Assembly: GCA_949297055.1 (NCBI GenBank) | Contig: CASFRI010000028.1 | Coordinates: 1 to 41,742 of the forward strand | Length of the DNA stretch: 41,742 nt | From: an uncultured bacterium | GTDB taxonomy: Bacteria > Bacillota_I > Bacilli_A > RFN20 > CAG-826 | Reading direction: 5' to 3' | Part shown: positions 1 through 41,742 of the stretch, piece by piece | Position numbering within the stretch: the first letter of the stretch is position 1 | Layout of the letters: every line of letters starts with the position of its first letter | Notes under the pieces: model-generated | The model's database searches: none | Told to the model about the DNA's origin: nothing | Seen by the model: the letters and a program-made list of their open reading frames with translations, nothing else | Position numbers and translations under genes: made by a program

Positions 1-34
1 CAGCATCAGAATAATATCTGTGACCATATCCCAT
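1..34 (-). CDS. 5' end of an unidentified gene (partial)
   Basis: Eleven codons run off the left edge, reading MGYGHRYYSDA. The ATG at 34 is preceded by a near-ideal ribosome site (GGAGGTGA) seven bases upstream, so the start is real even though the protein cannot be identified. It lies just downstream of tRNA-Ala on the same strand, behind that tRNA's terminator. The ribosome site is buried in a 9-bp hairpin (separate entry). Genes beside tRNA 3' ends are often parts of integrated elements, but nothing in these few residues proves that here. Confidence 0.5.
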   Translation of the reverse strand, partial: MGYGHRYYSDA

Positions 35-39
35 AAAAA

Positions 40-62
40 ATCACCTCCATTACGGAGATGAT
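40..62 (-). promoter_or_regulatory. hairpin that sequesters a ribosome-binding site
   Basis: On the minus strand ATCATCTCC pairs with GGAGGTGAT (9 bp, one G-U wobble) across a 5-base loop. The 3' arm is the whole Shine-Dalgarno sequence of the gene starting at 34. If formed in the mRNA it would block initiation. Such masking is known for transposase genes, where it silences read-through transcripts, and for thermosensors; which applies here is unknown. Confidence 0.5.
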
Positions 63-154
63 AATTCAATAGGCATTTATATGTAAGTGTGGATATCTTT
101 TACTTATACTAATTTTATATAAATAATTTGCTACTCAAAATGCTACCCAAAAAT

Positions 155-179
155 AAAAAAGCATAGTGCTAGACTATGT
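155..179 (-). terminator. terminator after tRNA-Ala
   Basis: CATAGT-GCTAG-ACTATG forms a 6-bp stem, extended by A-T and G-U pairs, with a T-run on the minus-strand side. It lies directly downstream of the tRNA. Just beyond it TGCTAC occurs twice, 12 bp apart (129 and 141). Confidence 0.6.
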
Positions 180-190
180 TTTTATCGTAC

Positions 191-266
191 TGGTGGATCT
201 GACGGGGATCGAACCCGCTACCTCATCGTTGCGAACGATGCGCTCTCCCAGATGAGCTACAGACCC
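191..266 (-). tRNA. tRNA-Ala (anticodon CGC)
   Basis: A 76-base cloverleaf reads on the minus strand. The acceptor GGGTCTG pairs with CAGATCC and gives the G3:U70 wobble that marks alanine tRNAs. The anticodon stem CATCG/CGATG encloses loop TTCGCAA, so the anticodon is CGC (codon GCG). The T-arm GGTTCGATCC is standard, and the 3' CCA is encoded. Confidence 0.96.
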
Positions 267-269
267 AGC

Positions 270-294
270 GTCTATTTATATTAACTAAATAGAC
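270..294. repeat. 9-bp inverted repeat at the tRNA 5' end
   Basis: GTCTATTTA and TAAATAGAC are perfect inverted copies around a 7-base loop. They sit between the rmuC stop and tRNA-Ala, ending 3 bases from the mature tRNA 5' end. There is no T-run, so it is not a typical terminator. It could mark a processing site in an rmuC-tRNA transcript. Confidence 0.5.
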
Positions 295-309
295 ATTTAA
301 TTACAAGAA

Positions 310-1494
310 TTATTCGCCGTTGTTTGTGTCATAATCGATTGCTTCGTTCATCTCAATTTGATTGATGTTTACATTAGCAATAGCGTTAAATTTTTTCGTA
401 ATTTTATTAGATGTGATATTAAGTTCATTTTTAGACTTTTCTAAGGAGTCAAAGCGTGTGGTAAATGTATCCCATCTCTTTTTAAATAATTCAAATTCTT
501 TAGCTAACATAGAAAGATTTTTTTCAATAACTTCTAAATTCTTCGTTCTTCTAACTTGCTTATTGAAGAAATTAACTGTTGCAAGAAGAGGATGCAAAGA
601 TGATGGTGAAGCTAAAACGACATTGGATGCGCGGGCACTATCAACAACGTCACTTAAATTAGTGTTTATGAACCACATGATACCATCGCTAGGTACGAAT
701 AAAATAGCAAATGGAGCAGTCACGTTAGATACAACATATTGCTTAACTTTATCGACATGAGCAATTACTTCTTTTTTAAATTGTTTCAACGCTGCACCTT
801 TTTCTTCACCTTTAATAGTTCCATCTAATAGTGTTTCATAATTGCTAAAGGGAAACTTGGAATCAATACATATTAGATGGTTAGGTTCAGGTAGGAACAC
901 AACTGCGTCTGGACGAATTAAATCACCGCTTAAATTTTTAAAAGTGTATTGTTCGCTATAACCATCTGGATAATCACCAAATACGCTAGCGAGAAGATTA
1001 GATAAAGTTAGTTCGCCCCAACGCCCTCTAGTTTGGTTGCCTTTTAAAATATTAGTTAAATCTAAAACATTATCTTCTAATGAACCTAGGTTTTTTTGCG
1101 CTTCATCAATCTTACCTAATTTTTCAGAGAAATCTTTAAAAAATTGTTTTGAAGTTGTTAGTGAATTAACTAATTGATCATTCACACCCTTTGAAAGACT
1201 GTTAATCTTATTTTGTAGTTCATTATCTAATTTATGCATCCTTTCACTAAATTCATTATTTTGTTTTAAAATCTTTTCATTTAAATCACTAAAACTTTTC
1301 ACCAAATTTAAATTTAAATCGCTTTGTAATTTATTAATGCTATTTTGAACTTCTTTATTGTTATCTTCTTGCGTTAGAGTAGGGACTTCTTTTGTGATTT
1401 TGCTAAACTTATTAAAGAAAAATATGAACACTAAGATAATTGATATGAATAAAACAGAAACAATTACTGTTAATATAATTTCTAAAATAGTCAT
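310..1494 (-). CDS. rmuC: DNA recombination protein RmuC family
   Basis: A 394-residue protein with one N-terminal membrane segment (about 5-27), a long charged coiled-coil-like region (about 30-150) and the RmuC domain (about 150-345). The domain includes GRWGELTL and an RPDAVVFLPE...CIDSKFPF block, which carries the PD-(D/E)XK-like nuclease motif of the family. RmuC proteins limit inversions and other rearrangements at repeats and are usually membrane-tethered. Length and architecture are normal. Its ATG shares one base with the stop of the aminopeptidase upstream (TAATG), so the two are probably translated together. tRNA-Ala follows on the same strand. Confidence 0.92.
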   Translation of the reverse strand: MTILEIILTVIVSVLFISIILVFIFFFNKFSKITKEVPTLTQEDNNKEVQNSINKLQSDLNLNLVKSFSDLNEKILKQNNEFSERMHKLDNELQNKINSLSKGVNDQLVNSLTTSKQFFKDFSEKLGKIDEAQKNLGSLEDNVLDLTNILKGNQTRGRWGELTLSNLLASVFGDYPDGYSEQYTFKNLSGDLIRPDAVVFLPEPNHLICIDSKFPFSNYETLLDGTIKGEEKGAALKQFKKEVIAHVDKVKQYVVSNVTAPFAILFVPSDGIMWFINTNLSDVVDSARASNVVLASPSSLHPLLATVNFFNKQVRRTKNLEVIEKNLSMLAKEFELFKKRWDTFTTRFDSLEKSKNELNITSNKITKKFNAIANVNINQIEMNEAIDYDTNNGE

Positions 1495-2720
1495 TAAATA
1501 GCCCAGGTCCCTTCTTTAAAGATATCTAATACCCTACCATCTCTAAGATGCGCTTTAATTGATAAATCTCTTGTTCCAATCATAAAATCGACGTGGATCA
1601 TCGAATCATTAATGCCTGCTTCTTTTAATTCCTCTGTGGTCATATTTTCAAATCCTTCATAGCAATTAGAAAAACCTTGACCTAAGGCAAGATGACAACA
1701 AGCATTTTCGTCGAATAAAGTTTCGTAAAATATCGTCTTTTCTTGATTGACGCTAGATTCGAAAGGTACAAGTGCAACTTCGCCTAATTGTTTTGCTCCT
1801 TCATCTTGAGAAATCATCACCTCTAATAATTTTTGATTTTTCTTAGCTTCTACTTTAGAAACTTTTCCGTCTTCAAAGTAGATGGAAAAATCTTCGATTA
1901 ATTCACCTGCGTAACTTAAATGTTTAGAAGCATGAACAACCCCTTCAGCCTTACCCGCCCAAGGAGTAATAAAACATTCTTCCGTAGGAATATTAGGATT
2001 ATAATACACCCCATTTGCGATATTAACTTCGCCACCAGCAATCCATTTAGTCTTAGGAAGTAACCAAACTTTAAAATCAGTGCCGTTCGATGAATGATAT
2101 TCTAAATAATCGATATCTAAAGCATTTAATTTATCCATCTTTTCTTTTAAGTAAGCATTGTGTTTTTTCCATGCTTCAATTGGCTCATCCGTCGCATGAG
2201 ACATTCTTAAAATAGCGTTCCATAGTTCTTCCACCGCTTTATTAACTGGAAGGTGAGGATAAACCTTTTTCGCCCATTTTTTACCTGGAACCGCGGCAAT
2301 AACCCATTGTTGACGATTTTCAATCTTATCGCGATATGGCTTAGTGATAGGGAATTTCATTTTTCTTGCTTCTGCAACTTTATGTTGATCAATACCTTTT
2401 AAACCATCTGGGTCATCACTTAAAATGTGGATGCACACTGGTAAGACATCTACGCTATATTGAAGTTTAGATTCTTCGTAAGGCAAAACTTCACCTAAAT
2501 CTTGTAACTTCATATATTTATAATTAAGTTTAGTCAAAGCATCGTTAGAGTAAATGACATCTACTCTTTTAGCTTTGGCTTTATAGCATTCTTTTACGAG
2601 CATCGTAAGGAAATCTAATTGCTCTAAATTGTAATAAATCCAAACAACTTGTCCTGGACGAACATTTGCCCCAACTTTAACAATTAATTCGGCATACTTT
2701 TTCATCTTTGCTTTATTCAT
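1494..2720 (-). CDS. M29 family aminopeptidase (AmpS/PepS type)
   Basis: A 408-residue protein matching metallo-aminopeptidases of family M29, which remove N-terminal residues from peptides in the cytoplasm using two metal ions. Family landmarks are in order: the TEECFITP segment, the LGEVALVP Glu, the His of ACCHLALGQGF, and the His/Asp pair in MIHVDFMIG, together the expected metal ligands and active site. No signal peptide is visible. The ATG at 2720 has AAGGAG 8 bases upstream. A TATAAT-like box lies at 2756-2761, but no good -35 was found. rmuC follows with a one-base overlap. Confidence 0.92.
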   Translation of the reverse strand: MNKAKMKKYAELIVKVGANVRPGQVVWIYYNLEQLDFLTMLVKECYKAKAKRVDVIYSNDALTKLNYKYMKLQDLGEVLPYEESKLQYSVDVLPVCIHILSDDPDGLKGIDQHKVAEARKMKFPITKPYRDKIENRQQWVIAAVPGKKWAKKVYPHLPVNKAVEELWNAILRMSHATDEPIEAWKKHNAYLKEKMDKLNALDIDYLEYHSSNGTDFKVWLLPKTKWIAGGEVNIANGVYYNPNIPTEECFITPWAGKAEGVVHASKHLSYAGELIEDFSIYFEDGKVSKVEAKKNQKLLEVMISQDEGAKQLGEVALVPFESSVNQEKTIFYETLFDENACCHLALGQGFSNCYEGFENMTTEELKEAGINDSMIHVDFMIGTRDLSIKAHLRDGRVLDIFKEGTWAI

Positions 2721-2771
2721 AACTATAACTCCTTATTATTTATTAGATACGTTATATTATAGATGAAAATC

Positions 2772-2794
2772 AAAAAAAGATGATTGATATCATC
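2772..2794 (-). terminator. terminator after ogt
   Basis: The minus strand reads GATGA-TATCAA-TCATC followed by seven T. It separates the esterase-ogt transcript from the aminopeptidase-rmuC unit. Confidence 0.65.
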
Positions 2795-2802
2795 TAAAAA
2801 TT

Positions 2803-3279
2803 TTATTTTTCAAATGAAAGTAGCCACTTCTTCTTATCTACACCAGCGTTAAATCCTCCAATCGATCCATTAGAAGAAATAATTCTATGACAAGGATAAA
2901 TTAATAAGATTTTATTCTTTTTCAGTGCTTGGCCAATGGAACGATAAGAAACATTTTTCTTCGTTATTGATTTAATATAATCCCCTACTTGTTTATAAGT
3001 TCTAGTTTCTCCAAAAGGAATTTGATAAATATAATTCATCACTAATTGATAAAATGCAGAACCTTCTACTTTCATAAGAAAATTAATATCTTTTGGTTTT
3101 TTATTAAAGTAAGCATCAAGCCAAATTTTAACTTTGTTAGTTAAAGTTGTTTCTTTCTTAATAACGTCATTTAAAAATGAATTCTTACTTTTATCAAAAC
3201 TAAGACCAATTAAATAATTGTCTTCTTCTAAAATAAATAAATCTCCTAAAGGAGAAAGAAATGTGTCATAACTAATCAT
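2803..3279 (-). CDS. ogt: methylated-DNA--protein-cysteine methyltransferase
   Basis: A 158-residue suicide DNA-repair protein that moves the alkyl group from O6-alkylguanine to its own cysteine. The active-site PCHR motif lies within IYPCHRIISSNGSIGGF, and the DNA-binding block IPFGETRTYKQVGDYI precedes it, as in Ogt/MGMT proteins. The C-terminal GGFNAGVDKKKWLL is typical. The first ~70 residues are a short, divergent N-terminal domain. Its ATG lies inside the last codons of the esterase gene (8-base overlap), so the pair is co-transcribed. A terminator follows. Confidence 0.95.
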   Translation of the reverse strand: MISYDTFLSPLGDLFILEEDNYLIGLSFDKSKNSFLNDVIKKETTLTNKVKIWLDAYFNKKPKDINFLMKVEGSAFYQLVMNYIYQIPFGETRTYKQVGDYIKSITKKNVSYRSIGQALKKNKILLIYPCHRIISSNGSIGGFNAGVDKKKWLLSFEK

Positions 3280-4123
3280 TGATAACTTCCTTAATAAATT
3301 GATTTCTATTTTTTAACGCATTAATTGTTAAAGGTGAATCTCTTACAATATCAAATCCATGCATCGCTTTATAATTCATGAAATGTCTTGCATTAAATTT
3401 ATCCGCTAAAGCGAGACCTTCATCACGCAAACAATCATATTCACAAGTTTCAATATATGTTTTAGGAATATAAAGAAAATTTATATCTAAGAAATTATCA
3501 ATCTTTTGTCCTTTTAAAAATCTTTCCCACATCAAATTATTCAATTCATCATTCCACAAAGGCGTATCTTTAAATAATTTTTTAGAAGGAAAATTATGTT
3601 CATTTGTGACGACCGGATAAAGTAACACTAAGGCTTTACACTGCTGTAATTTTTTAAATAAGTCTAACGCTAGATAACAGCCCGCTGAATCACCCATAAG
3701 AATTGTTTCTTCACTTTTTAAATCTAGATAATGAAAAGCTTTTTCTACTTGATTTTCTAACTTTGGATGAAGAAGTTTTGTATCAAAATCAAGATAGTAA
3801 ATGACAACATCGTTATGTAAAACATAATCGACGATATTTTGATAATGATACGTTCCGCTTTTAAATGCGAAGGCTCCACCGTGAAGATAAAAAACTGGGG
3901 TTAAAGAACTTATATCAACATTCTTTTTATAAAAAACATAAATATTAAACTTATCATCATTATCTTTCACTTTAATCTTTTGAAGGTTAATAAATTTCTT
4001 CGCTTTTTTAGGATAAGATGCAAACCGCGCTTTCAAACGTGAAAGAAAGAAAGTAAATGCGTTGAAGGGAGGTTTCATCCTCGTCATCATCGATTTTAAA
4101 CTAGGATCAAAATCATATGCCAT
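3272..4123 (-). CDS. alpha/beta-hydrolase, esterase/lipase (HSL-like)
   Basis: A 283-residue cytoplasmic hydrolase. YLHGGAFAFKSG is the oxyanion-hole HGG motif and GDSAG carries the nucleophilic serine of the hormone-sensitive-lipase/acetyl-esterase group. The late MHGFD provides a plausible catalytic His, and the Asp is probably in ETCEYDCLRDEG. No signal peptide is visible. The physiological ester is unknown. It is first in a two-gene unit and overlaps ogt by 8 bases, a pairing for which I see no functional reason. Confidence 0.85.
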   Translation of the reverse strand: MAYDFDPSLKSMMTRMKPPFNAFTFFLSRLKARFASYPKKAKKFINLQKIKVKDNDDKFNIYVFYKKNVDISSLTPVFYLHGGAFAFKSGTYHYQNIVDYVLHNDVVIYYLDFDTKLLHPKLENQVEKAFHYLDLKSEETILMGDSAGCYLALDLFKKLQQCKALVLLYPVVTNEHNFPSKKLFKDTPLWNDELNNLMWERFLKGQKIDNFLDINFLYIPKTYIETCEYDCLRDEGLALADKFNARHFMNYKAMHGFDIVRDSPLTINALKNRNQFIKEVIND

Positions 4124-4143
4124 ATTTTTATTATGACATAAGA

Positions 4144-4175
4144 TAAAAAAATAATCCTACTGAAGTAAGATTATT
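4144..4175 (-). terminator. terminator of the ABC exporter operon
   Basis: On the minus strand AATAATC...GATTATT forms a 7-bp outer stem with three further inner pairs (TAC/GTA) after one mismatch, followed by seven T. It lies just after the lipoprotein stop. Confidence 0.65.
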
Positions 4176-4207
4176 CTTCATAAAAACACTATTAAATAAG
4201 TTTAATT

Positions 4208-4954
4208 TTAATTTGCAAAATAAGCATTTATAACTGGAATAGTCGTAGAATCGATATCTTTTACTTTCGCTTGAGCGAATAAGCCATCAGCGTTATCTAA
4301 CATATCTAGATCATCATCAGTATATAAAGAATAAGTGACGACGTCATCAATTAAACTTACTTCCACACGTGAGAAGTCAAAATAATTATCGACATTTTTA
4401 AATAGCGGAGCGATGAAATACATGAACTCTTGTTTGATTTCATCATCTCCTTCGCCAAAAGTCATAGCGCGTGTACGATTATTACCATCTAAGACAAATC
4501 TTTTATCTAAATTAAGATTTTTAATCTTATGTAACGTGCCAAATCCATCGAAAGTATGAATATTATGTACGCCATCATCTCTATCAATAATAACATTTGC
4601 GCCATCAGGAATAGTTAAATCACTAGAACCATGTTTTAAGTAAAAATGTTTCATACTTCCATCTTCATTTAAATAACCAGAATTGACGTTATTAGAATCA
4701 TACATATATAAAGCATTTTCCGTCCATAAAGTCGTTCTCGCTAAGGTTAAAGTAAAACCATTTGTCTTATTAATTTCTTCTAGTGCATCACTTGTTAAAT
4801 AAATTGTACTTTCACGCGTAAAATTTATATCCGCAGCATTTAAAATGTCTTCTAATGATAAAGCAGTCGCATAATAAACAATTTGAGAAGTTGTACACCC
4901 CACAAGTGTTGAGGCTAAGACAATTAATAAACTAGATTTAAATATCTTTTTCAT
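4208..4954 (-). CDS. predicted lipoprotein of unknown function
   Basis: A 248-residue protein beginning MKKIFKSSLLIVLAS, with lipobox LVGC placing the lipid-modified cysteine at residue 20. The start at 4954 is chosen because AAAGGAG lies directly upstream and a lipoprotein signal follows; the reading frame is open further upstream, but that part overlaps the preceding gene. The mature part is rich in acidic residues and has no motif I recognise. It is the third gene of the ABC exporter operon, 34 bases after the second subunit and before the terminator. It may serve the exporter on the outer face of the membrane, which is inference from position only. Confidence 0.75.
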   Translation of the reverse strand: MKKIFKSSLLIVLASTLVGCTTSQIVYYATALSLEDILNAADINFTRESTIYLTSDALEEINKTNGFTLTLARTTLWTENALYMYDSNNVNSGYLNEDGSMKHFYLKHGSSDLTIPDGANVIIDRDDGVHNIHTFDGFGTLHKIKNLNLDKRFVLDGNNRTRAMTFGEGDDEIKQEFMYFIAPLFKNVDNYFDFSRVEVSLIDDVVTYSLYTDDDLDMLDNADGLFAQAKVKDIDSTTIPVINAYFAN

Positions 4955-4988
4955 TTTTTTCTCCTTTAAATACTTTAACACAAATTGT

Positions 4989-6716
4989 TCAATTGTTTGC
5001 AAACTGTGTTTGATAAAGCTTATAATATTCGCCCTTTTTCTTCATTAACTCTTCATGGCTTCCTTCTTCAATTAGCCTTCCATCATCTAACATTAAAATC
5101 TTATCAGAATTTACAATCGTAGACAGACGATGTGCAATGACAATTGAAGTTTTGCCTGTCATCATCTCATCAAAGTCTTTTTGAATAAGTTTTTCATTCA
5201 CTGTATCAATATTAGAAGTCGCTTCATCAAGAATTAACATCTCTTTAGGATTTAACATTAAACGATTAATGCACAACAATTGCTTTTGGCCAGATGATAA
5301 ACCGCTCGTATTGGAAACGACACTTTCAAAGCCTTTATCCATTTGATCGATGAAATATTTAGAACCCGACATCTTTGATGTCTTTAATATTTCTTCTTCG
5401 CTCGCTAAGTCGTTCGCATACTTAATATTTTCTAAAATCGTCCCATGGAAAATCCATGTGTCTTGTAAGACCATTCCAATAGATGATCTTAATGAATCTG
5501 CGTTTATTTCATTAATGTCTTTCCCATCAATTAAAATTGAACCGTTATCAGGTTGATAAAATTTCATAATTAAATTAATTAAAGTTGTCTTACCACACCC
5601 CGTCTTACCCACGATGGCGACGTGACTTCCTTCTTTAATTGTAAAAGACATATCTTTAATGATTGGCTTATCTTTAACGTATGAAAAATTTACGTGATCA
5701 AACACTAAATCACCGACGTGATTAATAATAAGTTCACCATCTTCGACTTCTTTAAAATTCACTAAGTCTTGGACACGCTTAGAAGAAGCATAAGCAGTTT
5801 GAAGTTGAGAAATAACTTCAGATACTTCGTTAAATGGATTTGTGTAATTATTTGTAAACATCAAATAGGTCATTAAAGCCCCGGTAGTCAAAGCGATGAT
5901 ATCATCTAAGATAAATATGGCTCCAACTACAACCACTACCCCATAAATAATTGAATTGATAAGTCTTGTCGTCGGATTGATGACCGAAGAATAAAATGAA
6001 GCCTTCATATCGTGCTTTTTAAGAACTTTAGCAATAGAATCAAAATCATTTTCAGCTTGTAATTGATGATTGCTAGCGATGATAACTTTTTGATTTTCAA
6101 TATGCTCGTTCGCTAATGCACTTAACTTGCCTCGATAACTAGATTGTAACGCGAATGTTTTAGCGGTTCCTTTAGCGATGATCGTTGCAAAGATGATCGA
6201 TAAAGGAGTGAGCAAAAATACAATTAACGCTAGTTGCCAAGAGAAGACAAACATCATCACTAATGTAGCAACAATCATAAAAAATCCGGTAAAAAGCTGA
6301 ATAAATGTTTGAATAATTCCTTCTTGAATAATGCTAATATCATTAATTAAAGTCGACATTATGTCGCCATATTTTGTATTATCAATAACGCTTAAATGCG
6401 TATAAAGAATTTTATTGAATGCAGCGTTACGCATGTCGCGAGCGATTTTATAAGAAACGCTAGAAGATAAATAAGCTAAAATCCAATAAAACAACGAACC
6501 GATAAGCATCATACCTAAGATTGATAAAATAATGTAAACAATACGAGTAAAATCGACTGTTTCAAGCATGTAATCAAGCGCCCAGCCACTAGCGATAGGA
6601 ATATAAATGTTAGAAGCGACATAAAATAAAGAACAAATGAAAGCAATTATTAAAGGTAAGGCGTAAGGCTTCATAAATGAGAACATAAATTTTAGAGGTG
6701 AAACATTTTTCTTCAT
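4989..6716 (-). CDS. ABC exporter subunit B (canonical ATPase half)
   Basis: A 575-residue half-transporter: six membrane segments in about 1-310, then an ATP-binding domain. Walker A is GKTGCGKT (370-377), the signature is LSSGQ (473-477), Walker B with catalytic Glu is LILDE (494-498), and the switch is His529 (VIAHR). The signature departs from LSGGQ, as expected for the half that completes the degenerate site of a heterodimer. I start at 6716 (MKKNVSP), not ten codons upstream, because GGAGG lies 7 bases before it and its ATG overlaps the partner's TGA. Such pairs (TM287/288, BmrCD, LmrCD) export lipids or drugs. Confidence 0.92.
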   Translation of the reverse strand: MKKNVSPLKFMFSFMKPYALPLIIAFICSLFYVASNIYIPIASGWALDYMLETVDFTRIVYIILSILGMMLIGSLFYWILAYLSSSVSYKIARDMRNAAFNKILYTHLSVIDNTKYGDIMSTLINDISIIQEGIIQTFIQLFTGFFMIVATLVMMFVFSWQLALIVFLLTPLSIIFATIIAKGTAKTFALQSSYRGKLSALANEHIENQKVIIASNHQLQAENDFDSIAKVLKKHDMKASFYSSVINPTTRLINSIIYGVVVVVGAIFILDDIIALTTGALMTYLMFTNNYTNPFNEVSEVISQLQTAYASSKRVQDLVNFKEVEDGELIINHVGDLVFDHVNFSYVKDKPIIKDMSFTIKEGSHVAIVGKTGCGKTTLINLIMKFYQPDNGSILIDGKDINEINADSLRSSIGMVLQDTWIFHGTILENIKYANDLASEEEILKTSKMSGSKYFIDQMDKGFESVVSNTSGLSSGQKQLLCINRLMLNPKEMLILDEATSNIDTVNEKLIQKDFDEMMTGKTSIVIAHRLSTIVNSDKILMLDDGRLIEEGSHEELMKKKGEYYKLYQTQFANN

Positions 6717-8437
6717 GCTTGTACCTCCACATTTTGAGAAAGGCAAATATGACGATAAACTTCACAATTTTTAATTAAATCGTCATGGCTTCCAACACCT
6801 TTAATTTCACCTTTTTCCATGACGATAATTTCATCGCAATCTTTGATAGAAGAAACACGTTGCGAAACGTAAATTATCAATTTGTCTTTAAGATTATCTT
6901 TGATAGCTTTTCTTAAATTAAAATCCGTTTTAAAATCTAGTGCGCTTGAAGCATCATCTAACACTAAGACGCGAGAGTCTTTACATAAACTTCGAGCGAT
7001 AGTAAGTCTTTGTCTTTGACCACCAGAAAAGTTTTTCCCACCTTGATTAACTTTAGCCTCTAATCCGTCTTTTGCTTCCACAACATCTAAACATTGGGCA
7101 ATCTTTAATGAATTAAACATTAATTCCTCACTTGCATTTTCATTTGCAAATTTTAAATTAGAAGCAATCGTTCCTGTAAATAGTACTGGGTTTTGCGATA
7201 CGATGGCGATATTTTCATTCACGCTTTTAAAACTAAGATTTTGGATATCTTTATCTTGGAAATAAATATGGCCATCACTTACATCATAAAAATGATTCAT
7301 TAAATACATTAAAGTAGTTTTACCCGCCCCAGTTCCGCCAATAAGACCATAGGTCTTTCCTTCTAATAAAGTTAAATTAATATTTGCTACCGCGGGACTT
7401 GCATCTTTGTTATAAGCAAAACTTACGTCTTTAAATTCAATCTTAATTTGTTCATTTTTATTAATTTCTTCATGTCCTACTTTTAGAGTTGTTTCAGTCG
7501 CAAAAACTTCGTTGATACGCTTCGCACAAGATGAGCCTTTAGCAAAGATGACGATCAAGTTTGCCACTACGACGATTGCCGCGGATATCTGAAACATGTA
7601 ATTCACTAAAGAAACGATATCGCCTTGGCTAAGTGTTCCTCCACTAACATTAATCGCACCTAAATATAAAATTAAAATGATACAGCTATTAATAACAAGT
7701 AAATTCAAAGGATTAGAAAGGGAAGAAAATCTTGATAATCTTTCAGAAACTTGTTGAACGCTCGCGGTTTTAAAAGTAAAACGTTTGCGTTCGTAATCTT
7801 GCTTATTAAAAGCGCGAACAATTCTTGCTCCAGTTAGATTATCTTCACTAATTTTTGTAAGATCATCCATGCCGGATTGAATCTTGGTGTTATAAGGAAT
7901 AGAAATAAAACCAATAAGAAAAATAATTAAGCCTAATAAGACGCCACCTAGAAGGAAAATCCAACATAAGTTAGGAGCGATAAAAATCGATAAAATAAGC
8001 GCTCCAACGACGATGAATGGGGCCCTAACAGCAAGTCGAAGCATCATCATTAAAGCATTTTGCGTAGCAATTAAATCATTAGAAATATTTGTTTCTAATC
8101 TAGAAGTTGTTAAAGTATCTAGTTCTTTATAAGAAAAAGAATTAATTTTTTCATAAAGTTTGTTTCTTAAAATGTAACCATAATTTGTGGCTACGCGAAT
8201 GGAAAGATATTGACAAACCATCGTCATAGCGAAGCCAACAATGGCTAAAGCAAGTAAAATTAATCCTTGCTGAATAATATAATTAACACCACCATCCCCA
8301 TTAATGCCATTATCGATAATATTTTTGACGATAAAAGGTGTAATTAAACCAAAGACAGCTTCAAATATTTTGAAAATTGGAGCTAAGATAATTTCAATTT
8401 TGTACTTTTTGGCGTATTGAGCAAATAACTTAAACAT
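6713..8437 (-). CDS. ABC exporter subunit A (degenerate ATPase half)
   Basis: A 574-residue half-transporter with six membrane segments (about 15-305) and an ATP-binding domain. Walker A GGTGAGKT (367-374) and signature FSGGQ (470-474) are intact. The catalytic Glu after Walker B is replaced by Asp495 (LVLDD) and the switch His by Gln526 (VSQR). That is the non-hydrolysing site of heterodimeric exporters, matching the altered LSSGQ in the partner. First gene of the operon, joined to its partner by an ATGA overlap. Its ribosome site is weak, and a perfect palindrome sits between the putative promoter and the start. Confidence 0.92.
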   Translation of the reverse strand: MFKLFAQYAKKYKIEIILAPIFKIFEAVFGLITPFIVKNIIDNGINGDGGVNYIIQQGLILLALAIVGFAMTMVCQYLSIRVATNYGYILRNKLYEKINSFSYKELDTLTTSRLETNISNDLIATQNALMMMLRLAVRAPFIVVGALILSIFIAPNLCWIFLLGGVLLGLIIFLIGFISIPYNTKIQSGMDDLTKISEDNLTGARIVRAFNKQDYERKRFTFKTASVQQVSERLSRFSSLSNPLNLLVINSCIILILYLGAINVSGGTLSQGDIVSLVNYMFQISAAIVVVANLIVIFAKGSSCAKRINEVFATETTLKVGHEEINKNEQIKIEFKDVSFAYNKDASPAVANINLTLLEGKTYGLIGGTGAGKTTLMYLMNHFYDVSDGHIYFQDKDIQNLSFKSVNENIAIVSQNPVLFTGTIASNLKFANENASEELMFNSLKIAQCLDVVEAKDGLEAKVNQGGKNFSGGQRQRLTIARSLCKDSRVLVLDDASSALDFKTDFNLRKAIKDNLKDKLIIYVSQRVSSIKDCDEIIVMEKGEIKGVGSHDDLIKNCEVYRHICLSQNVEVQA

Positions 8438-8450
8438 ATGTCTGTTTACC

Positions 8451-8467
8451 TATGATAGTTTATCATA
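8451..8467. promoter_or_regulatory. candidate operator upstream of ABC exporter
   Basis: TATGATA-GTT-TATCATA is a perfect 7-bp inverted repeat, centred 22 bases before the first exporter codon and just downstream of a putative promoter. Position and symmetry fit a dimeric repressor site, as is common for drug-exporter operons. No regulator gene is adjacent. Confidence 0.5.
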
Positions 8468-8478
8468 ACAAAAGAAAA

Positions 8479-8507
8479 ATACTATTTAGTTATTTGTTAA
8501 AATACAA
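8479..8507 (-). promoter_or_regulatory. putative promoter of the ABC exporter operon
   Basis: On the minus strand TTGTAT (8507-8502) and TAGTAT (8484-8479) are 17 bases apart. Each is only a partial match to the sigma-A consensus, but the spacing and the downstream palindrome support the call. Confidence 0.35.
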
Positions 8508-8535
8508 AGTGGAAAAAATATAAGTTTTATTTTTA

Positions 8536-9666
8536 TTACTCTTTAATTTCTCTTGCTAACAAATAAATACTTCCGCTTACGATATCCGTTAATGAATTAA
8601 CGTTTTTGCTAAATAAAGCAAAAGTGACATTAATTAAACAAAGGATGAAACTAATAAGTGGGAAGATAAAAAATGGGAAAGAAGCATACATTAAAGATTG
8701 CACACCACTTATGAAGAAAGCGACGAAAAAGACGATGAAGAAATAATTAATGAATGTCAGAATATGACGGATGATAAGGTTGGATACTTTTACTTTTTTA
8801 TCTCCTTTATTAGCGATTATAACTTTATTAACACGCTTACCAATACTTTGTGCGTCTTGCATGAAGAAGGAAGGTAAAAGATAAATAAGTAAGAATGAAA
8901 TAACAAAAGCAATCGTCAAAATAATATTAATAATATCTAAGATAGAAGCATATGCTAAATCATATTCATCATAAAGAGCAATAACTTCCGGTAAGGTTTG
9001 AAAAATAGAAATAGAATTATTTAGGACGTTTATAAAAATATTTCCTAATTGTTCACAAACTTCACTAGTGGTTGAAGAAAGGTATAAATAATTAAAAACT
9101 TCGATAGCGATTTCCACTTTTAATGAAGGAAAATCTTCTTCCAAATTATAAAGTTCTTTTGCATTGTCTTGCTCACTTAACAAGTTAACAAATTCAATCT
9201 TTTTTTCATCTACCGTTGTTTTGCCGTTAAATTCATCTAAATAATGGACGTAAAAGAACCCTAAAGAATCATTTTCATAACTTGCTGCACTTTTATTTTT
9301 AATATGTTCATCAATGATAGTTTGATCAATTCCTTTTTCATTAAAAGCACTAGAGTTTAAAGAATAAGAAAGAAGAATATGACTATCTAAATAATCATTA
9401 AATAAAGTCACATTATCTTCAAGATTTCCTTCTTCATCTAAAGAAGCCAGTTTAGCGTCAATCGCTAAATCATTAATTGCATCCACTTGCTCATTAACAT
9501 AACTTACTTGGTTATGATAATAAGATGTATTAGTGAAAGAAAAATAACCGACGAACGCTAAGAGGGTAGATAAAATGAAGATGAGAACTAAATCGATCGC
9601 ATCAGAGGCAAATTTCTTTGAAAATGGTGCTTTAAAATCACTGCTATAAGAATAATTCTTTTTCAT
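8536..9666 (-). CDS. RDD-like integral membrane protein with a large insert
   Basis: A ~376-residue membrane protein. One N-terminal segment (about 24-45, preceded by FSKKFASDAIDL) is followed by ~180 polar residues predicted outside, then three or four further segments. The late block SIGKRVNKVII...LIIRHIL and the terminal LTDIVSGSIYLL resemble the GKR and final-helix blocks of RDD-family proteins, some of which act in ion transport. The insert between helices 1 and 2 is unusual. The start is uncertain: ATG 9666 (MKKNYSYSS) or ATG 9675, neither with a clear ribosome site, so coupling to the ATPase gene stopping at 9683 is likely. An AT-only hairpin with a T-run at about 8516-8540 may end the operon. 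Confidence 0.65.
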   Translation of the reverse strand: MKKNYSYSSDFKAPFSKKFASDAIDLVLIFILSTLLAFVGYFSFTNTSYYHNQVSYVNEQVDAINDLAIDAKLASLDEEGNLEDNVTLFNDYLDSHILLSYSLNSSAFNEKGIDQTIIDEHIKNKSAASYENDSLGFFYVHYLDEFNGKTTVDEKKIEFVNLLSEQDNAKELYNLEEDFPSLKVEIAIEVFNYLYLSSTTSEVCEQLGNIFINVLNNSISIFQTLPEVIALYDEYDLAYASILDIINIILTIAFVISFLLIYLLPSFFMQDAQSIGKRVNKVIIANKGDKKVKVSNLIIRHILTFINYFFIVFFVAFFISGVQSLMYASFPFFIFPLISFILCLINVTFALFSKNVNSLTDIVSGSIYLLAREIKE

Positions 9667-9682
9667 CGATAGCATTATAAAA

Positions 9683-11041
9683 TTAAATGATAATATTTTC
9701 ACTTAAAATATCGAATAAGTGAACTTTATCTAAATCAAAATGTAAATTTAAGACGTCATTTTCTTTGATGATCTTATCTTCCGCCATCACTTCAGCGACG
9801 ACTTCTTTTTCACCGATATTAAAATGTAAAGAATAGACGTTACCGAGCAATTCACTCAAGGTGATAGTGAAAGGATAATCTTTCGATTTCTTATAATTTA
9901 CTTCCCCTTCCGTCTCACGGTGTATATCTTCTGGCCTCACCCCAAAATAGATGTAATGAGGTTTACCTTCTTTCGCTAATTGGTAATTTTCGTTATTGGA
10001 AGTATATCTTTCTAATCTTTCTTTTAATTGTTTTAATGCTTTTTCTTCTTTTTCTTTACGTTTCTTCAAAGATTCTAATTTGCTAATTTCAGCTTTAACT
10101 TTGTTAACTTTTTCTAAATAATCAAAATTCGCATTTAAATAAAATTCATCATGTGCATTTTTAAATTTCGCACTCAATTTTAATTTATGTTCTCCTAATG
10201 TAATTTCTCCATCATCATATTTAACTTTGATAATGTTCGTCGCTGGTGAACCGATGAAAGTGGCGACGAAAACATTATTAGGACGAGTATAAATTTCTTT
10301 AGGCGTACCAATTTGTTGCACGTAACCATGACGCATGATGACGATACGATCCGCCATCGTCATCGCTTCAGTTTGATCGTGCGTAACATAAATTGTCGTC
10401 GCATTAATCTTACGATGTAGTTTAACAATTTCACTACGCATTTGGACACGCAACTTTGCATCTAAATTACTGAGTGGTTCATCCATCAAGAAAAGTTTTG
10501 CATCTCTAACAATTGCTCTACCTAACGCTACTCTTTGTCTTTGTCCACCACTGAGTTCAGCGGGTTTACGATCTAAATAATCATCAATTTCTAATATCTG
10601 AGCGGCTTTTTTCACTCTTTCTTTTATTTCATCTTTCGGTACTTTTCTCATCTTTAAACCAAAACCGATGTTTTGTTCAACATTCATGTGAGGATATAAA
10701 GCATAAGATTGAAAAACAAGAGCAATGTCTCGATCTTTTGGTGATAAAGAATTAGCCCTTATACCATCGATATATAAACTTCCAGTTGTGATATCTTCTA
10801 AACCTGCAATCATTCTTAAAGTTGTCGATTTTCCACAGCCTGAAGGCCCTACTAAAACGATAAATTCGTGTTTTGCAATATCAAGATTAAAATCAAAAAC
10901 TGCTTGCACACCATTAGGGTAAACTTTGTTAATGTGATCTAATTTGACAAATTCTTTGTTCGTGTCGATATCGATACTATGTAAAACTTCGACTTCTTCC
11001 ACCAGCTTTTCTTTCTTTTCTTTTTTCTTAAATAATTTCAT
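9683..11041 (-). CDS. msmK: sugar ABC importer ATPase (MsmK/UgpC type)
   Basis: A 452-residue ATP-binding subunit for MalFG-type sugar permeases. Walker [10 protein letters not shown] (65-73), signature LSGGQ (163-167), Walker B LFLMDEP (183-189) and switch His221 are all canonical, and a C-terminal TOBE region includes FGVRPEDI. Family members are usually ~370 residues. The excess is a lysine-rich N-terminal extension (1-30) and a highly charged coiled-coil-like insertion (about 300-360) inside the regulatory domain. The ATG at 11041 has AAGGAGG upstream. It presumably energises the permeases at 18310-20117 but may serve other importers too. Confidence 0.9.
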
Positions 11042-11053
11042 ATCTAGACCTCC

Positions 11054-11992
11054 TTACAAAGTTTTTACTTTTAGTTCTTTATTATTCTTAATAAACGCTT
11101 TCACTTCTTCAAGATGATGTAAAGAAGGGATCGCACCATTTTTAGTCGTCGTAAGCGCTCCCATCGCGTTCGCAAATTTAATTGCGTCAATAATTTTAAC
11201 ATTGTTAGAAAGAGCATACGCTAAAGCGCCATTGAATGAATCGCCCGCTCCAACTGTATCTACAGCGTTTACATCATATCCACTTATATGAACTTTATTA
11301 TCTTGAGAATATAATAACGCCCCATTGTTGCCTAAAGTCGTGACGATATTTTTCACGCCTTGTTCAAATAATTTTTTTGAAGCTTCTAAGCATTCTTCAA
11401 GTGAACTAGTCTTCATATCAGTTAATAAACCTAATTCAAATTCATTTGGAGTTAAGAAATCGATATATTTTAAATATTCTTCTTTAATTTTTCTTGCCGG
11501 TGCTGGATTCACTATTGTAATCAAATTATTTTCTTTAGCGAACTTAATCGCAGCCAATACTACTTCTTCTTGCATCTCAAATTGTGTTAATAATATATCG
11601 CTGCTTTGAATAATGTTTTTAACATCAGTTAAATCATCTAAATTAAAATCTAAATTCGCTCCTAAAATAATACAAATACGATTTTGCCCACTTTTATCAA
11701 TTTGGACGTTACCGACCCCGGTCGATATGTCACTTCTAAAAATATCTTTTGTATCGATATTTTCTTCTTTAAATAATCTAATAAAATTATCGCCAAATTG
11801 ATCATTTCCAACTTTTCCTATCATCTTCACTTCACCGTGAAGTCTAGCAATAGAAACGCATTGATTTGCCCCTTTCCCACCTAAAAAAGTTTGAAAAGAT
11901 TCCCCCACTACAGATTCACCTGCGTTCGGAAAACGTTCCATTCTAGACACTAAGTCAGTGACGCATGATCCTAAGATGACAATTTTTTTCAT
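11054..11992 (-). CDS. rbsK: ribokinase-family sugar kinase (PfkB)
   Basis: A 312-residue carbohydrate kinase phosphorylating the 5-hydroxyl of a pentose with ATP. PfkB signatures are FLGGKGANQCVSIARL (37-52) and DTVGAGDSFNGAL (245-257), with Asp251 as catalytic base. NPAPA and FLTPNEFE are characteristic of the ribokinase branch. No D-ribose permease, RbsD or RbsR lies nearby; instead it stands 2 bases after an arabinose-5-phosphate isomerase-like gene and 12 before the importer ATPase. Ribokinases are known to accept some D-arabinose. In this context I infer D-arabinose to D-arabinose-5-phosphate, with ribose as the conservative alternative. Confidence 0.88.
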   Translation of the reverse strand: MKKIVILGSCVTDLVSRMERFPNAGESVVGESFQTFLGGKGANQCVSIARLHGEVKMIGKVGNDQFGDNFIRLFKEENIDTKDIFRSDISTGVGNVQIDKSGQNRICIILGANLDFNLDDLTDVKNIIQSSDILLTQFEMQEEVVLAAIKFAKENNLITIVNPAPARKIKEEYLKYIDFLTPNEFELGLLTDMKTSSLEECLEASKKLFEQGVKNIVTTLGNNGALLYSQDNKVHISGYDVNAVDTVGAGDSFNGALAYALSNNVKIIDAIKFANAMGALTTTKNGAIPSLHHLEEVKAFIKNNKELKVKTL

Positions 11993-11994
11993 AA

Positions 11995-12591
11995 TTATTT
12001 ATTTAATTCCTTTTTTAAAGATTCCCCTAACGCTCCATTTGGGTGAAATTTGAAAAAATCTTCTTTAGTGAAGTGATAACTAGAAGATAGAGCAATCGCT
12101 AAGGCATCGCCTAACACTAAGGCTAAGGTAGAAGAGACGCTTGGAGCTAAATTTAATTCATCTGCTTCTTTCAAAGAAGGATAGATAATTTTATAATCGC
12201 AAGACGTAGCTAATAAAGAATCTTCTTTACTTGTAAAAGCAATTGTAACCGCTCCAATATTTTTAATAGGATAAATGTTTTGTGTCACCTCTTTGGTAGA
12301 ACCACTATTGGACATTAAAATGACGATGTCATCTTTTTCAATCATGCCTAAATCACCGTGGCATGCTTCCGTGCCATGAACAAAAAAAGAAGGTGTGCCA
12401 GTGCTTGCAAAAGTCGCGGCTAATTTCTTACATATATGACCTGATTTGCCAACACCAAGAAAGATAACTTTACCTTTTCTATCTTGGATAACTTCTAAAA
12501 CTTTATTCAAATTATCGTAATCTAAAGATTCAAACATCTTTTCGATCGCATTATATTCAGTTTTGATTACTCTTTTAATTTCATTTTCCAT
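11995..12591 (-). CDS. SIS-domain sugar-phosphate isomerase (KdsD/KpsF/GutQ type)
   Basis: A 198-residue protein equal to the isomerase half of D-arabinose-5-phosphate isomerases, without the two C-terminal CBS domains of the ~320-residue enzymes. Motifs: GVGKSGHI (46-53), STGTP, HGTEACHGDLGM, SNSGSTKE (94-101), ADELNLAPS and the terminal FHPNGALG. Family members interconvert D-arabinose-5-phosphate and D-ribulose-5-phosphate. No KDO or lipopolysaccharide genes are present, so a catabolic role is more likely. I prefer ATG 12591, which has AAGGA upstream; ATG 12609 overlaps the DUF4185 stop (ATGA) and would add six residues. A 6-phospho-3-hexuloisomerase is less likely given these motifs. Confidence 0.85.
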   Translation of the reverse strand: MENEIKRVIKTEYNAIEKMFESLDYDNLNKVLEVIQDRKGKVIFLGVGKSGHICKKLAATFASTGTPSFFVHGTEACHGDLGMIEKDDIVILMSNSGSTKEVTQNIYPIKNIGAVTIAFTSKEDSLLATSCDYKIIYPSLKEADELNLAPSVSSTLALVLGDALAIALSSSYHFTKEDFFKFHPNGALGESLKKELNK

Positions 12592-12605
12592 AATGATTAA
12601 TTCCT

Positions 12606-13820
12606 TCATTTGAAGACAATTTCAAAAAGTGAAGTGTTATAGATTGGTGACCACTGAGAAACTTGAAAATACATCTTCTGACCACCAAATTTAACGAAGT
12701 CATCATGGATGAATCCGCCATAACAACTTGTTATTTCTCTATGTGTTAAAACAAGCATTGATTGTTTAAATTCTTCAGTTAAATTTTCACTTAAATAAAA
12801 TTTGATACCTTCCTTCGTTAACGTGGAAATAATCCATTTATTTAAGTATTTATTAAACATGATAGATACTTCGCCTGTGCATTCTTTTTGAATTAAATAA
12901 TAAGGCTTTAATTTGATACCTTCCTTCAATTTTATAAACTTATTTTTATCGACTAAAAGTTCATATTTATCAAGATTTTCAAAATCATCTTTTTTTACTC
13001 TTAATAAGGAAGGATGACCAAATCTTCCACCAGGAATAGTTAAAAGATAAACATAATCATCTTTAAAGAAAGGATAAATTTGCCCAAAACGAGGAGAGAA
13101 CTTTTCTTCAATTTCTAATCCTTCCACTTTTTCAAAATGATTTAATGCATCTTCTTTAGCTTTATAGCAACAAGTGGAAGTGACGAACCATTCACCCGGT
13201 TTACCCCAGTAACGGACGTGCATTAAGAAAATGTAAACGTAGCCATTTAAATAGATGCCGCCAGTAGGAATTTTCGTCACTTCTTTGCGTAAAGAAATAT
13301 CTAAATTTTCTTCCTTGTTGCGATCGTGCTTACCTTGTTTAATCGGTGCAATATCACCAAATTCATTCGTGACTACACCTTGAAATTTAATACCTTCGTC
13401 GAAGTTAATATTTTTCTTGCTATAAGCAATGAAATTAGAATTCCAATAACCGTCATTAACATCAAATCCGCTAAAAGTATCGCCGTATAAATATAAATAT
13501 TTATTAGGAGTAGAAACGACGATGCCTAAATCGGTCATATTCGCCTTCGAAGCATTTAATACTTCACTATTTTTCGATTTACGTCCGGTGACGAAACCAA
13601 TACGATGAACATATTCAATATTTTCATCTAAAGAAAAACTATCTTTTGGCTTAATTGCCACATCAAGATGAAGTTTCTTACCTTTTGGATAATAGGCCAT
13701 CACTCTATTTGGCAAATAGACACGAGAAGGAACATAACTTGTATCTAAATCGTATTCATATAATCTAGATTTAGCTTCATCAATTGTATTATTTAAAACA
13801 TTCGGTATTGGAAAATTCAT
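12606..13820 (-). CDS. DUF4185 (GH183-like) protein, cytosolic paralogue
   Basis: A 404-residue protein without signal peptide. Residues 4-57 (IPNVLNNTIDEAKSRL...) look like one PASTA repeat, and about 70-404 are DUF4185, a beta-propeller family now including endo-D-arabinanases (GH183). Asp97 (TDLGI) and Asp114 (YGDTFSG) are kept in both local paralogues and are natural catalytic candidates. Other shared blocks are GYWNSNFIA, EVTKIPTGGI, IPGGR and QWSPIYNTSL. A cytosolic copy would act on imported oligosaccharides. GAGGAG precedes the ATG; the gene follows its lipoprotein paralogue by 11 bases and overlaps the isomerase region by ATGA. Confidence 0.82.
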   Translation of the reverse strand: MNFPIPNVLNNTIDEAKSRLYEYDLDTSYVPSRVYLPNRVMAYYPKGKKLHLDVAIKPKDSFSLDENIEYVHRIGFVTGRKSKNSEVLNASKANMTDLGIVVSTPNKYLYLYGDTFSGFDVNDGYWNSNFIAYSKKNINFDEGIKFQGVVTNEFGDIAPIKQGKHDRNKEENLDISLRKEVTKIPTGGIYLNGYVYIFLMHVRYWGKPGEWFVTSTCCYKAKEDALNHFEKVEGLEIEEKFSPRFGQIYPFFKDDYVYLLTIPGGRFGHPSLLRVKKDDFENLDKYELLVDKNKFIKLKEGIKLKPYYLIQKECTGEVSIMFNKYLNKWIISTLTKEGIKFYLSENLTEEFKQSMLVLTHREITSCYGGFIHDDFVKFGGQKMYFQVSQWSPIYNTSLFEIVFK

Positions 13821-13831
13821 ACTTCACTCCT

Positions 13832-15166
13832 CTACTTCAAAATCACTTCTACGAGGCTGGTGTTATAAATTGGGGTCCACTGCGAAAGTTGGATGTAAAT
13901 ACGTTTTCCATCACTATCGGAAATTAAAGGAGTGATGAAACCGCCATACAAACCAAAATAATCACTCGCATCGATGACAGGATAAACTTCATCGTATGGA
14001 CCACTTATCTTATCAGCGACTAAAAGATTGATCGAACTACCTTTCAATGTCGCGATGAGATATTTGTCTAAATATTTGCTATACATAATAGATGGTTCAG
14101 CCACGGATGGATCAGCGACGTAATATGGATTAGAGTTTAGTTCACTCATCCCTTCATCGCCTTTTACCCAAGTGTCTTCATCCACTAGATATTCATATTC
14201 ATCACGGTTTTCAAAGTTTTCCGTCGCTACTCTAAACATCACCGTGCCATCATTTCTTCCACCAGGAATAGAAAGAAAGTAAATATGTTCGCTATCATTT
14301 GGATCAGCGTAAGGATAAATTTGACCGGCGTAATATAATTCATCCTCATTCCATCTCAAAGATGGAACTTCCACCCATTCTTGATACGTATCATCTGTCG
14401 CTTTTAAACATTGGTTGTAACTAACAAGCCAACTACCAGCGACACCCCAATAGCGGATGGACATGTAGAAAATGTAAACTTCATCATTAACGGTTATACC
14501 ACCTGTTGGAATCTTTGTGACTTCGGTTCCAATATTTTCAAAAGTGTCTTCTTGATGCGCTCCTTGAGCGAAAGGTTTAATCATGCCGACATCATTTGTA
14601 ACGACGCTATCAAATTCTAAACCATCGTAGAAAACTGTATCGCTTGTAATGGCCATGAAATTGGAATTCCAAAAGCCTTGCATGTTCGCCCCACTAAAGG
14701 TGTCACCGTAAAGTAACATTAACCTACCATCAGGAAGTCTGAAAGGAATACCTAAATCCGTCCCATACGCGCCAGCGTTAAGTAAGATATCAGCGTTTGG
14801 ACTATCAGGACCAGTGACGTAATCGATGACGTTATAATAATCCACTAAGGCACTATCGATATTAATTGCGGAGTCTTGTCTTTTTGCGACGTTAATTTTG
14901 ACGCGTGTTCCTTTTTCTACTTCATCACCAGGTTCTAAGTCATCAGCATAACCAAGAATTCTTCCTTCGATAAGTTCGCTCGTCTTCACTTCGACTTCTT
15001 CGAAAAGTAAGTCCGCTCCGACTTGTAGTTTAGCGTCTTTCACTTCGAGCCCATAAAGGTCTGGAAGGATGAAGGGATCATCGACCCCCTCATCCCCAGG
15101 TTGACAGGAAGATAACCCAAAACATGCAGTGAGTAAAATAGGGATGATTATCTTCTTACCTACCAT
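13832..15166 (-). CDS. DUF4185 (GH183-like) lipoprotein
   Basis: A 444-residue surface lipoprotein: signal MVGKKIIIPILLTACFG, lipobox LSSC with Cys21, an acidic linker, one PASTA-like repeat (about 34-94), then DUF4185 (about 105-444). Asp137 (GTDLGI) and Asp155 (YGDTFSG) match the paralogue's Asp97 and Asp114. DUF4185/GH183 includes endo-acting D-arabinanases on arabinogalactan and lipoarabinomannan, so this is the likely outside enzyme cutting polymer to importable pieces. The ribosome site is weak (AGAAG), and the stop of the upstream gene is 3 bases away, suggesting coupling. The tandem pair looks like a duplication followed by change of location. Confidence 0.82.
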   Translation of the reverse strand: MVGKKIIIPILLTACFGLSSCQPGDEGVDDPFILPDLYGLEVKDAKLQVGADLLFEEVEVKTSELIEGRILGYADDLEPGDEVEKGTRVKINVAKRQDSAINIDSALVDYYNVIDYVTGPDSPNADILLNAGAYGTDLGIPFRLPDGRLMLLYGDTFSGANMQGFWNSNFMAITSDTVFYDGLEFDSVVTNDVGMIKPFAQGAHQEDTFENIGTEVTKIPTGGITVNDEVYIFYMSIRYWGVAGSWLVSYNQCLKATDDTYQEWVEVPSLRWNEDELYYAGQIYPYADPNDSEHIYFLSIPGGRNDGTVMFRVATENFENRDEYEYLVDEDTWVKGDEGMSELNSNPYYVADPSVAEPSIMYSKYLDKYLIATLKGSSINLLVADKISGPYDEVYPVIDASDYFGLYGGFITPLISDSDGKRIYIQLSQWTPIYNTSLVEVILK

Positions 15167-15169
15167 AAA

Positions 15170-17230
15170 CTATTTCTTCTCTCTATTCGCTTTTCTCTTT
15201 TTGAAAACGAAATGATAGACTAGATATCCTGCGACGGCAAGAATTATGACACCACCGGCGACGGATAGGCCAATAATTAGACCCATATTATCATTTCCGC
15301 CATCAGGAGTAGTTTCTCCACCGCCTGAACCACCTAGAACAGTGACAATAATGGAATCAGTTTTTCCATTTGCACTCGTCACGGTAATTTCAGTTGAACC
15401 AGCACTAATAGCGGTTACTAAACCATTTTCATCAACCGTAGCCACTTGTTCATTTGAACTTGACCAGGTTAAAGTTTTATTTTCAGCATTTGTCGGTTCG
15501 ATAGTAGCGCTTAGTTGCACGGTTTGACCAACGTTTAATTCTTGGTCGCCTTGATTGATAGTTACACTTGTTACATCAACTGTTGGAACTTCATCACTTA
15601 AGAAATGAATTGCAACATTATCTAAATAGAAGTAATCGCCTGCCGCAAGTGGGGTAATGAGCCATCTAACACTATTCCATTGCACTTTATCCATCGCTAC
15701 TTGGAAGTCGACAGTGACTCTTGTGTAGCCATTATCTAATTGTTCAGTGCGAATTGGATAAGGAATGTTTTCATTCCCACTTGTATTTTTATAAGATTCA
15801 TCGACACCAAGACGTTTGAAGTTGACTGAATAATATGGAGTGTTCGCCCCGCCGACGAAACATTGATAAATTTCCATGTAGTTAGCAAGATCGCTACTAA
15901 CAGTAAGTTTATAATCGTAACTTAATCTAATTAAATCACCAATTTGAATTGTATCTGGTGTCATTAAGAACATAGAAGAATAAGCATGTGTGTCACTTGG
16001 ATCACTTCTTCCAATGCGAGCGACCTTATTACCGTTATCGTCGACTATTTGCCCTGGAGTGTCCAAACTAACGCTACCCCATGCGCCTTCAAGTTGCGTT
16101 TCGCTTAATACAGTGCCAGCATCGAAAGCTTCAAAGTCACCATTGACGACTTGATTTTTGCCTTCGTAATATTCTTTATCTGGATCGAAAGCGGAAACGT
16201 AAGTTGGGCGAATGTAAATCGCACTAATTTCGATATCGTCCGTGCCTTGATATTCAAGTTGCACACGCGCTGCGTTATCAATCGTTTCAAAGGCTGTCGT
16301 AAAAAGATTTTCTTCTAAGTTAGAAGTATCGCCACTGACGATAATTTCAAACGTAGTAAGTGAAGTATTAGTGTCATCTAAAACGTTCAATGTAAGATTT
16401 GCATCACTACTCACAACACTTGCTACTTCGACATCTAATTGATAGTTATCTTCATCTAAACCGTCGATCAATGCACCGTAAACACCATCGTTAGAAATGA
16501 TAGCTTTATTTGTGCCTAATGCTGCATTTTCGCCATAAATCCCGTTTTCATTTGGTTCGGAAGTTAGTTCACTTGGCGAAGCATAATCTAAAAATCCTTC
16601 AAAGTCACCGCCACTTACGATATTTTCACTCGTACCAGCTTTAACTAAGGAAACGTTATCAATATAAATGGTTGCAGAAGTAACATTCATCCACATTTGT
16701 AATGAATCGTAAGTTTGATTGCCATCAAATGTTCTTTCAGCTTTTGCGTTTTTCCAGCCATCACTTAAGTCGGTGAAAGTGACATTTTGATTTTGATTAG
16801 GATCCATAATGTTCGTTTCAGGAAGACGATTTCCGGCGGATGGAGACCAGAATGCAAAACCAATATTATCAGTTGTTCCTTCTACTTTATAGTCGAAAGA
16901 AATTGTGTAAGTTGCACCACTTTCGATTGTAAGTAGTTTAAAGAAACTAGAAAAACCTGTCCCGCTTGCGCGAATAACTGTGTTATCATTTAACATGCAA
17001 GCGACCGGGGGGATATCCACGCCACTTACACCAAAACCAGCTACTATACCTTCGGATGGTGCATTAGATGGAAAAACATATTCCCCTGCGCTTAAACTAA
17101 AATCGCCATTAGGAAAAATATTTTCCCCATAGATGAGGTTAGGATCATCGGCTCGTGCAGTGAACGACATGAGCGATAAGGCGGCTACCAACGTCACGCC
17201 TAGACCTCCTATTTTTTTAAGTTTTCGCAT
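15170..17230 (-). CDS. surface-anchored protein with CBM-like repeats and a Big_2 domain
   Basis: A 686-residue protein with a signal peptide (cleavage near SFTARA-DD) and a C-terminal membrane anchor (about 653-676) followed by KKRKANREKK. It has no LPXTG motif. Three modules begin with the carbohydrate-binding-like signature N-x-x-x-GDF: IFPNGDF (about 39), VSGGDFEGF (about 205) and VVNGDFEAF (about 363). A bacterial Ig-like Big_2 domain spans about 553-635 (VTSVTINQGDQELNVGQTVQ, then LTWSSSNEQVATVD). There is no catalytic domain I recognise, so it most likely holds glycan at the cell surface. AAGGAGG precedes the ATG; the gene lies between the GH172 enzyme and the DUF4185 lipoprotein in the same operon. 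Confidence 0.8.
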   Translation of the reverse strand: MRKLKKIGGLGVTLVAALSLMSFTARADDPNLIYGENIFPNGDFSLSAGEYVFPSNAPSEGIVAGFGVSGVDIPPVACMLNDNTVIRASGTGFSSFFKLLTIESGATYTISFDYKVEGTTDNIGFAFWSPSAGNRLPETNIMDPNQNQNVTFTDLSDGWKNAKAERTFDGNQTYDSLQMWMNVTSATIYIDNVSLVKAGTSENIVSGGDFEGFLDYASPSELTSEPNENGIYGENAALGTNKAIISNDGVYGALIDGLDEDNYQLDVEVASVVSSDANLTLNVLDDTNTSLTTFEIIVSGDTSNLEENLFTTAFETIDNAARVQLEYQGTDDIEISAIYIRPTYVSAFDPDKEYYEGKNQVVNGDFEAFDAGTVLSETQLEGAWGSVSLDTPGQIVDDNGNKVARIGRSDPSDTHAYSSMFLMTPDTIQIGDLIRLSYDYKLTVSSDLANYMEIYQCFVGGANTPYYSVNFKRLGVDESYKNTSGNENIPYPIRTEQLDNGYTRVTVDFQVAMDKVQWNSVRWLITPLAAGDYFYLDNVAIHFLSDEVPTVDVTSVTINQGDQELNVGQTVQLSATIEPTNAENKTLTWSSSNEQVATVDENGLVTAISAGSTEITVTSANGKTDSIIVTVLGGSGGGETTPDGGNDNMGLIIGLSVAGGVIILAVAGYLVYHFVFKKRKANREKK

Positions 17231-17255
17231 AATTTTTACCTCCTTGCAAAAAACT

Positions 17256-18305
17256 TTAATATTTTAAAGGTAACCTATCTTCAACCGCTAAAATTTTCTT
17301 ATTATTTTCCCAGGGCTTATCCAAATAGAAATAAGCAGTCGAAGAAAGATCGTCATTGCGGTTATTGTTATGACCGCCTTCGATCGTTACCTTGATAGAT
17401 TTTTTAAATGTAATCGGATCTAAAATATGATAACGGAAATACGTTATCTTACCTTTCCAATTTTCATCTCCGCCTAAAATAATGCCGTGATATAAAGAAG
17501 AATAAACTTGACGAGGGCACCAAGCCATATTGACATAGTCTTCCGTGCCAGTCCCACGAAGTGTTAAATTTTCATCTCCATCGATAAAAATCATGTCGTC
17601 TCCTTCTCCTGGCCAATCCCATTCTTTTTCTTTATTAAAATTATCAATATTAAGATTACATCCGACGTAATGACCTTTTCCTTCGACATTTAAAATAACA
17701 TAGTTATTTTTTCCGTCCTTATTAAACCCACTAAATTGAAAATCTTGACGAGTTTTATATTGTTTATAGTCAAAGTTTGGATCAGGTAATTTTCGATTCC
17801 AATAAGCGTGGAAATATAAAATATCTTCATCAAATTTTACTTCTTCATAATCGATGTAATAGTAAAGCATCAACGTTGTATCGCCCTCGTTAACAATTTC
17901 AATTTTGGCAGCTTTTTTAAAAGGCATAGGGAAGAAACAATTAAATCCTTTTCCATTTTCCGGTGACATCTGCAAAGGAGCGCTGACGAAGTTTTTAGAC
18001 ATAGCGTGTCCCATGCCAAAGAAATCACCAAGCGGAGTTAGAACTTGAGGAAATTTAGAATCTTCCCAATAAATTTTTAAAAGAACTTTTCTTAAAACAT
18101 TTTCTTCTTCTTTATCGCCTTCATTTAGTTCAGTCATCCAAATATGTTCAATCAATCCACTTGTGTGAACATCAAATATTGTTTTAGTCTCATTTGGTTT
18201 GATGTAAATTCTATCATCATTCCCTCCCGTAGGATCATAAGATGAAACTCTTTTTCTAATACCATCTTTTGGTAAATAAATATTTGATAAAGTATGTGTT
18301 TTCAT
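17256..18305 (-). CDS. DUF2961 / GH172 glycoside hydrolase
   Basis: A 349-residue cytosolic protein covering the whole DUF2961 domain, now CAZy GH172. Characterised members are alpha-D-fructofuranosidases, difructose-anhydride enzymes and exo-alpha-D-arabinofuranosidases. The family motifs are GEGDD (Glu234) and GTGTEDY (Glu255). The two Glu are 21 residues apart, as I expect for the catalytic pair. Other blocks are SGLIEHIWMTEL and TPLGDFFGMGH. Family enzymes often form trimers. Next to two DUF4185 proteins and an arabinose-5-P isomerase, a D-arabinofuranosidase role is favoured over fructofuranosidase. It starts 4 bases after the MalG-type gene; GGAGTG lies upstream. Confidence 0.85.
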   Translation of the reverse strand: MKTHTLSNIYLPKDGIRKRVSSYDPTGGNDDRIYIKPNETKTIFDVHTSGLIEHIWMTELNEGDKEEENVLRKVLLKIYWEDSKFPQVLTPLGDFFGMGHAMSKNFVSAPLQMSPENGKGFNCFFPMPFKKAAKIEIVNEGDTTLMLYYYIDYEEVKFDEDILYFHAYWNRKLPDPNFDYKQYKTRQDFQFSGFNKDGKNNYVILNVEGKGHYVGCNLNIDNFNKEKEWDWPGEGDDMIFIDGDENLTLRGTGTEDYVNMAWCPRQVYSSLYHGIILGGDENWKGKITYFRYHILDPITFKKSIKVTIEGGHNNNRNDDLSSTAYFYLDKPWENNKKILAVEDRLPLKY

Positions 18306-18309
18306 AAAT

Positions 18310-19200
18310 TTATTTCACTCCTGTTAATGCAATACCGTCACGAATAAATCTTTGGACGATAAAGAAGACGACCACCGCAGGTAAAATAGCGATGAATGAA
18401 GCCGCTAAAACCGCTCCATAACCTAAAGTTGAACTATCACCATAAAGCGAATTAATCAAAGTCATAATTTGTGTTAAACCCTTATGTTCAGTATCGATTG
18501 TTAAAGTTGGCCATAAATAAGCATTGAAGTAACCAATAAACGTTCCTGCACCCATGATGACCATCGGAGTAATAGAATTAGGAAGATAAATCTTAAAAAA
18601 GATTTGTATACTATTACATCCATCCACTCTCGCTGCCTCATCGTAATCTTTAGGGAAACCTAAATAAAATTGTCTAAAGAAGAACATGTTATATGCGTTT
18701 GCGACACCGGGAATAACTAAGACCCATATCGTGTTCATCATACCTAAAGAAGCGACGACGGAAACAGATGTTAATAAGATAGTAATACCTGGAATAAACA
18801 TCGTGGCGATGACGATGACCCAAAGAACTCGTTTGAAGGGAAATTCAAGTCGAGCGAAGGCATAGCCCGCTAAAGAATTAACAAATAAAGAGAAAGTCAT
18901 ACCTAAGACCGCTACTAAGATCGTCATACCAAAACTTTGGAAGAAATTGACGCCGACGGTCGTATATTGAAGATAGAATAAACGCGAGAAATTATCGATT
19001 GTCCAATTGTAAGGGAAGACATGAAAATCGATTGAAAAGATTTCTTGTCGATCTTTAAACATCGAAATAATCGTGAAAAATAAAGGAATAAATAAGCAAA
19101 GTAAAACGAAGATGATAATAGCGTAAAGTCCAATGCGGATGAAGACGTTACTAACTTTCTTACGTTTTTCTAATTTTAAAACTTCAGCTTCGGAAATCAC
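18310..19200 (-). CDS. sugar ABC transporter permease, MalG/UgpE type
   Basis: A 296-residue membrane protein with six predicted segments and the EAA loop that docks the ATPase, EAARVDGCNSIQIFFKIYLP, about 190-209. The C-terminal IQRFIRDGIALTGVK is typical of the UgpE/MalG class. It pairs with the MalF-type permease, whose stop overlaps its start by ATGA, and with the binding lipoprotein upstream. The substrate is inferred to be arabinan or other oligosaccharides from the enzymes downstream. Confidence 0.93.
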   Translation of the reverse strand: MISEAEVLKLEKRKKVSNVFIRIGLYAIIIFVLLCLFIPLFFTIISMFKDRQEIFSIDFHVFPYNWTIDNFSRLFYLQYTTVGVNFFQSFGMTILVAVLGMTFSLFVNSLAGYAFARLEFPFKRVLWVIVIATMFIPGITILLTSVSVVASLGMMNTIWVLVIPGVANAYNMFFFRQFYLGFPKDYDEAARVDGCNSIQIFFKIYLPNSITPMVIMGAGTFIGYFNAYLWPTLTIDTEHKGLTQIMTLINSLYGDSSTLGYGAVLAASFIAILPAVVVFFIVQRFIRDGIALTGVK

Positions 19201-20117
19201 GCAACTTTTCTCCTTTTATTTTTCACATTAGTGAGGCTGAACACAACCGCGTTAATAGCCCCGATAAATAACATAATTAAAATTGATGAAGCAATAATTT
19301 CGCTTTGCGAAACATTACCGTTCGCTCTTGCGTGTATCAGATATAAAACTGGTGTCATCGTCGCATTAACGGGTTGACCATTAGTCATGATCATCGGAAT
19401 TTCAAACATTTGTAAATTCGCTGTCACTAGAGTGACGATGATTAAAACAAAATAATTTTTTAATTGTGGTAAGACGATGTACCAAGTAATTTTAAAGAAA
19501 CCGGCACCATCAACTTCCGCCGCTTCGTAATAATCCTTAGGAATATTAATTAAACCTGAATAGAAAATTAAGGTCGTATAACCGCTTCCTACCCAAATAG
19601 TAGGAACAATAATTGCAACGTAAGCCCAGAATTCATTCATCGTAAACGAGATAGGATCAGCGTTGAACCATTCCCCTAAGATGCCATTTATAACTCCACC
19701 ATTGTAATAAGTTAAGAGAGTGAAGATACATCCGACGACGATACCAGAAAATAGATATGGTAAATAAATAATTGTACGAACGAAGACACCGAACTTATTT
19801 TTTACTCTTACTAAGACATTCGCGAAGATAAATGAGATGCTAACTTGTAAGATGACGACGAATAAAGTCATCAAGCAAACATTACCTAAAGATTTAAGAA
19901 ATTCTTTATTTTGAAACACCTTAACATAATTATCAAACCCCGCAAAAACAGCTTCATTTGGTCCAGATTCGAAATAGAAGAAACTTCGATAGATGGACAT
20001 GATAAGAGGAGTGATAACAAATATCGCTAACAAAATGACCGCTGGTGCGATTAAAAGTAAACCAGAAACTTTCTCTTCTTTTTTACGATCTTTTGGCAGG
20101 ATATGGAAGCGTTTCAT
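19197..20117 (-). CDS. sugar ABC transporter permease, MalF/UgpA type
   Basis: A 306-residue membrane protein, six predicted segments, with EAA loop EAAEVDGAGFFKITWYIVLP (about 207-226). The N-terminal stretch KVSGLLLIAPAVILLAIFVI is the usual first helix of UgpA/LacF-like permeases. It starts 2 bases after the binding protein stop and overlaps the MalG-type gene by ATGA, so binding protein, MalF and MalG are translated in series. Confidence 0.93.
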   Translation of the reverse strand: MKRFHILPKDRKKEEKVSGLLLIAPAVILLAIFVITPLIMSIYRSFFYFESGPNEAVFAGFDNYVKVFQNKEFLKSLGNVCLMTLFVVILQVSISFIFANVLVRVKNKFGVFVRTIIYLPYLFSGIVVGCIFTLLTYYNGGVINGILGEWFNADPISFTMNEFWAYVAIIVPTIWVGSGYTTLIFYSGLINIPKDYYEAAEVDGAGFFKITWYIVLPQLKNYFVLIIVTLVTANLQMFEIPMIMTNGQPVNATMTPVLYLIHARANGNVSQSEIIASSILIMLFIGAINAVVFSLTNVKNKRRKVA

Positions 20118-20119
20118 AA

Positions 20120-21487
20120 TTATTGTCTCGGATTGTTATTTGCTAAATTATCTCTAACGATGATGCTTTGCACTTCTTGGTGACACGCTGCCACGACATC
20201 ATCAATATTTTCACCCATTGCTGCTTCTTCAAGTAAACCTTCGACAGAAACAGAAATATCCCAACTATAGATAGGTTCTAAGACTGCTCTTGAAGCAACG
20301 TAATTAATTGTTTCATACCATTCGCTAGGAATAGTTGTTTCTTCTTCCATCTTCGCATCTAAGATAGCTTGAACAGATTTACGAGGTGAAACTTTAGAAT
20401 AGAAAGCTCTTGTAAAATAATCGACTGTTTGAGCAGTATCTTCCGCCGTTAAGAATTTGATAACTTCCACTGCCATTTCGACATTTTCACATTCGCTAGA
20501 AATGACGTAAACCCAACCACCATTCGTCGCAGTTACTGTATCTTGATTACCATCGAATGTTGGCATGATAGCAAAACCAATATTTTCAATCATTTCAGGA
20601 TATTGATTAGCGATCGTAGCAATGGACCAACTACCGCACGTCGTCATGATGGCTTTCCCATCACAAACATCGAACACTGATTCAGTGTAATCGCCGCTGG
20701 ACAATGGAACGTAACCGTTTCCATATAAAGTTTGCCATACTTCCGCTAGTTTAGCGTAGCCTGGTTCCATAATTCTAGAAGTTGTCCAATCATCAGTGAT
20801 GGCAAGTCCACCTGTGGCAGCATATTGCATACCCCAAGTACCCCAAGCACAAGCAACACCAGTAGGAACACCAAATGGATAGACGTTTCTTTTTCCTTCT
20901 GCTACTAAGTTAGTTTTGATTGTAGCGCAAAGTTCTAAAAATTCATTCCAAGTAGTTGGAATACTAGTCGTATTACCATAAGTTTGAAGTAAGTCTTTGC
21001 GATAAGCGATAATGGTTGATGGTTCCATGACGATTGGGAAACCATAATATTTACCATCGTATCTTACCCCTTCAGTAGCAGTTTCAGTTAAATCATTCCA
21101 CACATCCTGATCAAAATAGCTCGTGATGTCGATAGCGCGACCCGCATTAATTTCTTTATATAAGTTTCCGTATGAAACTGTATAAATATCAGGTACGCTA
21201 TTAGATTCATAGGCGCCACGAATTAAATCGTCAAACGAATTTGAATCGATGTAAGTTTGTGAAAGCTGGATACCATCATTAAGGTTATCGTTAAATAACA
21301 TTCTATGATCAATGTTGATACGATTTTCCCATTCTTCAAAATCCATCATCCACATCTTAATTTCCGTTGCGCCATCTTCAAACTTTTCTTCTTTGTCGTT
21401 GATGTCGATGTCATCTGGTGGTTCACAAGATAGTAAACTAAAGGTTGATGTAAGTAAAATTATAGGCAAAATGTACGATTTGCGCAT
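20120..21487 (-). CDS. sugar ABC transporter substrate-binding lipoprotein
   Basis: A 455-residue extracellular solute-binding protein of the family-1 (MalE/UgpB-like) type. The signal MRKSYILPIILLTS leads to lipobox SLLSC with Cys21. The fold is recognised from the RKDLLQTYGNTTSIPTTWNE block, the GKAIMTTCGSW block and the NGGWVYVISSECEN block, the classic ligand-cleft segments. GGAGG precedes the ATG at 21487 and a putative promoter lies just upstream, so this is the first gene of the main operon. Ligand specificity cannot be read from sequence. Confidence 0.92.
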   Translation of the reverse strand: MRKSYILPIILLTSTFSLLSCEPPDDIDINDKEEKFEDGATEIKMWMMDFEEWENRINIDHRMLFNDNLNDGIQLSQTYIDSNSFDDLIRGAYESNSVPDIYTVSYGNLYKEINAGRAIDITSYFDQDVWNDLTETATEGVRYDGKYYGFPIVMEPSTIIAYRKDLLQTYGNTTSIPTTWNEFLELCATIKTNLVAEGKRNVYPFGVPTGVACAWGTWGMQYAATGGLAITDDWTTSRIMEPGYAKLAEVWQTLYGNGYVPLSSGDYTESVFDVCDGKAIMTTCGSWSIATIANQYPEMIENIGFAIMPTFDGNQDTVTATNGGWVYVISSECENVEMAVEVIKFLTAEDTAQTVDYFTRAFYSKVSPRKSVQAILDAKMEEETTIPSEWYETINYVASRAVLEPIYSWDISVSVEGLLEEAAMGENIDDVVAACHQEVQSIIVRDNLANNNPRQ

Positions 21488-21545
21488 AAGCTGTCCTCCA
21501 TTTGTGTTATTACACTTTAATTATGTGAAAAAATCCTTCTAATTC

Positions 21546-21575
21546 ATAGTATTAAAAATAGTGAAAACATAACAA
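21546..21575 (-). promoter_or_regulatory. putative promoter of the glycan operon
   Basis: On the minus strand TTGTTA (21575-21570) and TACTAT (21551-21546) are 18 bases apart, in the 137-base gap between araC and the binding-protein gene. Both hexamers are 4/6 matches, as is usual for activator-dependent promoters. The AraC-type regulator upstream is the obvious candidate activator. Confidence 0.35.
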
Positions 21576-21624
21576 AAATTTGGAAAATTCTTTTTTATTG
21601 AACATTTTAACTATTTTTTTATAA

Positions 21625-22497
21625 CTAATTTTTATTTTTTCTTAATTTAGCTTTCTTGTATTCCGTCGGATAACGTCCATCTAATTTATAGAACCATCGG
21701 GAGAACGTTTGAGGGACATCGAAATTTAAAATCTCAGAAATTTCTTTTATAGATTTAAATGAATATCTAATTAAGTTCTTTGCGTATTGTAGGCGCAGTC
21801 GGTCATAATATTTTTTCGGCGTCGTCTTATAAGTTTTCTTAAATAAATCGTTTAATGTCCAACTTGTAAGATTTGTTTTAAGTTCAAAATCTCTTAAGGT
21901 CAAATTTGTTTGAAGATTTTCAGCCATATATCTCACTAGAAGGCTCAAAGTGTCACTCTTTTTATCTTCTTCATGGTAGCCAATATGTTCTTCTATCAAA
22001 GTTGCAATTAATACTTTCAATAAACCTTCTAGATGAAATTCTTTGATTTCGCTATCGAAAGTATAAACATCGATCAAACGTAAAATTAAATCTCTAAAAC
22101 GCGATGGATTTTTTAAATGAATTACACGTGGTAGATTAATACCATGTTCTTTTAAATAATCTTCGCGGAAGTACGTGAGTTCAATCTCGCGCATATCTTC
22201 TTTTCTTTTCATCGATACTGGGATGATTGAGGAAAGTTCATCTTTATTAAAATCGAAGTGAACGTGTGGTTGGCAGCAATTAACTTGATACCACGTAATT
22301 TTATGATGTTCATTCGGGCGAATGAAGACGGCATTCCCTTCTTTTACGATATATTTTTCATCATCAAATTCAATTTTCATCATACCTTTATCGATGTAGA
22401 TAATTTCATGATCATAAATTGAACGATCTGCATAATAATCGTAAAGCCAAGTATGATACATAGCGAGTCGAATGTAAGGCTTAAAATCTAGTTCCAT
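21625..22497 (-). CDS. AraC-family transcriptional regulator
   Basis: A 290-residue regulator. About residues 1-150 form a cupin-like sensor (HEIIYIDKGMMKIEFDDEKY, EGNAVFIRPNEHHKITW), and about 190-285 form the paired helix-turn-helix domain (LTLRDFELKTNLTSWTLNDL; IKEISEILNFDVPQTFSRWF; PTEYKK). It sits directly upstream of the operon on the same strand, so it most likely activates that operon in response to a breakdown sugar. The sensor of this class often binds the inducer directly. Two paired-HTH sites would be expected near 21575-21620; I could not define them. Confidence 0.9.
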   Translation of the reverse strand: MELDFKPYIRLAMYHTWLYDYYADRSIYDHEIIYIDKGMMKIEFDDEKYIVKEGNAVFIRPNEHHKITWYQVNCCQPHVHFDFNKDELSSIIPVSMKRKEDMREIELTYFREDYLKEHGINLPRVIHLKNPSRFRDLILRLIDVYTFDSEIKEFHLEGLLKVLIATLIEEHIGYHEEDKKSDTLSLLVRYMAENLQTNLTLRDFELKTNLTSWTLNDLFKKTYKTTPKKYYDRLRLQYAKNLIRYSFKSIKEISEILNFDVPQTFSRWFYKLDGRYPTEYKKAKLRKNKN

Positions 22498-22897
22498 ACT
22501 TACAAAATATATCCTATAACAAAAATTTACAAGGAGACTTTTTTATCAAAGGAACGCTTTAAAAGTTTAACTCTAAGTTACTGGTTATAAATTTTATCGA
22601 CAAAACTTAGCTTTTTTTAAGAAGTGAGCAACAATATTCATATTTTTATACGCTACATTACTTTAACATAAAATGATGTCCCATTAGTGAGATAAATCTA
22701 TATAAATTAAAGTTTTCATTAGAACAAAAATGACCTTTACTTATATGAAAATATGTTCATTACCATAAAAGTGTTTATATTACTATTGGGGCAAACTTTA
22801 AACATCGTATTCAAATGTCAAGATGAAGTACCTAAATAAAATTATTAATGAAAGATAAAATATCGAATCTACAAGATTTTAAATATATTTTTTAAAA
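22498..22897. other. 400-base intergenic region upstream of araC
   Basis: Very AT-rich with no convincing gene. CTAAGTT...AACTTAG followed by CTTTTTTT (about 22570-22619) resembles a plus-strand terminator with a 24-base loop, but no plus-strand gene feeds it. The araC promoter must lie here or just inside; TTGATA at about 22544 and TATATT near the start codon are possible but unconvincing. No clear terminator follows the GH3 gene, so read-through into araC is possible. Confidence 0.4.
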
Positions 22898-24886
22898 TTA
22901 ATTTAGCAAAAAATCATGACTTAAGGTTACATTATCAACGTCTTTATTAATTTCGATACGATATAACCCAGGTTCAAAAACGAAGGTATGGTAATTTGTG
23001 TTGTAATATTTAAAATCATCTAAAAATAAAGTGAACTTAATTAGAACTTCTTCATTTTTTCTAAGATAAATTTTATCGAAACGTTTTAATTCACGTTTGG
23101 GTCGATAAACGTTTTTAGTTAATGGCTCAATGAAAAGTAAAACAGTTTCTTTTGCATCATATTCACCTATATTTTTAATCTTAAATGATACTTCTAATTC
23201 TTCATCTGGTTTAGTTCTATAAATCTTTAAATCGCTATAAAGGAAATTCGTATAACTTAAACCATAACCAAAAGGATATAGCACTTCTTTATGATGTGTA
23301 GTGAAATAGCGATAGCCTACATCTAAACTTTCTGCATATGAAATCACCGATTCATCAATGTAAGTAGATGAAGATGGATAATCATTTAAAGATAAGGCAA
23401 AAGTTTCTGCGAGTCTTCCTGAAAAAACTTCTTCGCCTGAAATAAGTTTAGCAAGTGCATCACTAACATTTTCGCCAGCAAAACCCACATAAACGATACA
23501 ATCGACATCATCTTTTACTTCATTTAATTCAAAAGCTCCGCCGCCATAGACTAGTAAGATAATTTTTTTATTTGTAGACTTAGCTCTTTTAATAGCAAAT
23601 ATTTCTTCGTTTGCGAGTTTTAAATCTTGACGGTCAAAATCTTCACTAAATAAAGTTCTATCGCCTCCCACTCCTATAATAAGTACGTCATTTCCATGTG
23701 CTTTAGCAATAAATTGTTTAAAATTACCCATGACCATTGAATGTGCTCTATTTTCATAAACAATTTCGCCTTCATCAATGCTTAAATAACCATTTTCTTT
23801 TAAAGAAGTCGCTAAAGTCTTAAAAGGCTTATCAAGGGCGATAATTGAACTGCCCCCACCATTAAAATATCTGAATGTAGGTGCACCGCCTATTAGGATT
23901 TTTGTTGATTTATCTTTTAATGGAAGCAAGTTGTTTTTATTTTCTAATAATATAATTCCTTCTAACGCAACATCTAAGGCTAGAGCTTTTCTTTCTTTTA
24001 AAGTTTTTTGAACTTTTCTTAATGTTTTTTCTTCTTCGTTTTTCTTAATTAAATCCAAAACTTTTTGTGCTGCTTTTTTTAAGGCTTCTTTATCTAATCT
24101 TCCATTCTTTAAATCTAAGAGCAATTTATCTTCTAAATTTTTATCATAAGGCATGATGAGATGTAAACCAGCGTTAATTGAAAGAGTCGGATCTTTGACC
24201 GCTCCCCAGTCCGATATTATTAAACCATCAAAGCCATGAGAGTAAGCAAAACCATAAAGAGGTTTATTTTCACTCATTCTCACACCATTTAATAAATTAT
24301 ATGAACACATTAAAGTCCAAGGTTTGGCCTCAAACGCTCTTTTAAAATTAGTAAGATATATTTCTTGTAAAGTTCTTTCATCTACTTCACTACTTACCCA
24401 ATTTCTTTGATATTCGCTATTATTGCAAATGTAATGTTTAAGGCTACTTCCAACATGTTTTTCATTTAATCCTTGAATATATGATTTAGCGATTTCACTA
24501 CTTAGATAAGGATCTTCGCTATAATATTCAAAGTTCCTTCCACATAACGGATTCCTTTTTATATTAATTCCTGGAGCGAGCAAAATATCTAATTTTCTTT
24601 CTATGAGGTCGTCCGCGATGCTTTTTGCATATTCTTTCGCAAGTTTAATGTTAAAAGTTTGAGCTAATACTTCACTAGAAGGATAAGAAGTTGAAGGTAT
24701 TTCTTTTTCCTCATCCACGAGTGATGAGTTTAAAGTACTTCTTACCCCTACTGGGCCATCGCTAACATAAACAGTAGGTAATTTATTATTTAAATCATTA
24801 GTCTGCCAAAAGTTCTTTCCCATGACTAATTTAATCATTTCTTCATAGGTGTAATTTGACGCTAAATATACATCTTTATTATTCAT
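22898..24886 (-). CDS. glycoside hydrolase family 3
   Basis: A 662-residue cytosolic GH3 enzyme: an N-terminal TIM-barrel domain (about 30-300), an alpha/beta sandwich (about 320-530) and a C-terminal fibronectin-III-like domain (about 560-660). The nucleophile is Asp226 in IISDWGAV, and KHYICNN and the NPLCGRNFEYYSEDP block are typical. GH3 enzymes release beta-linked glucose, xylose, arabinofuranose or GlcNAc; this one cannot be assigned. I start at 24886 (MNNKDVYLAS), where GAGG lies 8 bases upstream, not 16 codons earlier. No signal peptide, so it acts on imported oligosaccharides. It is upstream of araC on the same strand. Confidence 0.9.
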   Translation of the reverse strand: MNNKDVYLASNYTYEEMIKLVMGKNFWQTNDLNNKLPTVYVSDGPVGVRSTLNSSLVDEEKEIPSTSYPSSEVLAQTFNIKLAKEYAKSIADDLIERKLDILLAPGINIKRNPLCGRNFEYYSEDPYLSSEIAKSYIQGLNEKHVGSSLKHYICNNSEYQRNWVSSEVDERTLQEIYLTNFKRAFEAKPWTLMCSYNLLNGVRMSENKPLYGFAYSHGFDGLIISDWGAVKDPTLSINAGLHLIMPYDKNLEDKLLLDLKNGRLDKEALKKAAQKVLDLIKKNEEEKTLRKVQKTLKERKALALDVALEGIILLENKNNLLPLKDKSTKILIGGAPTFRYFNGGGSSIIALDKPFKTLATSLKENGYLSIDEGEIVYENRAHSMVMGNFKQFIAKAHGNDVLIIGVGGDRTLFSEDFDRQDLKLANEEIFAIKRAKSTNKKIILLVYGGGAFELNEVKDDVDCIVYVGFAGENVSDALAKLISGEEVFSGRLAETFALSLNDYPSSSTYIDESVISYAESLDVGYRYFTTHHKEVLYPFGYGLSYTNFLYSDLKIYRTKPDEELEVSFKIKNIGEYDAKETVLLFIEPLTKNVYRPKRELKRFDKIYLRKNEEVLIKFTLFLDDFKYYNTNYHTFVFEPGLYRIEINKDVDNVTLSHDFLLN

Positions 24887-25132
24887 TATGTTTTCCTCAC
24901 TTATATTAATAATCTTAAACAATAAATATTGCAAGATAGAAAAAGCATAATTAATTTGTGATTCCTAAATTATACATATGAGCTTTAATCATTCTATTAA
25001 TACTTTAAACTAAAAAATTTTAGCTTATGTCTATTAGTGGTAAGACGTTATTTCACTTTTGCATCGATATAAAGCAAAACATCTACTAAAAAAAAGGCAT
25101 ATTACACTTATTTAAAGCGCCGGTTTTATCGT

Positions 25133-25163
25133 CTAAAAAATAAAAATGCTCGATTTCTCGAGC
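25133..25163 (-). terminator. terminator of the tmRNA gene
   Basis: GCTCGA-GAAA-TCGAGC on the minus strand is a perfect 6-bp stem with a tetraloop, followed by ATTTTTATTTTTT. It lies 15 bases beyond the tmRNA 3' end. The 246 bases between it and the GH3 start hold nothing I can call. Confidence 0.8.
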
Positions 25164-25178
25164 AAATATGAGTTTCTT

Positions 25179-25561
25179 TGGTGGAGATGCGGAGAGTCGA
25201 ACTCCGGTCCAAAACTAGCCCACTACTGACCTCTACAGCTTAGGTCGTATTGTTTGTCAACGCCACTTAGATACGATCAGAACTCATGACATTCAAGGCT
25301 AATAAGTCTTATATCCATCCCTTAGCCAAAGGATGAATAAGTACACCTAGGAAGGGCGCCTTTTAGTCACGTAGGTGTCACATGACTAGAGACGAGCCTG
25401 CTTAGCGATGCTAATTTAAGCTAAGATTAAGCGCAGGCGTAAGCAACACGGTTGTTGTTGCTTGCATAAATAGGATTGCCAGTTATTCTAGCTAAGGCGA
25501 TTACGTCGCAACTCGGCTGCCATCAATAGCAAATTAATCCTGTCGAAACCATGACATCCCC
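25179..25561 (-). ncRNA. ssrA: tmRNA (SsrA), one-piece
   Basis: The RNA starts GGGGATGTCATGGTTTCGAC and ends with the tRNA-like GTTCGACTCTCCGCATCTCC plus encoded ACCA, about 383 bases. It rescues ribosomes stalled on broken mRNAs by acting as tRNA then mRNA. The tag frame runs GCA (25465) to TAA (25429-25427) and reads ASNNNRVAYACA. Tags usually end in LAA, YAA or VAA for ClpXP/FtsH recognition; here the end is ACA. The following TAA and pseudoknot-rich region look normal. Confidence 0.95.
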
Positions 25562-25651
25562 AATTTCAACGCCTACTATTATAACAAAATTCTAATCAAA
25601 ATGTAAGGGATAAATATATATTAATACTACGTATTAAATATGTTTAAATTA

Positions 25652-26134
25652 TTACTTTTTTGCATACTTACGATCGTAGATGAAAACGAAAGTAAAGCTA
25701 ACGATAATCAAAATGAGAACGATAAAATCACATACGATAGTAAGAATTAAACCAATACCAAATGATAAATTATTAGTCACTAAGAAAGTAGATAGTGACA
25801 TAAGTTGAACTGCAAAGCATAAATCGATGGCACTTGCTAGCGCAAGAAGAGCGCCGAGAGCAATTAAACTTTTAGAGTTATAACACATTAGAGCAATAAG
25901 TGAACCCAAAATAGCTAAAAAGTAAAGAGGAATTAAATATATAGATGGAACAAAATTGATACCTGTTAAAGAATCATATCCGCCAAAAATAATCATCCAT
26001 AGTGGATAAGAATGATTGAAATCACCGCTAGTCTCAATAAGGCCATCTAATGGTAAAAACGCTAATGCGACAAGAGCGATAAATAGAGCGATAGATGAAA
26101 ATATGATGGAATAGCGTTTAGATTTCATAGACAT
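25652..26134 (-). CDS. small four-helix membrane protein, unknown
   Basis: A 160-residue protein with four predicted membrane segments (about 9-30, 62-83, 87-108, 122-152) and a short basic tail DRKYAKK. No family recognised. The start is ATG 26134 or ATG 26128; neither has a clear ribosome site. It lies back-to-back with the plus-strand gene at 26244, separated by a region with a good plus-strand promoter. Confidence 0.65.
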   Translation of the reverse strand: MSMKSKRYSIIFSSIALFIALVALAFLPLDGLIETSGDFNHSYPLWMIIFGGYDSLTGINFVPSIYLIPLYFLAILGSLIALMCYNSKSLIALGALLALASAIDLCFAVQLMSLSTFLVTNNLSFGIGLILTIVCDFIVLILIIVSFTFVFIYDRKYAKK

Positions 26135-26196
26135 TATTTTATATCAATCGTCTTTTATTAAAAAGTATCACTTTTTCTAACTAGTCTTATTTTTAA

Positions 26197-26225
26197 TTGA
26201 AAATATAAATGAGTTAATTTATAAT
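26197..26225 (+). promoter_or_regulatory. strong sigma-A promoter
   Basis: TTGAAA (26197-26202) and TATAAT (26220-26225) with the ideal 17-base spacer. It predicts transcription from about 26232, leaving a leader of only about 12 bases before the ATG at 26244. Confidence 0.75.
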
Positions 26226-26243
26226 CATTCACGCATTGTAATT

Positions 26244-27467
26244 ATGGCGAAAGTTGAAAAAAAGAATAAAAATAGCAGAGCAAAAAATAACGTAAGGTTG
26301 TTCTTTAAAACCTTAGTGAACAATAGTGCATGTATTCGAGCAGGACGCGAAAAACCTTGGTACGCCGCACTTATTATCTTTTTTCTTTCCGTCATCATCG
26401 CTGTCATTCCAACTGTGGTAAGTCTTGGCAATGCTTATGGTTCATCTTTTATTCCTACCACTAATTACAACATGGATGTTGCTTTACAAGACTTCATTAA
26501 AGATATCAATAATTTGAATGTTAATGCAGAAGGCACTCCTCTTCATAGTGGTAAAGTCTTACTTACTATCGCTGAAGATGAAGAATATGGTAAAAGATTA
26601 GAAAATCCAGTCGAAGTAGCAGGTGAAGCAAATTTAATTTCTTGGGCTGAAGCTTATGGAAGTTCTACTTCCCCTTACGTTCACACTTATTCACGTGTTT
26701 CCGCACCTGATGAAGATGGAGAAGGCGAAGAAAGTGAAACAACAAGTGGACTTCCTACGACTTATAGAGATTTTGAAATTTATTTCTTTGCGGATGCGGA
26801 TAACGCTGAACTTCATCGTTATTTTACAAACCTTTCCGCAGGACGCGATCCTTTAAAAGATGAAACACAAGAAGGCGACGTAGCGAGAAGCATTTCTTTC
26901 ATCGCTTTCGGTCGTTATTCTTTTAGAGCTCAAATTTTTAAACCAGGTGACACTAGTGCCTTATCATCTTACGCTGGTGATTACTTATCTTTAGAAACCG
27001 GCTTTACTTTAAATGATTTAGGTAATGTCACCATTACAGTCGACGAAAAAGACATCACGTTAACTCCAAGTGATATGATCGATCCAGATGGGGAATACGT
27101 CATCTATTTCAACCAATGGAAAGAAGGCGTTTTCGATAACTTTAAGGAGATGTTTGATCTTGGTTACATTACGAACAAGAATACTTCTTGGTGGATGACC
27201 ACTGTCATCACCTTATCCATCTTCATCATCCTCGGTTTATTCATGGGCCTTGTGGTCTTCTTCATCACGCGTGGTAAACGTAATCCATTTAGATACTTCA
27301 CGTTCTTCGATGCTTATAAGATTACCGCTTGGACGATGCTTTCGCCGAGTATCTTAACTCTAATCTTTGGCTTCATCATGTCGCAACTTGCCCTCGTCGG
27401 CTTCGTCTTATTCTTCGGTATGCGTATCATGTGGATGAGCATGCGTAGTTTAAAACCTACAACTTAA
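26244..27467 (+). CDS. membrane protein, possibly DUF1189-like
   Basis: A 407-residue protein: a lysine-rich N-terminus, one membrane segment (about 40-62), a long polar domain (about 65-310) and three C-terminal segments (about 312-400). The N- and C-terminal blocks (REKPWYAALIIFFLS; FDAYKITAWTMLSPSI) resemble DUF1189 proteins linked to maltodextrin use in Firmicutes, but the match is loose and this protein is longer. It is one of only two complete plus-strand genes here. No Shine-Dalgarno precedes the ATG, and the predicted leader is very short. A strong terminator follows. Confidence 0.7.
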   Translation: MAKVEKKNKNSRAKNNVRLFFKTLVNNSACIRAGREKPWYAALIIFFLSVIIAVIPTVVSLGNAYGSSFIPTTNYNMDVALQDFIKDINNLNVNAEGTPLHSGKVLLTIAEDEEYGKRLENPVEVAGEANLISWAEAYGSSTSPYVHTYSRVSAPDEDGEGEESETTSGLPTTYRDFEIYFFADADNAELHRYFTNLSAGRDPLKDETQEGDVARSISFIAFGRYSFRAQIFKPGDTSALSSYAGDYLSLETGFTLNDLGNVTITVDEKDITLTPSDMIDPDGEYVIYFNQWKEGVFDNFKEMFDLGYITNKNTSWWMTTVITLSIFIILGLFMGLVVFFITRGKRNPFRYFTFFDAYKITAWTMLSPSILTLIFGFIMSQLALVGFVLFFGMRIMWMSMRSLKPTT

Positions 27468-27491
27468 TAAATACATTTATTAATCGCAAAC

Positions 27492-27513
27492 AAAAAGGCC
27501 CGAAGGCCTTTTT
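27492..27513 (+). terminator. terminator after the 26244 gene
   Basis: AAAAAGGCC-CGAA-GGCCTTTTT, a 9-bp symmetric stem with a tetraloop and T-run, usable in both directions. Confidence 0.85.
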
Positions 27514-27658
27514 CTTTTAGCTTTATAAATAGTTCTTTTTATCATCTTCATCAACCTCGTCTTTACTATATATTCTAAATTTTGGGAGTTCAACTCCCCT
27601 TTTTTTGGAAAATAAATGAAAACGCAGAGAATATTAAATGATTAAATGAATAGAAAAA
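27514..27658. other. gene-remnant region with a second palindrome
   Basis: GGGAGTT-C-AACTCCC followed by a T-run (27584-27606) is a second plus-strand terminator-like hairpin. On the minus strand an open frame ending at 27523 reads ...FRIYSKDEVDEDDKKNYL, which looks like the acidic C-terminus of a lost gene. No intact gene is present. Confidence 0.35.
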
Positions 27659-27861
27659 CTACTTATTTAAATACTTTTCAAACGCTAGTTTGTATTGTGC
27701 AATTTTTCTTGAGCATCCTTACCATAATCGCAAATATAAACTTTTTCTAAAGAAGATGGTTGATATTCACTTATTACTTTTGCCACGACAGCGGCGGCTT
27801 CTTCAACTGGGTATTCATATATGCCAGTTGAGATGGGTGGAAAGGCAATTGTTTTAAGTTT
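27659..27861 (-). pseudogene. macro-domain protein, 3' remnant with frameshift
   Basis: The minus strand encodes KTIAFPPISTGIYEYPVEEA and AKVIS...LEKVYICDYGKDAQEK, the C-terminal half of an ADP-ribose-binding macro domain; ISTGIYEYP is the family's substrate loop. The frame hits a stop at 27685, while the next frame continues QYKLAFEKYLNK to a TAG at 27659, so there is a frameshift near 27700. The N-terminal half is gone: an in-frame TAG lies at 27871-27873 and an IS21 remnant begins some 60 bases upstream. The insertion may have destroyed the gene. Confidence 0.75.
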
Positions 27862-28097
27862 CAAACAAAAAATTGACTAAACAATTAACATTCGTCCATT
27901 TTAATCCTTTTGTGGACGATTAAGTCAATAAAACGCCATTAAATCATTACTCCATGGTTGTACCAGTATAAGGTAAATTTCGATATAGCTACTACCTATA
28001 TCAAAACTGTAAATAATATTGATAAAATCCCCAATAATCACATTTCAAAAAAGGAACACCTTCTATAATTAATAAAAAATCATAGGAAGAGAAAAAT

Positions 28098-28268
28098 ATG
28101 TTACGAGGAGATTATTGGATGAACATTAAACATGATTATTACATTAAAAAATTATCAATATCTGAAATTGCAAGAATTTATGGTATTGATAGAAAAACAG
28201 TAAGACGATATTTACCACAAATAAGAATTTTGGTGAATGGGCTGATGTATTTCAAGATAACACTATAA
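28098..28268 (+). pseudogene. istA: istA transposase N-terminal fragment
   Basis: From ATG 28098 the first ~41 codons match IS21 IstA, including the helix-turn-helix ISEIARIYGIDRKTVRRYL. The frame then enters istB sequence out of phase and stops after 15 more codons. The catalytic DDE domain is missing, so no transposase is made. Confidence 0.8.
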
Positions 28269-28378
28269 GTGCCGCTATACTAGATAGGATATTACATCAT
28301 GCGAATGTTATAAAAATCATAGGTGATAATTATAGGCTTAAAGAAAGAGGTGATTATATAGTTATTAAAAACAAATAG
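28226..28378 (+). pseudogene. istB: istB helper ATPase C-terminal fragment
   Basis: The last ~50 codons of IstB in their own frame: FGEWADVFQDNTIS, ILDRILHHANVIKI, GDNYRLKE, stop. Everything from istA codon ~42 to this point of istB has been deleted. Confidence 0.8.
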
Positions 28379-28465
28379 CTGGGGAAAATTCCAACGTGAT
28401 TTTTGGGGAAAATTTAAATGTTATTGACATTCCAGCGAAGGTGGCTGCAAGGAATATATTTAGCG

Positions 28466-28491
28466 TAAAAAAGCAGTCATTTCTGACCACT
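28466..28491 (-). terminator. terminator of the methylase operon
   Basis: On the minus strand AGTGGTCA-GAAA-TGACTGCT (8 bp, two G-U) is followed by TTTTTT, five bases after the methylase stop codon. Confidence 0.75.
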
Positions 28492-28495
28492 TCTC

Positions 28496-29818
28496 TTAGT
28501 ACTTTAACTCTTCATCAAAATTATACATCCACTCAACCCAAGCTTTAATTGTGGAAGCTCTTCGATTTAAAGTTGATTCGGATAGTTTTTTATTTCCTGT
28601 GTCTTCCAATAGACTTTTCTTTATTACACCAACATCTATCTTTTTAGAATCAAAAAACATCAGATAATACTTTTTAAACGTGTCGTTATTGAGAAGCTGA
28701 GAGTGAATGTTCTTTTTGACTTCCATTTCATTGGTTTTGATAGATTTTGCCAATTCAGTGAACTTTTTATCGTGGGTAATATATTTTAGAAAAAGAAGCG
28801 CAGACAAATAATAAGCAACTTGTCTTGATGTTCCGACTTGAATAAGCTCCATAGCTTTATCCTTGTCATTCAGCACTTCCTCATCAGCCATCACAAGCTT
28901 AATAATTTTCGTCATGTCATTAGCTTGAGGAAAGGGGATGTTGTTATTCATTCCCCAGAAAATTGCTTCTCTTCCAGTCTTTCTCTCAGAACCCAAACAG
29001 TTTATTGAGCGGAGTGTTGTGAATTTACTGACGTCATAAAAAATCTTATAGTTTGGATCCTGCTCAAATAATTCAATGACTCTTTGAGTAGCGTTGTTGC
29101 TAATGATATCAAATGCCCCACGATTAATCGTTTTATCACATTCTTTTTTAAGTTTGACAAAGTCTTCAAATTCAAATCCTGTCATTTGATATTTGGTGAA
29201 ACCATCATCATCTTCATAGTCATAAGGCGGATCAATATAAATCACATCTCCGTCTTTTGCTTTTGCAAGAGTAATCTCGTAGGAATTACTAAAAATCCTA
29301 ATGTCATTTTCTTTAGCGCTGAGGTATTCGTGAATCTCTCTTAGATTATCTCTATCACAAATCGTAGGATTCTTATATCTTCCTATCGGGGTATTAAACT
29401 GTCCTTTTAAATTAACGCGATATAATCCGTTGTAACAAGTACGATTAAGAAAAATCATTCTAGCTGCTCTTTCGACATCAGTGTGATTGCTTGGCCATCC
29501 AGTTTCTCTATCCCAAGCTCTTACTTCGTAATAATATCCATCAGGATCATCAAAATAGGCTTTAGCATGTTCATCTAAAAGAGCGATTAAAGACTCAATT
29601 TCGTTTGATTGGATAACTTTATAAGCATTAATTAAATCGTCATTTAAATCACTGATTATAGCTTTTCTAGGAGCAAGGTCAAAGAAAACAGCACCACCGC
29701 CAAGGAATGGTTCGATATAAGTGTAGTTTTCGTTATCGGCTATTGAATCTTTTATGAATTCTTGAATGCGACCAAGTATTTGCCTTTTACCGCCAGCCCA
29801 TTTTACAAATGGTTTCAT
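28496..29818 (-). CDS. Dam-type DNA adenine methyltransferase with C-terminal extension
   Basis: A 440-residue protein. Residues 1-~290 are a class-alpha N6-adenine methyltransferase of the Dam/M.DpnII group: FVKWAGGKRQIL at the N-terminus, EPFLGGGAVFFDL (AdoMet binding, 36-48) and the catalytic DPPY at 196-199. Typical Dam enzymes end at ~280 residues; here ~150 more (AMELIQVGTSRQVAYYLSAL ... STLNRRASTIKAWVEWM) resemble a helical module appended to some restriction enzymes and methylases. The recognition site cannot be read. Last gene of the five-gene operon, 3 bases after the DUF6339-like gene, and likely to protect self DNA. Confidence 0.88.
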   Translation of the reverse strand: MKPFVKWAGGKRQILGRIQEFIKDSIADNENYTYIEPFLGGGAVFFDLAPRKAIISDLNDDLINAYKVIQSNEIESLIALLDEHAKAYFDDPDGYYYEVRAWDRETGWPSNHTDVERAARMIFLNRTCYNGLYRVNLKGQFNTPIGRYKNPTICDRDNLREIHEYLSAKENDIRIFSNSYEITLAKAKDGDVIYIDPPYDYEDDDGFTKYQMTGFEFEDFVKLKKECDKTINRGAFDIISNNATQRVIELFEQDPNYKIFYDVSKFTTLRSINCLGSERKTGREAIFWGMNNNIPFPQANDMTKIIKLVMADEEVLNDKDKAMELIQVGTSRQVAYYLSALLFLKYITHDKKFTELAKSIKTNEMEVKKNIHSQLLNNDTFKKYYLMFFDSKKIDVGVIKKSLLEDTGNKKLSESTLNRRASTIKAWVEWMYNFDEELKY

Positions 29819-29821
29819 TAA

Positions 29822-30574
29822 TTATTTGTTCCCATTTAGTAATTCTAGCATCTTTTCATAAATCATTCTTTCAATATCTTCTTCAGATATCTTATCTAGT
29901 AGTCTGACGCTGCCGATGACGGATACATATTTACTAATTTCTGGGTAAATATCGTTATCTTCGGCGCCACCAAATTCTTCTAAAGCTCGTTTTTCTCCTC
30001 TTAAAATTCCTCTAACAAGATGTTCTTCAGATGAAAAAGCTCTCCAAGTTAAGTTTCTAAATCTTTCAGGATTATTAATTACCCACTTGGTTAATTCATA
30101 TTTGTTTTCACCTTTTGATTCATCAACAGTCAACGCCACACGAAAGAAGCATCTTGAAAGTACACCAAACATGAGTCCTCTTCTGGTACCTTGAATATGC
30201 ATCCAGTGGTCTTTAATAGTTGATTCACCTCTAACTCTCATCATCTTTTTGCTTACGAGATAGAATTTTTCAAAGTGAAGCCAGAGCCAGAATTTTTCAT
30301 CACAAACAATGTATCTTGGCAATTCTTTTAAAGTTTCATAAATGGTTACTGAATTTTTGAAGTCAATATATTTATCGCCACTATCTGGATTGTCTTGAAG
30401 CTCAAAGTCAGATATTTCAATTTTCTTTTCTACAAACATTGGTTGCGGAAAAGCTGAATAAATCCATTTATTATTATCGTTCTCCTGAATGTTTTTAGTA
30501 ACGCTTGCTAAATTCTTTTTTAAATAAAGCAATGCATTTTCACTTAATAATTTAATATGAATTTTATTAGGCAT
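29822..30574 (-). CDS. DUF6339-like protein
   Basis: A 250-residue soluble protein. The pattern IKLLSENALLYLKKNL near the N-terminus, IYETLKELPRYIVCDEKFWLWLHFEKF and the later RGLMFGVLSRCFFRVALTVDESK match my memory of DUF6339, an uncharacterised family found beside DNA methylases. The conserved DExxW and R-x-S-R blocks could be functional, but no nuclease motif is evident. AGGAGGT precedes the ATG; it overlaps the upstream gene by 8 bases and the methylase follows 3 bases later. Confidence 0.6.
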   Translation of the reverse strand: MPNKIHIKLLSENALLYLKKNLASVTKNIQENDNNKWIYSAFPQPMFVEKKIEISDFELQDNPDSGDKYIDFKNSVTIYETLKELPRYIVCDEKFWLWLHFEKFYLVSKKMMRVRGESTIKDHWMHIQGTRRGLMFGVLSRCFFRVALTVDESKGENKYELTKWVINNPERFRNLTWRAFSSEEHLVRGILRGEKRALEEFGGAEDNDIYPEISKYVSVIGSVRLLDKISEEDIERMIYEKMLELLNGNK

Positions 30575-31481
30575 TTTCGCTACCTCCTATATCAATTTTG
30601 TTCGTTTCATTAACTAGTTTTGATAATGATTCGCCAATTGGTTTGCCAAGAAGATCCTGAGCTAAAGTTACTGGGGACATCTTTGAGAACTCGTCAGTTG
30701 TTAAATCAATTCCTTTTAATCTCTTATACGCTGTTTGAATTGAGCGGAACCATAGATATTGGTTACCAACATCGTCTAAATCTTTTGTCTCGTCATTTAA
30801 AACTTGTTTGCATAAAGACAATCCTTCAATTAAAGATGGGACTAAAAGCATATTGAAGAAGACTTCTTTATATGTTGGAACTGTGTAGATTACTTTGTAA
30901 TTTAAATAATCTTTTTCAGAAAGAGTGATAGAGATTTTTCTGCCAATGTTGCATTCAACAACATATTTGCCTTCTTCTAAATCGTGGTCGACATTAATCG
31001 CGAAGATTGATTGAACTAATGTTTCCTCGGCTTCTTCGTGTTTGAATCTAACATTAAACCCGTCATATACGCCCAAAATATCGTATTGGTCAATATCAAA
31101 CTCTAAGCCTTGATAATCTTCTTCTAACTCATTTGAAGATAGTTTAAATGGCTTTTTAGCGGTCGCGAACATTGAAATATCAACTTTCTCAGTAAAATCT
31201 ACCTTCGGTAGTATAATGCCTTTTGATTCTCTTCCAACTTCATACCCTCTTCTATAAACTGTATCCGAACACTCGACAATCATAGTTATTTCAATTTTGC
31301 CTTCTTCATACAATTGATTGATTGTTTGACTATCAGTCACGAAATGAACATTCTTTAAAATATAAGCTGCCTCAGTTTCTAAAGGTTCAAATTCCATAAA
31401 GAAATCTAAATCTTTAAAATTTGAGAATACCGCATTGTGGTTAATCACTGGATACGGAAATAATTTATTTCTTACTTGCAT
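30567..31481 (-). CDS. unknown protein of the methylase/GHKL operon
   Basis: A 304-residue soluble protein I do not recognise. The N-terminal half is beta-rich with several acidic stretches, and the C-terminal half is helical (YKEVFFNMLLVPSLIEGLSL; NQYLWFRSIQTAYKRLKGIDL). No Walker, HNH or clear PD-(D/E)XK motif is visible. GAGGT precedes the ATG. It overlaps the GHKL gene by 10 bases and the DUF6339-like gene by 8, so the three must be co-translated and probably act together. Confidence 0.7.
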   Translation of the reverse strand: MQVRNKLFPYPVINHNAVFSNFKDLDFFMEFEPLETEAAYILKNVHFVTDSQTINQLYEEGKIEITMIVECSDTVYRRGYEVGRESKGIILPKVDFTEKVDISMFATAKKPFKLSSNELEEDYQGLEFDIDQYDILGVYDGFNVRFKHEEAEETLVQSIFAINVDHDLEEGKYVVECNIGRKISITLSEKDYLNYKVIYTVPTYKEVFFNMLLVPSLIEGLSLCKQVLNDETKDLDDVGNQYLWFRSIQTAYKRLKGIDLTTDEFSKMSPVTLAQDLLGKPIGESLSKLVNETNKIDIGGSENA

Positions 31482-33418
31482 ATAACTTTTACCTCGCTTC
31501 CAAAGTAACCAACCGAATTGGTTTTAACATCTAATATGACTTTCTCATTTGCTGAGATTTCAAATGGACCATATTCAACTTTGTCTTCACTTTCAATGGT
31601 CATGCCATTTTTCTTCATTTCTAAAATTTCAACCGCTGAAGCATTATTCGCATCATCTAATAACAACAAGTCTAAATAGCATGTTTTGAAGTCAATTGGA
31701 GCAATAAAGATAATTCTCAGCCTTCCTTCTTCTTTGTTTGTAGAAATGACTTTGTAACGAACACCAGCGAGCTTTTGACGTTTGAAAATTACGTCATCTC
31801 CTTCTTTTTCGCGACTACTTTCACTTCCAGGACGATTTCCACCACCTTCGACATCATTATGACCATCTGGATGAGAAACATCTCCATCTTCGGTATTATC
31901 AATAGCACCTACATCTGGTTGTAGACTATTGCCGTCATCAGCTGGATTCTTTGCGTTTTTCTCAATTGTTTCATTTCTTTTTGGCTTAGAAATTGTTACA
32001 GACTCAATTGGTTTTTGATTGCCATTCGTTTCGTTTGAAGAATCTCCAACGCCTGTATCCGGTAAATAATCACCGGCACCATTAGGATCAAGAGGTTGCT
32101 CATCGCCGATTTGCAAGCATTCAATGACTCTATCTCTAATTTGTTGTTTAATTGAGCGCAAAACATTCTCGACTTCTAAACGAGTTGATTTATCTTTTAT
32201 TCTTTTTGTTTCCCAATCGATGTGCTGAGCGTTTTCTATCTCGCGTAGAGTTTTTCCTAAAAGATTGTCTTCTATAATGCACATTGCAGAAACTCTAAAG
32301 CTGGCTCCAAGCGGTTCGTCTTTAATTTTCATTAAAGGGTAACGAATCATTGTGCATTTATGGGTTGCTAATTCATCTTCTTCTTTTGATAAAGGAAGCA
32401 CATATAACGAACAATTGCCATAATCAGTATCAATATCGTAAACACTAACTTTCTCTGTGTCAGTTAACAATCTATATTGAGAAACAATACTACTCTTGTT
32501 TGCTTTGTAGATGATTGAATCATCATAAACTACGTCTTTTACGCTTCCATGATTGATAAGCATATCATTAATAGACACCTCTAAATCGCCGCGCACAATA
32601 GCTGGCATAAATGAATCTAATAAGCTATTAATTATTTCTTTTTCCCATTCTTCATTGGTATTGAAGGCAAGAATAAAAATATCTGTACCATATTCATTAA
32701 GTTTTCTCTTAAATGATTTATCTAACGACTGAATGGAGCTAATCGGATCATTAAGATTGTTTGAAGAATAATATCCTTTGCCTTGTGTATAATCTCTGTT
32801 TGCATCATTGCTGTCATCTAAATAACCAGAAATCAAATCTGATACGCCGATAAAGCCAACAAAATCACCTGCTTTACCATCAATATCTTGATTTGCTCTT
32901 GTAGCATAGAAAGCCGTTGATACTTCAGACATTAAATAAGCAGCATTTTTTCCTAATCCTTTTGATCCTGCTGCTAAAGTAGTGCCTTTTTCTGATACAC
33001 CTGTGCCTTTTGTTAAAGCAAGGAATTTATTGTTCTTTTGTTGGTCGGTATTAACACCAACAAGACCTGTAGTATTAAAATCGCTTACACGTAAGCAAGT
33101 AATACTTTCTTTATTTAATACGTTTAATAAATCGGTATAGATTTTTACATAGTCTGGTTTGTGCGACCAAAACTCTATACATCTTCTAACTTGTTCTTTT
33201 AATTCGTTATAACCTGGAATTAGGTTTGTGGCCAGCTCAAAAGTGTTGAACTCAACAATCGTTGGATTCTCATCGGAATCTCGTGCATCAATAGAGTTTT
33301 GTAATATTTCTCTCGCAAAAGCTTTGAATGGTGTTTTCTTAAATGTTTCGGTATCACCACTGCTAATTCCTTTTCTATCCCCGTGTCCACTTGCGGGGAA
33401 TCTCCATCTGTTTTCCAT
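31472..33418 (-). CDS. GHKL (MORC-like) ATPase
   Basis: A 648-residue protein with an N-terminal Bergerat-fold ATPase: REILQNSIDA (Asn41, Asp44), LRVSDFNTTGL (about 114-124) and the flexible lid GSKGLGKNAAYLM (about 155-167). Residues ~450-530 are a low-complexity, Asp/Gly/Asn-rich linker (PDTGVGDSSNETNG, PDGHNDVEGGGN), then a small beta-rich C-terminal domain. MORC-type GHKL ATPases occur in bacterial restriction-modification-like loci, where they are thought to clamp or remodel DNA. It is the second gene of the operon, 11 bases after the small first gene, and overlaps the next by 10. Confidence 0.8.
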   Translation of the reverse strand: MENRWRFPASGHGDRKGISSGDTETFKKTPFKAFAREILQNSIDARDSDENPTIVEFNTFELATNLIPGYNELKEQVRRCIEFWSHKPDYVKIYTDLLNVLNKESITCLRVSDFNTTGLVGVNTDQQKNNKFLALTKGTGVSEKGTTLAAGSKGLGKNAAYLMSEVSTAFYATRANQDIDGKAGDFVGFIGVSDLISGYLDDSNDANRDYTQGKGYYSSNNLNDPISSIQSLDKSFKRKLNEYGTDIFILAFNTNEEWEKEIINSLLDSFMPAIVRGDLEVSINDMLINHGSVKDVVYDDSIIYKANKSSIVSQYRLLTDTEKVSVYDIDTDYGNCSLYVLPLSKEEDELATHKCTMIRYPLMKIKDEPLGASFRVSAMCIIEDNLLGKTLREIENAQHIDWETKRIKDKSTRLEVENVLRSIKQQIRDRVIECLQIGDEQPLDPNGAGDYLPDTGVGDSSNETNGNQKPIESVTISKPKRNETIEKNAKNPADDGNSLQPDVGAIDNTEDGDVSHPDGHNDVEGGGNRPGSESSREKEGDDVIFKRQKLAGVRYKVISTNKEEGRLRIIFIAPIDFKTCYLDLLLLDDANNASAVEILEMKKNGMTIESEDKVEYGPFEISANEKVILDVKTNSVGYFGSEVKVICK

Positions 33419-33429
33419 ATACTCTCTCC

Positions 33430-33654
33430 CTACAACTCAAATCTTTTTGGGTTTTTGTTTTTATTGCGTCTTAAAAGCGTTTCCTTAGACTTCTTTGTTT
33501 CTAATTCAATAGCTTTAAAAATCTTCTCAATATCTTCATCTGTGTATTCGTAATATGAAGAATTGCCCAAGTTTGTAAGCTGAGCTAACATGGCTAATAT
33601 TTTTGATACTCTGTTTTCAGATATCCTTTTGAAGTTGTCTCTTTTTATATCCAT
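33430..33654 (-). CDS. small first gene of the methylase/GHKL operon
   Basis: A 74-residue basic protein (MDIKRDNFKRISENRVSKIL...). I start at 33654: it has AAAGGGG 8 bases upstream and lies ~20 bases downstream of the predicted transcription start, whereas longer readings begin inside or upstream of the promoter. Two predicted helices carry EYTDEDIEKIFKAIE. The tail KETLLRRNKNKNPKRF is strongly positive. Similar short proteins head some restriction or anti-phage operons; a control or DNA-contact role is possible, not shown. Confidence 0.7.
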   Translation of the reverse strand: MDIKRDNFKRISENRVSKILAMLAQLTNLGNSSYYEYTDEDIEKIFKAIELETKKSKETLLRRNKNKNPKRFEL

Positions 33655-33680
33655 ATCAGCAGCCCCTTTCTTCATTTTCG

Positions 33681-33709
33681 ATTGTATCAGATCAAAATAA
33701 AAAACACAA
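33681..33709 (-). promoter_or_regulatory. promoter of the methylase/GHKL operon
   Basis: Minus strand TTGTGT (33709-33704), 17-base spacer, TACAAT (33686-33681). Start predicted near 33674, 20 bases before the small gene's ATG. Confidence 0.55.
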
Positions 33710-33779
33710 ATAATTTCGTAATATTTTTGCAATATTTTTTGATTATTTTGTGTTCGATTGCCTATTTAAAAGTATTTTG

Positions 33780-34643
33780 CTAAAGCAAATTTATGGTAAA
33801 AGTAAACGTCTTATAAGTGCCGTTGCTGTAATCAATTTTAAAGGTGTCATTTAAGTAGCTTCTCACAACTCCAAGAAGAAGATATTTGTTCCACATTCTT
33901 CCTATATTTGGTAACGATGAGTATCCAGCGAATGTCTCACTATCAATGCTTCCGAAACTTTTAATATAGCATATGAGTTCTTTTTCAATCTTATCTAGTT
34001 TGTCTTCGTCTAAATCGAAAACTTCTTTTTTAATAGCTCTTTCTTGATCTACTTGAACGTAATCATCAGAAATATCAACAAAGAATGTTGGATAGTTCAT
34101 CAGTTTCTTTAAATGCATTTTATTTGCATAATTATTTAATTTGGTTACCGATATTTCATCTTGATCATATGCATAAGACACAATTATGTCATCGTTCTCT
34201 AGTTTGATCTCTTTATCTTTTGAGATAAACGGTTTCTTATAGTAATAGTCTTTTTCAAAATAAGCCATAACAAATCTAAATAAATCTGCTTGGTTATTAA
34301 AGCGGCCTAAAGCATCTAGTGAATCAGCATGAACAATAGACATGCGTGCATATAGTTTTCCTATTGTAATAACCGGGGTGTTCAAAGACTCAAACAAATA
34401 ATCAATTTCCTCTTTTAATTCAGTTTTGAAATGTTCATCTATTTTGCACTGAGTAACAGCATCGTAGAATTCTTGATTTTTATAATACTCATCGAGTCTA
34501 TTAAGTGTTTTAATTGTTGCTTCAATGTTTTTTTCACTAGAAACGAATTTGTCTTTAGCTTTTTGGATAACTTTTATTTTGTAATTCAAAAAATTGTAAT
34601 ACTCATCAAAAAGGAAAAAATCGTCATATCCTTGAGATACCAT
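33780..34643 (-). CDS. hypothetical protein upstream of the methylase operon
   Basis: A 287-residue acidic, mostly helical soluble protein with no motif I know. Features: a charged helical N-terminal half (KDKFVSSEKNIEATIKTLNR), the centre ARMSIVHADSLDALGRF, and a C-terminal beta stretch. I use ATG 34643; an in-frame TTG lies three codons earlier. No ribosome site is clear. Its stop is ~70 bases from the operon promoter, so it is a separate unit, but location suggests an accessory role in the same island. Confidence 0.6.
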   Translation of the reverse strand: MVSQGYDDFFLFDEYYNFLNYKIKVIQKAKDKFVSSEKNIEATIKTLNRLDEYYKNQEFYDAVTQCKIDEHFKTELKEEIDYLFESLNTPVITIGKLYARMSIVHADSLDALGRFNNQADLFRFVMAYFEKDYYYKKPFISKDKEIKLENDDIIVSYAYDQDEISVTKLNNYANKMHLKKLMNYPTFFVDISDDYVQVDQERAIKKEVFDLDEDKLDKIEKELICYIKSFGSIDSETFAGYSSLPNIGRMWNKYLLLGVVRSYLNDTFKIDYSNGTYKTFTFTINLL

Positions 34644-35208
34644 ACCCAGCAATTGATTAATTACTTAATTATTTTTAACCATATTTTATAAAATTTATAT
34701 GTTGTTTTTCATCACTAAGTCGTTTCCTCATCTTTTTTTTAAAGATTACAACAATAGCAAAGATGTCCCTTACACTTTAGATAACTTATCTTATATAAAA
34801 GACATGTTCTCTTTAAAAAACATTATATACTCAATGTAACATTTGCATAAAAAGACATATTCCTGTCTACAGTGTTCGTAACACATTTTTAAGGTCAAGA
34901 AGAAAGAAAAAACACTAGCGGAACTATCGCTACTTCTGGTGCTTCACCAGTTTCGTAACATTGATTCAAAATCTATCAATTTTTAGTGTTTTTTTACTGC
35001 TTTTTCGCCCTTCAAAGATAAGCCACAAATTGTTTCAACGTGCGATGCTCTATTTTATTGTTTATATTTTACGAGGGTTGAAACTCACGAATTGCTTACC
35101 TTTTGGGAGTTGTTCGAAATTATTGTTTATCTTTTTAGTTACATAGTAACTAAGTAAAAAAGACATGTTACTTTGGTTGTGACAACCCCTCAAATTAATT
35201 GAAAATCA
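34644..35208. other. 565-base non-coding region
   Basis: No supportable gene. It holds copy A of a 180-bp structured element (34901-35080) and a palindrome AGTTAC-ATA-GTAACT near 35138-35152. GGTTG-TCA-CAACC, close after the DUF4143 gene, could end its transcript. Confidence 0.5.
34901..35080 (-). repeat. RNA-like repeat element, copy A
   Basis: One of two ~180-bp copies flanking the DUF4143 gene (other copy 36684-36862). A 39-base block (35002-35040) is identical in both. On the minus strand the element ends with a compound hairpin and TTTTTTCTTTC, like a terminated small RNA. The hairpin uses outer arms CACT/GGTG, inner arms AGCG/CGCT and a 7-base loop. An alternative outer stem CTGGTG-AAG-CACCAG is also possible. 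Confidence 0.6.
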
Positions 35209-36507
35209 TTATGGTTTTAAACAGCCAAGAGGCACAACGTATACTCCATTATCATCTCTTAACGCCACATTTGTTCCTGTTACAACCATCAAGAATGCTG
35301 GTTTAGGATGTTCTTTATCATCGATATCGTTAGCAAGTTCAACAAGTTTAGTTGACGCTTCTTTAATTTCTTCTTCATCCCCAAGTTTGACTTCAACAAG
35401 CGCCCAAGAACCATCATTAAAAACAATAACAGTGTCGGCTTCTCTCTTTAATTTATCTCTATAGTGATATACTTCGGCACCAATCGTATCACAATATATT
35501 CTTAAATCTCTAACTACTAGTGACTCAAAAAACAATCCGAAAGTTCTCATGTCTGAAAACATACTTTCTGGAGTGATACTTAATGCGGAAGTAGCGATTG
35601 ATGGATCAACAAAATGTCTTGTGTTTTTTTCTCTTATTGCGGTTTTGCTTCTTAGATTAGGATTCCAAGCTTCAAGCTCTTCGATAACATAAAGACGTTG
35701 CAATGCTAGCAAATACTTAACAAATGTATCCTTGTCAATTTCATCACCATTTTCTTTAATATCAGCTTTTATTGATTCATTAGAAGCTGCGGTTGAAATA
35801 TTTCTAGCATACGCCCTTAATAATTTTTTTGCTCTTTGTTTGTCTTTACGAAGAGGAACATCCTTAAGGGAAAACAAATCTTCTTCAACTAAACCATTAA
35901 AAAATGTTTTAGCCTGTTGGAGAGATACTTCTTTATCATTATCAATAGCAAGCGGCCAACCACCTCTACAAACTAAATACGAATAATCAGAAATTGTTTT
36001 TTGACAAATAGCGGCATTGAATATTCCTTTCCTTAAATTGGAAATGGAAACATCACCACTACTATCCCCGCTTTCAAATAGCGAGAGAGGTCTCATCATT
36101 TTTTTGATAATTCTACCAGTGCCAGTATGTTTTTCGTTTTCTTCGCCCGCTAATGAATTAGAAGTGGTGTTATCAGTGACACTACCAGTTAAAATGTATT
36201 GGCCAAAACCACCATTTTCATCGACAGCCTCTTTTATAGAATTCCAAATAAAAGATATTATTTGCCATTCATCTATTAAAATTGGTTTATCTCCGCTATT
36301 TAGTAGTACTTCGGGCGCCTTCTTTGCAAGATTAACGTATTGATCCCTTGTTTTTTTCTTCATTAAATCAACGATAGTTTTAGCATGTCTTTTTGCTGTT
36401 CTAGATTTACCGCACCATTTTGGACCAACAATCTGAATTGCTCCAACTATTTTTAAATAAAAATCTAATTCCTTATCAAATAAACGTTCAATATATTCTT
36501 TTTCCAT
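35209..36507 (-). CDS. AAA_14/DUF4143 family ATPase
   Basis: A 432-residue protein. The N-terminal AAA+ domain has Walker A GPKWCGKS (28-35), Walker B PILIDEWQ (75-82) and sensor-like ILTGS. The C-terminal DUF4143 part has an E...ADTVIVFNDGSWALVEVKLG block of PD-(D/E)XK nuclease-like type. These proteins are widespread, often in accessory DNA, with unknown function. The start at 36507 has GAGGT upstream; a longer reading (36546) begins where 23-bp repeats begin. The gene stands alone between two copies of the RNA-like element. Confidence 0.88.
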   Translation of the reverse strand: MEKEYIERLFDKELDFYLKIVGAIQIVGPKWCGKSRTAKRHAKTIVDLMKKKTRDQYVNLAKKAPEVLLNSGDKPILIDEWQIISFIWNSIKEAVDENGGFGQYILTGSVTDNTTSNSLAGEENEKHTGTGRIIKKMMRPLSLFESGDSSGDVSISNLRKGIFNAAICQKTISDYSYLVCRGGWPLAIDNDKEVSLQQAKTFFNGLVEEDLFSLKDVPLRKDKQRAKKLLRAYARNISTAASNESIKADIKENGDEIDKDTFVKYLLALQRLYVIEELEAWNPNLRSKTAIREKNTRHFVDPSIATSALSITPESMFSDMRTFGLFFESLVVRDLRIYCDTIGAEVYHYRDKLKREADTVIVFNDGSWALVEVKLGDEEEIKEASTKLVELANDIDDKEHPKPAFLMVVTGTNVALRDDNGVYVVPLGCLKP

Positions 36508-36546
36508 GGAAGATACCTCGATTAGATGATATATCAACGAGAACAA

Positions 36547-36638
36547 AACCGCAAGTTTGGATTAAAATAAACCGCAAGTTTGGCAGAAAATAAATCTCAT
36601 CTTTAGCTTACAATAAATCCCAAATTTGTAACGCTCAA
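36547..36638. repeat. four tandem 23-bp imperfect repeats
   Basis: Units start at 36547, 36570, 36593 and 36616. The first two share AACCGCAAGTTTGG and a TAAAATA/GAAAATA tail; units three and four are diverged (AATCTCATCTTTAG, AATCCCAAATTTGT). They lie directly upstream of the DUF4143 gene. They may be transcription-factor sites or the inner terminal repeats of an IS21-type end: the IS21 remnant at 36902 carries a related TTGCGGTTT. Confidence 0.6.
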
Positions 36639-36683
36639 GGAAAAACTTTATAGATATGTTCCTAGTATCACCACCGATACCTA

Positions 36684-36862
36684 AAAAAGAAAAACCACCA
36701 GTGGAGTTATCATTGCTTTTGGTGGCTGATTATTTTTCTCAAATTTCATTAAAATTTTACTATTTTAGTGGACTTTTCGCCCTTCAAAGATAAGCCACAA
36801 ATTGTTTCAACGCGCAACGCTTTGGGAATATGCTTAATTTAGGACTACTTTTTATAGGGTTG
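36684..36862 (-). repeat. RNA-like repeat element, copy B
   Basis: Second copy of the element at 34901-35080, same orientation. The identical 39-base block is at 36774-36812. Its 3' hairpin has outer arms CCACC/GGTGG, inner arms AGTG/CATT, 7-base loop and 6-base linker, then TTTTTCTTTTTT. Arm lengths and loop sizes equal copy A although sequences differ. Confidence 0.6.
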
Positions 36863-36901
36863 CACGTGGTAAATGGATAGTCTTTTTACGGTGCATGTAA
36901 T

Positions 36902-37097
36902 TGTCAATTAGAAATTGCGGTTTTTCAGCGGTCGAAAATGTAGGTATCTAACGACTTCCTACATCACCTTCCTCATCATAAAGTAATTTACCTTTAATTC
37001 GATATGATTGTCCGGTTATTTTGATTATATACGAATGATGGACAAGGCGATCAATAATTGCGTTAGCTAAAGTATAATCTCCAAACGTATTATTCCG
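36902..37097 (-). mobile_element. IS21-family 3' remnant (istB C-terminus and right end)
   Basis: The minus strand encodes NNTFGDYTLANAIIDRLVHH then YIIKITGQSYRIKGK to a stop at 36948, the C-terminus of an IstB ATPase. Beyond the stop the sequence runs to TTGACA at 36902, the same outer ending as the IS21 remnant at 28429, so this is the element's right end. Only ~200 bp remain, and the Fic gene promoter begins just upstream. Confidence 0.75.
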
Positions 37098-37146
37098 ATA
37101 CATCACATATTTTATTCCGATAACACTTTTATATTGTTCCGATGAG

Positions 37147-37155
37147 TGATATAAT
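37147..37155 (+). promoter_or_regulatory. extended -10 promoter of the Fic gene
   Basis: TGATATAAT is a perfect -10 with the upstream TG of extended -10 promoters. No clear -35 precedes it. Confidence 0.55.
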
Positions 37156-37180
37156 CCTTCCTGTAGGAGGATAGATCACT

Positions 37181-38071
37181 ATGGCAATGACAACTAAACA
37201 AGCTAGTGAAAAATGGGGAATCTCTGATAGAAGAATTCGTATCCTTTGCTCTGAAGGAAAGATAGAAGGTGCCGAACTAATTGGTAAAACCTGGTATATA
37301 CCTGATAACGCTTCTAAACCAGTTGATGGTAGAGTTAAGAAACCTAATTCCTATTTATTAAAGATTGAAGAACTAAAGAAAGTGCTTGATAATAAAAGGC
37401 ATTTAACAGAAGGTGAACTTCAAAGATTAAACGAAGAGTTTATTGTTGAATATACTTATAACAGTAACGCGATTGAAGGTAACACATTAACATTAAGAGA
37501 AACTGAATTAGTATTGCGTGGCCTTACCATTGATAAAAAGCCTCTTAAAGATCATATGGAAGCAGTTGGCCATAAAGAAGCTTTTGATTATATCGTTGAT
37601 TTAGTAAAAGACAAAACTGAATTATCTGAATTTATCATCAAACAAATCCACTACCTCGTTTTAGCGGACAAACCTCAGGATAGAGGAGTCTATCGTAAAG
37701 TTCCAGTAACCATCATGGGAGCAAAGCACACTCCTGTTCAACCATATTTAATTGAACCAAAGTTACAAGAATTACTTGAATGGTATAAAAATAGCGATGA
37801 CGACTTCATCACTAAGTTAGCTAGATTCCATATTGAATTTGAAGGCATCCACCCATTCATCGATGGAAATGGAAGAACCGGAAGATTATTAGTGAATCTT
37901 GAATTAATGAAACTTGGTTATCCACCTATTGATATTAAGTTTGCCGATAGGATGGCATACTATGGTGCTTTTGATGCCTATCACGTCAAACATGATTTAA
38001 AACCAATGGGTTCACTATTTGGAAGATATCTGTTTGAAAGATTGAGTAAATATGTTTCTATTCTAGACTAA
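37181..38071 (+). CDS. Fic-family AMPylase-like protein with N-terminal HTH
   Basis: A 296-residue protein. Residues 4-45 resemble a MerR/excisionase-type helix-turn-helix (TKQASEKWGISDRRIRILC). The Fic domain carries the complete active motif HPFIDGNGRTGR (224-235), used to transfer AMP or another nucleotide group to a hydroxyl. An N-terminal inhibitory motif SNAIEG (95-100) fits the (S/T)xxxE(G/N) lock of class II Fic proteins. AGGAGG precedes the ATG. It may be a solitary regulated Fic enzyme; no antitoxin gene is adjacent. A terminator overlaps its stop codon. Confidence 0.92.
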   Translation: MAMTTKQASEKWGISDRRIRILCSEGKIEGAELIGKTWYIPDNASKPVDGRVKKPNSYLLKIEELKKVLDNKRHLTEGELQRLNEEFIVEYTYNSNAIEGNTLTLRETELVLRGLTIDKKPLKDHMEAVGHKEAFDYIVDLVKDKTELSEFIIKQIHYLVLADKPQDRGVYRKVPVTIMGAKHTPVQPYLIEPKLQELLEWYKNSDDDFITKLARFHIEFEGIHPFIDGNGRTGRLLVNLELMKLGYPPIDIKFADRMAYYGAFDAYHVKHDLKPMGSLFGRYLFERLSKYVSILD

Positions 38072-38094
38072 GCGGCTCGCCGCTTTTTCTTTTG
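38070..38094 (+). terminator. terminator after the Fic gene
   Basis: AAGCGGC-TC-GCCGCTT followed by TTTCTTTT; the stem begins within the stop codon. Confidence 0.85.
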
Positions 38095-38181
38095 TACATT
38101 AAATAGATTTTTAGTATAGAAATTAAGCCATACTATTACCAAATTGTAATATATTGGTTACTTTTTTATATTTTTAATTCA

Positions 38182-38604
38182 CTAATATCTAATTTTTCTT
38201 TGAATAATTAATGTATAAATTCTATTTATCATATCGATATTGATATCTTTAATAACTTTTTGAGAACCAAGTTTAATTCTTTTAGAACATCCTTCTTTAA
38301 ACTTTCCAGAAACAACAAATCCAGCAAAGTCTGTTTCCACCACTACTTTTAAATCTATAGGTTCATTATATTTCTCGTATTGGCTCGAATAACATTCAAG
38401 AACAAATTTGGTCATGGCCTCTCCAGCTATTCTTGAATCATTAAACTTTTTTATCGTCATTTTTTTATGACTTAAAACATCTTTATAAAGAACCTCATCT
38501 ATCTCTAAATCTAGACAATGGTGTCTCTCCAAACAATTACGTATATATAATTCATAGAATAAAATTGCGATTCTCTTTTCTAATAATTCGTTAGATATCA
38601 TCAT
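38182..38604 (-). CDS. hypothetical protein
   Basis: A 140-residue soluble protein, basic at its C-terminus, no family recognised. It has an N-terminal helix (LLEKRIAILFYELYIRN), a central SRIAGEAMTKFVLECYSSQ and a C-terminal MINRIYTLIIQRKIRY. Two ATG codons stand in tandem at the start and no good ribosome site precedes them. It faces the Fic gene tail to tail. Confidence 0.5.
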   Translation of the reverse strand: MMISNELLEKRIAILFYELYIRNCLERHHCLDLEIDEVLYKDVLSHKKMTIKKFNDSRIAGEAMTKFVLECYSSQYEKYNEPIDLKVVVETDFAGFVVSGKFKEGCSKRIKLGSQKVIKDINIDMINRIYTLIIQRKIRY

Positions 38605-38652
38605 GCAAACCAGTTTTAATTATTTTATCATAGTACTATTTGGGACAGAAAA

Positions 38653-38682
38653 TATAAAAAGCAGGGTTGCAGCACCCCGCTT
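38653..38682 (-). terminator. terminator of the toxin/immunity cluster
   Basis: Minus strand AAGCGGGGT-GCTGC-AACCCTGCTT (9-10 bp with one G-U) followed by TTTATA, 28 bases after the 38710 stop. Confidence 0.65.
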
Positions 38683-38709
38683 ATAACTGCCAAAATCAAT
38701 AAAAAGTGA

Positions 38710-39012
38710 CTAATCAGCTAATCTATAGGAATTAGGCAAGCAATGATAATTAATTGCAATCAATTGTCCAACACTATAACTATTTGTGTCGTCCTTAACG
38801 ACTTCGACGATTTCAAAATATGCTTCACGGAATTCTTCGTAACCTTCTTCATCAAGATCGAGGTTATTATCCATTTCGCTTTCGGTGTCGAATTTAACTT
38901 TAACAATTGCACCATCGTTTAATTCAAAAAGAAATAATTTGTCTTCGTTTTTGAATATAAAATCATAGAAAGGTCCAATTATTTTTTCTTCGTATTCATT
39001 TAACCACCACAT
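38710..39012 (-). CDS. small acidic protein, probable immunity protein
   Basis: A 100-residue strongly acidic protein (MWWLNEYEEKIIGPFYDFIF..., then ESEMDNNLDLDEEGYEEFRE). GAGG precedes the ATG. It starts 2 bases after the toxin-like gene, the usual order for a toxin C-terminus and its immunity protein; small acidic partners are typical. I do not recognise the family by name. Confidence 0.6.
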   Translation of the reverse strand: MWWLNEYEEKIIGPFYDFIFKNEDKLFLFELNDGAIVKVKFDTESEMDNNLDLDEEGYEEFREAYFEIVEVVKDDTNSYSVGQLIAINYHCLPNSYRLAD

Positions 39013-39014
39013 AT

Positions 39015-39257
39015 TTAATCCTCTTTAAATCCATCTGGTTTAACTAGATACATATGTGATCCAGTTTTCGATGTTATTATTATAGCATTTGTTGTTGGAT
39101 GAGCATTACCGTGTTTGTCAACATACATACCAATTATTTTGCCAGAATGCACTCGATATTTGTTGTCACCAACTTTTTGAGCTGTTGGTAAATGTGTATC
39201 AATAAAATTTTGTATATTGTCCTTTGGCATAGTAACATAGCTTTTTTTCTTCAACAT
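39015..39257 (-). CDS. polymorphic toxin C-terminal domain (type 50-like), probably degenerate
   Basis: An 80-residue open frame. KKSYVTMPKDNIQNFIDTHL then GKIIGMYVDKHGNAHPTTNA and SKTGSHMYLVKPDG resemble the C-terminal domain called polymorphic toxin type 50, seen at the ends of phage minor-capsid-like and secreted toxins. The ATG at 39257 lies in the end of the 35-codon frame upstream, which reads SSKLSWDKQGRH, the expected preceding block of this domain. The toxin therefore seems split by frameshift. Any residual activity is unknown. Confidence 0.55.
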   Translation of the reverse strand: MLKKKSYVTMPKDNIQNFIDTHLPTAQKVGDNKYRVHSGKIIGMYVDKHGNAHPTTNAIIITSKTGSHMYLVKPDGFKED

Positions 39258-39358
39258 ATTTTTTTGGAACTTTTATCATGCCTACCCTGTTTATCCCAGC
39301 TAAGTTTAGAAGAATTAGAACCAGAGCCACCGCCATGACCGGAAGCACTACCGCCCAT
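39251..39358 (-). CDS. 35-codon Gly/Ser-rich ORF, toxin linker fragment
   Basis: Starts MGGSASGHGGGSGSNSS and continues KLSWDKQGRHDKSSKKIC to TGA. The ATG shares a base with the previous small gene's stop (TAATG) and has AAGGA close upstream. The Gly/Ser run is a typical linker before a toxin domain, and WDKQGRH matches the start of that domain. Likely a remnant of a longer protein, although the start signals could allow expression. Confidence 0.45.
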   Translation of the reverse strand: MGGSASGHGGGSGSNSSKLSWDKQGRHDKSSKKIC

Positions 39359-39450
39359 TATTTCCTTGCCTCAGTTTGTTCGCTGTCGAATTGAATAACA
39401 TTTACGTGATATTCTTCACAAATGCTTTTCATTTCTTCTATTTTGTACAT
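39358..39450 (-). CDS. 30-codon small ORF heading the toxin cluster
   Basis: MYKIEEMKSICEEYHVNVI then QFDSEQTEARK, with AAAGGA 6 bases before the ATG and a one-base overlap with the next frame. Too short to classify. Context and start signals support translation; it may be another piece of the broken toxin gene. Confidence 0.4.
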   Translation of the reverse strand: MYKIEEMKSICEEYHVNVIQFDSEQTEARK

Positions 39451-39535
39451 ACTTATCCTTTCTATTTAGTCCGAGTTTTTGTCTGCACTCCCATACATAG
39501 GATTTTCTATTTACTCTAAAAACTGGATTTTGAAT

Positions 39536-39706
39536 TTAAAAATCTTTTGGCTTCAAACAGGCAACAATAATTAAGCCAAGCAAGCCCAATACTAAACCGT
39601 CGAATATCCAGCCACCAACACTTCTGTTTTTGTGACTCGCAATAATTGGACAGGCTATTGTACTAATAATTGTATTAATGACACCAAGAACTAATGCTAC
39701 TTCTAT
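39536..39706 (-). CDS. small two-helix membrane protein with a non-standard start
   Basis: About 57 residues: EVALVLGVINTIISTIACPII, then KNRSVGGWIFDGLVLGLLGLIIVACLKPKDF. This is a common hydrophobic mini-protein pattern of unknown function. A strong GGGAGG lies 8 bases before an ATA codon at 39706, and no ATG, GTG or TTG is suitably placed. Either ATA is used or the ATG has been lost. A longer upstream reading from 39907 would overlap the HTH gene and lacks a ribosome site. CTGTAAT-AG-ATTACAG (39720-39735) directly precedes the ribosome site. Confidence 0.5.
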   Translation of the reverse strand: MEVALVLGVINTIISTIACPIIASHKNRSVGGWIFDGLVLGLLGLIIVACLKPKDF

Positions 39707-39756
39707 TATTTCTACCTCCCTGTAATAGATTACAGCAAAGCCAGATTTAAAATGGA

Positions 39757-39782
39757 TTTTGTCCCTAAAAAGGTTACAAAAA
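39757..39782. promoter_or_regulatory. 26-bp dyad, copy 1
   Basis: TTTTGTCCCT-AAAAA-GGTTACAAAAA, an imperfect inverted repeat upstream of the small membrane-protein gene. The same arms recur at 41314-41339 before the AAA ATPase gene. Likely a shared operator. Confidence 0.55.
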
Positions 39783-39797
39783 AGGAATACTCCTCGA

Positions 39798-40010
39798 TTA
39801 ATCGATTTGTATCCCATTGATATCAAGTAGTTTGCACATTCTAACAATTGACTCGAAATCGCTGTTGTGATTAAGCAAACGATTAAGAGTTTTTCTTGTA
39901 GAGCCAAATTCTTTAGCGAATTTTTCTTGGCTATCGTATTTGTTTTTGATACGCCACTTGATTTCTTCCATCAAAGCTGTGGAAGAGTAAATGCCAGTAT
40001 TTAGATTCAT
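39798..40010 (-). CDS. small helix-turn-helix protein (XRE-like)
   Basis: A 70-residue protein. SQEKFAKEFGSTRKTLNRLL is a helix-turn-helix of the Cro/C1 type, followed by SDFESIVRMCKLLDI as in XRE repressors. Start at 40010 with AGGAGGT upstream. It lies 63 bases downstream of the AAA ATPase gene and may be co-transcribed. It is the natural candidate to bind the repeated 26-bp dyads. Confidence 0.75.
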   Translation of the reverse strand: MNLNTGIYSSTALMEEIKWRIKNKYDSQEKFAKEFGSTRKTLNRLLNHNSDFESIVRMCKLLDINGIQID

Positions 40011-40073
40011 TAGCAGTACCTCCTCCACCGTTTATTGCTAAACTCAGAGACACCGCCTGGCCTAAGTATTTTA

Positions 40074-41273
40074 TCACATACTTTCGTGTTTTATTAGTTT
40101 TTGTAGAAATTGAATTGATTTAATTAATTCTTCTTCTGTTGGTTCCGTTCCTTCTTTTGGATGATGAAAATAGTTTCTAATATATGATGGTATAGTTACA
40201 TATATATATTCTTTAGGTTTTATAGTTCCGTCAGGCTTTCTAACCATTTTCTTAAAAGTCCATGGTTTGAAATATTCAGGACCATATAATGCCCCGTCTC
40301 TAATGTGCTTATCGAGTTTTAATGGACTATCTAATCCGGTAATATCAGTGTAATAAGCATAAAGTTCATTATGATAATCGTATGTTGGAATTCCAAATAT
40401 AACATAATCTAATTCTGCAAAAGTAAATTTAGGTAATACGATTAAATCCTGATTAACAATATCAGTTTTTATATCTCCGTTCTCTTTTGAGAAACGGACA
40501 ATCAAAACATCGCCCATGTTTAACAGGGATTCAAGAATTTTCTCTGAATGAGTAGCAATAAACATCTGTGGAATTTCTCCATCTTGATTTGAAACCATTT
40601 CTTTGAAAAAACTTATTATGTGTTTTTGCCATCTAGGGTGAAGAGAGGTTTCAGGTTCATCAAAAAGAATGAAATCTGTAGCCACAACAATATTTTGAAG
40701 AACGCTCATCTTAAGTAATATTTCTTGTTGGCCTGATGAAAGTTTTGTTAAATCAATATTACTTTTACTTCCATCAATAAGTTTAAGAGCTTCTCCACCA
40801 CATTTAATTCCTGATAATTTGTTATTCAAATAAGCGTTTAGGATTACTTCATCATTAAATAAAGAAACAAAATCTTTGCCCAGGATTTGTGTATTGATTT
40901 TTGATGTTCTTCTTAATGAATAAGGATTCTTTCCACCAACCAAATCTTCATTTGAATCAATTGGGAAAGGTCCATTATTACCATTTATTTTTTTAACTAT
41001 TTCATTTTGAGAAAGAGTATATAAAGAGTTTTGCCTTAAAAACAAAGGATGAAAACCTAAATCACTAATAATGTCTATTCGTGATTGCTTATCAATGATG
41101 TATTTTGATTTGCTGTAATTAAAAAGTTCATTCAACACCGTTGTCTTGCCACATCCGTTTTCTCCAATAAAAACAACAATCGGGAAAGGCTTTCCTGTTG
41201 AAGCATTAATAAAATTAAGATTGATGTCTTTTAGAATTGGGTGGTTTCTAATTTTCAATTGTTCTAAATGCAT
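40074..41273 (-). CDS. AAA ATPase of the SMC/ABC-like (AAA_21) type
   Basis: A 399-residue ATPase: Walker A GENGCGKT (37-44), signature LSSGQQE, Walker B FILFDEPETSLHP, and switch IATHSEKIL. Such stand-alone ATPases power anti-phage systems (Septu PtuA, some retrons) and other accessory functions. The C-terminal ~100 residues end with SYIRNYFHHPKEGTEPTEEE; the RN-x3-H-like motif recalls HEPN RNases, but this is only a resemblance. No nuclease gene is adjacent. A -10-like TAAAAT sits 6 bases before the ATG and no ribosome site is present, suggesting leaderless mRNA. Confidence 0.82.
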   Translation of the reverse strand: MHLEQLKIRNHPILKDINLNFINASTGKPFPIVVFIGENGCGKTTVLNELFNYSKSKYIIDKQSRIDIISDLGFHPLFLRQNSLYTLSQNEIVKKINGNNGPFPIDSNEDLVGGKNPYSLRRTSKINTQILGKDFVSLFNDEVILNAYLNNKLSGIKCGGEALKLIDGSKSNIDLTKLSSGQQEILLKMSVLQNIVVATDFILFDEPETSLHPRWQKHIISFFKEMVSNQDGEIPQMFIATHSEKILESLLNMGDVLIVRFSKENGDIKTDIVNQDLIVLPKFTFAELDYVIFGIPTYDYHNELYAYYTDITGLDSPLKLDKHIRDGALYGPEYFKPWTFKKMVRKPDGTIKPKEYIYVTIPSYIRNYFHHPKEGTEPTEEELIKSIQFLQKLIKHESM

Positions 41274-41313
41274 AACACTATTTTATCTTACTGACAATTA
41301 TTGATTAAGCAAA

Positions 41314-41339
41314 TTTTGTCCCTGCATTGGTTACAAAAA
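41314..41339. promoter_or_regulatory. 26-bp dyad, copy 2
   Basis: TTTTGTCCCT-GCATT-GGTTACAAAAA, arms identical to the dyad at 39757-39782; only the 5-base centre differs. It lies 41 bases upstream of the AAA ATPase start. Confidence 0.55.
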
Positions 41340-41453
41340 GTAAACAAAAGTATTCAAACTGTTTCTTGAAGACCGAAAAACTGATATAGCTCAAACCAAT
41401 AACCTTTCACCATAGAGTCCTGCTGTAATTTTGAGTTATTTTGAGAATATTTA

Positions 41454-41483
41454 CAAAAATAGCGCTTCTAACTAGGAGCACTA
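41454..41483 (-). terminator. terminator of the rRNA methyltransferase gene
   Basis: Minus strand TAGTGCT...AGCGCTA, 7 bp with one G-U, followed by TTTTT, 45 bases after the stop. Confidence 0.65.
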
Positions 41484-41528
41484 TATTGCAAAAAACCTCG
41501 ATGTAATCGGAACAATTTTCTAGTTTTT

Positions 41529-41742
41529 TTATCCATTATAAATAAGGGATACAACGCTCTCTACGTGCGATGTGCGAGGGAACATATCGAAAGGAACAAC
41601 TTCTTTAACTTCGTAATAATCTTTTAATAATTCAACGTCTCTTGCTAAAGTCGCAGGATGACAAGAAATATAAATAATCTTTTTAGGCAAACTTTCTTTT
41701 ATTGCATTGATAAAATCTAAACTTAAACCTTTTCTTGGTGGA
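41529..41742 (-). CDS. RlmCD/TrmA-family RNA uracil-5-methyltransferase, 3' end
   Basis: The last ~70 codons of a gene continuing past the right edge. PPRKGL, the catalytic-cysteine block ISCHPATLARDV (normally SCNPAT, here His for Asn) and MFPRTSHVESVV with the general-base Glu identify the family that methylates C5 of uridine in 23S rRNA or tRNA using AdoMet. Firmicutes usually carry the dual-site RlmCD type. Its conserved nature marks the outer border of the accessory island. Confidence 0.9.
   Translation of the reverse strand, partial: PPRKGLSLDFINAIKESLPKKIIYISCHPATLARDVELLKDYYEVKEVVPFDMFPRTSHVESVVSLIYNG

Follow-up and report, generated by a model that had tools for sequence, protein, structure and literature searches.

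Cell walls of the mycobacterial type contain D-arabinan, an unusual polysaccharide. Operons for its utilisation are already known, as are ribokinases and single-domain isomerases. In the PUL of Microbacterium arabinogalactanolyticum (PMC10509167), GH183 endo-D-arabinanases, a GH172 exo-alpha-D-arabinofuranosidase and an SBP_bac_8 ABC importer are found together with GH116 and what is described as a 'putative isomerase and kinase', with D-ribulose 5-phosphate (Ru5P) as the entry product. PUL42 of Dysgonomonas gadei, of the Bacteroidetes type, degrades D-arabinan with GH172 and GH183 and metabolises D-arabinose through fucose-pathway isomerisation (PMC10115798). Fucose-pathway isomerisation of D-arabinose is also described for a Campylobacter fucose cluster (PMC11365321), and non-phosphorylative oxidation is another route (PMC6336799). 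A scheme in PMC11591822 shows nucleoside synthesis in vitro with a ribokinase and an arabinose-5-phosphate (A5P) isomerase used together. We found no report in the open-access papers searched of a natural catabolic kinase-first D-arabinose route that is swapped for a FucI-ribulokinase module and is sometimes fused.

We analysed a DNA stretch of 41,742 nucleotides from an uncultured, gut-type bacterium of the CAG-826 lineage (contig CASFRI010000028.1; hereafter, the window). It carries an operon laid out like the Gram-positive D-arabinan PUL of Microbacterium, with which it shares GH183, GH172, the SBP_bac_8 importer and, as predicted, the entry product; where that PUL has GH116 and the 'putative isomerase and kinase', the window operon has a ribokinase-family kinase and a KpsF-type SIS protein. 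The operon resembles PUL42 in combining GH172 with GH183 and differs from it in that PUL42 isomerises first. Based on sequence comparison, we consider it very likely that the operon serves D-arabinan utilisation and that the kinase and the SIS protein are the module through which the sugar enters metabolism, converting D-arabinose to A5P and A5P to Ru5P, with phosphorylation ahead of isomerisation where the reverse sequence is usual.

The gene pair and the surrounding operon

The pair comprises a ribokinase-family (PfkB) kinase (11054..11992, 312 aa), a proposed D-arabinose 5-kinase, and a KpsF/KdsD-type SIS protein without CBS domains (11995..12609, 204 aa), a proposed A5P isomerase. The initial annotation had placed these genes 2 bases apart and described the isomerase as devoid of its CBS half, and both points were borne out: both ORFs, encoded on the minus strand, are uninterrupted and have only positions 11993-11994 between them, and the SIS protein matched the TIGR00393 KpsF/GutQ model only at profile positions 1-154 of 268. 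The SIS gene ends at 11995 and starts at 12609 or at 12591 (198 aa); the latter start is plausible, with AAGGA upstream of the 12591 ATG and several homologues of 198 aa. At least 15 other species have the kinase and the isomerase side by side or as a fusion, so their pairing is not a chance arrangement.

The initial annotation had missed the operon context, namely the two DUF4185 (GH183) genes and the DUF2961 (GH172) gene next upstream of the pair. The pair ends an operon, all on the minus strand, that is predicted to be a D-arabinan utilisation locus. An AraC-family regulator (21625..22497) is conserved at the operon head, and is followed by an SBP_bac_8 solute-binding lipoprotein (20120..21487; match 5.1e-28), which may bind D-arabino-oligosaccharides, and by ABC importer permeases of the MalF/UgpA type (19197..20117) and the MalG/UgpE type (18310..19200). 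Next come a DUF2961/GH172 protein (17256..18305; PF11175 match 1.3e-77), a putative intracellular exo-alpha-D-arabinofuranosidase, a secreted Big_2-domain protein with a C-terminal membrane anchor (15170..17230), and two DUF4185/GH183 proteins (PF13810, E-values of 7.5e-56 and 1.8e-44). One of the latter is a lipoprotein (13832..15166) and a candidate cell-surface endo-D-arabinanase, while the other (12606..13820) is a candidate endo-D-arabinanase for imported oligosaccharides; by eye, neither this second GH183 protein nor the GH172 protein has an evident signal peptide. Directly downstream of the pair lies an MsmK/UgpC-type ABC ATPase (9683..11041), the proposed energiser of the importer.

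The catalytic Asp pair of the GH183 proteins (D137 and D155) is invariant. Their closest solved relative is the endo-alpha-D-arabinanase EndoMA1 (8hhv, 8ic1); the mutation in 8ic1 is D51N (PMC10509167), and this Asp-to-Asn site aligns with D155 of the window lipoprotein. In the GH172 protein, Cys263 corresponds to Gly299 of alphaFFase1, the residue that admits fructose, and the same Cys is found in DgGH172c, which has D-arabinofuranosidase activity.

Several further features of the operon were recorded. The Big_2 protein is present in most D-arabinan operons (32-52% identity across those aligned); it is probably a surface glycan-binding protein, and likely a new one that binds D-arabinan. The N-termini of the GH183 proteins at 12606-13820 and 13832-15166 resemble PASTA weakly (18.2 and 14.1 bits; cut-off 23.2). 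PASTA domains bind peptidoglycan, the attachment site of arabinogalactan. The importer genes (permeases and SBP, 18500-21500) have about 99% DNA identity to those of a congener (L058/L041), and identity falls abruptly near 18500, with values of about 76-93% on both sides of the block. This block could stem from a recent transfer or conversion of genes, or from MAG chimerism. Upstream of the AraC gene, a GH3 gene (22898-24934) is present in the congener as well and was seen in none of the other operons; among curated models it comes closest to exo-alpha-(1->6)-L-arabinopyranosidase, with a score far below cut-off (462 vs 1300 bits). A promoter scan gave 56 matches vs 70.8 expected. Outside the operon, the window encodes a D12 adenine methyltransferase followed by matches to the PADLOC candidate defence system PDC-M33 A, B and C (28496-33418), and further candidate defence genes at 35209-36546, 37181-38071 and 40074-41273 (PDC-S01 (AAA_14/DUF4143), a Fic-type protein (PDC-S04) and a PtuA/AriA-like ATPase).

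We infer every reaction of the pathway from what was observed: which genes are present and in what order, the families they belong to, the conservation of their catalytic residues, how the genes co-occur, exclude one another as modules or are fused, and the pocket substitutions. The GH183 lipoprotein would cut D-arabinan outside the cell, and the SBP-permease-MsmK importer would take up the resulting oligosaccharides, its presumed substrate. Inside the cell, the second GH183 protein and GH172 would release D-arabinofuranose, which the ribokinase-family enzyme would phosphorylate at O5 to A5P; the SIS enzyme would then convert A5P to Ru5P, which would enter the pentose phosphate pathway via ribulose-5-phosphate epimerase. 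Sugar chemistry suggests a reason for the kinase-first order: the furanose would be released with a free 5-OH, on which a 5-kinase could act before pyranose closure.

The isomerase and the sugar pocket of the kinase

The SIS protein had a SIS domain match of 2.6e-26 in the family profile search. It scored 184.7 bits against TIGR00393, below the cut-off of 203.7 because the CBS half is absent. A 6-phospho-3-hexuloisomerase identity was rejected, as the HxlB model gave 54.5 bits vs 184.7 for KpsF. All five positions matching K59, H88, E111, E152 and H193 of E. coli KdsD, which we take to be functional residues of the A5P isomerase, are kept. The best solved relatives are a phosphosugar isomerase (5uqi), the E. 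coli A5P isomerase (2xhz) and a Bacteroides protein (3etn). The single-domain A5P isomerases among them (E. coli CFT073 c3406-type, PDB 5uqi; Bacteroides, 3etn) are likewise SIS proteins without CBS and have the same catalytic residues, so the trait itself is unremarkable. Unlike the window pair, however, the single-domain gene of E. coli CFT073 lies in a PTS operon without a ribokinase.

A single clade of pair-linked SIS proteins was rejected (AU p 3e-69). The SIS halves of the kinase-isomerase fusions come from a different subfamily and cluster with the SIS genes of loci L109-L115 (support 100/99), and the pairing thus arose at least twice. Loci L109-L115 represent a separate CBS-less SIS subfamily (GKPxHVA, TEAVHGSSG) in other Bacillota, where the SIS genes lie among small genes that, by size alone, suggest PTS components.

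The kinase had a PfkB match of 8.8e-67 in the same kind of search. It scored 332.6 bits against the bacterial ribokinase model TIGR02152, above the cut-off of 299.65, and 283.9 against the E. coli-type PRK11142 model, below the cut-off of 341. It has 36% identity to E. coli RbsK, with which it shares the catalytic Asp255 and most ribose contacts (Asp16, Gly42, Lys43, Asn46 and Glu143, E. coli numbering), but the ribose contact Asn14 is replaced by Val (Val11 in the window), and Ala98 by Gly94. We compared 17 isomerase-linked kinases with 59 unlinked ones (58 Bacillota ribokinases and E. coli RbsK). Position 14 was V, M or I in all 17 linked kinases and in none of the unlinked ribokinases (43 N, 8 G, 6 S, 1 H, 1 A). 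Position 98 was G or S in 14 of the linked kinases, the other three keeping A98, vs 1 of 59 unlinked ribokinases (57 A, 1 G, 1 Y).

These counts represent about two lineage changes, and are a consistent pattern rather than independent trials. In the kinase tree the fusions stood apart from the other 15 linked kinases, and since a single clade was not rejected (AU p 0.388), we dropped the claim of a convergent pocket change. The pocket substitutions are suggestive, yet insufficient, because the human and Thermus ribokinases, which are weakly active, presumably share one or other of the residues at positions 14 and 98. The weak activity of these two enzymes is on D-arabinose (PMC9604405). In E. 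coli RbsK, Asn14 contacts ribose and formed no bond to arabinose in MD simulation, and the A98G change raised kcat on D-arabinose 15-fold (PMC9604405). The literature values for E. coli RbsK on D-arabinose are a Km of 470 mM and a kcat of 1.9 per s (PMC9604405).

Co-occurrence, module exchange and fusion

Across 279 genomes of the order, 11 matched DUF4185, 8 of them at full length. The isomerase was found beside the full-length GH183 gene in 8 out of these 8 genomes, vs an isomerase in 6 of the 271 others (Fisher 3.6e-12, kinship ignored). Those six comprise G057, G107, G273 and three genomes with a distant SIS without a kinase. The pair locus of G057 carries GH172, the pair of G273 lies at a contig end, and the pair locus of G107 (L047:45-15624) contains GH116, LacI, RbsD, SIS, kinase and ABC genes. 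Both GH172 and GH116 are families with exo-D-arabinofuranosidases (PMC10509167). Two large proteins of L047 (45-1844 and 4275-7328) may be further D-arabinan enzymes.

In a phylum sample of 392 genomes, every CBS-less KpsF-type SIS with more than 40% identity had a kinase adjacent (G000, G089, G057, G425 and G519), and the pair loci of G425 and G519 carry DUF2961 (GH172) genes without GH183. The SIS protein of G434, with 343 aa, is of CBS-bearing length and had no adjacent kinase among the matches.

The GH183 scan of GTDB genome contigs recovered 29 loci. The operon backbone (AraC, SBP, permeases, GH172, Big_2 and GH183) was combined with SIS and kinase in the window, L058-L061, L063-L065, L068 and two fusion operons, while L084 had SIS and kinase with GH183 only. 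In the latter locus (L084:11268-13909, Clostridia MAG), the genes after the pair encode LuxS and a protein of the nucleoside phosphorylase family. The same backbone was found with FucI and ribulokinase in L062, L066, L067 and L069, and partly in L073, whose importer is more distant; these operons would isomerise and then phosphorylate, and are without the SIS-kinase pair. FucI and ribulokinase exceeded NCBIfam curated cut-offs in the examples checked. Three further GH172 loci of the order lack the pair: L181 and L182 have FucI, and L180 has neither module. None of the 34 loci that we counted by hand had both modules (Fisher p 0.008, kinship ignored).

According to the importer-gene tree, the distribution of the modules requires at least four changes, and well-supported branches force each of the four; for instance, a node with 100/99 support joins L065 (SIS-kinase) and L062 (FucI) as sisters. 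Since the cassette is exchanged with FucI-ribulokinase, the functional claim can be tested directly. Finally, kinase and isomerase are fused in one ORF of 530-534 aa in two genomes, G135 from roe deer rumen and G209 from horse faeces. The fusions share 68% identity and adjoin importer, GH172 and GH183 genes. A plasmid search with DUF4185 gave unrelated actinobacterial DUF4185 genes only, and one with the fusion gave ordinary ribokinases, or a ribokinase by MurR/RpiR regulators, with no fusion annotated among the matches listed.

Alternative explanations and implications

The kinase exceeds the ribokinase equivalog cut-off and is the one ribokinase of the window's genome, with no second, as would be expected of an ordinary ribokinase for scavenged ribose; the SIS protein would then act on something unrelated, and the adjacency would reflect a convenient operon order. 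We regard this as unlikely, given that a ribose route would need a ribose-5-phosphate isomerase and not an A5P isomerase, that the pair takes the place of FucI-ribulokinase within one type of operon and is fused in two species, and that linked and unlinked kinases share no residue at position 14. Moreover, G209 and G425 each have another ribokinase, which is unlinked and carries S14 or N14. A D-fructofuranose polymer as the target, with the pair handling another furanose, would suit the inclusion of alpha-D-fructofuranosidases in GH172, the resemblance of the window GH172 to alphaFFase1 (PDB 7v1v) as well as to D-arabinofuranosidases, and a protein with a weak GH32 C-terminal domain nearby in G057. 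The only known activity of GH183, however, is that of a D-arabinanase (PMC10115798, PMC10509167), the window GH172 has the Cys of DgGH172c in place of the Gly that admits fructose, and the alternative module of FucI and ribulokinase fits D-arabinose, not fructose, which leaves this target highly improbable.

KdsD and KpsF enzymes of Gram-negatives work biosynthetically, from Ru5P to A5P, and the isomerase could have the same role here, supplying A5P for a sugar resembling KDO or for a surface glycan that contains D-arabinose. The equilibrium of such isomerases also favours A5P (PMC11591822). Yet a kinase making A5P from the free sugar would be redundant in that direction, and the neighbours are all importer and hydrolase genes. 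The initial annotation had seen no KDO genes in the window, and for the A5P-consuming step this holds genome-wide: no DAHP_synth_1/KdsA-family gene was found in the genome, which is 97.85% complete. On the basis of this absence we rejected a KDO role, and a biosynthetic role of any kind is barely credible.

The catabolic route from D-arabinose through A5P to Ru5P, already proposed in that annotation on the basis of just the two genes, gains support from the operon context, the mutual exclusion with FucI-ribulokinase, the fusions, the pocket substitutions and the lack of a KDO-8-P synthase. The window's genome has a ribulose-5-phosphate epimerase (Rpe) and no match to FucI, which was also absent in 14 of the 16 pair-bearing genomes searched, G239 and G057 having one elsewhere in the genome. 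Overall, we consider it probable that the kinase-first pathway evolved as an alternative to FucI-ribulokinase, that it came together two or more times with isomerases of different subfamilies, and that it moves as an exchangeable cassette among D-arabinan operons of one type, being served by a dedicated D-arabinose 5-kinase derived from ribokinase, and sometimes condensed into a single bifunctional kinase-isomerase.

If this is true, A5P isomerase would have a catabolic role outside KDO synthesis, and the kinase would be a naturally specialised D-arabinose 5-kinase, a function at which engineered ribokinases are still poor. Ribokinase annotations in D-arabinan operons are probably wrong on substrate, and the module would provide a new marker for D-arabinan-eating organisms.

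What the first reader, a model, noticed from the sequence alone, without database searches (positions are those of the whole stretch)
28496..33709. Five-gene methylase/DUF6339/unknown/GHKL operon as a possible new anti-phage system
One promoter, overlapping genes and one terminator join a small basic protein, a MORC-like GHKL ATPase, an unknown 304-residue protein, a DUF6339-like protein and a Dam-type methylase with an extra domain. MORC-type ATPases with methylases were predicted to form restriction-like systems, but no helicase or obvious nuclease is seen here, so the effector must be one of the unknown proteins or an uncharacterised mechanism.
Basis: partly seen in the sequence, partly recalled or inferred. 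Interest (0 to 1): 0.78.

Follow-up and report, generated by a model that had tools for sequence, protein, structure and literature searches.

The report
Methylase-linked MORC-like defence operon (PDC-M33)
This is a block of genes in a gut-type bacterium that pairs a DNA-methylating enzyme with a MORC-like ATP-driven machine already listed as a candidate phage-defence system; here the usual DNA-cutting enzyme is missing and its tail has ended up on the methylase, so it may be a defence that marks its own DNA and blocks foreign DNA without cutting it.

Summary
The operon is real, intact and tight. Its core (648-, 304- and 250-aa proteins) is already catalogued as PADLOC's candidate system PDC-M33 A, B and C; no paper on it was found. 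The 648-aa protein carries all the GHKL motifs plus the ExxxH signature of paraMORC2 (100 of 100 homologues). It lacks the MORC signature (0 of 100). A, B and C almost always occur together (DUF6339 in 19 of 392 genomes, every one with A).

The methylase's extra domain (DUF7226) is the tail of a type II restriction enzyme (DUF6996-DUF6997-DUF7226). In seven related loci, the window included, the tail sits on the methylase and the nuclease domain is missing from the whole genome. In five relatives with a plain methylase the full restriction enzyme is present. Confident models of the 304- and 250-aa proteins show no recognisable nuclease fold. Homologous cassettes sit beside many different methylases, and the cassette's tree follows the methylase type.

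Best reading: a methylation-coupled defence in which the paraMORC2 complex, not a nuclease, is the effector. That mechanism is inferred; no phage test exists.

The parts
33780..34652 (-). G' (290 aa, TTG start by the ORF rule): C-terminal domain of the variable partner family 'G'. Relatives have 473-491 aa (L031, L121) or 780-1183 aa with a sigma-70 region 4 HTH. Here the N-terminal about 180 aa is missing.
   Evidence: tblastn of L031's 473-aa protein E 2e-68 over its residues 173-472, L016's 379-aa protein E 9e-86; profile search finds G in 33 of 87 loci; alignment
33430..33654 (-). S: small basic helical-type protein (74 aa from ATG; a longer TTG start at 33732 is possible)
   Evidence: profile hits in 60 ORFs of the locus set, normally just upstream of A or of G-A
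31472..33418 (-). A: paraMORC2-type GHKL ATPase, 648 aa (PDC-M33A)
   Evidence: PADLOC PDC-M33A E 2.2e-130 over 1-645; E37, D113, GxxGxGK 151-157 and E395xxxH399 invariant or nearly so in 100 homologues
30567..31481 (-). B: 304 aa (PDC-M33B); Ig/FnIII-like beta-sandwich (residues about 10-149), further strands, helical C-terminal third
   Evidence: PADLOC E 5e-52; AlphaFold2 mean pLDDT 89.4; VIA-align best Z 6.4 to beta-sandwich domains, no Foldseek hit below 0.03
29822..30574 (-). C: DUF6339 protein, 250 aa (PDC-M33C); mostly helical
   Evidence: PF19866 E 2.8e-36; PADLOC E 1.3e-41; AlphaFold2 mean pLDDT 95.5; no significant PDB match
28496..29818 (-). D: Dam-family N6-adenine methyltransferase (residues 1-284) with C-terminal DUF7226
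   Evidence: TIGR00571 E 3e-68, PF02086 E 9e-52
28517..28831 (-). [quoted passage not shown]
   Evidence: PF23871 E 1.2e-12; PDLC03513 E 7.6e-9; profile of the restriction enzyme hits D at 287-433

Best explanation
A methylation-coupled, restriction-like defence system: a variant of the candidate PDC-M33 family. SHOWN: an intact S-A-B-C-D operon; a conserved A-B-C core with complete GHKL ATPase motifs and the paraMORC2 signature; a Dam-type methylase that carries the tail domain of a type II restriction enzyme family whose nuclease domain is not found in the genome; no recognisable nuclease in the operon. INFERRED: D methylates host DNA at its target. The paraMORC2 ATPase A dimerises on ATP and, with the beta-sandwich subunit B and the helical subunit C, forms a DNA clamp (S as a basic DNA- or protein-binding helper, G as a swappable sensor or adaptor). 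The complex loads or locks on DNA that lacks the methyl mark and stops its replication or transcription by clamping or compaction, as eukaryotic MORCs compact DNA, rather than by cutting.
For: A-B-C co-occur almost without exception. ATPase residues are invariant, so ATP turnover is under selection. A tree of A splits into a Dam-associated clade and a clade rich in C5-methylases; partner type needs 15 changes against 38.3 in shuffles, 0 of 200 as low, so the cassette and the type of mark travel together. In 42 loci with both flanks at least about 6 kb, 30 have a methylase within 8 kb, and methylase counts fall with distance (18, 12, 9, 3 per 2-kb bin). Tail on methylase with nuclease domain absent: 0 of 7 genomes, against 5 of 5 positive controls (Fisher p 0.001). 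The same methylase-DUF7226 architecture in another genome sits beside Pbe-type effectors (PbeA E 1e-198, PbeC E 4e-74) with no M33 in that stretch, so effectors behind this mark look exchangeable. B and C show no nuclease fold. Precedents: Pbe was reported to halt viral DNA replication without cutting (PMC6459918; disputed in PMC10853773); MORC2 is an ATP-driven DNA clamp and compactor (PMC12216690); a paraMORC3 protein, VcSduA, gives phage defence (PMC12137116).
Against: No phage or plasmid test exists for M33. 12 of the 42 well-flanked loci show no methylase within 8 kb by the motif test, including a group of Anaeroplasmataceae with A-B-C beside housekeeping genes, so a methylase is not obligatory. 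Other M33 loci keep full R-M systems, so A-B-C does not generally replace the restriction enzyme. Absence of a known nuclease fold is not proof of no nuclease: DUF6339 has conserved polar residues (D92, R132, R141, D151, E160, D227) that could be an unknown active site. Clamping and methyl sensing are inference. The GHKL call rests on motifs.
Confidence: 0.42

Rival explanations
1. M33 is an accessory of ordinary restriction-modification systems: it helps or backs up a neighbouring restriction enzyme (for example by holding or remodelling DNA after recognition), and the window copy is a decaying system whose nuclease is lost and whose methylase is now an orphan.
For: Many M33 loci sit beside complete systems: AlwI plus two Dam methylases on a Lactococcus plasmid, Sau3AI/MutH plus Dcm in Priestia, FokI/AlwI-like, HsdR, MmeI. 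The window's G' has lost its N-terminal part.
Against: S, A, B, C and D are all full length with intact motifs; the fused-methylase type is one well-supported clade on the tree of A and keeps A-B-C-D in all seven loci and S in most, so it appears to be maintained without the nuclease.
Confidence: 0.25
2. A nucleolytic system with an unrecognised nuclease in A's C-terminal part, B, C or G, or one that recruits a host nuclease; the methylase protects self as in a classical system.
For: Related GHKL proteins act with nucleases (MutL-MutH/Vsr; paraMORC3-Shedu, PMC12137116); DUF6339 has invariant polar residues; some C5-type M33 loci carry Vsr.
Against: No nuclease profile in any operon protein; no nuclease fold in the B and C models.
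Confidence: 0.15
3. Stand-alone A-B-C system that merely sits in defence islands; the link to methylases reflects island clustering and not function.
For: Some loci lack any nearby methylase; the cassette moves with many kinds of defence genes; the window carries other defence-type genes to the right.
Against: Methylase type follows the phylogeny of A; D directly follows C with a 3-bp gap in the window and stays next to C throughout its clade.
Confidence: 0.12
4. A chromosomal DNA-organising or gene-silencing system of the host, methylation-dependent like eukaryotic MORC pathways, and not a defence.
For: MORC precedents in compaction and silencing (PMC12216690, PMC8277788).
Against: Patchy, mobile distribution (23 of 392 genomes, 1 of 4 sampled in the genus, plasmid and viral-contig copies), as for defence genes.
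Confidence: 0.06

Closest known systems
PDC-M33 (PADLOC-DB 2.0 'phage defence candidate', components A, B, C)
   Same: A, B and C match all three component profiles nearly end to end and in order
   Different: The database entry is a bare candidate; here the cassette is tied to S, G and a Dam-DUF7226 methylase that stands where relatives have a Dam plus restriction-enzyme pair
paraMORC2 ATPases in restriction-modification operons (Iyer, Abhiman and Aravind 2008, PMC2292703)
   Same: GHKL motifs, invariant ExxxH, R-M neighbourhood, Gram-positive bias
   Different: No SFII helicase and no nuclease in the window's operon; B and C partners were not seen in the parts of that paper's text that were read (figures are not held)
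Pbe (PbeABCD) systems (PMC6459918; reinterpreted in PMC10853773)
   Same: Modification-linked, reported to stop replication without cutting; in one genome uses the same Dam-DUF7226 methylase architecture
   Different: ABC-type ATPase and helicase-PLD effectors, none of which is present in the window's operon
Type II R-M with restriction enzyme PDLC03513 (DUF6996-DUF6997-DUF7226) and a plain Dam
   Same: Dam methylase and the DUF7226 domain
   Different: In the window the nuclease domain is absent and DUF7226 is fused to the methylase
VcSduA (paraMORC3-Shedu, PMC12137116) and MZA
   Same: GHKL ATPase in phage defence
   Different: VcSduA carries its own DUF4263 nuclease; MZA (from own knowledge) has a Z1 protein and AIPR; A gets no MzaB hit

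Membership tests
PDC-M33 | Components A, B and C matching the PADLOC profiles, adjacent and in order | tested here: met
   E 2.2e-130, 5e-52, 1.3e-41; for order
PDC-M33 | Anti-phage activity | not testable with these tools
   no experiment; no paper in the library holds 'PDC-M33' or 'DUF6339'
paraMORC2 | GHKL ATP-binding motifs (N, G1, G2 boxes) | tested here: met
   E37, N41, D44, D113, G118, GxxGxGK in 97-100 of 100 homologues
paraMORC2 | Conserved ExxxH in the C-terminal part of the S5 domain | tested here: met
   E395 and H399 in 100 of 100; definition from PMC2292703. That these residues lie in an S5 domain was not shown
paraMORC2 | S5-fold domain after the GHKL domain | not tested
GHKL superfamily | Recognition by a GHKL family model or profile | tested here: inconclusive
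   Pfam HATPase_c_3 only E 0.25 in one of 13 members; hhalign to a MutL-type profile weak, P 0.005, but G2 boxes in register; 5 of 19 GHKL proteins among the top 11 non-A hits
MORC proper | GhXhhpXXRhl motif | tested here: not met
   0 of 100 homologues
Classical type II R-M | Cognate restriction enzyme near the methylase | tested here: not met
   DUF6997 not found in the window genome (positive controls); no R-profile nuclease in the window. An unknown unrelated enzyme is not excluded
MZA | Z1 partner and MzaB-type GHKL protein | tested here: not met
   no MzaB hit for A and no Z1 protein in the operon; the relative L093 does have a Z1 protein next to A
Pbe | PbeA and PbeC genes in the operon | tested here: not met
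   no Pbe hit for any operon protein

The most novel reading that the evidence does not exclude
The window represents a nuclease-free, methylation-guided immune system in which a bacterial paraMORC2 clamp (A-B-C, with S and G) recognises the lack of a Dam-DUF7226 mark and silences or compacts invading DNA: a bacterial counterpart of eukaryotic MORC silencing, evolved by losing a restriction nuclease and moving its tail domain onto the methylase.
Probability: 0.22. Interest if true: 0.85.

Novelty: new variant of a known kind. Interest (0 to 1): 0.55.

Why it matters
Bacterial MORC relatives have been predicted to work in restriction-modification systems since 2008 but, apart from the nuclease-bearing Shedu form, no test of one was found here. 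This locus is a compact case (about 5 kb) with a natural control: close relatives with plain Dam plus a restriction enzyme, against the window type with the fused methylase and no nuclease. It makes the question whether a MORC-type ATPase can restrict DNA without cutting it directly testable, and it gives a likely origin for a methylase's DUF7226 tail.

Tried and rejected
PDB sequence searches with A, B and C profiles and with the restriction enzyme gave nothing usable; the DUF6339 hit to a designed repeat protein (E 5e-5, no passing domain) was rejected. Fold searches of B and C: only generic beta-sandwich or helical matches; missing matches are not taken as new folds. 'MORC proper', MZA and Pbe membership were tested and not met. 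Promoter and terminator claims not supported. The G N-terminal piece was sought in the window with relatives' proteins: no remnant found. Literature searches for DUF6339 and PDC-M33: none. Restriction enzyme elsewhere in the genome: the DUF6997 domain was not found (positive controls).
Full report
WHAT IS THERE. The minus strand of 28496-33654 holds five tightly spaced, intact genes: S, A, B, C and D. Gaps and overlaps of 11, -10, -8 and 3 bp are what a single transcript would show; the consensus scan, however, finds promoter-like and terminator-like sites no more often than shuffled sequence does, so 'one promoter, one terminator' is not evidence. C is DUF6339. D is a Dam-family adenine methylase with a C-terminal DUF7226. 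A and B have no Pfam family, but A, B and C match the three components of PADLOC's candidate system PDC-M33 nearly end to end. So the core was already on a list of predicted defence systems. The library of papers holds nothing on 'PDC-M33' or 'DUF6339'.

THE ATPASE. Across 100 homologues the N box (E37, Q40, N41, S42, D44), the G1 box (D113, G118) and the G2 box (GxxGxGK, 151-157) are essentially invariant, as are R359 and E395xxxH399. Iyer et al. 2008 define paraMORC2 by GHKL motifs plus a strongly conserved ExxxH in the S5 region, and place these proteins in restriction-modification neighbourhoods, mainly in Gram-positive bacteria and cyanobacteria. Their MORC-specific motif is in 0 of 100 homologues. 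A is therefore paraMORC2-like, not MORC proper. The caveat is that no Pfam GHKL model recognises A, and hhalign to a MutL-type profile is weak. Five of 19 GHKL proteins are among the top 11 non-A hits of A's profile in 1781 proteins (p 5e-8). The assignment is good but rests on motifs.

CONSERVATION. In 392 genomes of the phylum, A occurs in 23, B in 21 and C in 19; all 19 C genomes and 20 of the B genomes have A, at adjacent coordinates. The chance of that is about 1e-28. Only 1 of the 4 sampled genomes of the genus has it, and relatives occur on Lactococcus, Ligilactobacillus and Priestia plasmids and on viral contigs: the pattern of a mobile defence cassette. A scan of a collection of 84,980 species' genomes gave 80 further loci with flanks. 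In them A-B-C is a fixed block, and S often comes before A.

THE MISSED GENE. Directly upstream, same strand, 33780-34652 encodes a 290-aa protein. It is the C-terminal domain of a family (G) found in 33 of 87 loci between S and A, before S, or after C. Full-length members have 780-1183 aa, those tested with a sigma-70 region 4 HTH, or 473-491 aa with another N-terminal domain (L031, L121); one carries DUF3427 (L047). The window copy lacks the N-terminal about 180 aa, and no remnant was found. Two relatives, L032 and L055, keep only the N-terminal part. G is the variable component, which suggests a sensor or adaptor; whether the window's short form works is unknown.

THE METHYLASE TAIL. DUF7226 is the C-terminal domain of a type II restriction enzyme family (DUF6996-DUF6997-DUF7226; PADLOC PDLC03513) that stands beside a plain Dam methylase in L038, L040, L049, L053, L057 and L062. 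In the window, L029, L030, L031, L032, L055 and L058 the same domain is fused to the methylase. The DUF6997 domain was sought in whole genomes: 0 of these 7 have it above cut-off (L032's genome has a 29-position sub-threshold match), against 5 of 5 plain-Dam controls (Fisher p 0.001). The fused rows included in the tree of A form one clade (support 100). Two M33-free genomes of the window's own family carry the ordinary Dam plus restriction-enzyme pair (L118, L119). A further genome has a methylase-DUF7226 fusion beside PbeA and PbeC and a free-standing DUF7226 protein, with no M33 (L120). Inference: the tail is a recognition module shared between methylase and effector, and different effectors can be coupled to the same mark.

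PARTNERS ELSEWHERE. Neighbouring genes of M33 include C5 methylases, Dam methylases, Vsr, FokI/AlwI-like enzymes, HsdR, MmeI, type III-like and Z1 proteins and PD-(D/E)XK nucleases. Of 42 loci with both flanks at least about 6 kb, 30 have a methylase within 8 kb (motif and cluster test; it can miss or overcall some), falling off with distance. On the tree of A, partner type changes 15 times against 38.3 in shuffles (0 of 200 as low). The shuffle test asks only whether labels cluster, and near-copies inflate it, but the deep split into a Dam-rich and a C5-rich clade is plain. Against an obligatory link, some loci (for example L042, L046, L050-L052) show A-B-C with no methylase nearby.

STRUCTURES. 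AlphaFold2 models were made from window and scanned-locus alignments. C: mean pLDDT 95.5, mostly helical with short N-terminal strands, no significant PDB match. B: mean pLDDT 89.4, an Ig/FnIII-like sandwich followed by further strands and a helical C-terminal part, matching only generic sandwich domains. No conserved D-ExK, HNH or similar set appears in B; C has conserved polar residues of unknown role.

HOW IT PROBABLY WORKS. D marks host DNA. The paraMORC2 complex acts on DNA lacking the mark, using ATP to clamp and perhaps compact it and so stop its replication or transcription. Each of these steps is inference. It is guided by the absence of a recognisable nuclease, the invariant ATPase, the behaviour of MORC2 as an ATP-driven clamp and compactor (PMC12216690), the report that Pbe halts replication without cutting (PMC6459918; challenged in PMC10853773), and the phage defence given by a paraMORC3 protein (PMC12137116). 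The main rival is that M33 assists restriction enzymes and that the window copy lost its enzyme.

VERDICT. A real, well-conserved candidate system, already listed, in an uncommon and informative variant. New variant of a known kind; interest 0.55.

Noticed in passing
window 35209-36546 (-): AAA_14/DUF4143 ATPase matching another PADLOC candidate, PDC-S01 (E 1.3e-51), next to the system.
   Followed up: partly
window 37181-38071 (+): Fic-domain protein matching PDC-S04 (E 6e-40) and SoFic (E 1e-30).
   Followed up: partly
window 40074-41273 (-): AAA ATPase with partial similarity to PtuA and AriA (Septu, PARIS) families; the region right of the operon looks like a small defence island.
   Followed up: partly
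L120:3055-9737: Methylase-DUF7226 fusion beside PbeA, PbeC, a 183-aa unknown and a free-standing DUF7226 protein: a Pbe-type system tied to an adenine-type methylase.
   Followed up: partly
L121:3646-10419: Complete window-type six-gene system in a genome where an in-frame TGA in A suggests TGA is read as tryptophan; the full G' (491 aa) is present.
   Followed up: partly
L042, L046, L050, L051, L052: A-B-C alone beside what look like housekeeping genes (a CinA-like and a uridine-kinase-like protein follow downstream) with no methylase seen nearby: a possible stand-alone form.
   Followed up: no
L047:8459-10000: G-family C-terminal domain fused to DUF3427: the N-terminal part of G is swappable.
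   Followed up: no
window 27685-27864 (-) and 28098-28268 (+): What look like a macro-domain fragment and a short HTH protein at the left edge: possible mobile-element remnants.
   Followed up: no
L124:496-1986 (window genome contig 39): Another GHKL protein with a strong HATPase_c_3 match (E 4e-33) in the same genome.
   Followed up: no
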